Positions 1 to 64,000 of a stretch of 64,000 nucleotides of DNA are shown here, piece after piece. This DNA comes from an uncultured Gammaproteobacteria bacterium (GTDB taxonomy: Bacteria > Pseudomonadota > Gammaproteobacteria > Eutrophobiales > Eutrophobiaceae), in NCBI GenBank assembly GCA_943788815.1, contig CALSRS010000001.1, positions 2,045,501-2,109,500 on the forward strand. Reading direction: 5' to 3'. Within the stretch, counting starts at the first letter, position 1. Every line of letters starts with the position of its first letter. The notes under the pieces are model-generated. The model ran no database searches, was not told where the DNA came from, and saw only the letters and a list, made by a program, of their open reading frames with translations. The position numbers were made by a program, and so were the translations under genes.

Positions 1-1509
1 TTTATCATTCATCCTGCTTATGAAGATGACTATATACTTGTTCAGGCACTAGATGCGACTAATGGTGACCTCGTTTGGGAGTACCGTCGTGACATAGCGG
101 ACGACATTAGTGAATATGCCAGCATCACACGAAACCGTGTGATGAGTATCTATCAGGACAAGCTTTATTACAGTACACCCGATGGTTATATCGTTGCTCT
201 GGGTGTCGACAACGGTGAACTTCACTGGGAGGCTAAAGAACACGATTACACCAAGGGCACCAAGAATACAACGGGTCCTATGGTAGCTGGGGGCAAGGTG
301 ATAACTGGTCGTAATTGTGAATATGGCGAGGATAACCGGGAAGAGTGTTTCATCGCTGCCCATGATGCCATGAGTGGTGATGAGGTTTGGCGATTCATTG
401 TGCCCGCAGGCCCTGACGATCCAGGCGGGGATACCTGGGGTGATAAATCTGCTGGGTCACGCACTTGTTCTCCCTGGGGTTTACCAGGTGGTTACAACCA
501 CGAACAAAATTTAATTTACTGGATGGTGGGTAATTCAAGTCCCCATACCCGTTACAAACGATACCATGGCAATCCATTTGCCATTCCTTTGTCTTCACCT
601 ACCGAGTTGTATTGCAATTCCACCCTGGCACTGGATGTGAATACTGGCGAGTTGGCCTGGTATTACCAGCATTTACCGGGCGATGACTGGGATTATGATC
701 CGGCCCATGAACAGATACGATTTACATCGGCATTTAATCCTGATCCCGAATCAGTAAAATGGATTAATCCAAACATCCCAAGGGGAGTCGAGCGGGAAAT
801 GGTGGTTGGGGCTGGGGAATCGGGGGGACTTTGGGTACTGGATGCAATCACCGGCGAGTTCCTTTGGGCCATGCCATTTCCTTTTGATGACCCTGACTTT
901 TATATTGCCGATATTGATATTGAATCGGGTCAGACATCTATACATCGTGACAAGATCCTCACGGGAGATGATCATGTCCTTGAAAAGATCTGTTTTGCCA
1001 ACACTCGAAGTTACTGGCCCATGGCATACGACTCTGGTCGCAATGCCTTATATATCCCATACCACGATGCCTGCGATAAACGCCGAGCGGCACTGATGAC
1101 AGGTAATGGTCATATTATGCAGGGATTCATTCGTACTGGTGCCGACGCCGATGATTGGGTAGGTATTGCAAAAATTGATATGGAAACCGGAAAAATTGAT
1201 CGTATTCATACGCAACGCACGCCCAGCAATGGAGCGGTGCTGTTGACCGCCGGTGATCTGCTTTTCTGGGGAGACATGGATCGAAGGTTAAGGGCATTTG
1301 ATCCAGATAACGGTGCAGTCCTGTGGGAATCGGTAGTCGGAGGCATCATACAGAATAGCACTATCACCTATGCAGTTGACGGCAAGCAGTACATTGCCGT
1401 ACTCACCGGTGAAGGTACCGGTGGAACTGGTAGCAAAGTTGCGTTGGTGCCGGAAATGGAATTCGTTCGTGGACACAACGCAATTTACGTCTTTGCCTTA
1501 ACGGAGTGA
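1..1509 (+). CDS. PQQ-dependent dehydrogenase, 3' part (5' end outside window)
   Basis: The reading frame is open from base 1, so this is the C-terminal ~500 residues of a longer gene; a GTG at 139 is internal. The protein is a pyrroloquinoline-quinone beta-propeller dehydrogenase of the alcohol/polyol type, expected in the periplasm and passing electrons to quinone or cytochrome c. Visible family features are repeated tryptophan-docking motifs (ALDATNGDLVWEY at the start, LALDVNTGELAWYYQHLPGD near 640-690, LDAITGEFLW near 840, DPDNGAVLWE near 1310) and the GDDWDYD segment. No C-terminal haem motif CxxCH is present, so it is not a fused quinohaemoprotein in the visible part. A second PQQ dehydrogenase starts at the far end of the window. 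Confidence 0.88.
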   Translation, partial: FIIHPAYEDDYILVQALDATNGDLVWEYRRDIADDISEYASITRNRVMSIYQDKLYYSTPDGYIVALGVDNGELHWEAKEHDYTKGTKNTTGPMVAGGKVITGRNCEYGEDNREECFIAAHDAMSGDEVWRFIVPAGPDDPGGDTWGDKSAGSRTCSPWGLPGGYNHEQNLIYWMVGNSSPHTRYKRYHGNPFAIPLSSPTELYCNSTLALDVNTGELAWYYQHLPGDDWDYDPAHEQIRFTSAFNPDPESVKWINPNIPRGVEREMVVGAGESGGLWVLDAITGEFLWAMPFPFDDPDFYIADIDIESGQTSIHRDKILTGDDHVLEKICFANTRSYWPMAYDSGRNALYIPYHDACDKRRAALMTGNGHIMQGFIRTGADADDWVGIAKIDMETGKIDRIHTQRTPSNGAVLLTAGDLLFWGDMDRRLRAFDPDNGAVLWESVVGGIIQNSTITYAVDGKQYIAVLTGEGTGGTGSKVALVPEMEFVRGHNAIYVFALTE

Positions 1510-1588
1510 AGGAACAATTGGGTACAGACGACGCTTAATAGTATTGATTATGCTTCATATAACACAGTAGTCTGTAATTTATAAATAG

Positions 1589-2692
1589 TTACTCCTTATT
1601 AATATTAATAATGTTTCCTATTTGTCCTCCAGCCTTAGTCTCCAGGGTACGCTTCTCTTCAAGTCCTGAAAGCAAAGTTTTGGCCTGTGAATTGCCATAC
1701 TCTTCAGCGGCCTTAGTTGCCCATACTTGAGCCTGTTCGGATTTGCCAAGTTTCTCGTAAGCGACGGCGACATTGTGTGCCAGTTGGCCGGCTTCACTTT
1801 TAGATGCCTGACTTATTCCGGCTTCCCAGGTATTGGCAGCTTGTTGCCATTGTTCAGCTTCGGCAAGTTTTGTTCCCTTTGCCAAGACCGAATCTGTCCC
1901 TGACCCGCCAAAATATTTCCTTTCAACCGGCATGGGTATGGGTGCGATGCGCTTTGCATATTCCATCCCGGCGAGGTGGATGAGATCACCTATGACCTGC
2001 TTTGGGGGAGGAAGGCCCGACATGGCTGACGCGGGATCTGATCCAGTACCTTCCCAGGTTTCTCTGTGCCTGAATACGTGCTCATCGACGATGGTTTCAG
2101 TTGCAGGGTCATACACTCGAAATCCAAAAATGATATTACCAACTGCAGCTATGGTGTAGTCGTATGGCGAATACCGTTGATAGGTGGTGTCTTGTGGATT
2201 ATTGAGTATAGACTGTTCTGCTCTTGTGGCGCGGGGATTATTGGAGACATTAAAAGTGGAATCATAGACTTCAATGGCCACCAGTGCATTGGCACCGTAT
2301 TGTTTACACAGGTTCCTGACAGTTTCCCAGGAGATGGGTCGAGGCAATGCCTTGGTAATACTGTTGCCTGTCAATGTCTCATTAGCGACGACTGTTTGAA
2401 ACCGGGGAGATCCACCCAGATATCGTTGTAGGAAAAAAATTAGAGTCTCAGTCGCCTCACGAGCCTCGCCAGGTCTTGCAGGTGTAAGCAAGGCTTCATT
2501 AGAATCGAACGGGTTACCGGTATATACAGTGCGGTCAACTATCAGGAGATTTTCAATGTTGGAAGGCAAGGTAATTTCTGCTGGTGTCATGACATCCACC
2601 TGGACTTCCTTCATGTTGCTGGTGCTGGGACAACCCGATAGTACGGTGGCAGCAAGGATAAATACCGCAAGATTTGAGATTTTCTTATTCAT
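1589..2692 (-). CDS. DUF6340-like lipoprotein with C-terminal TPR-like repeats
   Basis: A 367-residue protein with a lipoprotein leader: hydrophobic stretch then LSGC at about residues 18-21, followed by a segment (MTPAEITLPSNIENLLIVDR) that resembles the start of DUF6340 family proteins. The last ~90 residues hold a helical repeat (AEAEQWQQAANTWEAG, then AHNVAVAYEKLGKSEQAQVWA) typical of tetratricopeptide repeats. It is probably anchored in the outer or inner membrane facing the periplasm; function is unknown. It converges with the PQQ dehydrogenase end and is divergent from the MBL gene. The family name is from memory of the motif and is only moderately certain; the lipoprotein and TPR calls are stronger. 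Confidence 0.7.
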   Translation of the reverse strand: MNKKISNLAVFILAATVLSGCPSTSNMKEVQVDVMTPAEITLPSNIENLLIVDRTVYTGNPFDSNEALLTPARPGEAREATETLIFFLQRYLGGSPRFQTVVANETLTGNSITKALPRPISWETVRNLCKQYGANALVAIEVYDSTFNVSNNPRATRAEQSILNNPQDTTYQRYSPYDYTIAAVGNIIFGFRVYDPATETIVDEHVFRHRETWEGTGSDPASAMSGLPPPKQVIGDLIHLAGMEYAKRIAPIPMPVERKYFGGSGTDSVLAKGTKLAEAEQWQQAANTWEAGISQASKSEAGQLAHNVAVAYEKLGKSEQAQVWATKAAEEYGNSQAKTLLSGLEEKRTLETKAGGQIGNIININKE

Positions 2693-2828
2693 AATTTTTA
2701 TTCCCAGTTGAGGTCCTTGGATTATTTAATATTAGCAATAGATTGGAGATGGTGACTATAAATTTTGGGAAATTAATTTAGTTGAGAAAAACTAATTATT
2801 GAGTCGACCACATGGACCGTTAGTTTTA

Positions 2829-2930
2829 CTGGATTCCCGCCTCGGCTTAGTCTCCATGAGTCGGCCCTCGGTCTTTGTTCCAGACGCGACTCTACCGATT
2901 CCATCCATGTAGGCATTCGCGAGAATGAGG
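2829..2930 (+). repeat. Diverged MITE-like palindromic repeat, copy 1
   Basis: The segment begins CTGGATTCCCGC, contains CTCGGCTTAGTCTCC and ends CATCCATGTAGGCATTCGC followed by GAGAATGA. The reverse complement of 29216-29290 carries the same blocks in the same order (GGAT, TTCGGCTCGGTCTCC, CATCCATGTAGGCGTTCGC, CAGTATGA). The middle is longer and unrelated in this copy. This is read by eye; an alignment would settle it. Confidence 0.55.
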
Positions 2931-3023
2931 GGGAGGGTGCGGGATTACAAGTGTGAGATGGAATATGACTAGGTGGAGGAGGTCTGCCCTCCGAGATCCA
3001 GGTATGGAAGAATTCATAAAGTC

Positions 3024-3050
3024 GTCATTCCCGCGAAAGCGGGAATCCAG
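3024..3050. repeat. REP-like hairpin with GAAA loop
   Basis: ATTCCCGC (3027-3034), GAAA, GCGGGAAT (3039-3046) form an 8-bp perfect stem, flanked by GTC and CCAG. This GTCATTCCCGC...GCGGGAATCCAG format is a very widespread bacterial intergenic repeat. It may fold in RNA as a GNRA-capped hairpin but has no U-tract, so it is not called a terminator. Confidence 0.75.
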
Positions 3051-3133
3051 TAATTAAGACCTCATTCTGACTACACTGAAGGAAAAGGATCTCGGCTTAT
3101 CGTAAGAGGTGCGGGAAATTCACTAAGCATATA

Positions 3134-3149
3134 CACTAATGGATTAGTG
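3134..3149. promoter_or_regulatory. Inverted repeat upstream of MBL gene
   Basis: CACTAAT-GG-ATTAGTG is a perfect 7-bp inverted repeat with a 2-base centre, 67 bases before the ATG at 3217. Its size and place suit an operator for a dimeric regulator, but no regulator is identified. Confidence 0.35.
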
Positions 3150-3216
3150 CACTGGATTTTTGAGTACCAAGCAAACCGTGTATATTAAATGAATGTATTC
3201 TATTGGGGGAGTCATC

Positions 3217-4161
3217 ATGGATCTTAGCAATTCAAAAAAGTTTGGATTTTCATTCAGCGTCAAACCGTTATTCTGGGCAATATTGCTGATCTCAGTATTC
3301 ACTATGAACGTTTCAGCCCAGGTATCAACGGACCTGGGAATAGGGGTAGGCTCGCCAGACAACGATAATGTACCCAGAGATCCCGATCAACTTATTGATA
3401 ATATCTGGTGGGTCGGCCATTCTAAGGTTGGATCGTTTCTGATTACCACGCCGGAAGGCCATTTCCTCATGGATGCTACTTCAACAGAAGAGGCCCATGA
3501 TGTGATAGAAAACGTCGTCAAAGCGGGTTTTCATCTACGAGACATTAAATACCTTATTAATACCCATGCGCATGCAGAACACACTGGTGGGTTAGCTGGA
3601 TTTAAACAATTACTACCACATGCAAAAGTCATTACCACAAAGGAAACCGCTGAACAGCTTGCCTCGGGTGATGCTGACGAAATGGGAAATACAAAATTTG
3701 AACCAGTCGTGGTTGATGGCATTATCGCGGACAATGAATCACTTACTCTAGGAGGAGTCACGTTGGTAGCCCATCATACACCTGGGCATGCCAAGGGTGT
3801 GACCACCTGGTCTATGCAAGTGACTGATAAAGGAAACGTGTATGACGTTGTCTTTATGGGTGGAATGGGGACGCCCAACGATGAAGGTGAGCCGGGCTTA
3901 CTCAATAATGAACTTTACCCTAATATCGTATCGGACTTTGAGAAGTCATTTAAAACACTAAGATCATTAGCTTGCGATGTGTTTATGACCTACCGTGCGC
4001 TTTCCATCAATCTGGATACAAAAGTCGCCATGGTGAAACAGGGAGGGAATCAGGTCAATCCCTTTGTCGATCCACAAAGTTGCAAGGCCTATATCGATCT
4101 TTATGAAAATCGATATTTAAAACAACTTGCAGAAGAGAGACGGGCTGCAGGAATGAATTAA
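3217..4161 (+). CDS. Subclass B3-like MBL-fold hydrolase with altered metal site
   Basis: A 314-residue secreted metallo-beta-lactamase-fold protein. The start at 3217 is chosen because GGGGGAG lies 6 bases upstream; an in-frame ATG at 3193 has no such site. A Sec leader ends near NVSAQ (31-35). The fold signature is NTHAHAEHTGG: H117 and H119 are kept, but the normally invariant Asp of HxHxDH is Glu121, followed by H122. HHTPGHAKG supplies H191. At the position where paralogues in this window have the last zinc histidine (SAHAGHF, GAHGYWY) this one reads MTYRALS, so Arg260 replaces His. The protein is therefore a likely zinc-poor or re-purposed member; beta-lactam hydrolysis is doubtful. It stands alone between two minus-strand genes. 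Confidence 0.85.
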   Translation: MDLSNSKKFGFSFSVKPLFWAILLISVFTMNVSAQVSTDLGIGVGSPDNDNVPRDPDQLIDNIWWVGHSKVGSFLITTPEGHFLMDATSTEEAHDVIENVVKAGFHLRDIKYLINTHAHAEHTGGLAGFKQLLPHAKVITTKETAEQLASGDADEMGNTKFEPVVVDGIIADNESLTLGGVTLVAHHTPGHAKGVTTWSMQVTDKGNVYDVVFMGGMGTPNDEGEPGLLNNELYPNIVSDFEKSFKTLRSLACDVFMTYRALSINLDTKVAMVKQGGNQVNPFVDPQSCKAYIDLYENRYLKQLAEERRAAGMN

Positions 4162-4206
4162 TGAAGTTGAGATGAATGAGGTTTTATACAAATAGATACT
4201 CTGTCA

Positions 4207-5142
4207 TTATTTCGTATGCAAGACCTTGAGTAGACGATTTCGACCAATGGTATTCACGTAATTTATAAAAGTATTTGCCACGACGGATAAGCGCTTTGCT
4301 TTAAGATGTGCCAGGTGCCAGTTTGTCTTAATGGGTAGCTGCGCGACATTGAGTTCACAAATGTTATCACGACCACCAAATGCTAGGGTATGACCGGAGA
4401 GTATTGAGGTCCCCAAGCCTGAAATTACAGCCTGTTTTATTGCCTCATTACTTTCAATGGTCATTCGTATATTAAGAGATATATTATGTTCTTTCATAAA
4501 TTCCTCAATTGCATGGCGAGTACCTGAGCCGGATTCACGTATCAAAAAAGGATAATGGGTAAACTCCTTGAATGTGATCTTACTTGCCTTGGCCAGGGGA
4601 TGATCCAGTGGGGCAATGGCCACAAGTGGGTTGGGAAGGAATTCATGCAGGGATATGCGTTGGTCTAGCGGTGGGTGGCTGAATACATTGAAATCATCCA
4701 GACCTTCCATCAATCGCTCGATGATCTGTTCGCGGTTGGCAACCTTTAATTCGATTTCGATACCAGGATATAGACGACAAAAGTCACCCAGAAGGTTTGG
4801 CACAAAGTACTTGGAGGTCGTTACTACCCCTAATCTCAGCTTGCCTGCTTTGAGTCCCTTGAGGTCAGCGAGATGCATATCCAGGAGTTCGAAACTTTCC
4901 AGAATTTCCTTTGCTGTTTTTATCACCGCGTTACCTGCATCCGTGAATACCAGTTTACGGCCAACCTGATCATATAGCGGTGTGCCGAGGGCATCTGAAA
5001 GCTTTTTCAATTGCATAGAGACGGTAGGTTGGGTCAGATGTAAATGTTCCGAGGCAACCGTGACGGAGTCATGCTCATGTACAGCAAGCAGGATTTCGAG
5101 TTGTCGAAGTGTGCCGATATATGCGCGAAGACGTGAGGCCAT
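4207..5142 (-). CDS. LysR-family regulator, CbbR-like
   Basis: A 311-residue LysR-type activator. The N-terminal winged helix (about 10-70) contains the typical LRQLEILLAVHEHDSVTVAS and HLTQPTVSMQLKKL helix-turn-helix, then GTPLYDQVGRKLVFTDAG; a periplasmic-binding-like effector domain fills 95-300, including FLIRESGSGTR. This combination resembles CbbR/CysB-like carbon-fixation regulators. It is divergent from a small membrane gene and the SbtA transporter, with a strong inverted repeat 11 bases before its start. In cyanobacteria and chemoautotrophs such regulators sense photorespiratory or carbon intermediates and control inorganic carbon uptake; that it controls sbtA here is inference. No RuBisCO gene is in the window. 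Confidence 0.85.
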   Translation of the reverse strand: MASRLRAYIGTLRQLEILLAVHEHDSVTVASEHLHLTQPTVSMQLKKLSDALGTPLYDQVGRKLVFTDAGNAVIKTAKEILESFELLDMHLADLKGLKAGKLRLGVVTTSKYFVPNLLGDFCRLYPGIEIELKVANREQIIERLMEGLDDFNVFSHPPLDQRISLHEFLPNPLVAIAPLDHPLAKASKITFKEFTHYPFLIRESGSGTRHAIEEFMKEHNISLNIRMTIESNEAIKQAVISGLGTSILSGHTLAFGGRDNICELNVAQLPIKTNWHLAHLKAKRLSVVANTFINYVNTIGRNRLLKVLHTK

Positions 5143-5152
5143 GAGTTCTTAT

Positions 5153-5203
5153 TATATAGATAAAAATCTATATATATAATAAATAATATCTATTTTTATC
5201 TAT
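5153..5203. promoter_or_regulatory. Probable LysR (CbbR-like) operator region
   Basis: Between the divergent regulator and transporter genes lies a perfect inverted repeat centred on AAAA (ATAGAT at 5156-5161, ATCTAT at 5166-5171, extending to 5153-5174). Two further ATCTAT hexamers follow at 5188-5193 and 5198-5203. Hexamer starts are 10 bases apart within each pair, about one helical turn, as expected for a LysR tetramer bound to one DNA face. Confidence 0.55.
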
Positions 5204-5224
5204 GCATAAATCAGTGCATTATGC
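5204..5224. promoter_or_regulatory. Inverted repeat GCATAA-n9-TTATGC
   Basis: GCATAA (5204-5209) and TTATGC (5219-5224) form a 6-bp inverted repeat just before the small membrane gene. It could be a second regulator site or part of the leader; the evidence is symmetry and position only. Confidence 0.3.
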
Positions 5225-5256
5225 GTGCCTTGAAGCTAATTACATGGAAAATATGC

Positions 5257-5475
5257 ATGAACTTAAAAAACTTCGTATTTGAATTACTTAGCCAGGGCTT
5301 ACTGGCCTTATCGGGCGCTTGGCTCTTCCTGGTGGGATATGCCAGCCCTGGGTTATTAATCGTCAGCGGCATACTCTTATTCCTCACAGTGGCAACGAGA
5401 GTTAAGTATATTGCCGAGTACCTCTCGTCGTTGTATGTGAAGACCAATCTGAAAACTTCATCGTCATTACAATAA
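5257..5475 (+). CDS. Small two-helix membrane protein upstream of sbtA
   Basis: A 72-residue protein beginning MNLKNFVFELLSQG with two hydrophobic segments (about 5-25 and 29-50) and a basic tail (VKYIAEY, YVKTNLKTSSS). The start at 5257 has GGAAAA upstream; an in-frame ATG at 5221 lies inside the inverted repeat and lacks a ribosome site. It ends 15 bases before sbtA and is surely cotranscribed. I do not recognise a family. It is not the PII-like SbtB that normally accompanies SbtA, so it might be a small partner or modulator of the transporter (inference). Confidence 0.6.
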   Translation: MNLKNFVFELLSQGLLALSGAWLFLVGYASPGLLIVSGILLFLTVATRVKYIAEYLSSLYVKTNLKTSSSLQ

Positions 5476-5490
5476 TCAAGGACTGCTGAA

Positions 5491-6426
5491 TTGAAAGTCG
5501 ACGTCGTGGTAGCATTTTTTCTACTAGGTATGATTGCCCGGGGGGTTAAAGCTAATTTCGAATTTCCGCCAGCATTATATCAGGCAGTGATCATTTTTCT
5601 CTTGCTTGCGATAGGCTTGAAAGGCGGGATCGCTCTGAATACCTATAATGGTGATGGCTTGTTAATACAATCACTGGCAGTGATTGCCATTGGTTTAGTT
5701 TTACCTTTAATCGCCTTTCCGGTTCTCTACAATATCGGAGATTTACCTCGCGACGATGCTGCATCCATCGCTGCTCACTATGGTTCTGTGAGTGTTGGTA
5801 CCTATGCTGTGGCGATTGCGTTTCTCGATGCAAGGGGTATCGTCTTTGAAGCATACTTTCCCTTGTTTGTTGCCCTGCTTGAGGTTCCCGCTATTGCCGT
5901 GGGGATATGGCTGGCACGAAATCATGGTAAACATGTTGATGTCCGGAATATTTTACATGAGGTTTTTTTTAACCAGGGTGTTTTGTTGCTCGTTGGAGGT
6001 CTTTTGATTGGTTGGTGGGCTGGGGCAGAGCAGACCAAACACATCATGCCTTTTTTTAAGGATCTTTTTCACGGAGTGTTAGCTTTGTTTCTGCTTAACA
6101 TGGGCTTAGTGGCAGCAGATAAATTAGGTAGCATGAAACAATATGGTTCATTCGTTGCCAGCTTCGCAGTAGTCATGCCGCTGGTAGGTGCATTGTTGGG
6201 TGCCATAGTCGGACAGATGATAGGCCTATCCATAGGTGGTGTTATTATGTTAGCTACACTTGCGGCCAGTGCTTCATATATTGCTGTACCAGCGGCAATG
6301 GCTGTAGCGGTTCCAGGAGCTAACCAGAGTTTGTCCATGGCCGCCTCTCTCGCCGTCACATTCCCGTTTAACGTCTTGGTTGGTATTCCACTTTATACGT
6401 CTGTAATACCGACTATCATTGACTGA
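5491..6426 (+). CDS. sbtA: Sodium-dependent bicarbonate transporter SbtA
   Basis: A 311-residue polytopic membrane protein with about ten hydrophobic segments. The N-terminal FFLLGMIARGVKANFEFP and ALYQAVIIFLLLAIGLKGG blocks match the SbtA (former DUF897) family, which imports bicarbonate with sodium at the inner membrane; the repeat-like second half contains LLIGWWAG and ALFLLNMGLVAADKLGS. A TTG start at 5491 is used since the conserved N-terminus follows directly. Length fits the bacterial family (cyanobacterial members are a little longer). It lies between a CbbR-like regulator and purE-purK, and no sbtB gene is next to it. Role in feeding bicarbonate to PurK or other carboxylases is inference. 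Confidence 0.88.
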   Translation: MKVDVVVAFFLLGMIARGVKANFEFPPALYQAVIIFLLLAIGLKGGIALNTYNGDGLLIQSLAVIAIGLVLPLIAFPVLYNIGDLPRDDAASIAAHYGSVSVGTYAVAIAFLDARGIVFEAYFPLFVALLEVPAIAVGIWLARNHGKHVDVRNILHEVFFNQGVLLLVGGLLIGWWAGAEQTKHIMPFFKDLFHGVLALFLLNMGLVAADKLGSMKQYGSFVASFAVVMPLVGALLGAIVGQMIGLSIGGVIMLATLAASASYIAVPAAMAVAVPGANQSLSMAASLAVTFPFNVLVGIPLYTSVIPTIID

Positions 6427-6459
6427 AGTATGAATATCCAGGAGAAAATCTAAGACATT

Positions 6460-6948
6460 ATGAATAAATTAACTAAACCAGTATGCATAATCATGGGATC
6501 TCGCTCTGATTGGGCAACCATGAAGGAGGCGACAGAGCCGCTCGAATCTCTACAAGTCAGTTACGATGTGCGTGTTGTATCTGCCCATCGAACACCTCAA
6601 CGTCTGTACGAATTTGCCAGCAATGCACACCTTGAGGGAATTGAGGTAATAATAGCGGGTGCAGGTGGTTCGGCACATTTAGCCGGTATGACAGCTGCCA
6701 TGACTCACCTTCCAGTTATTGCTGTTCCTGTACAAAGCCGTTACTTAAAAGGACTCGACAGCCTGATGTCGATGGTTCAAATGCCCAGAGGTGTTGCAGT
6801 GGCCACGCAGGCTATAGGAGAAGCTGGCGCATATAATGCTGGTTTACTTGCAGCGCAAATGCTCGCCCTCAAGGATGATGAATTGCGGGACAGGGTCATT
6901 GCGTGGAGGAAAAAGCAGACAGAAAGTATTCCTGAGGAATTGGAATAG
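6460..6948 (+). CDS. purE: N5-carboxyaminoimidazole ribonucleotide mutase PurE (class I)
   Basis: A 162-residue cytosolic enzyme of purine synthesis that converts N5-CAIR to CAIR. Family marks are [13 protein letters not shown] (12-24), [11 protein letters not shown] (38-48) with the catalytic histidine, and [25 protein letters not shown]. Its length is that of class I PurE, which works with PurK. The stop overlaps the purK start by one base (6948), so the two are translationally coupled. It starts 33 bases after sbtA, and no promoter or terminator is evident between them. Confidence 0.96.
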
Positions 6949-8129
6949 TGAAAATCTCCATTGTTGGTACAGGTCAGTTGGCACGGATGTTGGCCCTTGA
7001 GGGATGGGCCATGGGCATGGAATTTAGTTTCCTGGATACGCTCGAAGCATCCAGCACCTGTGTAGAGGGTTTAGGTCCAGTGATACGTTACCAGGCTGGC
7101 ACGCAAGCCAGAGAACTTTACCAGCAACTGGGTAGTCCCGACGTTATCACCGTGGAAAAAGAGGATGTGGATACCAGGCTCCTGACAGCGCTACAAGAGT
7201 ATTGCTTCGTTTACCCCGACCCGTCGATTATTCACATATGTCAACACCGTGGACGGGAGAGAGAACTGCTTGATTCAATTGGGGCACCCTCTGTTGCACA
7301 TGAAAAAGTCTCATCAGTAAATGAATTACACGCAGCGATTCGGCGAATTGGTTTACCGGCTATCCTTAAGAGTTGTGAGTCAGGGTATGACGGTCAGAAT
7401 CAGTGGTCCCTGGAAACACAGGCAGATGTTGATACGTTTACTGAAAATGTATCAGAGTTTACACCTTCAATTCTTGAAAGCCGTGTTAGCTTCAAGCGGG
7501 AGTTATCAATCATACTAGCGCGGGGAGTCGACGGGCGCTATTCGGTATATCCGCTAACTGAGAACTTTCATAGCAAGGGTGTTTTACTAACATCCATTGC
7601 CCCCGCGCCGAATATTGATGCGCTATTACTTTCACAGATGGATGATCTGGTAATGCGTTTTATATCAGCATGGGATTACGTAGGTGTATTGGCAATTGAA
7701 TGCTTCGAGACTGATAATGGTCTACTGGTGAATGAACTGGCACCACGAGTGCATAACAGTAGACACTGGACTCAGTTTGGCGCCGACACTAACCAGTTCC
7801 AGAATCATTTGCGAGCCATTAGCGGCATGACGCTAGGGCAAACTCATGCCCGGGGTTGTGTAGGTATGGTAAACATTTTGGGTCGTGCTGGGACCAGTGA
7901 CATCATATGCCACTCAAATTCACAGGTTCATTTATATAACAAAGCACCACGTCCCGGCCGTAAACTTGGACATGTAAACCTGCTTGAACAGGATCGGCAG
8001 AGGCTGGAACAAAAAATGAATCAAATGCTGCTGGATATCTATGGTGAGAGTGAGGTAAAGCTCCTCAAGAATATGCAAGGGTTTTTTCGTATACCAGAGT
8101 TGCAGCACGATATATCTCAGGCGTATTGA
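6948..8129 (+). CDS. purK: 5-(carboxyamino)imidazole ribonucleotide synthase PurK
   Basis: A 393-residue ATP-grasp enzyme that carboxylates AIR using ATP and bicarbonate, giving the PurE substrate. The N-terminal KISIVGTGQLARMLALEG and VITVEKEDVDT are the PreATP-grasp part; ILKSCESGYDGQNQW, LESRVSFKRELSII and ELAPRVHNSRHWTQFGADTNQFQNHLRA are characteristic. GTG start overlaps the purE stop. As a direct consumer of bicarbonate, its placement 3' of a bicarbonate transporter is notable. A few residues differ from the usual pattern (NELAPRVHNSRHWTQ instead of NEIAPRPHNSGHYT) but the active-site frame is intact. Confidence 0.95.
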   Translation: MKISIVGTGQLARMLALEGWAMGMEFSFLDTLEASSTCVEGLGPVIRYQAGTQARELYQQLGSPDVITVEKEDVDTRLLTALQEYCFVYPDPSIIHICQHRGRERELLDSIGAPSVAHEKVSSVNELHAAIRRIGLPAILKSCESGYDGQNQWSLETQADVDTFTENVSEFTPSILESRVSFKRELSIILARGVDGRYSVYPLTENFHSKGVLLTSIAPAPNIDALLLSQMDDLVMRFISAWDYVGVLAIECFETDNGLLVNELAPRVHNSRHWTQFGADTNQFQNHLRAISGMTLGQTHARGCVGMVNILGRAGTSDIICHSNSQVHLYNKAPRPGRKLGHVNLLEQDRQRLEQKMNQMLLDIYGESEVKLLKNMQGFFRIPELQHDISQAY

Positions 8130-8448
8130 TAATTTTTGCTTATGAATATTGAGACAGGCCTGGATAAAAGATCTCTTACTGTATTTTAATATTACACGTT
8201 ACCTGATAGAAAATACGCAGACGACATATTCATGTGCCTTTCATACCAGCCTTGCGGTAATGAAAAATTAGACTTGCGTCATTCATGGATTGTAAAGTAA
8301 TACCAGTCAGCCAGAATAATTAGATTGCCGCTATAGGACGTACCTTAATAATTACGTGCTTAGTAAAAGTAAGGTGACAGTTAATGTTATATAAAACCAA
8401 TCAGGAGTAATGAAACGTTTCACTGTCGTCATTTTTCCCAGTGTATGA
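8130..8448. other. 319-base convergent intergenic region
   Basis: AT-rich spacer between purK and the minus-strand ABC-F gene, with no open frame of interest. It contains a 12-base palindrome TGAAACGTTTCA at 8411-8422, which has the form of a LacI-family operator but lies downstream of both genes. The string CTATAGGACGTACCTTAATAATTA-like sequence around 8333-8356 resembles 11610-11632, another minus-strand gene end; significance unclear. Confidence 0.5.
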
Positions 8449-10065
8449 TTATCTGGCGTTGACGGTCTTCTTGATAATGGCTTGTTGGCTATCGAGATAT
8501 TCTTCGTAGGTTCCGTGGAAATCCTTCAGCTTGTGGTTCTTTATTTCTATGATGCGAGTGGCCAGTGATGAGACAAACTCTCGGTCGTGACTAACGAAAA
8601 TCAGAGTGCCTTCGTAATGTTCCAGAGCCAGGTTCAATGCCTCAATCGCTTCGATGTCCATATGATTGGTGGGTTCATCCATGAGTATGACATTACATTC
8701 TTGCAACATAAGTTTGCCAAAAAGTAGCCGGTTTTTCTCACCGCCGGAACAAACTTTGACCCGTTTTTGAAAATCCTCGGTGGAGAACAGTAATCGTCCC
8801 AGTGTGGCGCGGACGATTTGATCGTCGTGACGAGGTTTCCGCCATTGACCCATCCAGTCAAACAGGTTCAATTCACTATTAAACTCGGCTGTGCTGTCCT
8901 GCGGACAATATCCCAGTGTGGCATTGTCTGCCCACTTTATCGTACCGTGGTTTGCTTCAATTTCTCCCATCAGGCAACGCAAGAGGCTACTTTTACCTGA
9001 ACCGTTCTCACCGATTATTGCCAGGCGTTCCTCCGCCTCTAGTGTGATATTAGCTCCACTGAATAATGTCTCATCATCATAACCATGTCCCAGCTCTTCC
9101 AGGGTTAACGCAAGGCGATACAGTTTCTTTTCCTGATTAAAGCGAATGAAGGGGCTGATGCGGCTGGACGGTTTAATGTCCTCGAGGGTTATCTTTTCTA
9201 TTTGTCTAGCCCGCGAGGTGGCCTGTTTGGCTTTTGAGGCATTGGCAGAAAAACGGCTGACAAATTGTTGCAAGTCGGCTATCTGTGCGGTCTTTTTTGC
9301 ATTCTCTGCAAACATATGTTCACGGGCCGCAGTCGAGGCCAGCATAAAATCATCATAGTTTCCAGGGTAAATACGTAATTCGCCATAGTCGATATCAGCA
9401 ATATGCGTGCACACGGCATTCAGAAAGTGACGGTCATGGGAGATGATAATCATGGTGCTCTTGGTTCCAATGAGCAGTGATTCCAGCCAGCGTATAGTAT
9501 TAATATCCAGGTTATTAGTTGGTTCGTCCAGTAACAGTACGTCCGGTTCAGAGAACAGGGCCTGTACTAGTAATACACGTAGTTTCCAGCCTGGTGCCAC
9601 TTCACTCATGGGGCCAGTATGTAATTCCACCTCGATACCTGCGTGGGTAAGTAACTCACCAGCACGACTTTCGGCACTGTATCCATCCAGCTCAGCATAA
9701 CGGTGTTCAAGATCTGCAACTTTCATGGCGTCTGCTTCTGACATCTCAGCCAGGCTGTAGATACGTTCGCGCTCCTGATGCACAGCCCATAATTCGGAAT
9801 GTCCCATCATTACCGTCTCTATCACGCTGTATTCTTCAAAGGCAAACTGGTCCTGTTTTAATATCCCCAGGCGCATATTGTCATCGATAGCGACATTACC
9901 GGAACTGGGCTCCAAACTTCCATCCAGGATTTTCATGAACGTGGTCTTACCGCAGCCATTGGCGCCTATTAGGCCATAGCGGTTGCCATTTCCGAACTTG
10001 GCGGAGATGTTTTCAAACAGCGGTTTCGCACCAAACTGCATGGTAATATTGGCGGTGGAGATCAA
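8449..10065 (-). CDS. ybiT: ABC-F family ATPase, YbiT type
   Basis: A soluble tandem-ATPase protein of the ABC-F class, which bind the ribosomal E site and modulate translation. The frame is open to 10191, but homology to YbiT begins at [20 protein letters not shown]; a TTG at 10063-10065 with AGGAA five bases upstream gives 538 residues, close to the ~530 of YbiT. Walker A motifs are GANGCGKTT (34-42) and GENGSGKSS; Walker [12 protein letters not shown] and [11 protein letters not shown]; the second signature is CSGGEKNRL; the linker [25 protein letters not shown] is the family hallmark. Stands alone, convergent with purK. Confidence 0.9.
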
Positions 10066-10333
10066 AGACGCTTCCTGATTAATGTCTGAAGGTATTACTA
10101 AGAGGCGCGTACTATAGGGATTTATGGCAGAAATGTCGAATAAAACCGAAAAATTTTGAAAGTTGGCTGTGAAACAGATCAGATACTGCATGTGATAATT
10201 TCGGCTAGCACTACATTAGACTCATTAAGGTCTGTACAGTGAGGCAAGTAACTTGTTTATTTTTGAGAGTTAGAATTAAAATTCGAAAATATGTAAAAGT
10301 AACAACCAGCTGGTTGATAAATGGGAGAAAATA

Positions 10334-11365
10334 ATGAGAAAAATACACCTGGACATCATGATTACTGTTTTATTTTTATTGGTAACCGTATTTTCACTTT
10401 CTACAAATGCTCAAGATAAACCGCTGGTTAAAATCATTGCGATGGGTGGCACCATTGCTAACACTCCCGATGGTCGTTTACCCATTGACGTCTTCGTTGA
10501 ACAGATTCCCAGGATTACAGAGATTGCTGACCTTGAAGTCCGTGAGTACATACGAATTGGAAGTGCAACAATCACTATCCAGAATTGGATCGATATAGCC
10601 AACATCATCACCGAGGAATTGGCGAATAATAAGAATATAGACGGCATAGTTGTTACGCAAGGTTCCAATACCGCTGAAGAAACGGCTTACTTTTTGAACT
10701 TGGTGTTGAACACAGATAAACCTGTCGTTATAGCCGCCGCGCAGAGAGACCGAGGGAAATACAGCTCAGACGGTTCACGTAATCTGTTTGATGCCATTCG
10801 TGTTGCGGCTCATCCAGATGCCAGTAATAAAGGTGTGTTGGTGGTAGTGAATGAAATGATCCATTCGGCCAGGGACGTCACCAAGACGATCAGTCACCGG
10901 GTTGAAACCTGGGATTCAGGTGATCTGGGTATTCTTGGGTTTTCCGATCTGGATGCCATACGATTTTATCGGGATCCTTTACCACGACACACGGTGACGA
11001 GTGAAATGCATTTGAATGGCATAACCAGCGCTGATCAAATGCCGAAAGTTGAGATTGTCTATACTTACCTTGATGCCAACCCCAAGCTTGTAGATATTGC
11101 CAGGCAAACCGGGGCGAAAGGAATTGTGGTGGCGGCATTCCCCACAGGGTCTCCTGGTCATTTAACCGAATCACTTAAAGAGGCAGAAAAAAATGGCGTC
11201 GCTGTGGTCTTGAGTCATCGTGGTGGGAAAGGGCGCATCCGATTAGGTCGGGAATTTCCGTCTGCTGATAATCTGACACCACAAAAAGCACGGATTCTAT
11301 TAATGCTCGCACTGCTTAATGGGAAATCCAGTGGTGAATTGGATGAAATATTTTTGACTTATTGA
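10334..11365 (+). CDS. Periplasmic asparaginase-like protein with altered second catalytic motif
   Basis: A 343-residue protein with a Sec leader (about 1-26, ending TNAQ) and the two-domain fold of type II bacterial asparaginases. The first motif IIAMGGTIAN (34-43) keeps the nucleophilic threonine (T40), and ARDVTKT keeps the lysine (K185). The second motif, usually THGTDT-EET, reads TQGSNTAEET (108-117): His becomes Gln109, Thr becomes Ser111 and the proton-relay Asp becomes Asn112. Domain linker and NGITSADQMPKVEIVYTY look normal. It may act slowly, on another amide, or bind rather than hydrolyse. GGGAGAA precedes the ATG. Single gene, upstream region 10066-10333 AT-rich. Confidence 0.85.
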   Translation: MRKIHLDIMITVLFLLVTVFSLSTNAQDKPLVKIIAMGGTIANTPDGRLPIDVFVEQIPRITEIADLEVREYIRIGSATITIQNWIDIANIITEELANNKNIDGIVVTQGSNTAEETAYFLNLVLNTDKPVVIAAAQRDRGKYSSDGSRNLFDAIRVAAHPDASNKGVLVVVNEMIHSARDVTKTISHRVETWDSGDLGILGFSDLDAIRFYRDPLPRHTVTSEMHLNGITSADQMPKVEIVYTYLDANPKLVDIARQTGAKGIVVAAFPTGSPGHLTESLKEAEKNGVAVVLSHRGGKGRIRLGREFPSADNLTPQKARILLMLALLNGKSSGELDEIFLTY

Positions 11366-11498
11366 TTGAATATTAAAAAGATAAGATATTGGTTTTTGTC
11401 AGGATGTTGATATTTAATTTAATCAAACTTTGATGGTTTGTCTAACTGGATTACAGGCTCCGGCTTAACAATATACCGGGGTTGATTCAGGTCAGTAA

Positions 11499-11518
11499 AC
11501 TTCACATATATGTGAAGT
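11499..11518. promoter_or_regulatory. 20-base perfect palindrome
   Basis: ACTTCACATATATGTGAAGT reads the same on both strands. It lies between the convergent asparaginase-like and rhlE genes, 133 bases after the former. It could be a regulator site or a cruciform-forming repeat. A partial look-alike, ACTTCACATAAATTTCAC, occurs at 17948-17965 before the DUF2141-MipA gene. Confidence 0.4.
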
Positions 11519-11551
11519 ATAATCCGCCTTCACAGTAAGGAAAAATCAGAA

Positions 11552-11595
11552 TTCCATCATTCCGGGTCTGCGAAGCAGGACTCGGAATGATGGAA
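11552..11595 (-). terminator. Stem-loop terminator for rhlE (minus strand)
   Basis: TTCCATCATTCCG (11552-11564) pairs perfectly with CGGAATGATGGAA (11583-11595) around an 18-base loop. Read on the minus strand the stem follows the rhlE stop by about 34 bases and is followed by a T-rich tract (TTCTGATTTTTCC). The sequence also belongs to the common CATTCCGGGTCTGCG repeat type, so it may be a repeat used as a terminator. Confidence 0.55.
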
Positions 11596-11628
11596 AAAAA
11601 GTTACAGCCATAGGACGCACATTGATAT

Positions 11629-12885
11629 TTAAGCGCTTGCCTGTGAACTTCTACCCAGTCTTCGAGATGGCCTGAGATTGGATGCCCTGCCGCCAGGTTT
11701 ATGTCTAGGTCGGCTTTTGGCTGGTTTATTAGGATCAGTCACCGGAATAGTGCATATGGGCTCAAAGCCTACGACGTCTTCGCGTTCTATAGTGCGTTTG
11801 ATTAACCTTTCAATATCTTTTAACTGTTTGATTTCCTCAAGTGACACCAGTGAAATGGCTATGCCACTGGCACCCGCGCGTCCAGTGCGACCTATACGAT
11901 GAATATAATCTTCAGGGACATCGGGCAAATCAAAATTAACTACATGGGATAGCTGATCGATATCAATTCCACGTGAAGCGATGTCTGTTGCGACCAGAAC
12001 CTGAATTTTAAAATTTTTGAAATCTGCTAATGCCTTGGTGCGCTGGGACTGGCTTTTATTCCCATGAATCGCCACTGTATTAATATTGTCACGGGATAGC
12101 TGTTTGACCAGTTTATCGGAACCATGCTTGGTTCGGCTAAAAACCAGTACCTGGTTCCAGTTGCCTGTTCGAATGAGATGGCTGAGTAATTCTACTTTGC
12201 GCATCTTGTCTACGGGGTGAACCTTTTGCGCGATAGTTGCGACTGTTGAGTTACGAGGCGAAACATCAATTTCTACTGGATCTTTCAAAATAGATGTTGA
12301 AAGCCGTCGGATTTCAGATGGAAAGGTGGCTGAGAATAAGAGATTCTGTCGTTTTTTTGGCAGTAGATTAATGATTTTCTTGATGTCTTTGATAAAGCCC
12401 ATGTCTAGCATGCGGTCGGCTTCGTCAAGGACCAGAAATTCAATTTCATCAAATCGAACGGCCTTTTGATTGAATAAATCGAGAAGACGCCCTGGTGTTG
12501 CAACCAGAATATCAACACCTTTATTCAGTTTTTGCATTTGTGGATTGATGTTTACGCCACCAAACACTACCGTGGAACGTAGTTCCAGGTACTTACTATA
12601 GGTGACTATACTGTCCTGGATTTGTGCAGCGAGTTCGCGGGTTGGTGTGAGTATTAGCGCACGTGTGTGATTTTTCTTGACCCGATCTCGGTTAGCAAGG
12701 AGATGTAACATGGGTAGAGTAAAGCCGGCGGTTTTACCCGTACCGGTTTGAGCGGCGGCCATAATATCTGAGCCGCTTAAGATAGCTGGTATGGCCTGCG
12801 CCTGAATGGGAGTAGGGGTGTCATACCCACTTGCTTGTACAGCCCGTAAAATGGGTTCGGATAATCCGAGTGTTTCAAATGTCAT
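11629..12885 (-). CDS. rhlE: DEAD-box RNA helicase, RhlE type
   Basis: A 418-residue ATP-dependent RNA helicase. Motifs in order are the Q motif ([13 protein letters not shown], 21-33), AQTGTGKT (45-52), PTRELAAQ (81-88), [12 protein letters not shown] (154-157), SAT (185-187), [24 protein letters not shown] and HRIGRTGR. The C-terminal 45 residues are basic and Ser/Arg/Pro-rich ([13 protein letters not shown]...[10 protein letters not shown]), an RNA-binding tail as in RhlE. AGGA sits 8 bases before the ATG. It acts in rRNA maturation and RNA turnover. A palindromic terminator follows. Confidence 0.95.
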
Positions 12886-13332
12886 AATTTTTTCCTAAAT
12901 ATACATATGTGCCAATCGGCAAATGTACTTCGACATGTGCCGTATGGTATTTAATTTTGGCTAAGTAGATGTTCCAGGTGAACGCAAACGCAAATATTTG
13001 ATTGCAAATCAATAGGAACCAGTTCGTTTCTTTGCCAGTTCTTGCGTCTTGCAATAATTGGCTCTCGATGAGGAGGGTAAGCATGTCTCGGTAGGAAGTT
13101 GCCTGAAAATCAGGTAACTATATTGAGAATACTAACAACTAATGTAGACGCGCCGGGACCCTTTTTGGTCACCGGAGGCACACACCGTAGCATATATCCC
13201 GCAAATTAACTAATTTATTATTAAACAAGAGTGTATGTATGTTCGATATCGCACAGTTATTTAAAGCTGTATATGTTCTAATGCTACACGATTCCAGTCG
13301 CACTGGGGTTACTCTAATCAAAGGAGAGTGCA
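12886..13332. other. 447-base divergent intergenic region
   Basis: Lies between rhlE (minus) and hcp (plus) and should hold both promoters. An open stretch on the minus strand at 12875-13084 overlaps the rhlE start, has no ribosome site and no family likeness, and is not called. An imperfect inverted repeat CCGGGACC...GGTCACCGG occurs at about 13153-13175. Nothing else stands out. Confidence 0.5.
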
Positions 13333-13851
13333 ATGTCTTTACAGATACATATGAAAATTGATGGCGTTACAGGTGAAGCCGAAAGTTTCAAATACAAAGG
13401 TTGGTGTGAAATATTTTCCTGGAACTGGGGTATGACGAGTAACCGTAAATCCATTACGGCCAAAGACGGTATTAAGACGATGATGAATGAGATTGCCGTC
13501 ATCAAACCTATTGGTATCGACAGTACTCAGATACGCAACCTGTATGCACTCGGTGAAGTTATTCCCAGTGTGCAATTGATTATTGCTCCTATAGTTGGTA
13601 AGCGAGAGCCACAATCTAACTATGTCAATATTATAATGGAAGATGCCCTGATAAAATCTGTAGTGACAGGCGGTGGCCTGGAAGAAGAATTTTACAAGGA
13701 GCACCTGACAATTATTTTTGATCGAATAACCTTTGAATGTAATAGGCCAGTTAAAAGTAAAGATGATGTCGATTCAAATGATGCTGTGCTGGAAAATGAT
13801 TTTAGATGGGATGTGATGGGTAATAAAAAATGGGAAAATCAAGTTATGTAA
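13333..13851 (+). CDS. Orphan Hcp-family protein (type VI secretion tube type)
   Basis: A 172-residue protein with the Hcp start MSLQIHMKIDGVTGEAESFKYKGWCEIFSWNWGMTS, and later NYVNIIMEDALIKSV, EEEFYKEHLTIIFDRITFE and a final FRWDVMGNKKWE, all typical of Hcp, which stacks as hexameric rings in type VI secretion tubes and is exported. There is no leader peptide, as expected. AGGAGA lies 5 bases before the ATG. No other type VI genes are in the window, so this is an orphan hcp. It may serve a distant apparatus as tube or effector carrier; it could also be a remnant. Confidence 0.85.
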   Translation: MSLQIHMKIDGVTGEAESFKYKGWCEIFSWNWGMTSNRKSITAKDGIKTMMNEIAVIKPIGIDSTQIRNLYALGEVIPSVQLIIAPIVGKREPQSNYVNIIMEDALIKSVVTGGGLEEEFYKEHLTIIFDRITFECNRPVKSKDDVDSNDAVLENDFRWDVMGNKKWENQVM

Positions 13852-13987
13852 TAGAGGTGTGTTGTTGCAAATTAGTACATTAGAAAACTACTACTTACTA
13901 CAATCAGTTTACAGCTTACCCTCAGAGTTTTTAGATCCTTCCTATTCGATAATTGGCATCGTGCCAAAACTACAATGACGTGAAAGA

Positions 13988-14025
13988 AATATTAGGACAG
14001 ACCCGTATCAGTCTGCCCCAATATT
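13988..14025 (-). terminator. Hairpin after the carbonic anhydrase gene (REP-like)
   Basis: AATATTAGGACAGAC (13988-14002) pairs with GTCTGCCCCAATATT (14011-14025) with two mismatches and an 8-base loop. It begins 7 bases after the minus-strand stop codon and is followed on that strand by TTTC. The GGACAGAC...GTCTG core is the same as in the larger palindrome at 29334-29357, so this is a repeat family used as a terminator. Confidence 0.55.
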
Positions 14026-14031
14026 TTGGTG

Positions 14032-14898
14032 TTATTCGATGTCTGACAACAGATCTGGATTGGTTACCAGATTTCTAACACCGTGCGCATGATCTTCATT
14101 AAAAGTATTACCATCGCACCATTCTCCAACAGTATTGATATCTACTTTGGCGACATTAGGTCGAACGCTCCAGGTTACCTGAAATGGCGACCCATCTTCA
14201 TTATAGGCAGGGCCGGTGGTTGATCCCGCATACACGATTGGGGCTCCTGTATTGTCTGGAATATTTAGTGCCTGGTGTAGACCATTTCTAACATCGTGTG
14301 CAGCTAATTCGGTAAAGTCTCCAGCACTACTATCGTTGACCATGACATACACCTGGGCTTCGACACGTAATTGAGGATTCTTGATCGATTCACTCAGGCA
14401 TGCACCTAGGGTGGGGCCGGGTTCAATTTGAGCTGTTGAATAAACATAGTGAACTTCCAGTGTGTCACCGGGATTCAGGCTACCATGGTCACTAGGGCAT
14501 ACTGCATTATTGACTGGTCTGGTCTCCAGGGCGCTGAGCATTCCGGAGTATTTATAACCTGTCTGATATCCATGACCATCGCCGTTACCTGCGTATGCAG
14601 TAAATTCTCCGCCTTTGTGTTCGGCATTTTTATGGAAATGTATATTACAAAGATTCATTTCAGTTGAAGGACCCGAATGTGCAAAGATTCGTGAATTCTG
14701 TCCTGCTTTGCTATCAATATCACGTGGTGATTGGGGACCAAACCCTTTTCCATATGTGTTTTGTGCCAATGCCTGGCGTTGTTGAGAAATCACTTGGTTA
14801 GATACGGTTTCATGATGATGTGGATCGGATTCCTGTGATTGTACTGAATTAGTAACAAGGGCGGTCAGCGTAAGAACAGAATAAATATATTGTTTCAT
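14032..14898 (-). CDS. Delta-class carbonic anhydrase, secreted
   Basis: A 288-residue exported protein. The start at 14898 (MKQYIYSVLTL) is preferred because AGGAAAAAG lies just upstream; an ATG four codons earlier has no ribosome site. A Sec leader ends near VQSQE (19-23). The motif NLCNIHFHKNAEHKG (82-96) with C84, H87, H89 and H94 matches what I recall of bacterial proteins annotated as delta-class carbonic anhydrase; FTAYAGNGDGHGYQTGY follows. Such enzymes interconvert CO2 and bicarbonate with zinc, here in the periplasm. A paired-cysteine pattern (C-C at about 133, 166, 260) suits an oxidising compartment. A periplasmic CO2 hydration enzyme fits functionally with SbtA 9 kb away. The class assignment is from memory of the motif. 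Confidence 0.72.
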   Translation of the reverse strand: MKQYIYSVLTLTALVTNSVQSQESDPHHHETVSNQVISQQRQALAQNTYGKGFGPQSPRDIDSKAGQNSRIFAHSGPSTEMNLCNIHFHKNAEHKGGEFTAYAGNGDGHGYQTGYKYSGMLSALETRPVNNAVCPSDHGSLNPGDTLEVHYVYSTAQIEPGPTLGACLSESIKNPQLRVEAQVYVMVNDSSAGDFTELAAHDVRNGLHQALNIPDNTGAPIVYAGSTTGPAYNEDGSPFQVTWSVRPNVAKVDINTVGEWCDGNTFNEDHAHGVRNLVTNPDLLSDIE

Positions 14899-15132
14899 CT
14901 TTTTCCTCATAGTTATTGTTAATTTATATTTTTACCATATCTTGGATTGATATAGAAGAAGACGGTTAGTTCCAAAAATCTAGCGCTATGGCGCATGTAA
15001 TCTAGTGAAATTATCTATGCTTGGATTTTTACCTAGTGTCTGAATTATGAAATCAATTCGCATTGTGGAAATTAGGGTTTTTTCAAGTTGAAAGCTTAAG
15101 TACTATTCACAGACGAAAACAGGGGATACTTT

Positions 15133-17265
15133 TTGCGGGAATTACTATTGATAATAAATTGCCATCGAATTATGTGCAGCTTTTGCCTGATAATAGTTGT
15201 ATTAATGAGTGTTCCTCTAGCGGCGTCTCAACATGATATGGATTCCTCTGTTGAGACGGTTGAATATTCAGCTTCCTTTTTCTCACGTTATCAACCCAAC
15301 ACTGCGCTGGATATGGTGCGACAGGTGCCGGGATTTGAACTTGACGATGGTGGCGGTGCCCGTGGGATGGCCACATCCGGTGGTAACCTGCTCATCAACG
15401 GTAGACGTCCCAGTGCCAAGCAGGATCTACCTTCTTCTGTGTTGGCGCGTATACCAGCAGGGCAGGTTGAACGTATCGAATTAATTCGGGGACAGGCACA
15501 AGGGATCGATTTTCAGGGACAATCGGTTCTGGCCAATGTGTATTTACGTACGGACATCCCGGCTACTGTGCGCTGGGAGTTGTGGGGACAGTATAACCAG
15601 AGTGCCCCATTTAAACCTGGTGGCAATATCTCTATGTCTGACCGTAGGGGTGAAATTGATTTTAATGTTGGCCTTGATATGGAACGTGACACCAGTGGAT
15701 GGAAAGGCACTGAGAGTGAGTACGATAGTAACGGAGTGTTACTGGAATCAGGTCCCCACAACAGTACCGAAAAAGGCTTCCGTTTGAATAATATTTCATT
15801 TAACGCCTCGTCCTGGATGGGAGATAACCTGGTACGGGTTAACTCCAGGCTAACCATTAACGACACTCATTACTTTAGGCCCAACGGTCGTGTAGCCCAG
15901 GCGCCGGGTGGCAGGACTATAGATGAAATTATCAACCTGGATACTCAGAACCTCGAATATGAACTGGGTGCCGATGTGGAACGCGCATTTATGGATGATC
16001 TGGTTGGGAAACTCATCGTGCTGTACAACAATGACAATGCAGATTCTCTAACAACACAGGATGTAACAGATGAAAATGAGGCAGCGATCCTGTTTAGGGA
16101 AGCTGACACCAAAACTCACAGTCAGGAACAGATCACTAGATTGGAATTCGACTGGTCCAGGTTTGGTAATCATGCCATCCAGATGAATGCAGAACGTGCC
16201 TATAACGTTCTGGATCGCGAATTGGAACAAACTGACGACAGAGGACTAGGCGCTGTGGTGGTGAATGTGCCGGGTGCCAATTCTCGAGTCAAAGAAGTTC
16301 GCTATGACTTTTTATTACAGGACACCTGGACGGCGGGGGCCATTGATCTCGATTTCGGTATTGGTGCGGAGACCTCTACACTTTCCCAGACAGGTGATTC
16401 AGAGTTAACGCGCAATTTTTTCTTTATTAAACCCTTTGCGGTTATGAGTTATTCCCCTATGTCGGACAGTCAGACCCGCCTTAGGGTAGCACGCGAGGTT
16501 GCACAGTTAGACCTTGAAGATTTTGTCAGTGCCACGGTATTTGATGATGATGATTTTGCGTTGGGAAACCCTAATATCCGGCCTGAAACCACCTGGATAA
16601 CTGAGGTGAGTCATGAACAACGATTAGGTCGTGAGACAGTGATTTCTGTGGCTGCATTTCATCACTGGATATCCGATGTATTAGATTTGTTGCCCTTGTC
16701 ATCTGACTTTGAAGCACCAGGTAATATTGGCGATGGTCGGCGATGGGGCGTGGAACTGGAGGCAACTTTTCCGCTATCACAACTCGGATTACCTGGGGCA
16801 AAACTGGATTTATACACACTGTTGCAGGATTCTGTGGTGACCGATCCTGTCACTGGTGGGAATCGGCGTTTATCAGGACAAGGGGGAGGCGCGCCGTATC
16901 GAACATTGGAAGTCTTGAATAATAATATGAGCTGGCGTTATCGCATTGACTTCCGTCAGGATTTTGAAGATGCAAGGATTGCATGGGGATTGACCTATGC
17001 TGACCGCGGAAACCGCCCCCTCTTTAAAGTGAACGAACTGGACGTGCACAGCGAAGGTCCCGCAGGAACATTCTTTATTGAAACCACTCGTTGGTTTGGA
17101 GTAAAGATGCGCCTGGTATGGGAAAATCTATTCAACTTTAAACGTAACCGCGTCCGAACTCGCTATGCGGGTGAACGGGATCTCTCCCCAGTGGATTCAG
17201 TCATTGTCCGCGACCGACAACATGATATCTATCGGGTTGGTCTACATGTGAGTGGGACGTTTTAA
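15133..17265 (+). CDS. TonB-dependent-receptor-like outer membrane protein (plug + beta-barrel)
   Basis: A ~710-residue outer membrane protein: leader (SFCLIIVVLMSVPLAAS), then a plug-like domain (about 40-140: TALDMVRQVPGFELDDG, GNLLINGRRPSAKQD, RIPAGQVERIELIRGQAQGIDFQGQS), then a barrel of alternating strands ending in RQHDIYRVGLHVSGTF with a terminal Phe. A TTG start at 15133 has AGGGG eight bases upstream; ATG at 15172 has no ribosome site. The plug lacks an evident TonB box. It is a paralogue of the gene at 57356-59455, sharing FFSRYQPNTALDMVRQVPGF and RPSAKQD. Substrate unknown. Confidence 0.82.
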   Translation: MRELLLIINCHRIMCSFCLIIVVLMSVPLAASQHDMDSSVETVEYSASFFSRYQPNTALDMVRQVPGFELDDGGGARGMATSGGNLLINGRRPSAKQDLPSSVLARIPAGQVERIELIRGQAQGIDFQGQSVLANVYLRTDIPATVRWELWGQYNQSAPFKPGGNISMSDRRGEIDFNVGLDMERDTSGWKGTESEYDSNGVLLESGPHNSTEKGFRLNNISFNASSWMGDNLVRVNSRLTINDTHYFRPNGRVAQAPGGRTIDEIINLDTQNLEYELGADVERAFMDDLVGKLIVLYNNDNADSLTTQDVTDENEAAILFREADTKTHSQEQITRLEFDWSRFGNHAIQMNAERAYNVLDRELEQTDDRGLGAVVVNVPGANSRVKEVRYDFLLQDTWTAGAIDLDFGIGAETSTLSQTGDSELTRNFFFIKPFAVMSYSPMSDSQTRLRVAREVAQLDLEDFVSATVFDDDDFALGNPNIRPETTWITEVSHEQRLGRETVISVAAFHHWISDVLDLLPLSSDFEAPGNIGDGRRWGVELEATFPLSQLGLPGAKLDLYTLLQDSVVTDPVTGGNRRLSGQGGGAPYRTLEVLNNNMSWRYRIDFRQDFEDARIAWGLTYADRGNRPLFKVNELDVHSEGPAGTFFIETTRWFGVKMRLVWENLFNFKRNRVRTRYAGERDLSPVDSVIVRDRQHDIYRVGLHVSGTF

Positions 17266-17380
17266 TTTAAGCTCTATGCTGATTTTTATCTCTTGATGAT
17301 ATTTCGGGATAAGAGTTAAGTCATGGAGTCGATAAGTAGTTTTTAAGGGCGCATCTCTAATTAAATAAAAAGCAGATTAA

Positions 17381-17866
17381 TTACAATAGTTCAGGGTTTA
17401 ATTGCCATATTGAGAAGTTTAACATTGTCGCGAAACTGACCCAGAGTATGTAAGGCAAAAGCATTATGCTAGCCACGATGGATATTTTCCAGAATTGGTA
17501 AATCAAGATCACAAGACTGACCCATAACAAGCTGATATCAATAAACGCCCACATCCCGTTGTGAAGGCTGAAAAATAACCAGCTCCATAGTGCGTTAAAA
17601 ACAAGCTGTGTAAGATACAAAGAAAGCGCGATCTGTGCCGCACCAAATCCTTCTTGCCGCCAAACTAACCACGACGCAATAGCCATAATAATATAAAGTA
17701 CTGTCCATGCTGGCCCAAATAACCATGCCGGCGGGGCCCAGTCAGGTTTTGCCAAGGCTGCATAGAATTCCCCCGCATTTATTGACGTGAGTGCACCTAG
17801 ACCTGCAACGATAAAGCAGATTAGCAGACTGATAATAAGGCCAGTAATTTGTGTGGATATAGTCAT
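17381..17866 (-). CDS. tspO: TspO/MBR-family membrane protein
   Basis: A 161-residue protein with five hydrophobic helices and the tryptophan-rich family signature KPDWAPPAWLFGPAWTVLYIIMA (40-62), plus FNALWSWLFF and PYILWVSFATMLNFSIW. TspO binds tetrapyrroles and in bacteria modulates porphyrin and stress responses; it sits in a membrane. It is divergent from the DUF2141-MipA gene with a 122-base AT-rich spacer. No ribosome site is clear. It is the only TspO here and no photosynthesis or haem genes are adjacent, though a haem-binding HbpS/GlcG protein is 6 kb away. Confidence 0.93.
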   Translation of the reverse strand: MTISTQITGLIISLLICFIVAGLGALTSINAGEFYAALAKPDWAPPAWLFGPAWTVLYIIMAIASWLVWRQEGFGAAQIALSLYLTQLVFNALWSWLFFSLHNGMWAFIDISLLWVSLVILIYQFWKISIVASIMLLPYILWVSFATMLNFSIWQLNPELL

Positions 17867-17988
17867 GGGTGATTAATATAGAGCACTCCTCGTATTTTTA
17901 AAATATAAATTTTTGCAGGCAATCTAACATTTATTTTTTTATATATACTTCACATAAATTTCACACGGTTTATTGTATTTTTTTTATC

Positions 17989-19098
17989 ATGAAAATAATT
18001 CGATATAATTTATGCTTACTGTTACTCGGTGTTACTTTGACTGCAAATTCTGCAGAGCTAGAGATACAGCTTTATAACTTTCCTTCTGACGGCACCCTTG
18101 TGTTTCAGGTCTATGATACACCTGATAGCTTTGGTGATTTTCGTGCGCCAGCCCAACACCTAAAAATGCCTGCCAATGATAGCGGGAGATATCTTATTCC
18201 TGAGATTGATGCGGGTGTAATCGCTGTTGTGGTTTTTCATGATGAGAATGAAAACGGCAGAATGGATCGGAATTTTATTGGGATACCAAAAGAACTGGTT
18301 GGAATATCCAATAACTATCGACCCAAGGGACCGCCAAATTTTCAACTCGCCAGTATTTCTGTTGGTGAAATGGAAACTAGCCGCCAGGAAATTGAGATGT
18401 TTCAGATTTTGGGGAAGCGAGGTCAGATTGGTGTAGGCGTGGGTGTGATAGGCAAGACCAGTCCCTATTTAAATTCCAATAACTCGTCGTATCAGGTCAT
18501 TCCTGCTATTAGTTACCTGGGTGAGCGTCTTCAGATTTTTGGGCCAAATCTTCAGTTTGGAATATTTGGAACAGGGGATTTTCGCTTAGCACTTTCTGCG
18601 ACTTATCGGATCGCCAGTTATGACGAGAATGACAGTGATGTGCTTGCAGGGCTTGGGGACAGGAAGAGCACCTTGATGGCAGGTCTTAGTATGATTTATG
18701 AATGGCAAAACGGGATTGAATTGGAAGCGACATACAGACACGATGTTCTGGATAAGATCGGAGGTGGCATTGCTGAATTAGGCCTGTCACGTGGCTTTCA
18801 ATTTGAGTCAGTGCGCGTTAGTCCGGAGATATCCATGACATGGATGAGTAAGAAGATCAGTAACCATGACTTTGGAGTACCTGATTTCGCATCTACGATT
18901 GATCGACCTGCCTATGACACTGGAAGTACTGTCATTCCCGGTTTTGGAATTAGTTCGTTTGTTGATTTATCAGAAAAATGGCAATTGATACTAAACCTCA
19001 AGGGTGAAGCTCTCCCTAACAAAATAACAAGCAGCCCAATTGTCGGTGATGATCTTATTTTCAGCGGCAACGCTATCCTGGCATATGTCTTTTTATAA
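17989..19098 (+). CDS. DUF2141 - MipA/OmpV fusion outer membrane protein
   Basis: A 369-residue exported protein. After a leader (1-22, ending NSAEL) residues 22-135 are a DUF2141 domain: VFQVYDTPDSFGDF, AVVVFHDENENGRMDRNFIGIPKELVGISNN and GPPNFQLASISV. Residues 140-369 form a MipA/OmpV-type outer membrane barrel (GQIGVGVGVIGKTSPYLNSNNSSYQVIPAISYLGERLQI, then repeated strands, ending GNAILAYVFL). DUF2141 is a small periplasmic beta-domain of unknown job; MipA/OmpV proteins scaffold murein enzymes or act in osmotic and antimicrobial response. The link of the two in one chain is seen directly. The ribosome site is weak. Confidence 0.82.
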   Translation: MKIIRYNLCLLLLGVTLTANSAELEIQLYNFPSDGTLVFQVYDTPDSFGDFRAPAQHLKMPANDSGRYLIPEIDAGVIAVVVFHDENENGRMDRNFIGIPKELVGISNNYRPKGPPNFQLASISVGEMETSRQEIEMFQILGKRGQIGVGVGVIGKTSPYLNSNNSSYQVIPAISYLGERLQIFGPNLQFGIFGTGDFRLALSATYRIASYDENDSDVLAGLGDRKSTLMAGLSMIYEWQNGIELEATYRHDVLDKIGGGIAELGLSRGFQFESVRVSPEISMTWMSKKISNHDFGVPDFASTIDRPAYDTGSTVIPGFGISSFVDLSEKWQLILNLKGEALPNKITSSPIVGDDLIFSGNAILAYVFL

Positions 19099-19237
19099 GT
19101 TGCATATGACAAGTCTTGTATAGATTTGGTTTCTTTATTGTATTGATCCTTACCTGGGAAATATTAAGAGACGTGTTTTTTCTTATGTAAAGAGAGCGTG
19201 TATAGTGACCTCAATAATAAGTTTCTGGAGAGCTTAA

Positions 19238-20632
19238 ATGTCACGGATTATTCCTGCTTATCAGTCTAAATTCTTACTTGCTTGTTTATTGTTTCCACTG
19301 GTTTCTATCTCACTTAGTTCAGCACCATCTGTCTATCCTACGGGCACCACGATCTACAATCTCGATAAGGCATGGAGTGGCTACACAATATTTCGAATTC
19401 CGGGTAATGAAGGCGATGTATTAATAGATATGAATGGCCGTGAGGTCAGGCGTTGGTCACATACAGCAGGTTACCCTGCACGTATTCTTCCAGGCGGTAA
19501 TTTTATGGGGTCCATGGGTAACCTGTCACCACACCAGGACCTTATTGCCCTGATACAGTGGGATTGGGACGGTAATGAAGTTTGGCGATTTGATCGTTTG
19601 CAACAGGTAGAAACGAAGGATGGAAATACAATCTGGGCGGCGCGGCAACATCATGATTGGCAGCGTGAAGGCAACCCCGTTGGTTATTACACGCCAGGTG
19701 CTGATCCACTGGTTGACCGTGGCAAGACCTTGATACTGGCACATAAAAAACTAATGGCGCCTGCGATTACTGATAAACGACTGGATGATGATTACATCGT
19801 TGAGGTGTCCTGGGATGGTGAAATTCTTTGGGAATGGCTGGCAAGTGATCATTTTGACGAGTTTGGTTTTGATCAAGATTCAAAAGACGCGATCCGTAAT
19901 GCAGTTAAGTATAGTGAAGAGACACAGGCGTTTGACTGGTTGCATATTAATTCTGCAACGTATGTAGGTCCCAATATATGGTATGATCAAGGTGACCAAC
20001 GCTTTCATCCCGATAATATTATTATCAGTGGGCGTGAAGCCAACCTCATCGCGATAATTAGTCGAGCTGGAAACATAGTCTGGAAGATGGGGCCAGACTT
20101 TCGTTCCGATGATAAGCATATGGCGATAGGTCAGATTATTGGTCAGCATCATCCTCATATTATTCCCAAAGACCTGCCAGGTGCAGGTAATCTCATGGTG
20201 TTTGATAATGGGGGGTCAGCGGGTTATGGCGCCCCAAACCCATTGGCACCAGATGGTGTAAGCACACTAACGCGGTTTACATCACGGGTTATAGAGTTTA
20301 ATCCGGTGACGTTTGAATTGATGTGGGAGTATGCGCCTGCTGGCCGGGCAAACTATCAGTTCTTTAGTCGCAATGTGAGTTCAGCCCAAAGACTTCCTAA
20401 TGGTAATACATTGATTACTGAAGGTGCGGAAGGGAGATTGTTTGAAGTGACGGCAGAAAAAGAAATCGTATGGGAATACATGATGCCTTACTTTGAGGGA
20501 AACACTTACCCGGTTTCGAGAACCTATCGGGCGTATCGTGTTCCTTATGATTGGATTCCACAATTAAATCAACCCGAAGAGCGAGCAGTAGTGCCACCAA
20601 GTCTTCCTGATTTCAGGATAGAACCGCAGTAG
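19238..20632 (+). CDS. Arylsulfotransferase (ASST)-type beta-propeller enzyme
   Basis: A 464-residue exported protein (leader ending SLSSA, ~29) with the arylsulfotransferase family layout: GTTIYNLDKAWSGYTIF, VLIDMNGREVRRW, QHHDW (137-141), FDWLHINS (H236), HHPHI (304-308) and repeated DWDGNEVWRF / WDGEILWEW / FELMWEY blades of a six-bladed propeller. In E. coli ASST, two histidines and an arginine handle a sulfuryl group transferred between phenolic acceptors through a histidine intermediate in the periplasm; the conserved histidines here are consistent. GGAGAG precedes the ATG. No DsbA/DsbB-like partners are adjacent. Related proteins have other uses, so substrate is open. Confidence 0.75.
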   Translation: MSRIIPAYQSKFLLACLLFPLVSISLSSAPSVYPTGTTIYNLDKAWSGYTIFRIPGNEGDVLIDMNGREVRRWSHTAGYPARILPGGNFMGSMGNLSPHQDLIALIQWDWDGNEVWRFDRLQQVETKDGNTIWAARQHHDWQREGNPVGYYTPGADPLVDRGKTLILAHKKLMAPAITDKRLDDDYIVEVSWDGEILWEWLASDHFDEFGFDQDSKDAIRNAVKYSEETQAFDWLHINSATYVGPNIWYDQGDQRFHPDNIIISGREANLIAIISRAGNIVWKMGPDFRSDDKHMAIGQIIGQHHPHIIPKDLPGAGNLMVFDNGGSAGYGAPNPLAPDGVSTLTRFTSRVIEFNPVTFELMWEYAPAGRANYQFFSRNVSSAQRLPNGNTLITEGAEGRLFEVTAEKEIVWEYMMPYFEGNTYPVSRTYRAYRVPYDWIPQLNQPEERAVVPPSLPDFRIEPQ

Positions 20633-20727
20633 AAAATTTAGATTCCTGCTATGTTGTTGCTTCGTATTGTATAATGGCCTCAAGCTGAAAGTACATCAGG
20701 GCATGCTTTCGTCAGCAAGGCAATACA

Positions 20728-21648
20728 TTATTGAGTCTGTGTTGCACGTTCTTCTTCCAGCTGATCTAAATATATTTTCTGATAGTACTTTATTTTTTCC
20801 ACGTAACCATCTGGATCGATGAACCGAGTAGGATCATAAACATCCCCTGGTTTAAATTTTTCATGCAGATAAAAGTGGCCAGCATGGGCAGACACATAAA
20901 TGTCTGGTGAGAGTTCCAGTTGTGATATAAATGTTTCTCTAAAGTCCTCTTGAATAGATTCATAGCCAGGCATGCCAGATACCGTCACTCCTGAATTGAT
21001 GGTTCCCATATTGACGATTAATACTGAGTAGTTTGTATTAGCAACAGCAGTTGTAAAGGAATAGCTGCTTGCTCCTTTGGTGTGACCAGGATGATGATGT
21101 ACATTGAGTCTGAAATCACCCAGTTCAATTACATCACCATCACTGAGGGTTTTATCGACCATCACTGGCTCAAACACCGGATCACGACCTTGAGGGTGTT
21201 TATAATCCGAAGAACCTCCGTCTTCAAGGACTGGTGCGTCATCTTCCAGCGCTAACATTTGTGCACCAGTGATACGTTTTATTTCTGCTAATCCGCCAAC
21301 ATGGTCCCAGTGTGCCTGGGTAGTTAGTAATATTTTGATGTCATTGAAATTTAACCCCAGTGTTTCAATACTGGTTTTAATTAAGGGGACTGAACCATGA
21401 GGGCCGGTATTAATGAGGATATGACCTTCATTCGTGGTGATTAAAAACTGACCTAGTTCATATGAGCCAACAAAATAAAGGTTATTTATGATACGTAGCG
21501 GGGTAAAGGGTTTTAACCATCCCTCGTTGGTAATCGGTAAGTGAGTAAAATTATCCTGAGAATTTGATAATGGTGAAAGTAATAGAGTACCCATGGATAC
21601 TAACGTGATTACTGCCCACTTTTGAGAGTGATAAAAAAAACTTTTCAT
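20728..21648 (-). CDS. Subclass B3 metallo-beta-lactamase-fold enzyme, GOB-like Q116 type
   Basis: A 306-residue secreted MBL-fold protein (leader to about residue 31, LSNSQD). The zinc motif reads TTQAHWDHVGG: Gln111 replaces the first histidine, with H113, D115 and H116 kept, then HHHPGHTKGASSYSF (H189) and YVSAHAGHFYLHEK (H255). A glutamine in the first position is the known signature of GOB enzymes, and other parts (VLEDGGSSDY, SIQEDF, GDVYDP) also resemble GOB. B3 enzymes hydrolyse beta-lactams with two zincs, but chromosomal relatives can act on other lactams or lactones. It is divergent from the S41 protease gene. Confidence 0.85.
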   Translation of the reverse strand: MKSFFYHSQKWAVITLVSMGTLLLSPLSNSQDNFTHLPITNEGWLKPFTPLRIINNLYFVGSYELGQFLITTNEGHILINTGPHGSVPLIKTSIETLGLNFNDIKILLTTQAHWDHVGGLAEIKRITGAQMLALEDDAPVLEDGGSSDYKHPQGRDPVFEPVMVDKTLSDGDVIELGDFRLNVHHHPGHTKGASSYSFTTAVANTNYSVLIVNMGTINSGVTVSGMPGYESIQEDFRETFISQLELSPDIYVSAHAGHFYLHEKFKPGDVYDPTRFIDPDGYVEKIKYYQKIYLDQLEEERATQTQ

Positions 21649-21728
21649 AAATTCCCCTCTTGTTTTGTAGATTGTATCAAAGTGCTTAAAGTCAACCTAA
21701 TTGGCTATTTGGCCGTTATATATTCATC

Positions 21729-21745
21729 TATACTCATGGAGTATA
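21729..21745. promoter_or_regulatory. Inverted repeat in MBL / S41 divergent region
   Basis: TATACTC-ATG-GAGTATA is a perfect 7-bp inverted repeat midway between the divergent starts at 21648 and 21822. Its position suits a shared operator; no regulator gene is nearby. Confidence 0.35.
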
Positions 21746-21821
21746 AGTAAAATTTAATAATAGTATCGATTTTTGAAAACTGGCGAATAAATAGATAAAT
21801 AAATATCATTAATTATAGGTC

Positions 21822-23456
21822 ATGATAAATCAAAATTCATTTCTACTTGTGTTGAAAAGTCTCAAGTTGATTCTATCTGTCGTATTGGTCTCGATGGTAT
21901 TAACTGCCTGTGGTGGAGGTGGTGGAAACCCAACTGCGCTCAGCAGTAATAATTTAAATACTAATAATAACAGCAGTAATAATACAAACATTGACGATGA
22001 CCCAGACGAATGGGTAGAAGGCATTTTTCTACCTGCCAGCACATTTCGAAATATGTGCGAGAGCCCTGTTGCAGGTACTAGTGATGTTCAGGGAACATTT
22101 GTTGACGAAAATAATTTTCTTCGTTCGCATAGTAATCATACCTATCTGTGGTATGACGAAATAGTAGATCGGGATCCCGGACTTCATGCCACGCCTGATT
22201 ACTTTGATCTTTTAAAAACGGACGCGGTGACACCCTCTGGCAGCTTTAAGGATAATTTTCACTTTTCACTACCAACGGATGAATGGATAGCACAATCTCA
22301 ATCGGGTATCTCATCGGGTTATGGTATGCAGGTAGCACTTATAAGTTCTTCTCCACCCCGACAGGCCGTGGTGGCCTTCACTGATCCGGGCACACCGGCA
22401 ACCCAGGCTGATGCTAATCTGGCACGGGGAGCAGAAATATTGACTATCGATGGTGTAGATGTCATTTTTGGTGCAGATGCCGATACCCTTAATGCAGGCC
22501 TTTTTCCCGACAGTGTGGGGGAGACACATAATTTTACAGTGAGAGACCTGAATGGAACCGTGCGATCTTTCAGTATGACTTCTGCCGTCATCACCTCTAC
22601 ACCTGTTCAGAATGTGAAAACCATTACCACGCCGGGCGCCAAGGTGGGATATTTATTATTTAACGATCATATCGCTACCGCTGAGAGTGGACTCATCGAT
22701 GCCGTTACACAATTGTCTGCTGATGGGATTACTGAACTGGTAATTGACCTACGTTACAATGGCGGCGGGTTTTTAGATATTGCCAGTGAGTTGGCTTACA
22801 TGATCGCTGGTGCAGGACAAACCGCCGGTGAGACATTTGAAGAAGTTAAATTCAACGATAAGCATCCAGTTTTCAATCCAATTACGGGTCAAACATTAAC
22901 ACCAGTCCCTTTTCATAGTCGCAGTCAGGGCTTTGATGCGACCGTTGCGACAGGGACTCTATTACCCAGCCTTAATTTAAGCCGCGTCTATGTATTGACC
23001 GGGTCCGGGACCTGTTCAGCCAGTGAGTCAATTATGAACGGTTTACTTGGAATTGATGTGGAAGTGATACAGATAGGTTCAACCACCTGTGGAAAACCGT
23101 ATGGCTTTTTTGCAGCCAATAATTGTGGCACGACTTATTTCACTATCCAATTTCAGGGAGTGAATGCCAAGGGGTTTGGAGATTATCCCGATGGGTTTTC
23201 ACCTGCTAATACTGTAAGTGATGTCGGTGAGCTTGTAAGCGGTTGTTCGGTAGGAGATGACTTCACAGCTGCGCTGGGTAATCCTGTCGAGGCAAGACTG
23301 GCTGCGGCGCTTAACCATATGGATACGGGGACGTGTCCGGCTCCCAGTGGGTTATTTGCTCCTGAATTATTAAAAACCAGTTCGCTTCCATCTGACTATA
23401 TGTTACTTAACAAGTCACTTTGGCAGCAAAACCGAATTATACGGGAAGGCCCATGA
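21822..23456 (+). CDS. S41-family peptidase lipoprotein
   Basis: A 544-residue lipoprotein: leader then VLTACGGGGGN, with lipid-modified C30, and an Asn/Ser-rich linker (about 38-57). A PDZ-like part spans roughly 150-260 (GYGMQVALISS, RGAEILTIDGVDV). The peptidase core runs from VGYLLFNDHI through ELVIDLRYNGGG to GTCSASESIMNGL and GSTTCGKPYGFF; Ser399 and Lys425 form the expected serine-lysine dyad, spaced as in Tsp/CtpB. It would cleave unstructured C-termini in the periplasm. The stop overlaps the next start (ATGA). Cys pairs (CSAS, TTCGK, NNCGT) near the active site suggest disulfides. Related members occur widely in gammaproteobacteria. Confidence 0.88.
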   Translation: MINQNSFLLVLKSLKLILSVVLVSMVLTACGGGGGNPTALSSNNLNTNNNSSNNTNIDDDPDEWVEGIFLPASTFRNMCESPVAGTSDVQGTFVDENNFLRSHSNHTYLWYDEIVDRDPGLHATPDYFDLLKTDAVTPSGSFKDNFHFSLPTDEWIAQSQSGISSGYGMQVALISSSPPRQAVVAFTDPGTPATQADANLARGAEILTIDGVDVIFGADADTLNAGLFPDSVGETHNFTVRDLNGTVRSFSMTSAVITSTPVQNVKTITTPGAKVGYLLFNDHIATAESGLIDAVTQLSADGITELVIDLRYNGGGFLDIASELAYMIAGAGQTAGETFEEVKFNDKHPVFNPITGQTLTPVPFHSRSQGFDATVATGTLLPSLNLSRVYVLTGSGTCSASESIMNGLLGIDVEVIQIGSTTCGKPYGFFAANNCGTTYFTIQFQGVNAKGFGDYPDGFSPANTVSDVGELVSGCSVGDDFTAALGNPVEARLAAALNHMDTGTCPAPSGLFAPELLKTSSLPSDYMLLNKSLWQQNRIIREGP

Positions 23457-23827
23457 GACAAATCATATTTATATTATTAATGACTATCCTTAGTACTGCT
23501 TGCCGTGAGACACAAGTGGAGGAATTTATTCCTGCCTTGTTAAGCAATCCGGGACAAGAGTCTCATGCAGAAATTCAGCAAACTATTTCTACGGCATTAA
23601 ATGGCGTGACTGTCATGCTGGCGGACGATGTATTTACTATGAATAGTGTGCTGGTGATAGAACGCGGGATGCAACGGGGAATTGACCGCCCTCCGGAAAT
23701 GGGCCGAGATCTGGGCAGACCTAGTCGCTTTCAATTAGTAACAAATGGAACCGAATGCATCATTATTGATGAGCAAAGTAGTGTGCATTGGCCATTGGCC
23801 AGGGTAAAGTGTATTAAGGAAGAGTAG
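23453..23827 (+). CDS. Small lipoprotein coupled to the S41 peptidase
   Basis: A 124-residue predicted lipoprotein starting MRQIIFILLMTILSTACRE, lipobox LSTAC at about residues 14-18. The start at 23453 has GGAAGG just upstream and overlaps the peptidase stop in an ATGA, which makes translational coupling likely. The rest is a compact soluble domain (VTVMLADDVFTMNSVLVIERGMQRGIDRP, then ECIIIDEQSSVHWPLARVKCIKEE) with two cysteines. I do not recognise a family. Coupling suggests it is a partner, adaptor or inhibitor of the protease (inference). Confidence 0.72.
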   Translation: MRQIIFILLMTILSTACRETQVEEFIPALLSNPGQESHAEIQQTISTALNGVTVMLADDVFTMNSVLVIERGMQRGIDRPPEMGRDLGRPSRFQLVTNGTECIIIDEQSSVHWPLARVKCIKEE

Positions 23828-23838
23828 GCCTGCCTTGA

Positions 23839-24351
23839 TTAATGTAATTGATCAGCAACCGCATCAATTGCCGCCTGTACACAGATAGAATCCGATCCAC
23901 TCCCGCCGCCTGCAGCGCCGATACCACCGATAACTTCATCACCAACTTTAATAGGTAAGCCACCCTGTTGTCCCGCCATGTCAGGTAACATCAACTGTAA
24001 TTGCGGTCCCATATCGCCATTATCTATCCTTTCTCTAAATACTGCTGAGGGGCGATTAAAGGTCATAGCAGTGTAGGCCTTACGATAGCTAAGAACATAA
24101 GTGTGAACACCGCTACCCTCACCACGAAAGGCAACCAGGGTGTCGCCAGCACTGTCCACAACATGAACGGAAACGTTGTAGCCCATATCCAGGCAATGGG
24201 CCTGAGTTTTTTCAGCCATTTCCTTGGCCAATTCTACAGGGAGGACATGGCGCGTGGGGAGTTGTGCTGATGCATTTATATGCGTCAGTAGTGTAAAAAC
24301 CGAAAGTATGAATACAAATCCGGTAAAACTATTTTTAGATTGAAATTTCAT
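23839..24351 (-). CDS. GlcG/HbpS-family haem-binding-type secreted protein
   Basis: A 170-residue protein with leader (to about INASAQ, ~30) and the HbpS/GlcG fold: LAKEMAEKTQAHCLDMGYNVSVHVVDSAGDTLVAFRGEGS, YRKAYTAMTFNRPS, LMLPDMAGQQGGLPIKVGDEVIGGIGAAGGGSGSDSICVQAAIDAVADQL. The start at 24351 is chosen for AGAGGA a few bases upstream; an in-frame ATG at 24381 lacks one. Family members bind haem or cobalamin, or act with oxidative-stress sensors; here no two-component system is adjacent. It converges with the S41/lipoprotein pair. Confidence 0.88.
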   Translation of the reverse strand: MKFQSKNSFTGFVFILSVFTLLTHINASAQLPTRHVLPVELAKEMAEKTQAHCLDMGYNVSVHVVDSAGDTLVAFRGEGSGVHTYVLSYRKAYTAMTFNRPSAVFRERIDNGDMGPQLQLMLPDMAGQQGGLPIKVGDEVIGGIGAAGGGSGSDSICVQAAIDAVADQLH

Positions 24352-24471
24352 GACCATCCTCTGGATTGGAGTTTTAATCATAATAATATGAACCGCACAC
24401 TATTAACAATAAAAAATAGTACAAGGTAAACAGACGCAATGATTAGGTTGAAATTTCCAGATATCACTATT

Positions 24472-25116
24472 TTAATTTGAGGATGAATTAATTTTCCATG
24501 TTCCATCACTTCGGCGACAGGCGACACCGTAGCCTTTTTCTGTTCGGTTGCCAATATTTATAGTTTGGAGAAATTCCCGGCAATATTTGCCAGATTTAGA
24601 ATAACCGTCCCGTGTTGCAATGGTGTTTCCATAGTGATTGGATCGCGAGTTGTTCCAGCTAATTCTCTGACCAATAGGAGCAGTCTGCGCCATGAGATTC
24701 GCATCTCTTGCGCGCAGACGGTCAACGTTATTCATGTATCCGCTTATTTCACTACCAATTAACGCACCAATAAAGACTCCAGTTGTAGTTACAATCAGTT
24801 GATCAGAACTATTGTAATTGTCGTTATAGCTTCGACGATATGAGAGGGGATAGTGATAATTCAAGCCAAGGTAGGTGCTTCTATAGCGTGTCGGGTAGCC
24901 ATAATTTAATCCAATAGAAACACGGCTATGATTTCGTTTACGGTAATAGTTTTGATCTCTATATCTTGAGCCTATGTGTCCACCTGCGACCACACCAGTA
25001 ATATAAGAAATTTTATGGTTATTGCTATGCGCAGTTGCAGGCAGACTGGTAACTAAAGTTAAAGAAAATATAAGGAATGAAAGTAAATTTTTCGATATAT
25101 GGTTAACGTAACTCAT
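24472..25116 (-). CDS. Glycine-zipper/17 kDa surface-antigen-like exported protein
   Basis: A 214-residue exported protein with leader ending PATAHS (~30). A Tyr/Arg/Asn-rich low-complexity segment (45-100: RYRDQNYYRKRN, YGYPTRYRSTYLGLNYHYP) precedes a glycine-zipper hydrophobic hairpin (GVFIGALIGSEISGYM, 112-128) and a C-terminal SGKYCREFLQTINIGNRTEKGYGVACRRSDGTWKI block, which is the usual end of 17-kDa surface antigen/RcpC-like lipoproteins. There is no lipobox cysteine. It is probably an envelope structural protein. Low GC relative to neighbours. Confidence 0.72.
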   Translation of the reverse strand: MSYVNHISKNLLSFLIFSLTLVTSLPATAHSNNHKISYITGVVAGGHIGSRYRDQNYYRKRNHSRVSIGLNYGYPTRYRSTYLGLNYHYPLSYRRSYNDNYNSSDQLIVTTTGVFIGALIGSEISGYMNNVDRLRARDANLMAQTAPIGQRISWNNSRSNHYGNTIATRDGYSKSGKYCREFLQTINIGNRTEKGYGVACRRSDGTWKINSSSN

Positions 25117-25193
25117 AATTCTCCTCCAGCGTTCTGGAAATTAATAATCTTGATGTTAATAAATAACGCTTGATGCTTCTTTGAGTTGACAAC

Positions 25194-25637
25194 TTACTGA
25201 TCGGTTTCCGTTTTTATTCTTTCCCATCCCATTACTGACATGCAGCTGTTTACATGTCTGGCTCTGTATATTTGAGTTTGGCGCAATTCGTTTTCATATT
25301 TTCGGTAGGCCCTAACGAGTTCCCTGGGTGGTCGACATTGCCATGGGTTCACACTACGAGTAACTGTCCTGTATTCAATACTGCCGTCTTCGGTACGTAC
25401 CGGGTAGGAATCCCGGCGGGATGAATACTCCATGCAATCATAATATAATTCATCCGGGTCTCTGACCGCTGGCGGGTCAGGGTATGACTGTCCAGCCACG
25501 TACATACACTCTCCCTTATCTACTACAAACTGGTCAGACATTTTGTCGGCTTCAATGTCTATGTTTACCCATTTATAGCCAGGCATGCAGGCTGACAGGA
25601 AAATTACTGAGCTGATTGTAGTCAACAGTTTAACCAT
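25194..25637 (-). CDS. Small cysteine-rich lipoprotein, function unknown
   Basis: A 147-residue predicted lipoprotein starting MVKLLTTISSVIFLSACMPGY with lipobox LSAC. An upstream extension to 25745 is open but lacks a leader, so the start at 25637 is used. The mature part has conserved-looking cysteines (GECMYVAG, YDCMEYSS, WQCRPP, NSCMSVMGW) and ends in a helix (YRKYENELRQTQIYRARHVNSCMSVMGWERI), a pattern seen in small outer-membrane lipoproteins where the last cysteine motif (CMxxxGW) recurs. No function is assigned. It lies head-to-head with the alpha/beta hydrolase gene. Confidence 0.65.
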   Translation of the reverse strand: MVKLLTTISSVIFLSACMPGYKWVNIDIEADKMSDQFVVDKGECMYVAGQSYPDPPAVRDPDELYYDCMEYSSRRDSYPVRTEDGSIEYRTVTRSVNPWQCRPPRELVRAYRKYENELRQTQIYRARHVNSCMSVMGWERIKTETDQ

Positions 25638-25762
25638 ACATATATGACCGAGTTTGAATCTTAAAGTTTTATTGAGTGACAATAGGTCTTTTCCTACTGG
25701 AAAAGCAATGTATTTTAGGCGACTATGCTTTTTATGATAATACAATAATCGTGGAGACTACC

Positions 25763-27103
25763 ATGTCAGTCAATAAAGGAATCAAAGGGCTTTTAAGTCT
25801 ATTTTTAGTATTGATAATAAACCAGGTAATTGCTGAACCTACAGCTCCTGAGTTTATCCAGTTCAAACCAAGTGCAACAAAAGGTGCGCTGTATTTTCCC
25901 GACCCTGATGAATTTCCGAATCCGCATATTGCATTGATAGCCATGCATAGGGATTCGAACTTTATGTCACATATCATGACAAGAGAACTACCGAAACGAG
26001 GTTTTGTTGCCCTGGGTATGAATACCCGTTGTGATAATAATGAAGCCATTTGTGCCCCGTGGGGGGACAATGCCCTGGATGTTAAGCAGGGGATCGAACA
26101 CCTGCGTTCTCTTCCAGGGATTACCCATGTGATATTGTTTGGTCATAGTGGTGGCGGTCCTACAATGAGTTTTTATCAGGCTGCGGCAGAGGCCGGCACG
26201 GCATTCTGTCAGAAACCAGAAAAACTCGTGAAGTGTTCAGATGAACTTGATGATCTCCCTAAGGCGGATGCATTGATCCTCTGGGATGCCCATCCCAGTA
26301 ATGGTCTGGGTGTGATGCGCAGTCTGAATGCGGCCATTATTAATGATGAAGAGATCATTAAAAACAACGCAGCACCAAAGTTTGACCCGGCACTTGATCC
26401 GTTTGACCCGAACCATGGTTATGATCCGAATGGTTCCAAATACTCAGAAGAATTTAAGGAGCGGTTTTTTATAGGCCAGGCAGCACGTATGAACCGGTTG
26501 ATAGATCTAGCCCTTGAAAAAATGGAAGGCATGAAGAACGGAACACATATCTATTCAGACAACGATGCGTTCATTGTTCCCGGCGTTGCCGGAACCCGTC
26601 TTGCAAATCACGATGCCAGTATCGACCATGCAACATTACGCCCGCAAAAATTATTGAAGAACGATGGGAAAATTGAAGATTGTTGTGTTGTGGAAAGTGT
26701 TAGAAAGGTCGGACAAACCCCACAGACAAGCCAGAGCTTCAATGGAGTAGGGTTTTCAACAGTTAAATCCTTTCTAAGTGTTAATGCCATGCGTGGCAGG
26801 CATTCCATGATAGATGTTGACTGGTGTAGTAGTAATAATTCAACCCCTTGTAATGTGGATGTGGTTTCCGTTCCCCTACTGGTGATTGCAATGGGTGGGC
26901 ATTACTTTCTCCGCGATGGAGAAATTATTTTTGATGCAGCCAATAGCCAGGACAAGGAATATTTGATTGTTGAAGGCGCAACCCACGGTGGTACGCCATG
27001 CACACGCTGTATGCCTGATGGTCAAACTTATGATGGGCGTTATGATAACAGTGTGAGGAATAATTTTGATTTTGTCGCACAATGGATAAACAAAAGGTTT
27101 TAA
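25763..27103 (+). CDS. Secreted alpha/beta hydrolase
   Basis: A 446-residue exported protein (leader to about VIAEP, 24). The start at 25763 follows GGAG by 8 bases; an upstream open extension to 25676 lacks a site. VILFGHSGGGPTMS carries the nucleophile elbow with Ser129; HIALIAMHRD near residue 55 is the oxyanion side; VSVPLLVIAMGGHYFLRDGE and EYLIVEGATHGGTPC supply the probable acid and catalytic histidine. Cysteines (CDNNEAICAPW, CQKPEKLVKC, CTRCMPDG) suggest periplasmic disulfides. It is followed one base later by a second hydrolase gene, so they form an operon. Likely an esterase/lactonase; substrate unknown. Confidence 0.82.
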   Translation: MSVNKGIKGLLSLFLVLIINQVIAEPTAPEFIQFKPSATKGALYFPDPDEFPNPHIALIAMHRDSNFMSHIMTRELPKRGFVALGMNTRCDNNEAICAPWGDNALDVKQGIEHLRSLPGITHVILFGHSGGGPTMSFYQAAAEAGTAFCQKPEKLVKCSDELDDLPKADALILWDAHPSNGLGVMRSLNAAIINDEEIIKNNAAPKFDPALDPFDPNHGYDPNGSKYSEEFKERFFIGQAARMNRLIDLALEKMEGMKNGTHIYSDNDAFIVPGVAGTRLANHDASIDHATLRPQKLLKNDGKIEDCCVVESVRKVGQTPQTSQSFNGVGFSTVKSFLSVNAMRGRHSMIDVDWCSSNNSTPCNVDVVSVPLLVIAMGGHYFLRDGEIIFDAANSQDKEYLIVEGATHGGTPCTRCMPDGQTYDGRYDNSVRNNFDFVAQWINKRF

Positions 27104-27104
27104 A

Positions 27105-29135
27105 ATGGTTTCGTTATCTACAAATATAGCAATTGTATCGATTTTATTTTCTGTAATCGTTTCAGTTCAAGCAGGTATTACACATATTGAAACAGAACCG
27201 TCTGTCACAATAGAGTTTGATTCTTTTGGCGATACCGGTGCCTATGAAAAAATAATCGGTACTATTGAAGGTGAGATCGATCCCCAGGATCGTAGACATC
27301 AAGATATTGTTGATATTAACCTGGCGCCGACTATTAATGGCATGGTGCAATATCGCGCACCTTTTTATATTCTAAAGCCCGTTGATCATGAAAAGGCAAA
27401 TGGAAAAGTCTTTTATGCCTTTGGTAACCGCGGGGCCAAGCGTGCCTTGCAGTGGTTAAATGATGCCAGTGCATCCAATAATCCTGTAAGTGAAGATCAT
27501 TATGGTCATGGGTTTCTGATGCGCCAAGGATATACCCTTGTCATGAATGGATACTCAGGACATGTCCGCGCCGGTGCAAACATTCTGGGTGCTGAGATTC
27601 CTGTTATTAAAAATCCAGACGGGTCGTCTGTAACTGGAAAAGTGGTGACTGAGCTGGTGGCTGGGGATGATGACGATACATCCATTTCACTCCCTTACTC
27701 TACGAATAGTACAGACACTACAAACGGCATATTAACATTGAGGGAACATGGCGGTGGGTCAGGTACCCGGGTTACAGGTTGGCATTATATTGATGATTGG
27801 ACTATAGCGTTTCCCGGACCATCACGTCCCGGCTGGATCTATGAATTCACCTATACAGCGAAAGATCCATTACTAATGGGTATGGGGCATGCCATAACCC
27901 GGGATTTTATTTCATTTCTCCGGAATCAAACCGAAGATCAATCTGGAAACTCTAACCCACTTGCGGATATGGGGGGAGTCAAGGCAGTCTATTCCTGGGG
28001 TAGATCCAATGGCGGGCGATCTCAGCGAGATTTTCTGCGTTGGGGTTTTAATGAAGATGAACAAGGACGCCAGGTCATTGATGGAATGCTCCCTTATGGT
28101 ACCGGGGCAGCCGGCCATCTGTGGATGAACTGGCGCTTTTCTCAACCTATGGCTTCTTCAAGAAAACATGAACGCTACTTTGCACCGGAACATGAATTTC
28201 CACAAACCTTTCCAGTGTTAAGCGATCCCCTGACAGGACAGACTGATGGTATTTTACGACGTTGCCTGGAAACCAATACCTGTCCCAGGGTATTCAGTGT
28301 TGATGGTGCAAATGAATATTGGAATAAACTCTCATCGTTAAATCACACCGATGCTATGGGGAATGATCTGGATATTGAGTCCATGGCGCCGAATGTGCGA
28401 GTCTATTCTATTGCATCCATAGAACATAACACCACCTTTGACCAAACCATGCCAGAAACCATGAAGGCCTGCCAGCAGATGACTAACCCTCTATATAATG
28501 GCCCAATCTTTCGCGCACTACTGGTAAAGATGGATGAATGGGTCATGGAAGCCAAGGATCCGCCTGCCAGTGTGGTACCAAGGCGTAGTGATGATACATT
28601 AGTGTCACCTGAAGCCATTAAATATCCGGCTATCCCCGCCCTGAATTACACTGACTGGCCAGGTTTGCCTCCTTTGGTGTACACGCCAGAGACTATGTAT
28701 CGTTATGGTCCGCTGGATTTTACCGATGTGCCTTATAAAAAAATATCAAATGAAGAATATCTGGCTCAGGTTTCCCAGGTGGATACAGATGGTAATGAAA
28801 TTGCAGGTATACGATTACCCGAGCTCGCAGTACCCCTGGGTACACATCTTGGATGGTCGATAATGAACGAAGGTGAGGGCTTTCCTGATTCGTGTGGACA
28901 ACATGGGACCTTTATTCCCTTTGCAAGGACAACAACAGAGCGAACTGCAGCGAATGACCCAAGGCCATCACTTGAGGAGCGTTATGGTAACGAAGAGATT
29001 TTTGCTGAAAAAATTGAGTCTGCCGCAACTGAATTAATGAATGAGGGTTTTTTACTTAAGGAAGATGTTGATCGTATTGTCAGGCGGGCAAGAGAGCATG
29101 GGTATGATTATTGGAAGTTTCCATTACCAAAATAG
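27105..29135 (+). CDS. Alpha/beta hydrolase domain protein (Abhydrolase_10 type)
   Basis: A 676-residue exported protein (leader to about VSVQAG, 24). It matches the large alpha/beta-hydrolase family with N-terminal beta region (ITHIETEPSVTIEFDSFGDTGAYEKIIGTIEGEIDP...) and the core AVYSWGRSNGGRSQRDFLRWGFNEDEQGRQVIDGMLPYGTGA, where S301 of GRSNG is the probable nucleophile. FPVLSDPLTGQTDGILRRC and NEGEGFPDSCGQHGTFIPFARTTTER are further family blocks. It begins one base after the upstream hydrolase stop. Proteins of this family are often found beside TonB receptors and degrade esters such as terpenoid or phenolic esters; here that is inference. Confidence 0.82.
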   Translation: MVSLSTNIAIVSILFSVIVSVQAGITHIETEPSVTIEFDSFGDTGAYEKIIGTIEGEIDPQDRRHQDIVDINLAPTINGMVQYRAPFYILKPVDHEKANGKVFYAFGNRGAKRALQWLNDASASNNPVSEDHYGHGFLMRQGYTLVMNGYSGHVRAGANILGAEIPVIKNPDGSSVTGKVVTELVAGDDDDTSISLPYSTNSTDTTNGILTLREHGGGSGTRVTGWHYIDDWTIAFPGPSRPGWIYEFTYTAKDPLLMGMGHAITRDFISFLRNQTEDQSGNSNPLADMGGVKAVYSWGRSNGGRSQRDFLRWGFNEDEQGRQVIDGMLPYGTGAAGHLWMNWRFSQPMASSRKHERYFAPEHEFPQTFPVLSDPLTGQTDGILRRCLETNTCPRVFSVDGANEYWNKLSSLNHTDAMGNDLDIESMAPNVRVYSIASIEHNTTFDQTMPETMKACQQMTNPLYNGPIFRALLVKMDEWVMEAKDPPASVVPRRSDDTLVSPEAIKYPAIPALNYTDWPGLPPLVYTPETMYRYGPLDFTDVPYKKISNEEYLAQVSQVDTDGNEIAGIRLPELAVPLGTHLGWSIMNEGEGFPDSCGQHGTFIPFARTTTERTAANDPRPSLEERYGNEEIFAEKIESAATELMNEGFLLKEDVDRIVRRAREHGYDYWKFPLPK

Positions 29136-29166
29136 AAGTATCACCTGTGATGGTTGTAATTATTGG

Positions 29167-29186
29167 ATGCTGGCATTTGCCAGCAT
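29167..29186. repeat. Hairpin repeat, TGCTGGCA type
   Basis: ATGCTGGCA (29167-29175), TT, TGCCAGCAT (29178-29186) form a perfect 9-bp stem. It has the same TGGAT...ATGACG edges as the hairpin at 3024-3050, so both belong to one broad REP format. First of four hairpins between convergent genes. Confidence 0.7.
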
Positions 29187-29215
29187 GACGAGCGGTCTTT
29201 GCAAGGAACTAATAT

Positions 29216-29290
29216 CCGTCATACTGGCGAACGCCTACATGGATGTAGGCGTTAGAGCGAAGTAGGAGACCGAGCCGAAGCCAGTATCCA
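29216..29290 (-). repeat. MITE-like palindromic repeat, copy 2
   Basis: An outer inverted repeat ATACTGGC (29221-29228) / GCCAGTAT (29280-29287) encloses a perfect inner hairpin AACGCCTACAT-GG-ATGTAGGCGTT (29230-29253). Its reverse complement shares two sequence blocks with 2829-2930. No coding capacity; probably a non-autonomous element moved by a transposase elsewhere. Confidence 0.6.
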
Positions 29291-29299
29291 TTAAAATAA

Positions 29300-29316
29300 T
29301 ATCAGCTTCGCTGATA
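29300..29316. repeat. Short hairpin TATCAGC-TTC-GCTGATA
   Basis: A perfect 7-bp stem with TTC loop, third of the hairpins in this convergent spacer. Could contribute to termination of the hydrolase operon. Confidence 0.5.
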
Positions 29317-29333
29317 CATAATTTATAGCAATA

Positions 29334-29357
29334 GGGGACAGACTTAAGTCTGTCCCC
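29334..29357. terminator. 24-base perfect palindrome, probable bidirectional terminator
   Basis: GGGGACAGACTT and its exact complement AAGTCTGTCCCC abut with no loop spacer; TTT follows on the plus strand. It ends 9 bases from the stop of the minus-strand gene and lies about 200 bases after the plus-strand operon. The core is shared with 13995-14018. Confidence 0.55.
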
Positions 29358-29366
29358 TTTAAACTT

Positions 29367-31556
29367 TTACTTGTCTAACGGAGTCGAACGTAGCTGAAAG
29401 TGTGTGACGATGGGATGGGTTCCCTTGCCGTCTTCCAGAAACCATGGGTTGCGTCCACCGCTTGGAATCCATAGTCCTCGTCCTTTCCATCCTGCGTCTG
29501 GATCATCTATTCGTCCTTCAAATCCCTTTGCATAAAAACCCAGTGGATAGGGGGTGCGGATAGTAATGAACTCACCGTCTACCAGTGCATGTACGCCATC
29601 AAACAGATTGCCTATGGCCATAGGAATGTTCTCACCCAGTCCAAAGGTATTATGTTGATCTACCCAGGCATAATAGCTGGATTCAACCTTGATGTCGGGA
29701 TGGGTGTCAAAGGATGGTCCAGGTAGTTCATGAAAACTCCAGCCTTCCGGGCAATGGTCACCTGTCGCCTCAGGTCCGTTCAGTGGGCCCTGGCATTTGC
29801 GACGGTCAAATTCACCTAGATGACCACTCGCAAGAGCCACCCAGACCACACCATTACGGTCGATGTCTGCGCCACGGCTGCTAAATCCTGGCAGAGGTAC
29901 ATTATATTTTTCACCCAGACCTGTTGCCGGATCAAATCTCATGATGTAACCAGGATAACTATTATTGGAGCCCCAGATAGAGCCGTCCACAGGATTCGGC
30001 ATCACCGCGTAATAACCTGCCCTGAAACGGGTGTCCATATTGGGGTCGGCCGGCTCACCGGGTTCCACCCACTCGTCTCGTACACCATTACCGTTGGTGT
30101 CCAGTATTAGAGGTGACCAACCCTGCGCTGCCTCGGCATCACCAGTCTCGAGAAACAATTTGGAGTTTAACCAACCAATGACATCACCACCGCCGCTGGT
30201 CCAAAGGGTATTGTCCTCGTCCTCGGCGAACTGCAGGTGGTGCGTGCCGAAGCAGGTATCGATAAAGGTATATTCACCGGTATCCGGCTCATACATTGAA
30301 AGTTGTCTGCCTGAAGTGTTAGTAGGAAACAACTGTGCAGAAGGGTGGTCTGATCCCTCTTTGCAGAAGTCTGGGTTGTCCCTGCCACGTATGGCCGCTG
30401 TGTACCAGACCCTGCCATCCTGGTCCAGCATGGGATTATGTGCGTTAGCTTTGCTATCCCAAATGACTTCATCGCCCCAATAAAACGAAGGCGCGGTCAG
30501 CGGGTCATCGCCGGTTGTCGGCGTATCTGCATCACGCACAGGGGCATCGAAGGTGGTAGCGGTATTATTGACAGGATCCAGGATCGGAAACTGATCGGTA
30601 CTGAGTTCCGGCGCCCCATACAAGGGGCCATAGCCGTTGACCGTAGGGTTGCGGCGATCAGTACCGGACAGATCGTGGACATAATGATACGGCTCAGCCA
30701 TCCAGTCACGGATGGTGACGACAATATTACGCTCTTTGCCTGTGGGTCGCTGCGGGTCTGCACTGGGCAATTCCCCAGCCGCAATACGATCAGTCCAGTC
30801 TGCCAGATATTTAATTGGCAACATGTTTAATTGCCCTATGGGACGCATCATGCGGGAGCCTGCCTGCCCCGATGTGATACGTCTGATCCAGGCTGCTTCG
30901 GAATCCAGATCGAGGTCCAATAGGCCCTGAGGAAATGTCCTGGTTGCCTTGTTACCCAATTGATGACAACCAACACAATCGCTGTTTTTCATGGTTGCAA
31001 GGTATCTGTGAAGTCCACCCTGGATGGATGTCAGTTCAGTTTCTTCTGGAAGTTTCATCATGGAATACCAGTAGGCAGCAGGGTAAATTTCTGCAGCCGC
31101 TGTCCTGTCCGGCGCAACCATCACCGTGAAATCAACAATACTACCCGGACTGGCACTAAGCTTGGCAGAATCGACCAGGCCGTAACCTCTGACCCATAGG
31201 CGGTAATTTGCGTCGGGTAAGTCCGGTACCAGAAATCTGCCTTGATCATCGGTGGCGACAATCTTGTTAAAGCGGGTTTCAAAGTCATCTGTCTCGGCAA
31301 TGACCCAGACACCAGCTTCGGGACCATTACTGCTGGTAACAACACCAGCAATATCATTATTGTCGATATTGATAGTTGATGTCGTTGTTGCAGATTCAAT
31401 CTGATCCTGAACAGTTTCAGATGCAGGCACAGTATCTTGTTGGCTAGCCTGTTGCTGGTTACTACTATCACAGGAAATCACGAAAAAAGAGATAGCAATG
31501 ATGGTTAATAACTTACTCACAATCCTTTTAATAGTAGATATATTATTTATGTACAT
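29367..31556 (-). CDS. Lipoprotein: carboxypeptidase-regulatory-like + c-type haem + Vgb-like propeller (copy A)
   Basis: A 729-residue protein. Leader and lipobox FVISC give C29. A Ser/Gln/Thr-rich linker leads to a carboxypeptidase-regulatory-like beta-sandwich (68-150: IAGVVTSSNGPEAGVWVIAETDD, ATDDQGRFLVPDLPDANYRLWVRGYG). Then NSDCVGCHQLG holds a c-type haem motif (C194, C197, H198) and IRRITSGQAGSRM. The remaining ~400 residues are repeated blades (MLDQDGRVWYTAAIRGR, LQFAEDEDNTLWTSGGGD, IMRFDPATGLGEKYNVPLPG, ADIDRNGVVWVALASGHLGEFD), as in virginiamycin-B-lyase-like propellers. Two relatives lie at 36940 and 41506. It follows the amidohydrolase and TonB receptor on the same strand. Function unknown; a substrate-binding or lyase domain wired to a haem is suggested. 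Confidence 0.78.
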   Translation of the reverse strand: MYINNISTIKRIVSKLLTIIAISFFVISCDSSNQQQASQQDTVPASETVQDQIESATTTSTINIDNNDIAGVVTSSNGPEAGVWVIAETDDFETRFNKIVATDDQGRFLVPDLPDANYRLWVRGYGLVDSAKLSASPGSIVDFTVMVAPDRTAAAEIYPAAYWYSMMKLPEETELTSIQGGLHRYLATMKNSDCVGCHQLGNKATRTFPQGLLDLDLDSEAAWIRRITSGQAGSRMMRPIGQLNMLPIKYLADWTDRIAAGELPSADPQRPTGKERNIVVTIRDWMAEPYHYVHDLSGTDRRNPTVNGYGPLYGAPELSTDQFPILDPVNNTATTFDAPVRDADTPTTGDDPLTAPSFYWGDEVIWDSKANAHNPMLDQDGRVWYTAAIRGRDNPDFCKEGSDHPSAQLFPTNTSGRQLSMYEPDTGEYTFIDTCFGTHHLQFAEDEDNTLWTSGGGDVIGWLNSKLFLETGDAEAAQGWSPLILDTNGNGVRDEWVEPGEPADPNMDTRFRAGYYAVMPNPVDGSIWGSNNSYPGYIMRFDPATGLGEKYNVPLPGFSSRGADIDRNGVVWVALASGHLGEFDRRKCQGPLNGPEATGDHCPEGWSFHELPGPSFDTHPDIKVESSYYAWVDQHNTFGLGENIPMAIGNLFDGVHALVDGEFITIRTPYPLGFYAKGFEGRIDDPDAGWKGRGLWIPSGGRNPWFLEDGKGTHPIVTHFQLRSTPLDK

Positions 31557-31639
31557 AAATGTTATCGCTCCTTGGCAATAGGTTAAAGCATCTGGGAATT
31601 ACCCTGTAATAATAGCCGATGGTGACTGAATCTGGCAGC

Positions 31640-32695
31640 CTAACTGATTTTTAACAGCCGTTTCAGATTGTCGCCTACAATAGCCCGTTTTTCAGGGTCA
31701 CTGAGTCGAGAAGCATCGAGAACCATATCCAGGGTATCGGGCCAGTTGTACGGGGTGTCTGTACCATAAAGAACCTGGCTCGCCCCCATCACTTCGACGA
31801 GTTGGTGAAGTTGTTCTTCTGTAAAGACCAGGGTATCTACAAATATCTGTGATCGTAGATATTCTATTGGACGTTTCTTGTTGGCACATTCGGCACCCAG
31901 GTCACAGGCAACGTCGGTACGCCCGTAATACGCTGGCAGGTAACCGCCGCCATGAGGGGTGACAATTTTCAGGCCTGGATTTCGATCGAAAGTCCCGTCG
32001 AAGATCATTCGTGACAGGAACATGGTCGTTTCCAGTGGATTACCGATAATGTTGGCGAGGTTTCCCCGCCCTTCAAAATGACTCTGATCAACAAAGAATC
32101 GTGAATTTTGTGGATGCATGAATACGGGAACATCCAGTTCATCGGCCTTGGCCCAGAAGGGATCAAATTTTTCACCCGATGGAACTGAACCATCCACGTG
32201 ACCGCCAATGGATGCGCCTCGATGCCCCAGCTGGGTGACCGCGTGTTCCAGCTCCTCAGCGGCAAGATCAGGATGTTGCAGGGAAACTGCCGCCAGGGGT
32301 ACAAATCGGTCTGGGTGCCTGGCAACCCAATCGGCCATACCTTCGTTCATGGTCCGGGTGATACGCTGTGAAAGCCTGCGGTCGGCGGGATACCACCAGT
32401 AATTACCCACATGAATGGCCGATATGTCTATACCCAGTTCATCCATTTTTTCCAACCTGTGTGGTCCCAGTACCCGGGCCTCACGTACGGTCATCTCCAG
32501 TGGAGTACCGCTAACCACCTGTTCCACTGCCTTGATCTCACAGTGTGCGTGCATGTCAATGATAGTCACTGGATTACCGCCTATGGATACTTGCCGACGT
32601 GCAGGCTGTGCCAGCGAAACGGGAATGTGCCCCATGACCAACCCACCAGCACTGGTAGAGACCATGGCTTGCAGAAATTTTCTACGGTTTTGCAT
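31640..32695 (-). CDS. Tat-exported amidohydrolase family 2 (ACMSD-like) protein
   Basis: A 351-residue metal-dependent hydrolase/decarboxylase-type TIM barrel. The twin-arginine leader is NRRKFLQAMVSTSAGGLVMG. Metal motifs: IIDMHAHCE (H49, H51), FMHPQN, IVTPHGGGYLPAY and LYGTDTPYN, all as in the PF04909 group, which includes ACMSD and resorcylate decarboxylases. Folding before export with its metal suits the Tat signal. AGGAG precedes the ATG. It lies between a TonB receptor (upstream) and haem/propeller protein A (downstream), all on the minus strand with short spacers, so probably one operon. Substrate is probably an aromatic or cyclic acid; that is inference. Confidence 0.87.
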   Translation of the reverse strand: MQNRRKFLQAMVSTSAGGLVMGHIPVSLAQPARRQVSIGGNPVTIIDMHAHCEIKAVEQVVSGTPLEMTVREARVLGPHRLEKMDELGIDISAIHVGNYWWYPADRRLSQRITRTMNEGMADWVARHPDRFVPLAAVSLQHPDLAAEELEHAVTQLGHRGASIGGHVDGSVPSGEKFDPFWAKADELDVPVFMHPQNSRFFVDQSHFEGRGNLANIIGNPLETTMFLSRMIFDGTFDRNPGLKIVTPHGGGYLPAYYGRTDVACDLGAECANKKRPIEYLRSQIFVDTLVFTEEQLHQLVEVMGASQVLYGTDTPYNWPDTLDMVLDASRLSDPEKRAIVGDNLKRLLKIS

Positions 32696-32806
32696 TAATT
32701 TTCTCCTGTTGAAGTTTTTTTCTGGGGCTCTGACTATTACGCCCTTCCAGGCAGGGCCTGGAAGGGCGTATGTTTTTAAAGCTCAGTACTCTTTAAGCGA
32801 TAATTG

Positions 32807-35488
32807 TTACCGGAAGTTATACTGGAATTGCAATCCGTAAGTGGTAAACCAGGAAGAGCCAGCGTCATCGAAGATAATACCATCGCCCCTGATATCAAAC
32901 TCTTGATTGTATTCTTCCTGAACACTGAAAAGGTTGCGGGCGTAGGCTGTCAATCTCCAGCGCTCATCCACATCGCCAATTCCACCTGAAATATTCATAT
33001 CCATATGCTTACCAACCCTCTGTGTCTGCTCGAAGGTCTCCACATCTGTGAGATAACCGTCTGAGGCGACAAAGTTCATGTTGCTGTGCCACATGTAATC
33101 GGAAAACATTGGTAATGGCCTGGTGTAATCCAGTTTCAGAGCAAACTTCCAGTCCGGGGTACGGGCTGCCTCTGAACCAGTACGGTCTATGGTGCCGGCG
33201 AAGGACTCGGGATCAAGCGGATCACCGTCTTCATCGAGCAGGCCGGCAGTCAATGCCGCCGATTCAGCGATAGATACACAAGGCCCATTATCGGCATCCT
33301 CGAACTCTGCTGGGGTACAACCTGCCCCCTCGTACCTGACCATTTTACCATCCATAATCGCGCCGACCAGTCTTCCGCGGAGGTTATCCGTGAGCTGCAT
33401 GTCGTATGAGAACTCCATGCCTCGTACACGCTGCTTACCTGCATTGAGGGCCTCGGCAACATTGGTGGCACCGGTATTATTGATATCGGTGACAATGGTT
33501 GCCAGCTGCAGGTCGGCGATCTCCATATTAAAGAAGGACAAGTCGTACCGGGCACGGTTATCCATCAGGCTACCTTTGATTCCGATCTCATAGGTCTCAC
33601 CCTGTTCAGGACCAAAACTGAATCTATCATTGATGTCTTCAGGCAGTGAGGCAACGCCCGTATCATAACCGCCTGCCTTGAAGGCCGTGGCATACTTGGC
33701 ATATAAGGACGTATTTTCACTTGGCCTATAGCGCAACGTGATCTGTGGGTCGACATCGTCCTGTGAAAGCGTGTCTGCAAGTGGACCGGGATTCCTGCGA
33801 ATCTGTCCATCAAGCCGCGTCATACCGATGGGTTCCACCGGGGTCAACCAGTTTGCGGGTAAATCTCGGGTTCGCCATTCCAGGGTGTAGCCAGGATCCC
33901 CCGCAGCGGTGACAACGGCCTCGCATTCTGGCAGGGCGGCACAACCGCCGACCGGTTCGTCCTCGAACACGTAGCGTGCGCCGAAGCCGTTCAGGTATAC
34001 CTCTTTGTCCACATCGGTGTAACGGGCGCCGACGTCGATGGAGGCTCGGTCATCCATAAAATTAAATGTAATGCTAGCAAAGACACTCTTCCATTCAGAT
34101 TTCTGCCAGCCGAAATTCTGGCGGCGTGGACGGCGAAGTTCCGAGTTTAAGTTATCGGTGAATAGGACCAGGTTGTCCTTTTGATAGTATCCCCCTGCCG
34201 TCCATTCAATTTGTCCACCGGCGGGTGAGGAAACTCTAATCTCCTGGGATATCTGATTCAGGTCCTCATCGCGGAAACGGACCTGACTAAAGAAGATTGA
34301 ATCGTTGCTGGTCTCAACACCACCACGATAATAATCCGAATACCCCGTGAGGGAGTTAAGGGTGATGCCGTTATCAAAGCTATACTGTAAATCCAGAACG
34401 CCCTGATAATATTCCTGCTGATCAAAAGTGCCCTGAAATTCATCAGGGCCGGAAGCCAGCGCCACGTCACGGACATTCAGAATTCCGGTACCACGGGTTT
34501 CCTCATCAGAGAGGTCAGTCGGTGGGATGGGCGCTGCAGCTGATGCTGATCTAAGACCCAGTCGGGAAAATGGTGAACTACTACCGCAATCCGGTGGTGT
34601 GTGTAGAAGGCTGTCGAAACTGGTCCTGCCAGGTACGATGGCATCTACCTCCAGAGGTATGCCACCGTCACGGTCAGGAAGATCTGCTATAGCCGCATTT
34701 TTAAATCTGCCAAAGCAGACCACTGTGGCCTCTGAACCGGCGTCGGTAGTAATGTATTCATGTTTGGCTGTGGCGGAAAAATTGTCCGTGGGATTCCATT
34801 CAAATGTAATCCTGCCGCCTTTATCTTGGCGATGTGGAAAATTATCACCAGTTACCACATCGATGAGGTAGCCATGAGTCTCATCGTATTTACCTGCCAC
34901 ACGGACACCCAGGGTATCTGTGATTGGACCACCAACACCACCCTCGATAGTACGCCGACCGAAATTTCCTGCATCCAGAAGGACGTCACCTTCCCACTGC
35001 TGAGTGGGTTTTCGGGTAACAAGACTGATAGCCCCGGCTACTGCATTTTGTCCGAAGTAAACAGGTTGTGGACCACGCAGGACCTCAATGCGTTCCAGGT
35101 CAAAAAAGGCACTCTTGACCATGGAGGTCCTGCCTATGACTACGCCGTCAATAAATGTTGGTGCAGCCTGTTCCAGGGCCAGACTAGAGCCTGCCGTACC
35201 CATACCGCGGATGGAAATGTTCTGGTCTTGCATGCGCACATCCAACTCAATGGAGGGTGAAAATTCTGCCAGGTCATCCATAGTCCGGAAACCCTGCTCG
35301 AGTAATTCCTGACCGCCGATCGCTTCCAGTGAAATAGGGACCTCTTGCAAGGATTGTTCACGCCGCTGGGCTGTGACAACAATTTCCTCCAGGGCCCCCT
35401 GGGCAAATACGTTAGGTGTTAATGCTATCGAAATGATGATAGATAGCGGTATGGTAATATTAAAGATTATTCTTTTGATGCTACTCAT
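32807..35488 (-). CDS. TonB-dependent receptor
   Basis: An 893-residue outer membrane receptor. The leader (1-29, ends NVFAQ) is followed by the TonB box EEIVVTAQRREQSLQEVPISLEAIGG, a plug (MDDLAEFSPSIELDVRMQDQNISIRGMGT, DLERIEVLRGPQPVYFGQNAVAGAISLVTRKP) and a large barrel that ends with FTTYGLQFQYNF-R. The long extracellular loops are rich in Asp/Pro/Cys (CAALPECEAVV, CTPAEFEDADNGPCVS). Most similar in style to the sphingomonad-type receptors for carbohydrates, steroids or aromatic compounds. It lies between cytochrome c (upstream) and amidohydrolase (downstream) on the same strand. GC is clearly higher than in the window average. Confidence 0.94.
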   Translation of the reverse strand: MSSIKRIIFNITIPLSIIISIALTPNVFAQGALEEIVVTAQRREQSLQEVPISLEAIGGQELLEQGFRTMDDLAEFSPSIELDVRMQDQNISIRGMGTAGSSLALEQAAPTFIDGVVIGRTSMVKSAFFDLERIEVLRGPQPVYFGQNAVAGAISLVTRKPTQQWEGDVLLDAGNFGRRTIEGGVGGPITDTLGVRVAGKYDETHGYLIDVVTGDNFPHRQDKGGRITFEWNPTDNFSATAKHEYITTDAGSEATVVCFGRFKNAAIADLPDRDGGIPLEVDAIVPGRTSFDSLLHTPPDCGSSSPFSRLGLRSASAAAPIPPTDLSDEETRGTGILNVRDVALASGPDEFQGTFDQQEYYQGVLDLQYSFDNGITLNSLTGYSDYYRGGVETSNDSIFFSQVRFRDEDLNQISQEIRVSSPAGGQIEWTAGGYYQKDNLVLFTDNLNSELRRPRRQNFGWQKSEWKSVFASITFNFMDDRASIDVGARYTDVDKEVYLNGFGARYVFEDEPVGGCAALPECEAVVTAAGDPGYTLEWRTRDLPANWLTPVEPIGMTRLDGQIRRNPGPLADTLSQDDVDPQITLRYRPSENTSLYAKYATAFKAGGYDTGVASLPEDINDRFSFGPEQGETYEIGIKGSLMDNRARYDLSFFNMEIADLQLATIVTDINNTGATNVAEALNAGKQRVRGMEFSYDMQLTDNLRGRLVGAIMDGKMVRYEGAGCTPAEFEDADNGPCVSIAESAALTAGLLDEDGDPLDPESFAGTIDRTGSEAARTPDWKFALKLDYTRPLPMFSDYMWHSNMNFVASDGYLTDVETFEQTQRVGKHMDMNISGGIGDVDERWRLTAYARNLFSVQEEYNQEFDIRGDGIIFDDAGSSWFTTYGLQFQYNFR

Positions 35489-35554
35489 TATCTTCCCCTG
35501 TTATTTAAATGTAGTGACTAAAAAATATAAAATGTATTAAAAAAAATTTATTAT

Positions 35555-36499
35555 TTATGGTTCCAGCGATGCAGCATAGGCAGCAATTGCCAACATGTCA
35601 TCTTCTGTTAAATTCTGAACGGCTGGCATCATTATCGCATTTGATGGTCCCTTACGGTCACCATGTTTAATAGCCCAAAGTTGGCGTACGATATAAGTGG
35701 GATGGCGACCTGCTATGGGTGGTACGTCTCCCATTCCTTGTAGTGTTTCACCATGGCATGCAGTACAGGCGATGGTTTTACCTCCACCTCCAGTCGTTGC
35801 AAGCTCTTTTCCTCTGGCAATGCTGCCTGTCGGAACCATGGCAACAAAACCCAGACGCGGGTCACGGTTGAGGGCGATCTCTTCATCTTCCGGAACGGAG
35901 ATTATGCGGTTGCCAATGGGCTCTGTGCCGCCTTCTGGATGCAGTAATCTTTTATTACCACCCCTAATGTAGGTTCTTGGTACGGTGTCGGTTTCTACCA
36001 CCCGAACCCATGGACGTGGTTTGACCGCAGCATAATATTCTGCGGCCTCAATGAGTTCTTCTTCGCTGATATTTTTCGCGATGTTGACCATGGTTCCGGA
36101 GCCACCACGGTTACCGTTTTTATAGTCTTCCATCTGGGCCAGAAAGTAATTTACTGGCAGACCGGCAACGTAGGCAGATTCATCATGACCTGTCCCGGTT
36201 GGAAGATGGCACAATCCACAGGCACGTACTTCAGTATCGCTGTTCCCATATTGCACAGTTTTTGGCATTGCCGGATACATTTCCGGGAACCAGTTTGGTA
36301 CATTATAACGGTCATTGATCTGTTTCCGGGTAACTGCAAGCTTACTGCCTGGTGCGGTATATACCGTGGCTGGATCAGCCTCGGGAAACTCGGCCATTTC
36401 ATCTGCAGCAGATCTTGGAAAAGCCCAGCCCGGTTTCTCCTGTGCTATAGATAGTGTCGGAAACAATACAAACAACAGATATAAAACAGTTTTTTTCAC
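35555..36499 (-). CDS. Dihaem c-type cytochrome
   Basis: A periplasmic cytochrome of about 314 residues. A GTG at 36499 with GGGGGA just upstream gives a clean leader (MKKTVLYLLFVLFPTLSIAQ); an ATG four codons earlier has no site. Numbered from that earlier ATG, haem motifs are CGLCH (98-102) and CTACH (249-253). C-terminal methionine ligand candidates are in AIMMPAVQNL, and each half ends in a typical LTEDDMLAIAAYAASL helix. The layout resembles cytochrome c4/c-551-type electron carriers. It is directly upstream of the TonB receptor gene. A decayed copy of its 3' end lies at 38651-38743. It could carry electrons from PQQ or molybdenum dehydrogenases (inference). Confidence 0.88.
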   Translation of the reverse strand: MKKTVLYLLFVLFPTLSIAQEKPGWAFPRSAADEMAEFPEADPATVYTAPGSKLAVTRKQINDRYNVPNWFPEMYPAMPKTVQYGNSDTEVRACGLCHLPTGTGHDESAYVAGLPVNYFLAQMEDYKNGNRGGSGTMVNIAKNISEEELIEAAEYYAAVKPRPWVRVVETDTVPRTYIRGGNKRLLHPEGGTEPIGNRIISVPEDEEIALNRDPRLGFVAMVPTGSIARGKELATTGGGGKTIACTACHGETLQGMGDVPPIAGRHPTYIVRQLWAIKHGDRKGPSNAIMMPAVQNLTEDDMLAIAAYAASLEP

Positions 36500-36939
36500 A
36501 TTTTCCCCCATCAGTTAAAAATATCGTCGAACTGTTGATTGGCGCTCAAGAGTTATATTTATTTATATATTAAATAAATTAGAACTTTACGCTACTTTTT
36601 GCACAATTTAAAGTAAGTTATATTGTTTATATATGCGAATTTGACGAGGCAACTATATTAATTTGTCACTTCAACTATCGTTGTAAGAAGGCAACGGTGA
36701 CAGGGGGAAATTCCTTTCAGGCAGATATTGTTGAAAGGGCGTTACCAGGTAACAAGGAGCGCTATTGAAATTTTAGGATGCTCTGTATAAGTCTATCCAG
36801 GACTAATCAGCGCTCGCGAAATAGAATATGATAATTATTTCAGTTATAAATCAATTAGATGTGTATTTTTGTCGCAACCCCGGCTTAAACCTGGGGCAGG
36901 CTCAGTGTGAAAAGATCCTCTGATTAAATTAGAGTACCT
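36500..36939. other. 440-base intergenic region between cytochrome and propeller genes
   Basis: AT-rich spacer with no convincing gene. It contains a short inverted repeat GTTACC-A-GGTAAC at 36741-36753 and should hold the promoter for the cytochrome-receptor-amidohydrolase operon (36499 downward). Confidence 0.5.
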
Positions 36940-38574
36940 TCAATCTGAATCCCCCGGGTCGATCATCCCAATCTGTCCACCCCAATGACCGCCATACCAG
37001 ACCCTGCCTTTGTCATCGACACCCATAAACCGCACACTTGTATTACGCTTGGCAACAGGGTACTCAATAAATTCACCAGTTTTGGGATCAAACCGCGTGA
37101 TATTGTTTCCGGCTGTGTCCGCATACCAGATATGATTACGCTTTTTGTCCACGGTGATGCCATAGGGTGTTGCGTATCGGGTAGGGGGTTGGTAGAGAGT
37201 AATTTCCTCGGTCTGGGGATTGAGCATTCCCAGTTTATTCCCGTAGTAGTCGGCATACCAAATATTATCGTCTGCATCCACACCGATACCTCGTGAACTA
37301 AACATCTCAGGAGTGTGATAACTCTTTGTTTCCCCCGTCACCGGGTCAACCCTGAATATGACTCCCAGGTTGAATTGTGTCACCCAGGGATAGCCTTTTG
37401 AGTCCACAGCGATGGCATAGCTGTTTATCTGATTTGCACCTCGGCCATAGATATCGGCATAGGAGCCTTTGGGAACTGAGGGCGGTCTGGGATTTGGGTA
37501 GGCCCTAAATTCTTTGGTCCGGGTATTGAGGCTCCAGGTATCATTTCTGGCAACGATCCACAGCTGGTCATCGTTAGTAGGGTCCTTGACCACTACCCTT
37601 GCGCCCTGTGGCTTCTCTGGCCAGGAATAGATCTCCAGGTCACCATCGAAAGTTGAGGCGATTAACTTTTCATCGACTCCACCTTCGGTCGCCATTGCTA
37701 CTATAAAGCGACCGTCTTTCATTACCGTACCCGTATGGGCATGGGCCTCGGGAACTGGAATGGGGTATTCATTAAAGTTTTCTGTATTTGGATCAAAATT
37801 TGCGATCTTGTTGGAGAGAATATCGTACTCTGAAAACCAGACTATGCCGCTGTTTTCATCCACAGTGACACTGTGTGCCATCGCTTCATCGGTAGGGATT
37901 TTCCACTCCTTGATGGTGGCTTTTAGTGCCTTATTACTCATACGTGAATACCTGACCTTTGAGTAGTCCAGCTCAGTTTTCATAGGGCCAAACAGGCCCT
38001 CATGACCAAACATGGTCATGACTCCGGGTAGCATCGTATTAACAAGTTCTTCATCAAACTGGGTGGCGCCTGAACGACGCAATTCCATGACAGGTAAAAA
38101 AGCTTGCCATCCTGCCTCAGGCATTCCTGCACGTTGCAATGCTGTTTCAAGTCCATGACAATTGGAACAGCGGTCATAGGCTTGTATGGCATCTCTGGTC
38201 TCGGGGATTAAGAATCGCATTTCAGCGCTGGTCAGTCGACTGACATCATTCATGGCTGTTAAGGTGAAATTCAATTCTGTGTTATCGGTGGTGTCTATGG
38301 TGTGCTCGTCTATTGCAAACCTGTCAGCATCAACAAGTACTTTGTAATTTGCATTTTCCAGTCCATGTATCCTGTAGAGGCCGTTATCATCCGTAAAATT
38401 TGCCACAGTTTTAGTTCCCAGTTGAGCTTTTACCATGGCGCCTCGTACAGCTACCCCTGCATTGTCTGTAACCTTACCGTGCAGTGATGCGTTGCCAGCT
38501 GAATGCACCGGATTACTTGAAAAGATAAGTAAAGAAATCCAGACAGATTGGAAAAAAAAATGCAGTGTTTTCAT
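36940..38574 (-). CDS. Carboxypeptidase-regulatory-like + c-type haem + Vgb-like propeller (copy B)
   Basis: A 544-residue secreted protein (leader to about VHSAG, 26). Residues 27-107 are a regulatory-like sandwich (NASLHGKVTDNAGVAVRGAMVKAQLG, FTDDNGLYRIHGLENANYKVLV). CSNCHG (C136, C139, H140) is one c-type haem site. The C-terminal ~320 residues contain six to seven Vgb-like repeats such as SVTVDENSGIVWFSEYDILSNKIANFDPNTENFNEYPIP, GITVDKKRNHIWYADTAGNNITRFDPKTGEFIEYPV and GVDDKGRVWYGGHWGGQIGMIDP. GGGGAG precedes the ATG. It has no lipobox. Same architecture as the genes at 29367 and 41506. Function unknown. Confidence 0.82.
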   Translation of the reverse strand: MKTLHFFFQSVWISLLIFSSNPVHSAGNASLHGKVTDNAGVAVRGAMVKAQLGTKTVANFTDDNGLYRIHGLENANYKVLVDADRFAIDEHTIDTTDNTELNFTLTAMNDVSRLTSAEMRFLIPETRDAIQAYDRCSNCHGLETALQRAGMPEAGWQAFLPVMELRRSGATQFDEELVNTMLPGVMTMFGHEGLFGPMKTELDYSKVRYSRMSNKALKATIKEWKIPTDEAMAHSVTVDENSGIVWFSEYDILSNKIANFDPNTENFNEYPIPVPEAHAHTGTVMKDGRFIVAMATEGGVDEKLIASTFDGDLEIYSWPEKPQGARVVVKDPTNDDQLWIVARNDTWSLNTRTKEFRAYPNPRPPSVPKGSYADIYGRGANQINSYAIAVDSKGYPWVTQFNLGVIFRVDPVTGETKSYHTPEMFSSRGIGVDADDNIWYADYYGNKLGMLNPQTEEITLYQPPTRYATPYGITVDKKRNHIWYADTAGNNITRFDPKTGEFIEYPVAKRNTSVRFMGVDDKGRVWYGGHWGGQIGMIDPGDSD

Positions 38575-39193
38575 ATCAAGGTACTCCCCATGCTTAATGA
38601 GAGGTTATAAATTATAAATAGTCTTCCCCCAGCAATTTAATAGCAAGGACTTATGGTGACAGGCATAGTGTATAGGCAGCGATTGTCAGCATGCCATCTC
38701 ATGTATGAATTATTGCCACTGGTGACATGCTCTTCATCGGATAGTAATTAGACTACATTCTTTTTTGAATTGCTCACTCGTATTTTGCCTGCTGCGATAA
38801 AGAAAACTTAGGGTAACAGGACGAAAATGAAATATGAGCATCAGTTTTTGCATAGGCTAATAATAATATATATTTCTATAGATAGAAGGCCTGGATTCGT
38901 AACATTAAATATGAGTATTCAATTACCTTAAGCAGCTTACGGAAATTGTAATAAAATATATTTTTCCCGTAATTTCATCACCGGATTTTAGAGGTTTTCC
39001 GGACATAGAAAGGCGCAGTTGCCAAAGTAGACATCGTCTATAACCGGAATATAGTCAGAAATCACCGTAAAAAAGCGAGTTTCTTAAATTATTTATAACA
39101 TAATAGAATAAACATGTATTTTTTTATTCTTTTAAGTTTATTATATTCTTCGGTAGCCTTGCGAGCCTTAATTCCGTTTTCGGAGCTTTATTG
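38575..39193. other. 619-base intergenic region with gene debris
   Basis: Holds a decayed minus-strand end of a cytochrome c gene (38651-38743) and otherwise only AT-rich sequence. No intact gene or strong hairpin is seen. It should contain the promoters of copy B (minus) and cysH (plus). Confidence 0.6.
38651..38743 (-). pseudogene. Decayed 3' end of a dihaem cytochrome c gene
   Basis: Reading the minus strand from 38743, the translation is YPMKSMSPVAIIHT-stop-DGMLTIAAYTLCLSP-stop. It aligns without gaps to the end of the intact cytochrome at 35555 (MMPAVQNLTEDDMLAIAAYAASLEP-stop): M, P, T, D, M, L, I, A, A, Y, L, P match and the final stop coincides. An internal stop shows it is broken. 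The rest of the gene upstream is not recognisable by eye. It lies just 5' of copy B on the same strand. Confidence 0.6.
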
Positions 39194-39904
39194 ATGTTTA
39201 ACAGTACCGCTGAAATCATCACCAGTAGTAATAGCGCCGGCATTTCTCCGCAAGAGATTGCCAGGCTGAATGAGCGCTATACACCTCTCGGGTTTGAAGA
39301 GCGAATCCGTCGGCTATATGATGATTTTCAACTGGAAAAAGTCCTGGTGACTTCATCCTTTGCGGCCACCTCGGCCTATTTTCTGCACATCATATCTAGT
39401 ATCCGACCCGATCAGGTCATCAGTTTTGTAGATACCGGGTTTCACTTTCCCCAGACTTTGTCATATAGAGATGAATTGATAAAACGTTTTAATCTCAAGG
39501 TGCAGGATCTTCGTGGTGATGAATATCAACATGAATGGAGTGTGAAAAACAAACTCTATGAATCTGATCCGGATTTTTGCTGCTCCATTAACAAGGTGCA
39601 ACCACTGGAAACTATTAAACTCAACTATCACGTGTGGGTCTCCAGCCTGATGAGTTGGCAGACCGACCATCGCTCGGAATTGGAAATATTTGAAGAGCGA
39701 CGCGGCATTATAAAATTCAATCCCATGGTAGACGTTACCAAACAAGAGAGGGATGTCTATATCGAAAAACATGATCTGCCTTTTCATCCAATGGTGGCTG
39801 AGGGGTTTTCATCAATAGGCTGTGCCCATTGTACCGTGAAGGGAGAAGGCCGTAGCGGTCGTTGGGCAGGAAAGCCCAAGACAGAGTGTGGTCTGCACTA
39901 CTAG
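39194..39904 (+). CDS. cysH: Phosphoadenylyl/adenylyl-sulfate reductase (APS reductase type)
   Basis: A 236-residue cytosolic enzyme of sulfate assimilation that reduces activated sulfate to sulfite. The N-terminal ATPase-like fold shows FVDTGFHFPQTLSYRDEL. Cysteine pairs CC (129-130, DFCCSINKV) and CAHC (210-213) are the ligands of the [4Fe-4S] cluster found in APS reductases; the C-terminal TECGLHY has the catalytic Cys232. PAPS-only enzymes lack the first pairs, so APS is the probable substrate. ATG at 39194 or TTG at 39191 both follow CGGAG. It stands alone, not in a cys operon. Confidence 0.92.
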   Translation: MFNSTAEIITSSNSAGISPQEIARLNERYTPLGFEERIRRLYDDFQLEKVLVTSSFAATSAYFLHIISSIRPDQVISFVDTGFHFPQTLSYRDELIKRFNLKVQDLRGDEYQHEWSVKNKLYESDPDFCCSINKVQPLETIKLNYHVWVSSLMSWQTDHRSELEIFEERRGIIKFNPMVDVTKQERDVYIEKHDLPFHPMVAEGFSSIGCAHCTVKGEGRSGRWAGKPKTECGLHY

Positions 39905-40019
39905 AATCAATCTATAGTGATCTTTTGTTTTTATGCTTTGTTATCGTCTAAAAAACAAAATCTCTAACTTTATAAAGGTTCTAGTTAGTCAGTAGAAATA
40001 TTGTTGTGTCTCTATGTTA

Positions 40020-40685
40020 CTACCAGGGTAGTACTTCACCGTTGGCATGCCAGAATGTCCCCGTGGTTTCCAGAGTCAATTCATCCAGTCGTGAGACTAG
40101 TCCCTTGGCAGATTCTTCAGGAGAAATATCTCCGCCAAATCCTACCATGCGAGTAGAGACAAAACCTGGATGTAGAATAGCGATACAAATGCCATTTGAT
40201 TTTAAGTCGTTCGCAAGGCTTTTCCCCGCTGCATTTAAAGCTGCCTTGGACATGCGGTAACCGTAATATGCCCCAGAGCCATTGTCCGCGATGGATCCCA
40301 TACGGCTGGTGATCAAACCTACTTTACTGCCATTATGTAAGTTGTCTAGCAAGGCATGGGTGATACGTAGTGGGGCAATGGCGTTAATTCCAAGTTGATC
40401 TTCAATTGCATCAAAATCCATATTGTCCAGGCTCTCATTCTTAAAGATTCCAGCATTATTAATGAGGACATCTATTGAGATTCCCTGCATATGCTGTTTA
40501 AGGCTAGATATTGAATCTTTCTCTTCAACATTGATGTTTTCTATGACCTTTGCACACGTTTGGTTAAGTTCGGCTGTGGTCTGGCGGCAAGCGGCATAAA
40601 CAGTATCACCTCGCTCACAATATATCTGTGTTAGTGCAAGACCAATACCACGATTGGCACCAGTGATAAGTATCGCGTTACTCAT
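40020..40685 (-). CDS. SDR-family oxidoreductase (C-factor-like)
   Basis: A 221-residue short-chain dehydrogenase. NAILITGANRGIGLALT gives the cofactor glycine motif, VLINNAGIF the NNAG motif, and SRMGSIADNGSGAYYGYRMSKAALN the catalytic Ser-Tyr-Lys with YxxxK. HPGFVSTRMVG follows. The start at 40685 has AGGGA a few bases upstream; an ATG five codons earlier has none. Related to the C-signal/ydfG-like SDRs; substrate unknown. Convergent with cysH. Confidence 0.9.
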   Translation of the reverse strand: MSNAILITGANRGIGLALTQIYCERGDTVYAACRQTTAELNQTCAKVIENINVEEKDSISSLKQHMQGISIDVLINNAGIFKNESLDNMDFDAIEDQLGINAIAPLRITHALLDNLHNGSKVGLITSRMGSIADNGSGAYYGYRMSKAALNAAGKSLANDLKSNGICIAILHPGFVSTRMVGFGGDISPEESAKGLVSRLDELTLETTGTFWHANGEVLPW

Positions 40686-40787
40686 AATGTCCCTGTTCAT
40701 TCGTTAATTTAATGTCAGCGTAACATTAAAGAGATTGTCTGATAAGATTTGATATATCAATATAAAAAGCTCAAGGAATCTGTGGCC

Positions 40788-41441
40788 ATGAAAAGACCTA
40801 TATCTTTACTGAATCATCAGTTTCTAGAATATTTCGTCATCATAATGTCGGTAGGTTTAACACCAATAGCACAGGGCGCTGAGGAAGAAGAATTGATTGA
40901 GTATCGGCGTGTCCCTACACAATTTATTGCCGCCCTGGGAGAGTCCGATGCCAGGAGCGGGAACAATGCACAGTTATGGGGCTTGTGGGAGATAGATCCG
41001 GGACCAAGAGGGGTACGTCTGGGTCAGTATGATCGCCTGGTGGCAACAGGTGGGGTAGCACCTGCGAAATGGAAGTTTGATAATAATAACTGGTGGCTTG
41101 AAGAGCATGGGCTAATTATGGAATCACCAACTTTTCCGCTTCAAGCTGGTAAATATATTGTGACAGGGGATCGTGAAGTGTCTACGGTTTTGACGGTAGA
41201 GCCCGTTGATGAAAATGGGAACCAGCATTGGGCGTTAGCAGATGGTGCATCGCTGTATGATGTTACACACCTTGCTTGTCGTTCTGCGCGTTATACACCT
41301 GTTGGGGAAAATAATTCGTGTACACCTGCATTGGCCAGTCAAAGTGACTATCCAGTGACGCCCGGTGCGGCCATGCCTCAAGTTTCGGGTTGTAACAAAC
41401 AGGACTATGCGGTACTTTTTGTCATTGGCAAAGCAATATAA
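40788..41441 (+). CDS. Secreted protein of unknown function
   Basis: A 217-residue exported protein starting MKRPISLLNHQFLEYF with leader ending near QGAEEEE. AAGGAA is 8 bases upstream of the ATG at 40788. Mature sequence includes FIAALGESDARSGNNAQLWGLWEIDPGPRGVRLGQYDRLVATGGVAPAKW and repeated beta-rich stretches (FPLQAGKYIVTGDREVSTVLTVE), with four cysteines (HLACRSARY, NSCTPA, SGCNKQ and others). I do not recognise a family. It directly precedes the largest haem/propeller gene and may be cotranscribed. Confidence 0.68.
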   Translation: MKRPISLLNHQFLEYFVIIMSVGLTPIAQGAEEEELIEYRRVPTQFIAALGESDARSGNNAQLWGLWEIDPGPRGVRLGQYDRLVATGGVAPAKWKFDNNNWWLEEHGLIMESPTFPLQAGKYIVTGDREVSTVLTVEPVDENGNQHWALADGASLYDVTHLACRSARYTPVGENNSCTPALASQSDYPVTPGAAMPQVSGCNKQDYAVLFVIGKAI

Positions 41442-41505
41442 TAATAAAAATTGAATTAGGAAGAACCATGGAGACCTGGTTCCATAATTAGGTGGGGAGG
41501 GGAGA

Positions 41506-43677
41506 ATGCAAAAGATCAGGCTTTTAAAATCTACCTATATTTTATTTCTGATTATCGTCAGTGTGTCCTGTACGGTTGAGCAGGAAACGACACAGACGGC
41601 AATACAGGAACAATCCCGGCCTGCACCAGAACAAGCAGAAAGTCCTGACGTAACTTTACAGGATGCCTCCGACGCGGGACGCGGCGAATATATTGACGAT
41701 CTGCAACGTTCAACAAAGGTGTTCACATTCCAGCAAGCTGCTACTGAGGGCCCTGACCGCGGGGCAGAGATCTATTATTACCGGTGTTGGACTTGCCACA
41801 ATACCTACACGGCGGAGGCCGAGCCGGATACATCCGGTCCACCACTTGAGGGACTTTTCGACCGTCCAGTCATGTTGTCCGGAGAGCAGATGACCGATGA
41901 AAACGTGGCTGACAAGATCCGACACGGCGGTCCCGGTATGCCGGCATTTCGCTATTCCATGAGCGATGACGATATCGCCGACATGTTGAGTTACCTGAGA
42001 AGCGGCGACTGCTGTGTCGCCTCAGGTGAGATTAACCTGCCTGCCAATCCCTGGTATACCGCGTCTGATGACGACACCATGGCATTCGAATATAGGGACA
42101 ACCTCTATGGCGGTCCAACCGGGAGCGTACGCTCAACAGCTGATGTGCCTTTGGAAGGCATCATGGTGCAGTTGATCGCCAGTGAAAATAATATCCGTAC
42201 CACGGTATACAGTAATGAGGCCGGTGAATATGAATTTCCTTCATTGCCTACCGGGGAATATACCCTGCGCATCGCCAAACCATTGCGGTGGAAACCTTAC
42301 CGCCGCGACAGTGTGCGTATCGATGGTGCACCAGTGCTGGAAGACATCGTCCTGGAAAGGGTAACGGATCATGAACTGTTACCGCCAACCATGGATATCA
42401 TCGGCCAGATGAGTGGTGCAGAATGGTTGTATAACCTTCCAGGCACCAACGAAGAGAAGCGAATATTTGTTACTAACTGTAACTGGTGTCATTCCTACCA
42501 GCAGGTCTTCCGTTCCCGCTATGATGAGCATGGCTGGAGCAAAGTCGTGGAAAGGATGAGCCATTACCAGGGCTCACCACTTATCTACCGAAATTCCAGT
42601 GGGCGTATGGAGCCGGAAGACGAGGAATTGCTTGTGAAGTGGCTCGCCCGGGTCAGGGGACCCGACTCACCCAATCCGAAATTCAAGGAGATGCCCTATC
42701 CCACCGGTCCTGCAACCGAGGTCGTGGTCAGGGAGTATGAGCTGCCTCGACTTTATCTGGCGACCCATGACGTGGCCCAGGATCACAATGATTACCTCTG
42801 GTATTCTCCACACCGCGGCCCAAGGCTTGGTAAGGTAGATCCCGCCACTGGGGTCACGGAAGAGATCGTTATCCCTGTACCTGAGGGTTGTCTCCCGGGC
42901 ACCCACTGGATCATTTATACCCGGAACAATTATCTGTGGTCATCACAGAACTGGGCACATACGTTGACGCGTATCGATCCAGATACCCATGAGTTGCACC
43001 AGATTAAACCGCCTCCCCGGTACCTGCCTGATGGGGTGACTCCGCGGCCCTGTAATATGTCCATGGGGGGTAACTGGGCCGTGGGCCCGGACGGTTACAT
43101 CTGGAAAATACGTACCAATATGGTTACTAAAACGGATCCTGAGACTGGAGAGTATGTGGAAACCTGGCCAGTCGAGAATGTCAGTAGTACCTATGGGACT
43201 GATGTGACGGACGATAATAAGTTTGTCGGTGGCGGTTCCTGGGGTAATGATTGGATGATCATGCTGGACGTTGAAAAAGGTGAAGTCATAGAACGCTTAT
43301 CCAGTTATCCCAATCAGGGACCAGGTCGTAGCGCGTTTGATAATAATAATAATGCACTGTGGTCAGGAGGTAAGGGTGGGGCGCTGGTGCGCCTGGAGTC
43401 AGACACCCGGCGGTTGAAGGAGTTTGTCGCGCCGCTGTTGTACTACGGTAGTTTCTACGAGGCCAACGTGGACAAGAACGGCGAAGTGTGGTCAGGGGCG
43501 GTGCAGACCGGCCGCTATATGCGTCTGGATCCCGAGACCGAACGTTGGATTACTTATGTATTACCAGAGCCATTTTCTCATAATCGTAAAAGCTGGATAG
43601 ATGATTCCACCGATCCAGTATCACTTTGGTATGTCGATCACGACAGCTTCCTTGTTCATATTCAGCCACGACAATAA
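41506..43677 (+). CDS. Lipoprotein: cytochrome c + carboxypeptidase-regulatory-like + second haem motif + Vgb-like propeller (copy C)
   Basis: A 723-residue lipoprotein, lipobox VSVSC at about 18-22, strong GGAGGGGAG ribosome site. A cytochrome c domain (70-170) has C94-WTC-H98 and a GGPGMPAFRYSMSDDDIADMLSYLRS methionine-ligand segment. Next is a regulatory-like sandwich (201-285, VPLEGIMVQLIASENNIRTTVYSNEAGEYEFPSLPTGEYTL). A second haem motif is C325-NWC-H329. Residues 400-723 contain propeller blades such as DHNDYLWYSPHRGPRLGKVDPATGVTEEIVIPVPEG and NVDKNGEVWSGAVQTGRYMRLDPETERW. It is the most complete of three relatives. Followed 33 bases later by an amidohydrolase. Confidence 0.83.
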   Translation: MQKIRLLKSTYILFLIIVSVSCTVEQETTQTAIQEQSRPAPEQAESPDVTLQDASDAGRGEYIDDLQRSTKVFTFQQAATEGPDRGAEIYYYRCWTCHNTYTAEAEPDTSGPPLEGLFDRPVMLSGEQMTDENVADKIRHGGPGMPAFRYSMSDDDIADMLSYLRSGDCCVASGEINLPANPWYTASDDDTMAFEYRDNLYGGPTGSVRSTADVPLEGIMVQLIASENNIRTTVYSNEAGEYEFPSLPTGEYTLRIAKPLRWKPYRRDSVRIDGAPVLEDIVLERVTDHELLPPTMDIIGQMSGAEWLYNLPGTNEEKRIFVTNCNWCHSYQQVFRSRYDEHGWSKVVERMSHYQGSPLIYRNSSGRMEPEDEELLVKWLARVRGPDSPNPKFKEMPYPTGPATEVVVREYELPRLYLATHDVAQDHNDYLWYSPHRGPRLGKVDPATGVTEEIVIPVPEGCLPGTHWIIYTRNNYLWSSQNWAHTLTRIDPDTHELHQIKPPPRYLPDGVTPRPCNMSMGGNWAVGPDGYIWKIRTNMVTKTDPETGEYVETWPVENVSSTYGTDVTDDNKFVGGGSWGNDWMIMLDVEKGEVIERLSSYPNQGPGRSAFDNNNNALWSGGKGGALVRLESDTRRLKEFVAPLLYYGSFYEANVDKNGEVWSGAVQTGRYMRLDPETERWITYVLPEPFSHNRKSWIDDSTDPVSLWYVDHDSFLVHIQPRQ

Positions 43678-43710
43678 TATTTTAACTCATAATAACAAGA
43701 GGTTATATCA

Positions 43711-45525
43711 ATGAAAAAAGCGGTACACGATGTTGTAACATCCATACTTTATATTCTCATCACCATATGTCTTTTGCCTGCAGGTGTTATGGCACAGTCA
43801 AGAAATTCAGATGTATTGGTGATAGATGGCGGAACATTAATCGATGGGAACGGTGGTACACCTGTTGAAAATTCCAGAATAATTATTCGTGGGAATCGGA
43901 TTGACAGTGTCACCACGCAAGGTCGGGGACGTATACCCAGGGGTGCCACAGTAATCAACGCTGAAGGAAAATTTATCGTCCCAGGATTAATGGACGCCCA
44001 TACTCACTATGCAGAATGGATGCCGGAGTTAATGTTGAATAACGGAATTACCTCAGTTTTTTCAATAGGAAGTGGCGGTGAATGGTCCCTCGCACATCGA
44101 GATGCTATTAATGCTGGCAAGATCAAGGGTCCCCGGACCTTTGTTGCGGTGGGTAGCCTGGCTGGGGGTCGTATATCAGCGTTGTCTGCACGTAGCGGCG
44201 AATCCGGTGGCCTGAGTGGGCGCCAGGTGGCAATGGATGCAGAATCGGCCATTGCCATCACCCGGCGTTTTGTCGAAGCGGGTGCGGACATGATCAAGGT
44301 CCACCGCGGGCCGACTATTGAGGCCTATCGAGCAGCGATTGAAGAGGCGCATAAGGCCGGTCTTCCGGTGGTAGCGCAGCCCATTGGACCCACGGTATAT
44401 GCCAGGGATGCTATATTGGCTGGTGCGGACATTCTTGAGCATGCTGCAGGTGTCTCCGTTTCCATTGCGGCCAATCCTGAGAGGTGGGAAGGCTTTGGTA
44501 ACATCGAGCGACATTCATTAAGTCCCTTGCCTTTTGCTGATATGGATGAGGCCAAGGCAAGAGATTTAATCAAACTGATGGTGGATCGTAATGTTTATTT
44601 AGAACCCGACTTTATCGCCATGGGTCGCGGTTACCATAAGGACAAGGACAAGTTTGAATTAATGGATTATCGTCTGTTAAACCGTCATGAACTCTCCTAT
44701 GTACCGGAAGCAAACCGCCAAAGGATGTTGAATACCTATAATCACCTTAAGCGTTATGGACCTGAGGAATACGAAGAACGTAAAAAGGGTTACCATAATA
44801 TGCTGCGGTTCATGAAGATGTTTGTAGATGCAGGCGGCAAGGTGATGACCGGGACCGACACGGCCGGCTGGGCGGTACCGGGACAGGGACTGCTTCATGA
44901 AATGCAGATCCTGCAGTACGAGGTCGGGATGACACCAATGCAGGTCATCATGTCGGCAACTCAAATTATTGCTGAGGGTTTCAAAGTTCTGGATGATCTG
45001 GGGACTATTGAGGAAGGAAAATTGGCTGACATCGTAGTCGTCAATGATGATCCTCTGGAAGACATGAGCAACATCTATGATATCGAATACGTAATCAAGG
45101 ACGGTAAGTCCATAGACCTTACGTATACGGCAGGGTATGAAAGCCCCTTCCCCCGTGGTGCGGTAGAAGGTTCTGCATGGGTGCGCGCCCTGGGCAACCA
45201 GAGTTTCCAGGGGACGGAATTTGGTCAACCGCATCCAGGAATATCGGCTATTTCGCCCAATATAAAAACACAAGGTGACGAATCGTTCATCATGACCATT
45301 CGGGGTGTACACTTCACCACAGAAACCGTCGCTTATTTCAATGGGAAACGTCTAAAAACCCAGGTGGAAAGTGAGACGGAGCTTAAAGTGAATATCGATG
45401 CATCTCTAGTTTCAGAGGTTGGAACATATCCTATCGTTGTTAGAAATCCTGAACCCATGCAACGGCCGGAATGGGGTGAGGGTACATCTAACAAGGCACA
45501 CTTGCTTGTGAATTACCGGTATTAA
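43711..45525 (+). CDS. Amidohydrolase with C-terminal IPT/TIG-like domain
   Basis: A 604-residue exported protein (leader ending VMAQS, ~29). The amidohydrolase barrel spans about 33-475: NSDVLVIDGGTLIDGNGG, VPGLMDAHTHYAEW (H97, H99), AGADMIKVHRG (a lysine position), PTVYARDAILAGADILEHAAG (His), KVMTGTDTAGWAVPG (Asp) and EEGKLADIVVVNDDPLED. Residues ~505-600 add a beta-sandwich ISAISPNIKTQGDESFIMTIRGVHFTTETVAYFNGKRLKT...VGTYPIVVRNPEP that reads like an IPT/TIG domain. Such fusions are unusual. AGAGG precedes the ATG. In an operon-like row with copy C. Confidence 0.84.
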   Translation: MKKAVHDVVTSILYILITICLLPAGVMAQSRNSDVLVIDGGTLIDGNGGTPVENSRIIIRGNRIDSVTTQGRGRIPRGATVINAEGKFIVPGLMDAHTHYAEWMPELMLNNGITSVFSIGSGGEWSLAHRDAINAGKIKGPRTFVAVGSLAGGRISALSARSGESGGLSGRQVAMDAESAIAITRRFVEAGADMIKVHRGPTIEAYRAAIEEAHKAGLPVVAQPIGPTVYARDAILAGADILEHAAGVSVSIAANPERWEGFGNIERHSLSPLPFADMDEAKARDLIKLMVDRNVYLEPDFIAMGRGYHKDKDKFELMDYRLLNRHELSYVPEANRQRMLNTYNHLKRYGPEEYEERKKGYHNMLRFMKMFVDAGGKVMTGTDTAGWAVPGQGLLHEMQILQYEVGMTPMQVIMSATQIIAEGFKVLDDLGTIEEGKLADIVVVNDDPLEDMSNIYDIEYVIKDGKSIDLTYTAGYESPFPRGAVEGSAWVRALGNQSFQGTEFGQPHPGISAISPNIKTQGDESFIMTIRGVHFTTETVAYFNGKRLKTQVESETELKVNIDASLVSEVGTYPIVVRNPEPMQRPEWGEGTSNKAHLLVNYRY

Positions 45526-45586
45526 TTGATGTTTTAAATCCGGATGCTTCAGTTATCGAGCGGCAAGGATAGTTTCTAAAACTAAT

Positions 45587-46717
45587 ATGAATATCGATGA
45601 GCTTCAGACCCCCTGTCTGCTGTTAGACAGGGGGCGAATGCTCTGCAACATCGCCCGTCTAAAGAACCATCTGGATCCTCTCAATAGCCAGTTACGCCCT
45701 CATGTAAAAACGGCCAAGTGTCCGGAGATCGTCAGGTTGATGCTTGGATCATCTTCAGATCCGATTACAGTCTCCACATTGAAAGAAGCGGAGCAATTTG
45801 CCGCTGCTGGTTACCGGGACATCCTCTATGCTGTGGGTATCGTCCCGTCAAAACTACCGCGGGCCATGTCATTACGTCGTAATGGTATTGACCTGTCCAT
45901 CATTCTGGACACCATTGAGGCTGCAAAATCAGTTGTGTCCGCATGTGACAAGTACAAGGCGTCAATACCGGTTTTAATAGAGATTGATTCTGATGGGCAC
46001 CGTGCAGGTATCCGTTGTGATGACCCAATGTTAATTGAGGTAGCAAGGGTGCTACATGATGGCGGTGCGGAGCTACGCGGTGTCATGACCCATGCCGGGA
46101 GTGCCTATAAGCATTCAGGTGCAAAGGCACTTAGTAACATGGCTGAGCAGGAACGTGCCGCGGCAGTCACTGCTGCTGAGCAGTTGCGTGATAAAGGGTT
46201 TCCCTGTCCTGTTGTTAGCGTAGGTTCCACACCAACAGCAACATTTGTTGAAACTCTTTCAGGTGTCACCGAGGTCAGGGCAGGAGTATTTGTCTTTCAG
46301 GACCTGGTGATGGCGGGTCTGGGTGTGTGTGATATTGGTGATATTGCGATTAGTGTGCTGACAACTATCATAGGTCGCCAGAAGGAAAAGGGTTGGATAC
46401 TGGTGGATGCGGGCTGGATGGCTATGTCTCGAGACCGGGGTACGGCAAGCCAGTCGGTAGATCAGGGGTATGGATTGGTTTGTGATCAAGCGGGCAAACC
46501 TTATCCGGACCTGATTATGGTAGATGCAAACCAGGAACACGGGATACTGGCATTACGGCAAGGTAGTCAATCAACGTTACCAGACTTGGCTATTGGTTCC
46601 ATGGTGAGAATTTTACCTAATCATGCCTGTTCCACAGCCTCTCAACACAATTGTTATAATGTGCTGGATGTTGATAATAAAGCAATGGACCAATGGCAAC
46701 GATTTTCTGGTTGGTAG
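45587..46717 (+). CDS. DSD1-family PLP-dependent enzyme (D-threonine aldolase / D-serine dehydratase-like)
   Basis: A 376-residue cytosolic fold-type III PLP enzyme. ELQTPCLLLD and RPHVKTAKC (K41 the PLP lysine) open the barrel; VLIEIDSDGHRAGIRC, THAGSAYKHSG, VSVGSTPTATFVE and GVFVFQDL follow. The end RILPNHACSTASQHNCYNVLD carries the conserved His and Cys zinc site of this family. Enzymes of the group cleave or dehydrate D-3-hydroxy amino acids. It has no leader, unlike its neighbours, so it probably processes an imported product. The ribosome site is weak. Confidence 0.9.
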   Translation: MNIDELQTPCLLLDRGRMLCNIARLKNHLDPLNSQLRPHVKTAKCPEIVRLMLGSSSDPITVSTLKEAEQFAAAGYRDILYAVGIVPSKLPRAMSLRRNGIDLSIILDTIEAAKSVVSACDKYKASIPVLIEIDSDGHRAGIRCDDPMLIEVARVLHDGGAELRGVMTHAGSAYKHSGAKALSNMAEQERAAAVTAAEQLRDKGFPCPVVSVGSTPTATFVETLSGVTEVRAGVFVFQDLVMAGLGVCDIGDIAISVLTTIIGRQKEKGWILVDAGWMAMSRDRGTASQSVDQGYGLVCDQAGKPYPDLIMVDANQEHGILALRQGSQSTLPDLAIGSMVRILPNHACSTASQHNCYNVLDVDNKAMDQWQRFSGW

Positions 46718-46770
46718 TAAAAGTTTAAATTATTTTTAGTATTTTTTAAATAAGATCAGTAAGGAGACAG

Positions 46771-48054
46771 ATGTTGCTAATAACATTTCTAAATAAATTT
46801 TCTATTGCACGTGTAATTTTAACTATTCTTGTTTCAGTATGTTTATTTGACGCTTTGTATATACATTCTTCAGAGGCACAGGTATCTGATGAGGTAACCG
46901 TTTTTGAAGGCGCCCGTCTGATCACAGGAAAAAATGAACCACCAATACTAGGTAGTGTATTTATTGTTGATGGCGATCGTATTACTGCTATTGGAACCAG
47001 AGGTACGCTAACAGTACCGGATGATGCACTTCGTGTTGACCTGTCCGGAAAAACTGTCATGCCAGCAATAATCGATACGCATAAACATCCGTCAGACCAA
47101 TTGGATACCTTAACCGCGCAACTCAAAGAGCTTGCATCTTATGGTGTGGGTACTGTTCTCAGTTTAGGTCTTGATAACACTGATGCTGTCTATCACTTGC
47201 GTCATGAACTATTACCAAATGCATCTAGGTATATGACTGCAGGGCGTGGCATTAGTACACCTGAGCCAGGTCGTTCTGAATCTGCATATGGAACAGCGCC
47301 TGCGGCATACTGGATTAATAGCGTTGAAGAAGGACGTATGGCGGTAAGAGAGCAGGCTGATAAAGGCGTAGATTTTATCAAGATCTGGGTAGATGACCGC
47401 GGTGGCAGATATGAAAAGATGTCACCCCAGATGTATACCGCAATTATCGATGAAGCACATAAGCATGGTCTTCGCGCGGCTGCACATATACATCATCTTG
47501 AAGATGCAAAGGGTCTGTTACATGCAGGTCTGGATGTGTTTGCCCATGGTGTACGCGATCAGGATGTGGATGATGAATTGATTCAATTATTCCAACAACA
47601 CCCTGAAGTATATTTAGTGCCAAACCTGCCAGACGAAGGTGTGGCCATAGATATAAGGGGCTTACACGGCCTTATCCCCAATGAGGTGATAGCAACTGTA
47701 GAGTCGGAGTACGCAGGCACAACAGCTGAAAAGGCGTTTTATCAAATACAGGCGCGTAACCTCAAGGCCTTATATGATGCCGGTGTGAAAATAGCCTTTG
47801 GAACAGATGGTAGAGAAATGTGGGAGGTCTTCATAGAATTGGAAAATATGGTGGATGCGGGTATGACGCCAGCTGATGTCATCATTTCTGCAACTGGAAT
47901 ATCGGCAGACCTTCTTAATCTCGAAGATACTGGCACCATCGAAGCGGGGAAGGTCGCAGACTTTATTGTACTCAATGGTAATCCATTGGAAGACATAAAA
48001 AATATCAGACAGATTGATTCAGTTTATCTGCGCGGAACAAAACTCAAAAAATAA
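46771..48054 (+). CDS. Secreted amidohydrolase
   Basis: A 427-residue exported metal-dependent hydrolase (leader ending SSEAQ, ~36). Metal motifs: IIDTHKHPSD (H104, H106), GVDFIKIWVDDRGG (K site), HGLRAAAHIHHLEDAKG (His), DVFAHGV (His), IAFGTDGREMWE (Asp), and EAGKVADFIVLNGNPLED. Its layout is the imidazolonepropionase/prolidase-like group as in the 43711 gene. AAGGAG is just before the ATG. It is followed 19 bases later by DUF1330, so cotranscription is expected. Confidence 0.87.
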   Translation: MLLITFLNKFSIARVILTILVSVCLFDALYIHSSEAQVSDEVTVFEGARLITGKNEPPILGSVFIVDGDRITAIGTRGTLTVPDDALRVDLSGKTVMPAIIDTHKHPSDQLDTLTAQLKELASYGVGTVLSLGLDNTDAVYHLRHELLPNASRYMTAGRGISTPEPGRSESAYGTAPAAYWINSVEEGRMAVREQADKGVDFIKIWVDDRGGRYEKMSPQMYTAIIDEAHKHGLRAAAHIHHLEDAKGLLHAGLDVFAHGVRDQDVDDELIQLFQQHPEVYLVPNLPDEGVAIDIRGLHGLIPNEVIATVESEYAGTTAEKAFYQIQARNLKALYDAGVKIAFGTDGREMWEVFIELENMVDAGMTPADVIISATGISADLLNLEDTGTIEAGKVADFIVLNGNPLEDIKNIRQIDSVYLRGTKLKK

Positions 48055-48073
48055 AAATTAAAAAGGAGATGCT

Positions 48074-48367
48074 ATGGCCAAGGCCTACTGGGTGACAACT
48101 TATAGTGCAATCAACAAACCTGAAAAACTTGCCGACTATGCAAAACTTGCCGGCCCTGCGATTAGGGAGGCTGGTGGAAATTTTTTGGCAAGGGGAGAAG
48201 CCGTTAAGGCCTATGAAAATGGCCTGATACAGCGGACGATAGTAATCGAGTTCGAAAGTGTGGATGCGGCTATTGCTGCACATGATTCACCTGGTTACCA
48301 GGCGGCATTGCTCGCTCTGGGTGACGGAGTAGAAAGGGAAATCCGTATCGTTGAAGGCGCGGAGTGA
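48074..48367 (+). CDS. DUF1330 protein
   Basis: A 97-residue soluble protein: AKAYWVTTYSAINKPEKLADYAKLAGPAIREAGGNFLARGEAVKAYENGLIQRTIVIEFESVDAAIAAHDSPGYQAALLALGDGVEREIRIVEG. This is the usual DUF1330 ferredoxin-like fold, small dimeric proteins often next to catabolic enzymes. AAGGAG precedes the ATG. No role is established; a detoxification or isomerase role is only inferred from context. Confidence 0.92.
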   Translation: MAKAYWVTTYSAINKPEKLADYAKLAGPAIREAGGNFLARGEAVKAYENGLIQRTIVIEFESVDAAIAAHDSPGYQAALLALGDGVEREIRIVEGAE

Positions 48368-48396
48368 CATCAGTTTATGGTCCATAGGTAAAATGA

Positions 48397-49173
48397 ATGA
48401 ACTGCCCAAAATGTAATGCCATTCAAAATGATGGTAATGAGATTTGTACAGATTGTGGCATCGTCTTTGCCAAATATTTTAAATATAACCCGCAAATAGA
48501 GTCGCTTGCTCAGCCACAGGAGCCGCTTACACACTCAAATGATTCAAGCGTTGATATCCTGATGATTGAAGATATCAGCCTGTATGAACGGATTAAGCAA
48601 CGAATTTTCTCTGTTGCTGATAATGAGGACCCAATATCCGTTGTTGGCAGGGGATTATTATTACTCGGCATGTCATACCTGAGCTTCAGGTTAATGACAT
48701 CTACCATTGCCAGTAACTATGCAGGTGAAATTTTTTTGCATACGATAAACCTGCCTTTCCATGAAGCCGGGCATGTGGGTTTCCGGTTATTTGGTTCATT
48801 TTTTGCATCACTGGGTGGCACACTGGGTCAGCTTCTGATGCCAGCGGTTCTTTTTTATCACTTTCTCTTAAGAGCAAATAATCCATTTGGTGGTGCAGTA
48901 TGTTTCTGGTGGTTTGGTGAAAATTTTATCGATATGGCGCCTTATATTAATGATGCAAGAGATGGTGATCTTCCATTAGTTGGTGGTAATTTTGGTCATT
49001 CTTCGCCCTACGGGTTTCATGACTGGGAATATATTCTCAATGAAAGTAGCTTGTTACAGTATGATAAGATTATTGCAAAAATGTCGTTCATGACGGGATC
49101 AATCATCATGACTCTGGCATTAATCTGGGGTGGTATATTACTGTATCGTCAGTTCAAGATGGTTAATAATTAA
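48397..49173 (+). CDS. Zinc-ribbon membrane protein with HEAGH motif
   Basis: A 258-residue protein. The N-terminus MNCPKCNAIQNDGNEICTDCG (C3, C6, C17, C20) is a zinc ribbon. A cytosolic linker leads to a membrane segment (85-105), then FLHTINLPFHEAGHVGFRLFG with H122-E-A-G-H126, the zinc-metalloprotease HExxH-type motif, then further hydrophobic helices (135-160, 230-250) and INDARDGDLPLVGGNFGHSSP, where the Asp might be a third ligand as in site-2 proteases. I place it as an uncharacterised M50-like membrane protein. The start has TAGGTAA upstream. It lies between DUF1330 and an amidohydrolase pair. Confidence 0.72.
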   Translation: MNCPKCNAIQNDGNEICTDCGIVFAKYFKYNPQIESLAQPQEPLTHSNDSSVDILMIEDISLYERIKQRIFSVADNEDPISVVGRGLLLLGMSYLSFRLMTSTIASNYAGEIFLHTINLPFHEAGHVGFRLFGSFFASLGGTLGQLLMPAVLFYHFLLRANNPFGGAVCFWWFGENFIDMAPYINDARDGDLPLVGGNFGHSSPYGFHDWEYILNESSLLQYDKIIAKMSFMTGSIIMTLALIWGGILLYRQFKMVNN

Positions 49174-49216
49174 AAACGGTATTGAATTTTTCTGACCTTT
49201 TCAACAAGGGGACACA

Positions 49217-50629
49217 ATGAATTTTGATGAAATATTAAAAATCATATTTTTAAGTACATTGTGTTTCATACTGGCAGCCTGTGCGACACAGGAGGAAAAA
49301 GAAGAAGACAAGCCAGTAACAACAGCTGAAGCATTTCCAAGTACCTATCAAGCTATTGCGTCACAGCCAGTCATTATTAGAAATGCGACTATCCTCACTG
49401 GAACGGGTGAACAACTCAGTGGTGTGTCGGTCCTCATGGTTAACGGCCGCATACAATCCATCGATAGACAAATTGCCAATCCAGGGAGTGCAAAGATTAT
49501 CGACGCCACGGGGAAGTGGCTTACCCCGGGGCTCATAGATGTCCACTCTCATTTAGGTGTCTATCCTTCCCCATCCCATGAGGCCAATGCGGATGGAAAT
49601 GAGCTTACGAATCCTAATACCGCAGAGGTCTGGGCAGAACACTCAGTCTGGACCCAGGATCCGCAGTTCACTCTGGCACTGGCAGGCGGGGTGACGACAC
49701 TCCAGGTCCTTCCGGGATCGGCCAATCTATTTGGTGGACGAGGTATTACCTTAAAGAATATCCCTGCACGTACAGTACAGGCCATGAAATTTCCCGGAGC
49801 ACCTTACAGTCTGAAAATGGCTTGTGGGGAAAATCCGAAACGGGTATACGGTGAACGTAACCAGGCGCCAGGATCCCGTATGGCCAATGTGGCTGGATAT
49901 CGAAGTGCATGGATTGAAGCCAAAGCCTACCTGAAAAAATTTGAAGAATATGAGGAGGAACTGGCTAAAGGAGAAGAACCCGATGAGCCTGAACGAAACT
50001 TGCAACTGGAGACCCTGGCGGAAGTCCTGAAAGGAAATATCCTCGTCCACAATCATTGTTATCGTGGTGAAGAGATGGCTGTGATGATCGATATCGCAAA
50101 GGAATTTAATTATAAGATCACGGCATTTCATCATGCCGTGGAGGCCTACAAGATTGCCGATATACTTGCTGAAAACAATGTCTGCGCTGCCATGTGGTCG
50201 GAGTGGTGGGGCTTTAAACACGAGGCCTTTGACATGGTAGAGGAAAACGTTGCCATGGTGGATGCGGCAGGCGCTTGTGCCATCGTGCATACTGACAGCC
50301 CAATTGGTATACAACATATGAACCAGGAGACGGCAAAGATTATTGCCGCCGCCAATAAGTCTGGATTTAAGGTTAGCCCCGCCCACGCAATTAAATGGAT
50401 AACATTGAATGCCGCCCAGGCCCTAGGAATTGAGGAACAAACTGGTAGTCTTGAAGTAGGAAAAATGGCCGATGTGGTGTTGTGGGACGGCGATCCATTC
50501 AGTGTTTATAGCCGTGCTGAAATGGTCTTCATCGATGGTGCACAGGTTTTTGACCTTAACGACCGGTCTTTACAGCCAGCCACGGATTTTGACCTGGGTA
50601 TACTTGACCCCGAAGGGGAAAGGTTATGA
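49217..50629 (+). CDS. Amidohydrolase lipoprotein (catalytic partner of a coupled pair)
   Basis: A 470-residue lipoprotein (lipobox ILAAC, C22). The metal sites are intact: GLIDVHSHLGVY (H110, H112), ILVHNHCYRGEEM, ITAFHHAVEAYK, CAIVHTDSPIG (Asp), EVGKMADVVLWDGDP. A charged insert EEYEEELAKGEEPDEPERNLQ lies in the middle. AAGGGGACACA precedes the ATG. Its stop overlaps the start of the next gene (ATGA), a second amidohydrolase that lacks these ligands, so both are made together and are likely to form one complex. Confidence 0.86.
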   Translation: MNFDEILKIIFLSTLCFILAACATQEEKEEDKPVTTAEAFPSTYQAIASQPVIIRNATILTGTGEQLSGVSVLMVNGRIQSIDRQIANPGSAKIIDATGKWLTPGLIDVHSHLGVYPSPSHEANADGNELTNPNTAEVWAEHSVWTQDPQFTLALAGGVTTLQVLPGSANLFGGRGITLKNIPARTVQAMKFPGAPYSLKMACGENPKRVYGERNQAPGSRMANVAGYRSAWIEAKAYLKKFEEYEEELAKGEEPDEPERNLQLETLAEVLKGNILVHNHCYRGEEMAVMIDIAKEFNYKITAFHHAVEAYKIADILAENNVCAAMWSEWWGFKHEAFDMVEENVAMVDAAGACAIVHTDSPIGIQHMNQETAKIIAAANKSGFKVSPAHAIKWITLNAAQALGIEEQTGSLEVGKMADVVLWDGDPFSVYSRAEMVFIDGAQVFDLNDRSLQPATDFDLGILDPEGERL

Positions 50630-51897
50630 AGCAGATAATTTATTCTTTTTTACTTTTGATATGTTGTTCTGTGATTCATGGACAAGAAATTCTGATCCAA
50701 AACGTAACGGTGCATACACAGTCTGATAAAGGGACGATTGAAAATACCAGTATTTATATCGTAGACGGCCAGATTGAGGCGATTGGGGCCCGCCTGGATG
50801 TAGCGTCAGACACAAAAATCATTGATGCCACAGGGCTGCAGGTCACACCTGGTTTAATCAATCCCTATACCGCGCTAGGCATAATTGAGATTGGTGCAGT
50901 TAGATCAACGGTAGATGTAGAAACCGATGATGAAATGTTCAGCACTTCATACAATATTGCGCCAGCCTTCAACCCTGCATCTTCATTAATACCTTTAAAC
51001 CGTACACATGGGCTAACGATGGCCATAGTCGCACCGGATTCCGGTCACCATGTATTTGCAGGACAAGCAGCCTTGGTCCATTTGCGCAGGTCTGGAGATT
51101 TACTCATTGATCGTAGTATTGCCATGTTTGCCCGGTTTGGGGCCAGGGCAGGACGGTTTGCCGGCGGCTCCCGGGCAGCGGCCTATGCAAAGATGCGCCA
51201 TGCCTTTTTGGACACGAAGGAATATGTGGAAAACAGTGATGCGGTGATGAGAGGAAACTGGCGTGATCTGTCATTACCCAAGCATGACCTGGAGGCATTG
51301 GTCCCAGTTGTGGAAGGAACCAAACCGCTGGTTATCGATGTGCACAGGGCGAGTGACATTCGAACATTATTGGAATTAAAAAAAGAATTTAATTTAAATA
51401 TAATTATCGTTGGCGGTGCCGAGGCATGGATGGTCGCAGACGAACTGGCCGCTGAAAACGTACCGGTAATACTGGATCCCATGTATAACCTGCCAGGGAA
51501 TTTTGATCGCCTGGGTGCACGTATGGATGCTGCCAGCTTGTTACATCGAGCGGGTGTAAAATTAATTTTTACCGCACTCACAACCTCGCATAATCCGTTT
51601 CTGGTCCGCCAATCTGCGGGAAATGCCGTTGCCCATGGCTTACCATCTACCGAGGCACTAATGGCAATGACCATCAATCCTGCGGAAATATTTGGTATCG
51701 ATGATCGGTTTGGAAGTATTGAGGAAGGAAAAGTCGCAGACCTTGTGATCTGGGACGGTGACCCGCTTGAGCTACTGACCCGTGCGGAAACAGTGATTAT
51801 TAACGGTGAACTTATTCCTATGGTTTCCAGGTCGTCACGGTTGCGAGAGCGGTATCGGAATTTAAATGATTCGACACCTTATATATATCGAAAATAA
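50626..51897 (+). CDS. Amidohydrolase-fold pseudo-enzyme coupled to intact partner
   Basis: A 423-residue exported protein (leader ending VIHGQ, ~20) with the same fold and same late block SIEEGKVADLVIWDGDPLELLTRAETVIINGE as its upstream partner. The metal positions are changed: GLINPYTALG replaces GLIDVHSHLG (Tyr81 and Ala83 for His), IIIVGGAEAWM replaces ITAFHHAVEAY, and LIFTALTTSHN replaces the HTDSP site. One His in VIDVHRASD may remain. It is therefore unlikely to bind two metals. ATG overlaps the partner stop. Also rich in Gly/Arg around ARFGARAGRFAGGSRAA. Confidence 0.85.
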   Translation: MKQIIYSFLLLICCSVIHGQEILIQNVTVHTQSDKGTIENTSIYIVDGQIEAIGARLDVASDTKIIDATGLQVTPGLINPYTALGIIEIGAVRSTVDVETDDEMFSTSYNIAPAFNPASSLIPLNRTHGLTMAIVAPDSGHHVFAGQAALVHLRRSGDLLIDRSIAMFARFGARAGRFAGGSRAAAYAKMRHAFLDTKEYVENSDAVMRGNWRDLSLPKHDLEALVPVVEGTKPLVIDVHRASDIRTLLELKKEFNLNIIIVGGAEAWMVADELAAENVPVILDPMYNLPGNFDRLGARMDAASLLHRAGVKLIFTALTTSHNPFLVRQSAGNAVAHGLPSTEALMAMTINPAEIFGIDDRFGSIEEGKVADLVIWDGDPLELLTRAETVIINGELIPMVSRSSRLRERYRNLNDSTPYIYRK

Positions 51898-52216
51898 AAG
51901 TGGTAAAAGTGGGGTCAGATAACACTTTCTAACGCTAAAATATTTTCTTATTGATGATAAGAAAGTGTTATCTGACCCCACTTTAGTCGGCGATAAGAAA
52001 GTGTTATCTGACCCCACTTTAGTCGGCGGCAAGCTCCTGAAATTGCTGAGTATAAGTTAAAGCCGATCGTCTACAGATAATTTTCTAGGGCCATCAAAGG
52101 CTTATGTGTATATTTGTTTTCCCCTAGCGCACGAATATACTGTTAATTAGTTTCACACAGAATCCATATTCATTGTGCTAGATATAAATGTAACAAATTT
52201 AAGAGGAACGTCTTTT
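51898..52216. other. 319-base intergenic region with REP array
   Basis: Holds a palindromic repeat cluster at 51906-52020 and an AT-rich promoter-like stretch before the aldo/keto reductase gene. No gene is seen. Confidence 0.6.
51906..52020. repeat. REP cluster: one inverted and two direct copies of a 25-base arm
   Basis: The arm AAAGTGGGGTCAGATAACAC followed by TTTCT is at 51906-51930. Its exact reverse complement is at 51960-51984 and again at 51996-52020. The last two are direct repeats with a 36-base period (GATAAGAAAGTG...AGTCGGCG). The first arm can pair with either of the other two. Such AGTGGGGTCAGA repeats occur in many gammaproteobacteria and are linked to REP-associated tyrosine transposases, none of which is here. 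Confidence 0.8.
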
Positions 52217-53167
52217 ATGGTAAATCAAATTACCCGTAGGCAAATAATAAAAACCATGGCCGCGCTTGGTGCATCGGGATTATTACCCCATTCCGTATTT
52301 TCTCAAGGTATGGAAAGAATGCTCAAAAGGGCTATACCCGGTACCAATGAAATGCTGCCAGTTATAGGATTTGGTTCCTCAGCGCCGGTGAGAGAAATTC
52401 TTAAAGACGGACCTTCGCTGGTCGAATCATTGATTGAAACCATGGTGAGACACGGAGCCAGCGTGGTGGATACCGCTCCTAGAGAATATGAAGTCGACGA
52501 AGCTTTTGGAAAGATACTTGCTGATCCTCGGTTCAAGGACAAATTGTTTGTCAGTACCAAGATTGGTCTGAATCGTTTTATGACAGTACGCGAGGTAGAT
52601 AAGCAAGGTGGGATAAAACAATTTGAACTAACCAATCAACTTTTTGATCGGCATCCTGCAGATCTGGTCTTTATAGAAAGTATGACTGATATGGATATAC
52701 ACTGGCCGACACTACGTGAATATAAAGACAAGGGAGAGGCACGATATATCGGTATTACCTCGTCATTCACAGAGGACCATGAACGCATGGAGTCCTTTAT
52801 GAAAAAAGAAAAACCCGATTTTATCCAGGTTAATTTTTCATTAGTGGAACCTCAGGCAGAAAATCGCGTATTACCTTTGGCAAGAGACCTGGGTATAGGC
52901 GTGATGATAAACAGCCCGTTTAATGGCGGTGAATTATTTAGTATTGTTCGTGGACATGATCTACCAGACTGGGCTGCTGAGATAGATGTAAAATCGTGGG
53001 CCCAGTTTAATCTTAAATATATACTTGGCGTGACCAACATTAATACGGTGTTAACGGAAACGAATAAAGCACATCACCTGGTAGATAATATTGGTGGCGG
53101 CATGGGTCGAACAGCAGACGCACAAATGCGAAAAAAGATGAAGGCGCATTTTGATACACTTGGCTAA
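52217..53167 (+). CDS. Tat-exported aldo/keto reductase
   Basis: A 316-residue protein. The start at 52217 (MVNQITRRQIIKTMAALG) has AGAGGAA upstream and gives a twin-arginine leader; an earlier in-frame ATG at 52175 has no site. The aldo/keto-reductase barrel is clear: MLPVIGFGSSAPV, GASVVDTAPREYEVDEAFGK, LFVSTKIGLNR (Lys), LREYKDKGEARYIGITSS. Where the family has the catalytic histidine (as in LxxVHNP) this protein reads VFIESMTD, so Glu may replace His. Tat export of an aldo/keto reductase is uncommon and implies a pre-bound nucleotide. It is followed 3 bases later by the IorA-like gene. Confidence 0.85.
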   Translation: MVNQITRRQIIKTMAALGASGLLPHSVFSQGMERMLKRAIPGTNEMLPVIGFGSSAPVREILKDGPSLVESLIETMVRHGASVVDTAPREYEVDEAFGKILADPRFKDKLFVSTKIGLNRFMTVREVDKQGGIKQFELTNQLFDRHPADLVFIESMTDMDIHWPTLREYKDKGEARYIGITSSFTEDHERMESFMKKEKPDFIQVNFSLVEPQAENRVLPLARDLGIGVMINSPFNGGELFSIVRGHDLPDWAAEIDVKSWAQFNLKYILGVTNINTVLTETNKAHHLVDNIGGGMGRTADAQMRKKMKAHFDTLG

Positions 53168-53170
53168 TCT

Positions 53171-53641
53171 ATGACAATAAAACTCAAAATTAATGGCAAT
53201 GAACATCAGGTCGATATTGAACCGGAAACCCCGCTGTTATGGGTACTTCGCGACAGTGTTGGTCTGACCGGGACAAAGTTTGGATGTGGTATCGCTGAAT
53301 GTGGTGCCTGTACGGTGCATGTCGATGGCAGGTCGGTTAAATCTTGTTCCACACCCGTTTCAAGCGCGGTGGGAAAAGAGATTACCACCATAGAAGGCCT
53401 ATCAGATGATAATACTCATCCAGTTCAACAAGCCTGGATAGAAAATGGCGTACCACAATGTGGTTACTGCCAGTCTGGTCAGATCATGGCAGCAACGGCC
53501 TTGTTGTCACGTTCGTCTAATCCCACTAACAGTGAGATCGATGCGGCCATGTCGGGCAACCTTTGCCGCTGCGGTACTTATCTGAAAATCAGAAAAGCCA
53601 TTAAACGTGCTGCAGATTTAATGCAGGAGACCAAAGCCTGA
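53171..53641 (+). CDS. (2Fe-2S) subunit of a molybdenum hydroxylase, IorA-like
   Basis: A 156-residue protein with two iron-sulfur domains: [23 protein letters not shown] (plant-type 2Fe-2S) and [17 protein letters not shown] with [15 protein letters not shown] (second cluster). This is the small electron-transfer subunit of the xanthine-dehydrogenase superfamily, as in isoquinoline 1-oxidoreductase. It lacks a leader and is presumably carried out by the Tat leader of the large subunit. The stop overlaps the next start by one base. Confidence 0.94.
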
Positions 53642-55836
53642 TGTCAATCAACCCGACTATGACCCGGCGGACTATGATCCGCACCATGGTGGGTACCAGT
53701 GGCGGAATGTTGCTGGGCTTTCATGTTCCGGGCGTGGGCGCTGCGGTTGTTGCACCAAAACCCTGGACGACTCCCACTGATGGTGATGAGATCAATGCCT
53801 GGCTGTCGATAGATACGGACGGTACGGTGACCATCCGTGTTCCCCATAGTGAACAAGGGCAGGGTGCTTTAACGTCAGTGGCCATGATGGTGGCGGAAGA
53901 ACTGGATGTGCTATGGGAAAATGTCCAGGCAGTATTTGCGGATATAAACCGACATGTTAATTATGGCGAAGAATATATCGCCACGGGGACCAGTGGGTCT
54001 GCTGTGGTGCGTCGACGTCACCCACATATTATGCAGGCGGGGGCATCGGCTCGCGAAAGATTAAAGGCAGCGGCGGCCAGCGTGTGGAAAGTAAAACCCC
54101 AAGACGTTATTGCAAAGCAAGGTGAGTTACGATCAGGTAGCCATCATGGGACCTACGCGCAGTTTGCTGAATTGGCGGCACAAACGTCACTGGATAAAGA
54201 ACCAGCAATTAAGTCTCCAGATCAGTGGTGGTTATTAGGCACACCTGTCCCTCGTGTTGATGTCCCGGTCAAGGTCAATGGCAGTGCTCAATATGCTATC
54301 GATACTCGTTTGCCAGGTATGGTATATGCCGCAGTCAAATGTTGTCCCGTACCCTGGGGCAAACTGAAAAGTTTTGACCCTGATGCTATCAGGGGAAGAG
54401 CGGGGATAGTCGACATTGTTGAATTAAAGGCCGTGCCAGGCAAGAGTACAGATGCCGATCTGCAAAACGGCGTGGCCGTCGTGGCCGACACCTGGTATCG
54501 AGCCAAGACAGCATTGGATCTCATGCCGGTTGAATGGGAATTTGGTACAGACGGAGAAGTAAGTAATGAAAGCCAGGCGAGTCTTGCCAATAGTCTCTTT
54601 GATGAGCCAGGTGAGATTAGCCATGAGAGTGGGCAAGACCCCAGACCAATCATCGATAAGGCTGACAAAGTATTAAATGCAGAATTTTATCGGCCCTATG
54701 AAACGCATGCTCGCATGGAACCCATCAATGCCACGGTGAGTGTCACCGATGAAAGGGTTGATGTGTGGGCCCCGGCCCAGGATCAATCACTACCACTTAA
54801 GTTGGTAGCGGATCAGTTACAGCGAGATCCAAAAGATATATACGTTAATACTCCTTTTATTGGCGGTGCCTTTGGTGGAGGAGGCGGAGGCGGGCGTACT
54901 GCTGTAGTCAGACAGGCGGCTGAACTTTCTAATCGATTAAAAAAACCGGTAAAAGTTATCTGGTCACGTGAAGAAGATATCATGCAGGATAAACAACGGG
55001 CACCGGTTCATAGCCGACTCAGTGCCTCCTTGGGTGATAATGGTCTACCCGATGCTTTTTATTCTCGCGCAGTCTGGTTTCCCAGTGGCGGTGTGAAGCG
55101 AAACGGCCCTGCTACGGCGGATTATTCTATTAGTACGATGCCCTACCATATCCCCAATCGGCGACATGAACGACATAACGTCAATGGCCACATACCAACG
55201 ACGACACATCGGGCACCCGGTGCAAACCAGAACGGTTTTATGATTGAGCAATTTGTTGATGAGATGGCCCTGGCTGGAGATTGGGATCCGCTGGAATGGC
55301 GCCTGGAAATGACCAAGGGCCAGGAACCCTGGCAACGTGTCCTTTTAAAATTGAAAGAAGTGGCCGGCTTTACAACGGATTTACCCAAAGGTGAAGGGAT
55401 GGGGCTGGCGGTGATAGAAGATCATGGGTCAATATCAGCGGCCTGTGCCACAGTAACGGTAAGTCGACGCGGACAACTAAATATAGAAAAGGTCATCATC
55501 GTGGTTAACAGTGGATACGTCATTAATCCGTTGAATGCCAGTGAGCAGCTTGAAGGCGCCGTATGCTGGGAACTATCTCATGCATTGTATGCCGGTCTGG
55601 ATCTGGACAATGGCCATTTTAAAAATAATAACTTTGATACCTATAACCTGATGCGCATGAACCAGATGCCACCTGTGGAAACCCATTTCGCATTGTCACA
55701 AGATGGCTGGTGGGGTGGTATGGGTGAACCAGGCGGACCACCATCACCACCGGCGGTGGCCAATGCCATCTATTTTGCAACGGGTAAACGAGTCCGTTTC
55801 ACACCTATAAACAAGCATGACCTTAGTTGGTCATAA
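53641..55836 (+). CDS. Molybdopterin-binding subunit of a molybdenum hydroxylase, IorB-like
   Basis: A 731-residue protein with a twin-arginine leader (MTRRTMIRTMVGTSGGMLLGF). It has the IorB/Coxl layout without FAD domain: ITVRVPHSEQGQGALTSVAMMVAEEL-type N-terminus, VDVPVKVNGSAQYAIDTRLPG, YETHARMEPINATV, IGGAFGGGGGGGRTAVVRQAAEL, HRAPGANQNGFMIEQFVDEMA and the catalytic-glutamate region MGEPGGPPSPPAVANAI near the end. Such enzymes hydroxylate aromatic or aldehyde carbons and pass electrons to cytochromes in the periplasm. Forms an operon with the IorA-like subunit and the aldo/keto reductase. Confidence 0.92.
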   Translation: MSINPTMTRRTMIRTMVGTSGGMLLGFHVPGVGAAVVAPKPWTTPTDGDEINAWLSIDTDGTVTIRVPHSEQGQGALTSVAMMVAEELDVLWENVQAVFADINRHVNYGEEYIATGTSGSAVVRRRHPHIMQAGASARERLKAAAASVWKVKPQDVIAKQGELRSGSHHGTYAQFAELAAQTSLDKEPAIKSPDQWWLLGTPVPRVDVPVKVNGSAQYAIDTRLPGMVYAAVKCCPVPWGKLKSFDPDAIRGRAGIVDIVELKAVPGKSTDADLQNGVAVVADTWYRAKTALDLMPVEWEFGTDGEVSNESQASLANSLFDEPGEISHESGQDPRPIIDKADKVLNAEFYRPYETHARMEPINATVSVTDERVDVWAPAQDQSLPLKLVADQLQRDPKDIYVNTPFIGGAFGGGGGGGRTAVVRQAAELSNRLKKPVKVIWSREEDIMQDKQRAPVHSRLSASLGDNGLPDAFYSRAVWFPSGGVKRNGPATADYSISTMPYHIPNRRHERHNVNGHIPTTTHRAPGANQNGFMIEQFVDEMALAGDWDPLEWRLEMTKGQEPWQRVLLKLKEVAGFTTDLPKGEGMGLAVIEDHGSISAACATVTVSRRGQLNIEKVIIVVNSGYVINPLNASEQLEGAVCWELSHALYAGLDLDNGHFKNNNFDTYNLMRMNQMPPVETHFALSQDGWWGGMGEPGGPPSPPAVANAIYFATGKRVRFTPINKHDLSWS

Positions 55837-55920
55837 GCACCGTAAAAATAATTCATTTAAATATATCTGTATCCAATTTAGTATAAAAAATAACTTTTGA
55901 AATTCAGGGGAGGAGGAGTC

Positions 55921-56781
55921 ATGAGATTTTTCAAGACCGCGCAACTAATCATCGTTTTTCTATTTTCCATCAACACTTTCGCACAATCACCACCATCAGT
56001 AGGACAGGACCACCCGGATCGAACACTACCCGTCGAGCCCTTTAAGATTATCGACAATATTTATTTTATTGGCACGACTATTCAGGCGGCTTCCTACCTG
56101 ATCACCAGTGATCAAGGACATGTCCTGTTTGATAGTACCTATGAAGACAGGGTACCTATGATGCTTGCGAACATTGAAAAGCTGGGGTTTAACCCAAAAG
56201 ACGTCAAGCTGTTAATTGGAACTCATGCCCACAGTGATCACGTTGGTGGTCATTCGTTGATGCAGGAAATGACTAGCGCTGACATCCTTTCTTCAGAAGA
56301 AGACAAAGCGATGGTGGAGTCAGGCGGTGATGGAAGTTGGGCCCCTGCTGAAGTCAATAGAGTCATTGATGCCGGAGAGGTGATTCAACTAGGTGACATT
56401 GAAATTAAAGTCCATGATACCCCGGGTCATACCCCAGGCACTCTGACGTTTACCATGGTGGCAGAAGAAGAAGGACAACAATACAACGTCATTCTGTTAG
56501 GTGGATTGCGCATCGCAAGTACGCCGTTACTTGGAAATAAAGAATATCCAAACATTGCTGACGATATGGCCGCGACATTCTATTATCTGCAAAACCTTCC
56601 CGTTGACGTTTATCTCGGCGCACACGGTTATTGGTATGACCTTAGAAACAAGATCCCTCGTATACCGCAAGAGGGTTACAAGGCATTTATTAATCCAGAA
56701 GAATATCGCAAGGCTGTTGATGGTTGGCAGCAGGTATTTGTGAACATGTTGGTAGAGGAATCAAAGGCACTGGTGAAATAA
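55921..56781 (+). CDS. Subclass B3-like MBL-fold hydrolase, canonical metal site
   Basis: A 286-residue secreted MBL-fold protein. ATG at 55921 has GGGGAGGAGG just upstream; a TTG 8 codons earlier is less likely. The leader ends near NTFAQ (~22). Zinc ligands are all canonical: THAHSDHVGG (H102, H104, D106, H107), TPGHTPG (H170) and YLGAHGYWYD (H235). Length and IDNIYFIG, VLFDSTYE match B3 enzymes. Substrate may be a beta-lactam or another lactam/lactone. It follows the IorB gene by 84 bases on the same strand. Confidence 0.88.
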   Translation: MRFFKTAQLIIVFLFSINTFAQSPPSVGQDHPDRTLPVEPFKIIDNIYFIGTTIQAASYLITSDQGHVLFDSTYEDRVPMMLANIEKLGFNPKDVKLLIGTHAHSDHVGGHSLMQEMTSADILSSEEDKAMVESGGDGSWAPAEVNRVIDAGEVIQLGDIEIKVHDTPGHTPGTLTFTMVAEEEGQQYNVILLGGLRIASTPLLGNKEYPNIADDMAATFYYLQNLPVDVYLGAHGYWYDLRNKIPRIPQEGYKAFINPEEYRKAVDGWQQVFVNMLVEESKALVK

Positions 56782-56903
56782 TTCTTAATTAATTATTCAT
56801 CAGTATTGTGTTTCTGAAATGTTATATACATCGAAGGTGATTTATATTCGCTTATGATTAATAGCTAATAAATCTGTGTGAAATGAGATCTGGCTCAATG
56901 GAT

Positions 56904-57299
56904 TTACTTTAGTCCCATCATGACGATTATTAGGTCCCTAATGTCGAACAACAATGATATGACGATAGTTACCATTAATAAAATAGTCCAGACGCCATAG
57001 GGACTTTTGAGTTTGAAATCATCAGATTTGAACTCCACGCGCATGATGTAAATTAGAATCGGTGACCACAACAAGAGGTGTACTATCCCCAATAGGTGTA
57101 CAGTATTCGACAGATAAAATACCAGTATGCCTAGAGGCATACTTAATATTAACGAGAGTGCTACCCAACGAGCGCCCTTGTGCTTCCAGACAAAAAACAA
57201 AGAACTGAGAAAAATCACCATCATCCAGTCCATCCAGATTTGTACCCACGAAGGGAGTTCTGCCATCTGGGCATTTACGTTATTCATTAATTCTTCCAT
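56904..57299 (-). CDS. Small four-helix membrane protein, function unknown
   Basis: A 131-residue protein with four hydrophobic segments (about 20-40, 47-66, 70-88 and 102-123). The start MEELMNNVNAQMAELPSWVQIWMDWMM places a short amphipathic N-terminus outside the first helix. No family is recognised; there are no cysteines and few charged residues in the helices. It lies between the MBL gene and the plug/barrel paralogue; no functional link is clear. Confidence 0.68.
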   Translation of the reverse strand: MEELMNNVNAQMAELPSWVQIWMDWMMVIFLSSLFFVWKHKGARWVALSLILSMPLGILVFYLSNTVHLLGIVHLLLWSPILIYIMRVEFKSDDFKLKSPYGVWTILLMVTIVISLLFDIRDLIIVMMGLK

Positions 57300-57355
57300 A
57301 GGAGTACTTTATATATATTTTGCAAAAGCGTTACATGGATTAATGATTCAAGGAT

Positions 57356-59455
57356 TTAATAGCTTCCCGAAAAGGTGAGTGTGAATATCCGATTTGGCTT
57401 GCGTAAGCGAAATTCTCTTCTTAAAACCGGGGAAATTTCCCTTCTTGCGGTGAAGGAAAGTCTATCTCTGACCTCAAGATAGTTTGTGAGGTTTCTCCCT
57501 TCGAGTCTGATTTTAATGCCCAACCAACGGGTAGTTTCGATAAAGGCATTTACCTCAACACCTTCTTCAAAGTTTTCCAGTTCATTGACTTTAAACACAA
57601 CCCGGTCTGCCTGAAACGCAGTATCGAAGCCCCAGGCTAATTTGGCATCTTCAAGATCCTGACGAAAAGCGATATCAACTACGTAGTCATTATCACTTAA
57701 AAAACGGATTGTAGGTGGACCAGGAAATGCTGAGAATGCTGAAAGATTACGGCTAGTTCCAGTGACAGGATCAGTTACCCTAGAGTCTTGCAGGCGTGTT
57801 TGTATGTCCAGGCGGGCACCCTTCAAATTGATCCAGTGTAGTGGCATGGTTGTTCTAAATATCATGCCCCATGTGCGGCCATTACCAATATTACCAGGGG
57901 TCTCAAAGTCATCAGAAATGGGAAGTAGATCAAGTACGTCTTCTAACCAGTGATGAAATGCGGTAATGGTAACCACACCCAATTCTCCAAAGCGACGTTC
58001 ATGACTCAATTCGGCTTTCCATGTAGTTTGAGGTTTCAGGTTCGGGTTACCCAGGGCCAGGTCATCGTCTACAAATACCGTCGTGCTGACGAAATCATTA
58101 AAATCGAGTTGTGACACATCCCTTTCAAAATGAAGTCGAGTCTGTTGCTGTTGGTTTGGAGAATAACTTAATAAACTCGTCGGTTTGATAAAGAAGAAAC
58201 TTCGTTTTTGATCTGTATCGCCAGTTTGCGTAATGGTGGAAATCTCAGCCCCCAGGCCGTAGTCCCAGACAAAATCTCCCATGGTCCAGGTATCTTTAAT
58301 CAGAAAATCACCACGTATTTCTTTTACTCTTGAGTTCCCATTTGGGACAAAAGTCTCCTCAGGACCAGAACCTGAATCTTCATTGAGTACCAGTGAATTA
58401 TCGAGAGTGTTATAAGCCCCCTCAATGTCTGCGGAGATATCATGATCAGACCAGCGTGACCAGTCAAATTCCAGGCGGACAATGGCCTCTGAGGTATCAG
58501 TTCCAAGATTGACTTCTTTAAAATTTGTTCTGTTGCCAGCATTGTCTATCGTTTCCTGAGTATCTAACTCGTCAGCGTTACTCTTCGTGTAAACAAAAAT
58601 ACCTTTACCCTGTAAGGAAGTATTTAATGAGCGTTCTGCATCTATTCCAATTTCAAACTCAGGATTCGTATCGCTATTATTAAAAATAATTTCAAATGGA
58701 GGTTCTGTTGTCCCCCATGGAAAACGACGGGAAATTTCTTCGCCGTCACCATCTCTATATCCAAAACGTGAATTAAACTGGTAAAGGGTTTCATTGATAG
58801 TTGTCGACGCATTTAAAAAAATACCACTAATACCAATTCCAGTTTGTTTACGGTCATCTCTACGTAACTGAATCAGGTTGTTATCGGCGTCATACCTTTC
58901 AACAGTGCCGTTAATTCCGTTCGTATCACGCTCCAGGTCGATTCCAAAATTGTAATCAATTGAATTCCACTGCCTGGCCATGGAAATATTGCCACCGATA
59001 CCTAATGGTGACGGACTGGTATGTGTAATAAATGTTTCCCAACGAATAGTTGTAAGATTATCATTAATCAAAATAACATTCACAACGACAGAATGTCCCT
59101 GCATATTGATGTCCTGAACCTGTCCTCGTATCAATTCAATATGTTTGACATTTGCAGCGGGAATACGGGTTAAAATATCAGAAACGACATCTTGTTTTGC
59201 ACTCGGTCTGCTAGAGTCAATGAGAATATTTCCTGCAGCACTACCAAATCCACGTAATTCATCTCCATCATTCAGCTGAAACCCCGGTACTTGCCTGACC
59301 ATATCCAGGGCTGTGAGTGGTTGATATTGTGAAAAAAATGTTGCCGGATATGAGATAACTTCTGCTTCATCCTTATCAAATACAGGTAATTCCTGACCGA
59401 GAATAGAAACAGGGAGAAACATCAGAAAGCAGATATGTATGTAGATATATTTCAT
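57356..59455 (-). CDS. TonB-dependent-receptor-like outer membrane protein, paralogue of 15133
   Basis: A 699-residue outer membrane protein (leader ending ILGQE). It shares with the gene at 15133 the plug sequence FFSQYQPLTALDMVRQVPGFQLNDG, RPSAKQD, RIPAANVKHIELIRGQVQDINMQG, and barrel blocks DFVSTTVFVDDDLALGNPNLKPQTTWKAELSHERRFGE and ITAFHHWLEDVLDLLPISDDFETPGNIG. The last residues RIFTLTFSGSY end in an aromatic. The plug lacks a clear TonB box. Divergent from the amidohydrolase gene at 59594. Substrate unknown. Confidence 0.85.
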   Translation of the reverse strand: MKYIYIHICFLMFLPVSILGQELPVFDKDEAEVISYPATFFSQYQPLTALDMVRQVPGFQLNDGDELRGFGSAAGNILIDSSRPSAKQDVVSDILTRIPAANVKHIELIRGQVQDINMQGHSVVVNVILINDNLTTIRWETFITHTSPSPLGIGGNISMARQWNSIDYNFGIDLERDTNGINGTVERYDADNNLIQLRRDDRKQTGIGISGIFLNASTTINETLYQFNSRFGYRDGDGEEISRRFPWGTTEPPFEIIFNNSDTNPEFEIGIDAERSLNTSLQGKGIFVYTKSNADELDTQETIDNAGNRTNFKEVNLGTDTSEAIVRLEFDWSRWSDHDISADIEGAYNTLDNSLVLNEDSGSGPEETFVPNGNSRVKEIRGDFLIKDTWTMGDFVWDYGLGAEISTITQTGDTDQKRSFFFIKPTSLLSYSPNQQQQTRLHFERDVSQLDFNDFVSTTVFVDDDLALGNPNLKPQTTWKAELSHERRFGELGVVTITAFHHWLEDVLDLLPISDDFETPGNIGNGRTWGMIFRTTMPLHWINLKGARLDIQTRLQDSRVTDPVTGTSRNLSAFSAFPGPPTIRFLSDNDYVVDIAFRQDLEDAKLAWGFDTAFQADRVVFKVNELENFEEGVEVNAFIETTRWLGIKIRLEGRNLTNYLEVRDRLSFTARREISPVLRREFRLRKPNRIFTLTFSGSY

Positions 59456-59593
59456 ATGATATTGTTTAGAGTATCATCTCATTTTACTATCTTAAAGAAA
59501 TGTAAGCTCAGTAAATAATGTGCTGGTTTAATGAAACGGAAGATTAGGTTTTTAAACTATAGTTTAAGTTTCAGACAATATAGGATTCTTGCC

Positions 59594-61372
59594 ATGGGTA
59601 ACAACACGGAACATAAGTATATAACGAGGACTATTTTTAGTTTTATATTTATCCTTTTATTGACGGCTTGCGAAAGCGAAGCGCCTGTGCAAATTGAGAT
59701 ACAGGAAAAATTTCCTGCTTCTTACGTTTTTGTGAATGGCAATGTCATTACAGTTAATAATGATTTTGATGTTGTTGAGGCGTTTGCGATAAATGATAAC
59801 AAGTTCGTCGCGGTGGGAAGCACAGAGGAAGTCCTGAATAAGGTTTCTAATGATGTGATCGTTATAGATCTGGAAGGGCAAACCGTCGTGCCGGGGTTTA
59901 ATGATAATCATATCCACCTCGGACCGGGGCGAAGATTGCAGGAATGGCAAGGTGCGTTAATTCCGGCGGTTCCTGAATGGACCCAGGGGGTAACGAATAT
60001 GGAAGAATTGCGTCATTCCTTTGCAGGTAAAGTTGAGGTCACCCCGGGAGAAGAATGGATCAAGGGCGGACTGACACGTATGGACTGGCCCAATAATAAG
60101 GTACCTACCCGCTGGGACCTGGATGAAATGAGTCCGGATAACCCGGTAATTCTAACACGTGGTCCACATACCTATTTGCTGAACTCTCGTGCTTTAGAAC
60201 TGGCCAATATCAATAGGGATACTCCAGATCCAGAAGGAGGGTGGATATTCAGGGATGAGAATGGCGAACCAACTGGCAGAATACTGGAGGCGGCAAAACG
60301 ATTGGTTGATAAGGTCGCGCCAGATGATGAAATAGAAATCAGCTACGAACAAGGTATCAGGGACATGCGTGCGTTGTTGAATGATTTGATTAGCCTGGGG
60401 ATCACCAGTGTGAATATCTCAGGAATAAGACCTCAGGGTATTGCGCAGGTACAGGAATTGTATGATCGATATGGCGAGGCATTGCCGCGGGCAACCATGC
60501 AAGTCAGATTACAACCAGGTCATGATAATTATGATGATGTTGAGCTAGGTATTCAAAAAGAGATTGAAGCGATTGAGGCAATAGGTTTTCACACCGGCTT
60601 TGGAGATGAACGTTTAAAATTGGGTGCGGTGAAGATGAGCATCGATGGGGGATTAAGCGCCCCTGTTTTCTGGTCATTGGAGGAATATAAAGACCGTCCC
60701 GGGTTTTATGGTGCAATCAGGATCCCTGCAGAGGTATTTTATCCGGTTGCAAAACGGGTACATGAGCTTGGCTGGCAACTAGGTATACATACCATGGGCG
60801 ATGGTGCAGTTAAGATGGTCGCAGAACAGATTAGTCAGATTCTAAGGGAACAACCCCGTGACGATCATCGTCATTTTATGCATCATGTTGCAGTTAAACC
60901 TCCAGATGAGACTATTACTTTGATGGCTAAGAATAATATTATGGTAGCCAGCCAACCGGCCTTTACCGTTGGTCTGGGTGCTTATGCGAAAGAGGCATTA
61001 ACTCCAGATAGAGAGCGAACACAAAACCCCACCAGATCATTACAGGAATCAGGGATTACCGTATCCCATGGATCAGATACCGCGCCTTATAGTCCTTTTC
61101 TTACAATCTGGACTGCAGTAACCCGCAAAGGATTTGACGGCAATGTTTATGGTCCAGAAGAAGCCGTGAGTGTTAAAGAGGCAATACGCCTGCATACTGT
61201 TGCGCCAGCCTATTTTAATTTCGATGAAAAAATTAAAGGTTCGATTCAAACTGGAATGCTGGCCGATTTTGTTATACTTTCAGATAATATTCTTGATGTT
61301 CAAGCCGATGAGATCCGTAATTTAAAGGCAATCAAGGTATTTATAGACGGTAAAGAAATACTGCTAAATTGA
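59594..61372 (+). CDS. Amidohydrolase lipoprotein, YtcJ-like (amidohydrolase 3)
   Basis: A 592-residue lipoprotein. ATG at 59594 (MGNNTEHKYITRTIFSFIFILLLTACES) has AGGA upstream and a lipobox LLTAC; the earlier in-frame ATG at 59531 gives no leader. The metal motif is VVPGFNDNHIHLG, then RLKLGAVKMSIDGGLSAPVFW (K site), GWQLGIHTMGDGAVKMV (His), RHFMHHVAVK (His), ITVSHGSDTAPYSPF (Asp). Members of this group hydrolyse N-acyl or amide substrates. It is the fifth intact amidohydrolase of the window and precedes a cysteine-synthase-like enzyme by 38 bases. Confidence 0.88.
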   Translation: MGNNTEHKYITRTIFSFIFILLLTACESEAPVQIEIQEKFPASYVFVNGNVITVNNDFDVVEAFAINDNKFVAVGSTEEVLNKVSNDVIVIDLEGQTVVPGFNDNHIHLGPGRRLQEWQGALIPAVPEWTQGVTNMEELRHSFAGKVEVTPGEEWIKGGLTRMDWPNNKVPTRWDLDEMSPDNPVILTRGPHTYLLNSRALELANINRDTPDPEGGWIFRDENGEPTGRILEAAKRLVDKVAPDDEIEISYEQGIRDMRALLNDLISLGITSVNISGIRPQGIAQVQELYDRYGEALPRATMQVRLQPGHDNYDDVELGIQKEIEAIEAIGFHTGFGDERLKLGAVKMSIDGGLSAPVFWSLEEYKDRPGFYGAIRIPAEVFYPVAKRVHELGWQLGIHTMGDGAVKMVAEQISQILREQPRDDHRHFMHHVAVKPPDETITLMAKNNIMVASQPAFTVGLGAYAKEALTPDRERTQNPTRSLQESGITVSHGSDTAPYSPFLTIWTAVTRKGFDGNVYGPEEAVSVKEAIRLHTVAPAYFNFDEKIKGSIQTGMLADFVILSDNILDVQADEIRNLKAIKVFIDGKEILLN

Positions 61373-61410
61373 CCGAGAAGGTAGTTAATAAAAAATAAAC
61401 AGGAGGGGTT

Positions 61411-62493
61411 ATGACCGCATCAAGTTCAAGAACGACACAAGGTAGACAAAGACTGTACGAGAGTATCCTGGATACCATTGGTGATACACCTTGCATACGG
61501 GTAAATAATCTTGCACCTGACCATGTTGAACTTTATGTAAAGGCAGAATTTTTTAATCCAGCAGCCTCGGTTAAAGATCGTCTTGCTATCAGTATTATTG
61601 AAGAAGCAGAAAAACGCGGTGACCTGAAACCAGGTCAGACAGTGGTTGAGGCCACCAGCGGTAATACCGGTATCGGACTCGCAATGGTCTGTGCGGCAAC
61701 AGGTCATCCTCTGGTAGTGACGATGGCAGATTCGTTCTCCATAGAACGACGCAAGTTAATGCGTTTCTTCGGTGCAAAACTCGTCCTGACTCCCCGGGCG
61801 GAAAAGGGATTTGGTATGTATAAAAAGGCCGTGGAACTGGCAGAGGCCAATGGCTGGTTTTTGGCACACCAGTTTGAAACCCCGGACAACGCATTGATAC
61901 ACGAAAATACTACCGCAAGGGAAATCATGAATGATTTCAGTGATAAGAAACTGAATTACTTCGTATCTGGGTATGGCACGGGGGGAACGGTAACCGGTGT
62001 CGCCCGTGTGTTAAGAAAAGAATCACCCGAAACTAAAATCATATTAAGCGAGCCCTCAAATGCTCAGTTGATTGGTAGTGGCGTGGAACAGGAACGTAAT
62101 ACCAATAATGAACCCGATGCGAGTCACTCTGCCTTTGAACCGCATCCTATACAGGGCTGGACACCTGACTTTATTCCTCATGTATTACAAGAGGCCATTG
62201 ATCAGCATTTTTATGATGAATTGATTCCTGTTACCGGAGCCGATGGTATCGCCTGGTCCCGAAAACTCGCTCAGCAGGAGGGGATATTGACTGGTGTCTC
62301 AGGTGGTGCGACCTTTGGAGTGGCTATGCAGATAGCTGAGAAGGCAGACAAAGGCTCAGTGATCCTGGCGATGTTACCCGATACGGGCGAACGTTATCTC
62401 AGCTCACCCTTATTCGAAGGGATTCCAGAAGACATGAGTGAAGAGGAAAAGGCCTTATCATTGTCCACGCCAGGTTATCAAATGCCAGAGTAA
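61411..62493 (+). CDS. Cysteine-synthase-family PLP enzyme
   Basis: A 360-residue PLP beta-family enzyme. Family marks: ILDTIGDTPCIRVNNL, FFNPAASVKDRLA (K55 the PLP lysine), EATSGNTGIGLAMVC (substrate loop), GYGTGGTVTGVARVL (phosphate loop), GVSGGATFGVAM. It lacks CBS domains. It is longer than CysK (~310) by a C-terminal tail (LFEGIPEDMSEEEKALSL) and an insert (EQERNTNNEPDASHSAFEPHP). Strong AGGAGG precedes the ATG. It may make cysteine or act as a beta-replacing enzyme on another substrate; the local context of D-amino-acid and amide hydrolases leaves this open. Confidence 0.9.
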   Translation: MTASSSRTTQGRQRLYESILDTIGDTPCIRVNNLAPDHVELYVKAEFFNPAASVKDRLAISIIEEAEKRGDLKPGQTVVEATSGNTGIGLAMVCAATGHPLVVTMADSFSIERRKLMRFFGAKLVLTPRAEKGFGMYKKAVELAEANGWFLAHQFETPDNALIHENTTAREIMNDFSDKKLNYFVSGYGTGGTVTGVARVLRKESPETKIILSEPSNAQLIGSGVEQERNTNNEPDASHSAFEPHPIQGWTPDFIPHVLQEAIDQHFYDELIPVTGADGIAWSRKLAQQEGILTGVSGGATFGVAMQIAEKADKGSVILAMLPDTGERYLSSPLFEGIPEDMSEEEKALSLSTPGYQMPE

Positions 62494-62517
62494 GCTTAGC
62501 GTGCTGATCACAATAAA

Positions 62518-64000
62518 ATGAAAACGCTTATAAAAATTCGTATCGGTTTTCTTTTATATGTCATGTATGGCTTCGTTGCCATGGCACAGCCATCGACCCT
62601 GGATGGGGAGTGGCCTGCTTATGGGGCCGATCTGTCCAGTACTCGTTATTCCCCACTGGATCAGATCAATGCCGATAATGTTGCAGGGCTTAAAATTGCC
62701 TGGCGATGGTCGGCCGCGAACTATGGACCCTTCCCGGAAAACATCTACCGTACGACACCATTAATGATCGACGGTGTGATCTATGCTACCGCGGGTGTCC
62801 GTCGTACAGTGGTCGCTATTGATGCCGCTAACGGTGAGACACTCTGGGTATATCGAATGGATGAGGGGCAGCGTGGCAGCCGATCTCCGCGGTTTAACTC
62901 CGGTCGTGGCGTGGCCTTTTGGCAGGGGAGTAGCGACGAAAAACCACGTATCTTTGTGATAACACCGGGTTATCGTTTAATCTCTTTAGATGCTAAGACT
63001 GGAATACCAGTTAACGAGTTTAATGATGATGGCATCATAGATCTTTTTGATTCTGTTCGAATTCCTGACGGCGTTAATCCCATCGGGACCATAGGCTCAT
63101 CATCACCACCCGTCATCGTTAACGATGTCGTCATAGTTGGCTCAGCCCATGTTACCGGGCGCTTACATCGCCAACCGGAAAACATTCCCGGTGATATACG
63201 TGGGTTTGATGCAGCAACAGGGGAATTACTCTGGACGTTTCACGTAGTTCCCAAAGATGGTGAAGTGGGCGCTGAGACCTGGGAGGAGGGTTCTAATCAT
63301 TACTCAGGAAATGCCGGGGTATGGACCACCTTTTCCGCTGATCCAGAACTTGGAATAGTGTATCTCCCAACAGAAGCTTCTACCCATGACTGGTATGGCG
63401 GTCACCGTCTGGGTGACAATCTTTTTTCCAGTAGCCTGGTGGCACTGGATGTCAGGACCGGTTTACGCCGATGGCATTTTCAAATCGTCCATCATGATGT
63501 CTGGGACTTTGATAATCCTGCCGCACCTATCCTGGTGGATATAAACGTTGATGGAAATGAGATACCTGCCGTTGCCCAGATCACCAAGCAAGGATGGGTG
63601 TTCTTGTTTAATCGGATTACTGGTGAGCCCGTGTTTCCCATTGAGGAACGTCCGGTGCCTACGGACACCAATGTTCCAGGTGAAAGACTCTCACCAACAC
63701 AACCTGTTCCGGTAAAACCTCCTGCATTTACCCGTCAGGGTTTTACAGAGAATGACCTGCTTGATTACACGCCTGAATTAAGACGCAAGGCGAGGCAACT
63801 AATACAAGGCGTACGGTTTGGACCAATCTATACCCCTATTGAGATTTCTGATCCCCAAAATGCTTATCGAGGAACTATCATGTTTCCGCGTTCTACCGGT
63901 GGCGCCAACTGGGAAGGTGGAGCTGTTGATCCGCAGACGGGTATTCTTTATGTGAGTTCCCAGTTAAATGCCGCAATCGAAGGCCTGTTACCGCCAACAG
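62518..64000 (+). CDS. PQQ-dependent dehydrogenase, 5' part (continues past window)
   Basis: An open frame from ATG 62518 to the last base. Leader MKTLIKIRIGFLLYVMYGFVAMAQ, then GEWPAYGADLSSTRYSPLDQINADNV, which is the quinoprotein dehydrogenase start, with repeated docking motifs AIDAANGETLWVY, FDAATGELLWTFH, LDVRTGLRRWHFQ and HHDVWDFDNPAAP, and GWVFLFNRITGEPVFP. It resembles membrane-bound or periplasmic glucose/quinate-type PQQ enzymes but without the N-terminal membrane helices in this copy. It begins 25 bases after the cysteine-synthase-like gene and may be cotranscribed. PQQ biosynthesis genes are not in the window. Confidence 0.9.
   Translation, partial: MKTLIKIRIGFLLYVMYGFVAMAQPSTLDGEWPAYGADLSSTRYSPLDQINADNVAGLKIAWRWSAANYGPFPENIYRTTPLMIDGVIYATAGVRRTVVAIDAANGETLWVYRMDEGQRGSRSPRFNSGRGVAFWQGSSDEKPRIFVITPGYRLISLDAKTGIPVNEFNDDGIIDLFDSVRIPDGVNPIGTIGSSSPPVIVNDVVIVGSAHVTGRLHRQPENIPGDIRGFDAATGELLWTFHVVPKDGEVGAETWEEGSNHYSGNAGVWTTFSADPELGIVYLPTEASTHDWYGGHRLGDNLFSSSLVALDVRTGLRRWHFQIVHHDVWDFDNPAAPILVDINVDGNEIPAVAQITKQGWVFLFNRITGEPVFPIEERPVPTDTNVPGERLSPTQPVPVKPPAFTRQGFTENDLLDYTPELRRKARQLIQGVRFGPIYTPIEISDPQNAYRGTIMFPRSTGGANWEGGAVDPQTGILYVSSQLNAAIEGLLPPT

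Follow-up and report, generated by a model that had tools for sequence, protein, structure and literature searches.

A widespread bacterial protein family that joins a regulatory-like sandwich, a predicted c-type haem domain and a Vgb-like propeller

Introduction

Oxidoreductases that combine haem with a beta-propeller are an established class. Quinohemoprotein amine dehydrogenase (QHNDH) is built from haem c, beta domains and a propeller of seven blades; in PQQ quinohaemoprotein dehydrogenases and in cytochrome cd1 a cytochrome c domain is joined to a catalytic propeller. The propeller of the streptogramin B (virginiamycin B) lyase Vgb has His228, His270 and Glu284 as its catalytic residues.

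Two further systems are close to the proteins described here. CylK carries a calcium-binding domain and a Vgb-like propeller in which the Vgb site is replaced and other chemistry is performed, with a substrate analogue and Mg binding in blades 6 and 7 (PMC8916777). In hydrazine synthase, propellers occur alongside c-type haems, and the seven-bladed beta subunit is described as having no known active site (PMC12758564).

We analysed a 64,000-nucleotide stretch of DNA (the window) from an uncultured gammaproteobacterium, in which three ORFs appeared to combine a carboxypeptidase-regulatory-like sandwich, c-type haem motifs and a Vgb-like propeller. In the open-access literature searched, judged by title and the start of the abstract among the matches listed, we found no paper on a c-type haem fused to a Vgb propeller, nor on this combination with the sandwich; subscription papers lay mostly outside the scope of the search.

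Results

Domain architecture of the three proteins

The first-pass annotation of the window had proposed that ORFs 29367, 36940 and 41506 (named by their first positions) each unite a sandwich, one or two CxxCH sites and a Vgb-like propeller, and Pfam, motif inspection and profile alignment bear this description out. ORF 41506 (positions 41506..43677, plus strand, 723 amino acids) is the most elaborate and carries two CxxCH motifs, at residues 94 and 325. Its N-terminal region is a monohaem cytochrome c domain (residues 83–166, 41752..42003, CxxCH at 41785-41799), recognised by Cytochrome_CBB3 at residues 83–164 (E 6.1e-12) and by its homologues in related proteins. This is followed by a carboxypeptidase-regulatory-like beta-sandwich (approximately residues 204–285, 42115..42360), matched by CarboxypepD_reg (PF13620) at residues 205–259 with E 2.6e-10. 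The second CxxCH (42478-42492) lies between sandwich and propeller, in a middle haem c domain (residues 296–400, 42391..42705) that also contains Met351 (codon 42556-42558). The remainder of the chain (residues 401–723, 42706..43674) is a Vgb-like propeller, assigned by profile match and conservation, in which seven blade motifs can be counted in the sequence alignment and whose candidate pocket comprises H421, H467, Y563, R608, Y651 and R694; the Pfam match to Vgb_lyase (residues 407–512, E 1.4e-6) is below the curated cut-off.

ORF 36940 (36940..38574, minus strand, 544 amino acids) is simpler, with a sandwich (CarboxypepD_reg, E 1.1e-10), a single CxxCH at residue 136 (38155-38169) and a propeller that matches Vgb_lyase with E 4.7e-29. 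In ORF 29367 (29367..31556, minus strand, 729 amino acids), the sandwich match is below cut-off (CarboxypepD_reg, E 7e-5), a single CxxCH is present at residue 194 (30963-30977), and no Vgb match is listed by Pfam at E <= 1. When its four-row profile (A9) is compared with that of the family (A5, 70 rows), however, the two can be aligned across 449 columns, from the sandwich through the haem region to the propeller, with a probability of 99.8% and E 1.7e-30, and we thus consider 29367 a diverged member. At the level of sequence, the three proteins are divergent members of one family. Export signals were read by eye in all three, as were lipobox-like cysteines in 29367 and in family members L024, L028 and L029; the proteins are therefore probably exported and periplasmic, with some of them lipid-anchored.

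Distribution of the family

The source genome (3.23 Mb) encodes five more haem-propeller paralogues beyond the window. Three are on contig 2, two of them in tandem and the third a shorter protein of haem and propeller that has no sandwich; L026 is on contig 1, and the fifth is a 65% identical paralogue of 29367. With 41506 as query, 5 of 58 relatives matched at E <= 1e-10 (its own genome and four others of the same genus), and a five-row profile (A2) matched 17 of 274 genomes of the class at E <= 1e-15, own genome counted, part of these matches being haem-free stand-alone propellers. Few genomes contain a close relative of 29367: with its own genome included both times, there are 2 among 185 genomes of the class and 3 among 398 of the phylum, and CxxCH is kept in the four full sequences examined. 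Homologues on plasmids were seen in 3 records, at 22–25% identity; one of these records carries no annotation.

The first-pass annotation had seen here its best candidate for an undescribed system and had called for a search for the same architecture and its neighbours. A scan of named genomes, using patterns that flank the haem motif and exclude the motif itself, yielded 69 loci from 154 pattern matches, revealing a large family that is not peculiar to this window and is distributed over several phyla. The records are labelled as Acidobacteriota, Alpha-, Beta-, Gamma- and Deltaproteobacteria, Rokubacteria, Gemmatimonadetes, Chloroflexi and Acidimicrobiia, with the labels of metagenome bins taken as deposited.

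For conservation analyses we used A5, a set of 70 hand-picked rows (55 from scan loci, 5 from the own genome and 10 from genome-search matches, the last picked for having both sandwich and haem), which omits part of the 80-protein clustering family and from which stand-alone propellers were deliberately excluded. At E <= 1e-5, PF13620 and PF24684 each match 68 of the 70 members, and the NCBIfam model VgbA matches 61. A single member matches TIGR03606, and one match to a lactonase-type nitrous-oxide reductase model was found (NCBIfam, 70 members). Among the NCBIfam models listed for these 70 members, none is named for this family; most members obtain their highest score from a model that bears the name of antibiotic-cleaving lyases or of a generic regulatory domain. 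A widespread family of haem proteins may therefore be going unnoticed because a resistance-gene label misleads. The haem-propeller family is widespread in bacteria and apparently unstudied.

Conservation of the haem motif and of a propeller pocket

Residues C325, C328, H329 and M351 of the middle domain are invariant in A5 (70/70 rows). Since ten A5 rows had been chosen for haem, the less selected figure is that of the scan loci, where CxxCH is present in 73 of the 74 family proteins called in 64 loci; the one exception (L110:3-1106) is open at a contig start, and in L123:12357-13964 the motif is at residue 464, not inside the haem domain. Family ORFs in the remaining five scan loci likewise carry CxxCH. 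The first-pass annotation had made its redox proposal hinge on conservation of CxxCH in homologues, and the motif is indeed conserved, in keeping with a redox role.

The middle domain has one CxxCH in the rows listed, and the second motif of 41506, L064 and L065 belongs to the separate N-terminal domain. The source genome encodes CcmF (E 2.8e-120). We consider that haem c is probably attached covalently to the middle domain with Met351 as axial ligand. That the Met following CxxCH never varies suggests a haem of the electron-transfer type, six-coordinate with His/Met ligation, and, because this likely sixth ligand is always present, the haem is probably not a catalytic site.

The propeller pocket is conserved to a similar degree. 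Y563 and Y651 are found in 69/69 rows that reach them, the sole gap being the truncated L065, and other strongly conserved propeller columns keep their residue in 65/70 (H421), 66/70 (R607), 67/70 (R608), 67/70 (R673) and 65/70 (R694) rows. The single gap in each of the H421, R608 and R694 columns is again the truncated L065; the R694 column has Lys in 4 rows, and 41506 itself has Gly in the R607 column. As these two tyrosines vary no more than the haem motif does, conservation does not single out the haem, and by this sequence measure motif and pocket are under equal constraint.

Stand-alone Vgb-like proteins that carry no haem motif have Y563, R607, R608, Y651 and R694 in all eight cases (8/8), and no CxxCH was found in any called ORF (at least 80 amino acids) in the 12–16 kb around each of these eight genes. 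The pocket can thus exist without haem, which is the strongest argument against a haem-dependent chemistry in the pocket. The earlier idea that the haem serves a substrate bound at the propeller is therefore partly sustained: the haem motif is invariant within the family, but most pocket residues are present in haem-free relatives.

Comparison of the propeller with Vgb

When searched against solved structures, the A5 profile has Vgb (2qc5) as its best match (E 1.7e-46). The positions H421, Y563, R607, Y651 and R694, judged by their place before the blade Trp, are presumably equivalent to the site of Vgb His228 and His270. In the sequence alignment, the Vgb His/His positions of the last two blades are occupied by Tyr651 (69/70) and Arg694 (65/70), and in the first two blades of 41506, those of H421 and H467, Glu at Trp+4 is missing. 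The family thus seems to retain a polar pocket at the Vgb site, built from different residues. Scores against the lyase models are low: where the cut-off is 600 bits, 41506 reaches 14.9 bits (VgbA, E 0.011) and 36940 reaches 66.9 and 62.6 bits (Vgb models of NCBIfam). The lyase chemistry on cyclic peptides or lactones that had initially been entertained is unsupported, as the family has no conserved counterpart of the catalytic residues of Vgb. Membership of the propeller in the Vgb superfamily speaks against a tight coupling of haem and pocket.

Comparison of the haem domain with known haem proteins

When solved structures are ranked against a profile of the haem domain, alpha subunits of QHNDH come first (1jmx, E 4.6e-6; 1jju, E 1.6e-5), although each of these scores sums two weak stretches whose own E values lie between 0.11 and 1.4. 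Judged by one continuous stretch, an ordinary cytochrome c-553 scores best (E 0.0078). Of 44 haem domains, 4 are recognised at E <= 0.01 by PF09098, the model for the haem domain of QHNDH (best 2.2e-5), with that of 41506 not among the matches listed, and the generic models Cytochrome_CBB3 and Cytochrom_C match 6 and 4 of them, respectively. The likeness to QHNDH at the sequence level is suggestive but falls short of establishing common descent.

The propeller sequence revealed no recognised site for a redox cofactor. The QHNDH radical-SAM maturase TIGR03906 gave no match over cut-off in the source genome, where two weak radical-SAM matches were seen, and a QHNDH-type quinone cofactor was set aside on this ground. 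PqqE was likewise not found over cut-off in this genome, making a PQQ cofactor unlikely, with import still possible; PQQ Pfam families are absent among the 10 families matched by the 70 members at E <= 1e-5.

A second cytochrome c in the 41506 clade

The N-terminal monohaem cytochrome c is fused in 41506, in its 79% identical orthologue L064 and in L065 (60%, cut by a contig end). L026, from the source genome, and the Acidobacteriota loci L067, L078, L099 and L131 have in its place a separate gene for a small cytochrome c, immediately upstream. In a ten-sequence phmmer comparison, the separate cytochromes of L067, L026, L078 and L099 are homologous to the fused domain (E 3.6e-10 to 1.6e-5), and that of L131 was not reported. 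A CxxCH protein within 900 bases upstream is present in 5/5 unfused clade members versus 2/62 others (69 anchors; one further motif lies in a 15-residue frame, and 2 anchors have an incomplete upstream stretch). The two other cases, L075 and L082, have other kinds of cytochrome.

In a tree calculated without the N-terminal domain, the seven clade members fall on one side of a branch with support 90, and after removal of nine long or divergent rows the remaining six are still grouped with support 88; these values are not starred by the tree program, which issued a long-branch warning, and are not decisive. L065 (153 residues) was left out of the trees. On the tree, the fused or adjacent state requires 1 change, compared to a mean of 6.8 after shuffling, and 0/500 shuffles were as low. 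The N-terminal cytochrome c of 41506 thus looks, from sequence, like a fused form of the small cytochrome encoded upstream in its relatives. Fusion in one lineage and an adjacent gene in another are good evidence that this cytochrome works with the haem-propeller protein.

Gene neighbourhoods

ORF 41506 is the second of five co-directional genes, separated by 33 to 64 bases, that are likely to form an operon. The gene 64 bases upstream (40749..41441, plus strand) encodes a secreted-looking protein with no assigned family, for which no Pfam or NCBIfam match was obtained at E <= 1. Downstream, on the same strand, are a probable periplasmic amidohydrolase with a C-terminal CoaZ repeat domain (43711..45525; PF01979, with NF058597 over cut-off and XaaProDiPepCaul below it), a PLP enzyme with an alanine-racemase N-terminal and a D-serine dehydratase-like domain (45587..46717; PF01168 and PF14031, BhcC-like below cut-off) and a second amidohydrolase (46771..48054; PF01979). 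On the minus strand, a dihaem cytochrome c with two CxxCH (35555..36511; PdsA-like below cut-off), a TonB-dependent receptor (32807..35488), an Amidohydro_2 enzyme with a Tat-like leader read by eye (31640..32695; PF04909, E 8.7e-34) and 29367 follow each other with gaps of 66 to 111 bases and likely form a second operon; 36940 lies 428 bases upstream. The neighbours that had been reported beside the three proteins, 31640, 32807, 35555 and 43711, are present.

Amidohydrolase 43711 is paired with 41506 in all three loci that have a 41506 orthologue (3/3): its own orthologue is downstream in L064 (66% identity) and upstream in L065 (55%), so that a catabolic partner for 41506 has been kept. In L064, two more members of the family lie no further than 9 kb away, and the SDR 40020 has a 51% homologue there. 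A homologue of 46771 (42% identical) lies approximately 1.6 kb upstream of the family member in L087, and one of 35555 is found near L026.

Over 60 loci, neighbours are mixed and no single partner enzyme is conserved, and we rejected the idea of an operon conserved across relatives. Near-neighbour ORFs (the 148 nearest of 276, of which 130 were scanned, five long ORFs and 13 others being set aside) include Cytochrome_CBB3 in 5/130 and PQQ propellers in 4/130, while far ORFs (148 sampled of 248, 123 scanned) include PQQ propellers in 1/123 and lack CBB3 among families with at least two members; the near cytochromes partly repeat the evidence from the 41506 clade. TctC is equally common in both sets (7/130 near versus 7/123 far). 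Gene calls in these neighbourhoods are mechanical, and GC-rich genomes yield false ORFs.

Discussion

An electron-transfer role for the haem is indicated by the invariant CxxCH and Met, the dedicated second cytochrome, the weak likeness to QHNDH and the presence of ccmF. Taken together with a conserved pocket that has no recognised cofactor, these signs lead us to favour, tentatively and at somewhat under an even chance, the view that the three proteins are periplasmic cytochrome c-linked oxidoreductases, with substrate and cofactor left unspecified. The sequence data supply the architecture, the CxxCH and Met conservation, the fusion or adjacency of the cytochrome and the pairing with an amidohydrolase; that haem is attached and bound by Met, where the proteins reside, which way electrons flow and that catalysis takes place, we infer.

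In such an enzyme, a substrate, probably anionic, would enter the central propeller pocket lined by conserved His, Tyr and Arg residues and would undergo oxidation either in this pocket or where the domains meet. The middle domain, with its haem six-coordinate through His and Met, would receive the electrons and hand them on to a monohaem cytochrome c, which would be the fused domain in 41506 and the product of the gene just upstream in the rest of the clade. For 36940, the dihaem cytochrome 35555 perhaps replaces the monohaem protein. The product of the 41506 reaction may subsequently be cut by the co-encoded amidohydrolase 43711, and we would guess from the neighbouring genes that the substrate is amide- or amino-acid-like.

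The evidence can also be read in other ways. The propeller could be a redox-neutral enzyme (a lyase, lactonase or isomerase) or a binder, with the haem a passenger that links redox proteins or confers stability. This is improbable on balance but a serious contender: 68 of 70 members match the Vgb-superfamily family PF24684, and the eight haem-free relatives possess most of the pocket among neighbours whose called ORFs are devoid of CxxCH. A passenger, however, would hardly be expected to keep CxxCH and Met at the level of the best pocket residues, and it would not explain why a second cytochrome c is fused or adjacent throughout the clade. A purely structural role for the propeller, which together with the sandwich would assemble a periplasmic complex (for instance with amidohydrolases or with PQQ or molybdenum dehydrogenases) while the haem relays electrons, seems rather unlikely to us but is likewise a serious contender. 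It would account for the cytochrome- and PQQ-type neighbours and for the dihaem cytochrome next to 36940, and it has a precedent in the hydrazine synthase beta subunit, for which the available part of the paper gives no known active site (PMC12758564); yet the polar pocket formed by H421, Y563, R608, Y651 and R694 resembles a ligand site, and no one partner enzyme is kept across the loci.

Catalysis by the haem itself, of a peroxidase or oxygenase type, would make use of the two haem motifs of 41506 but conflicts with the Met that follows CxxCH in 70/70 rows and that suggests a six-coordinate electron-transfer haem; we regard it as very improbable. Hardly credible at all is a true streptogramin B lyase that happens to bear haem: Vgb is the closest solved propeller (E 1.7e-46) and VgbA is matched by 61/70 members at E <= 1e-5, but Tyr651 and Arg694 take the place of the two catalytic His of Vgb, Glu at Trp+4 is missing from the H421 and H467 blades, and the 14.9 bits of 41506 are far from the 600-bit cut-off.

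A bolder form of the oxidoreductase reading, which we hold to be doubtful, is that the Vgb-like propeller harbours a redox site that has escaped recognition, be it a metal, a quinone derived from the protein or some arrangement on the His/Tyr/Arg ring. The family would then be a new class of single-chain haemoprotein dehydrogenases, in which a lyase fold was repurposed and through which, in several phyla, amino-acid- or amide-like substrates in the periplasm would supply respiration with electrons. Should these proteins be dehydrogenases, they would provide soil and aquatic bacteria with an unrecognised route for drawing electrons from extracytoplasmic organic matter. Four invariant residues in the haem domain (two Cys, His and Met) and a compact conserved pocket make the oxidoreductase reading directly testable.

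Haem-propeller oxidoreductases as such are known. PQQ quinohaemoprotein dehydrogenases differ from the present family, which has no PQQ Pfam match and whose source genome has no PqqE over cut-off. QHNDH (1jmx, 1jju) shares a similar CxxCH...R...W...M layout with the haem domain, but has two haems in its alpha domain where the haem-propeller family has one, and the propeller of the family is in the same chain and Vgb-like. To Vgb (2qc5, 2z2n), the likeness is that of the propeller, by sequence profile, blade repeat and length; members of the family are longer, exported as judged by eye, haem-bearing and devoid of the Vgb catalytic residues. Hydrazine synthase resembles the family in having propellers with c-type haems, and differs in that bis-histidine haems are among them and that no Vgb-type propeller is mentioned in the available part of the paper (PMC12758564). 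A Vgb-like propeller with other chemistry is also known, and the element for which no precedent was found in the open-access literature searched, among the matches listed, is the union of sandwich, haem and Vgb-like propeller. CylK forms carbon–carbon bonds and the available part of its description mentions no haem, but, like the proteins studied here, it has an extra domain fused to a Vgb-like propeller whose chemistry is not that of Vgb (PMC8916777).

Gene neighbourhood of the haem-propeller family

At least five amidohydrolase-type genes lie within positions 43711-61372 of the window. Those at 43711 and 46771, located in the same likely operon as the haem-propeller gene 41506, were recognized as such by Pfam, while the genes at 49217, 50626 and 59531 were read by eye. 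Judged from sequence, these genes suggest that the segment could be an amide or peptide catabolic island. Several of the amidohydrolases are close to a pair at positions 53171-55836, formed by a 2Fe-2S subunit (identified by eye) and a molybdopterin dehydrogenase that carries a Tat-like leader and is presumably isoquinoline-oxidoreductase-like.

Four paralogous receptor genes, with about 43-50% identity, are present in one genome. Two are found in the window (15133-17265 and 57356-59455), and the others, at loci L025 (5476-7617) and L026 (9511-11766; TonB type by Pfam), each adjoin a haem-propeller gene. At two Acidobacteriota loci (L122 and L123), large proteins of about 800 amino acids with two CxxCH motifs are encoded close to haem-propeller genes, each paired with a Tat-type protein, as read by eye.

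Regarding organism labels, two bins (L076 and L081) stand under the title Bordetella parapertussis. The Klebsiella pneumoniae title of the L120 bin (CAMBTO010000032.1) appears to be a misnomer; its match lies at nearly the same place as in contig C32 of genome G004, which belongs to the same genus as the window.

Haem-free and weaker Vgb-like proteins

The window's own genome encodes a further, weaker Vgb-like ORF (L027; G000:C1, about 370890-371444; 337-residue open frame, E 7.9e-8). In the stand-alone, haem-free Vgb-like proteins (L143-L150), neighbouring genes are varied and the Tyr/Arg pocket is kept.
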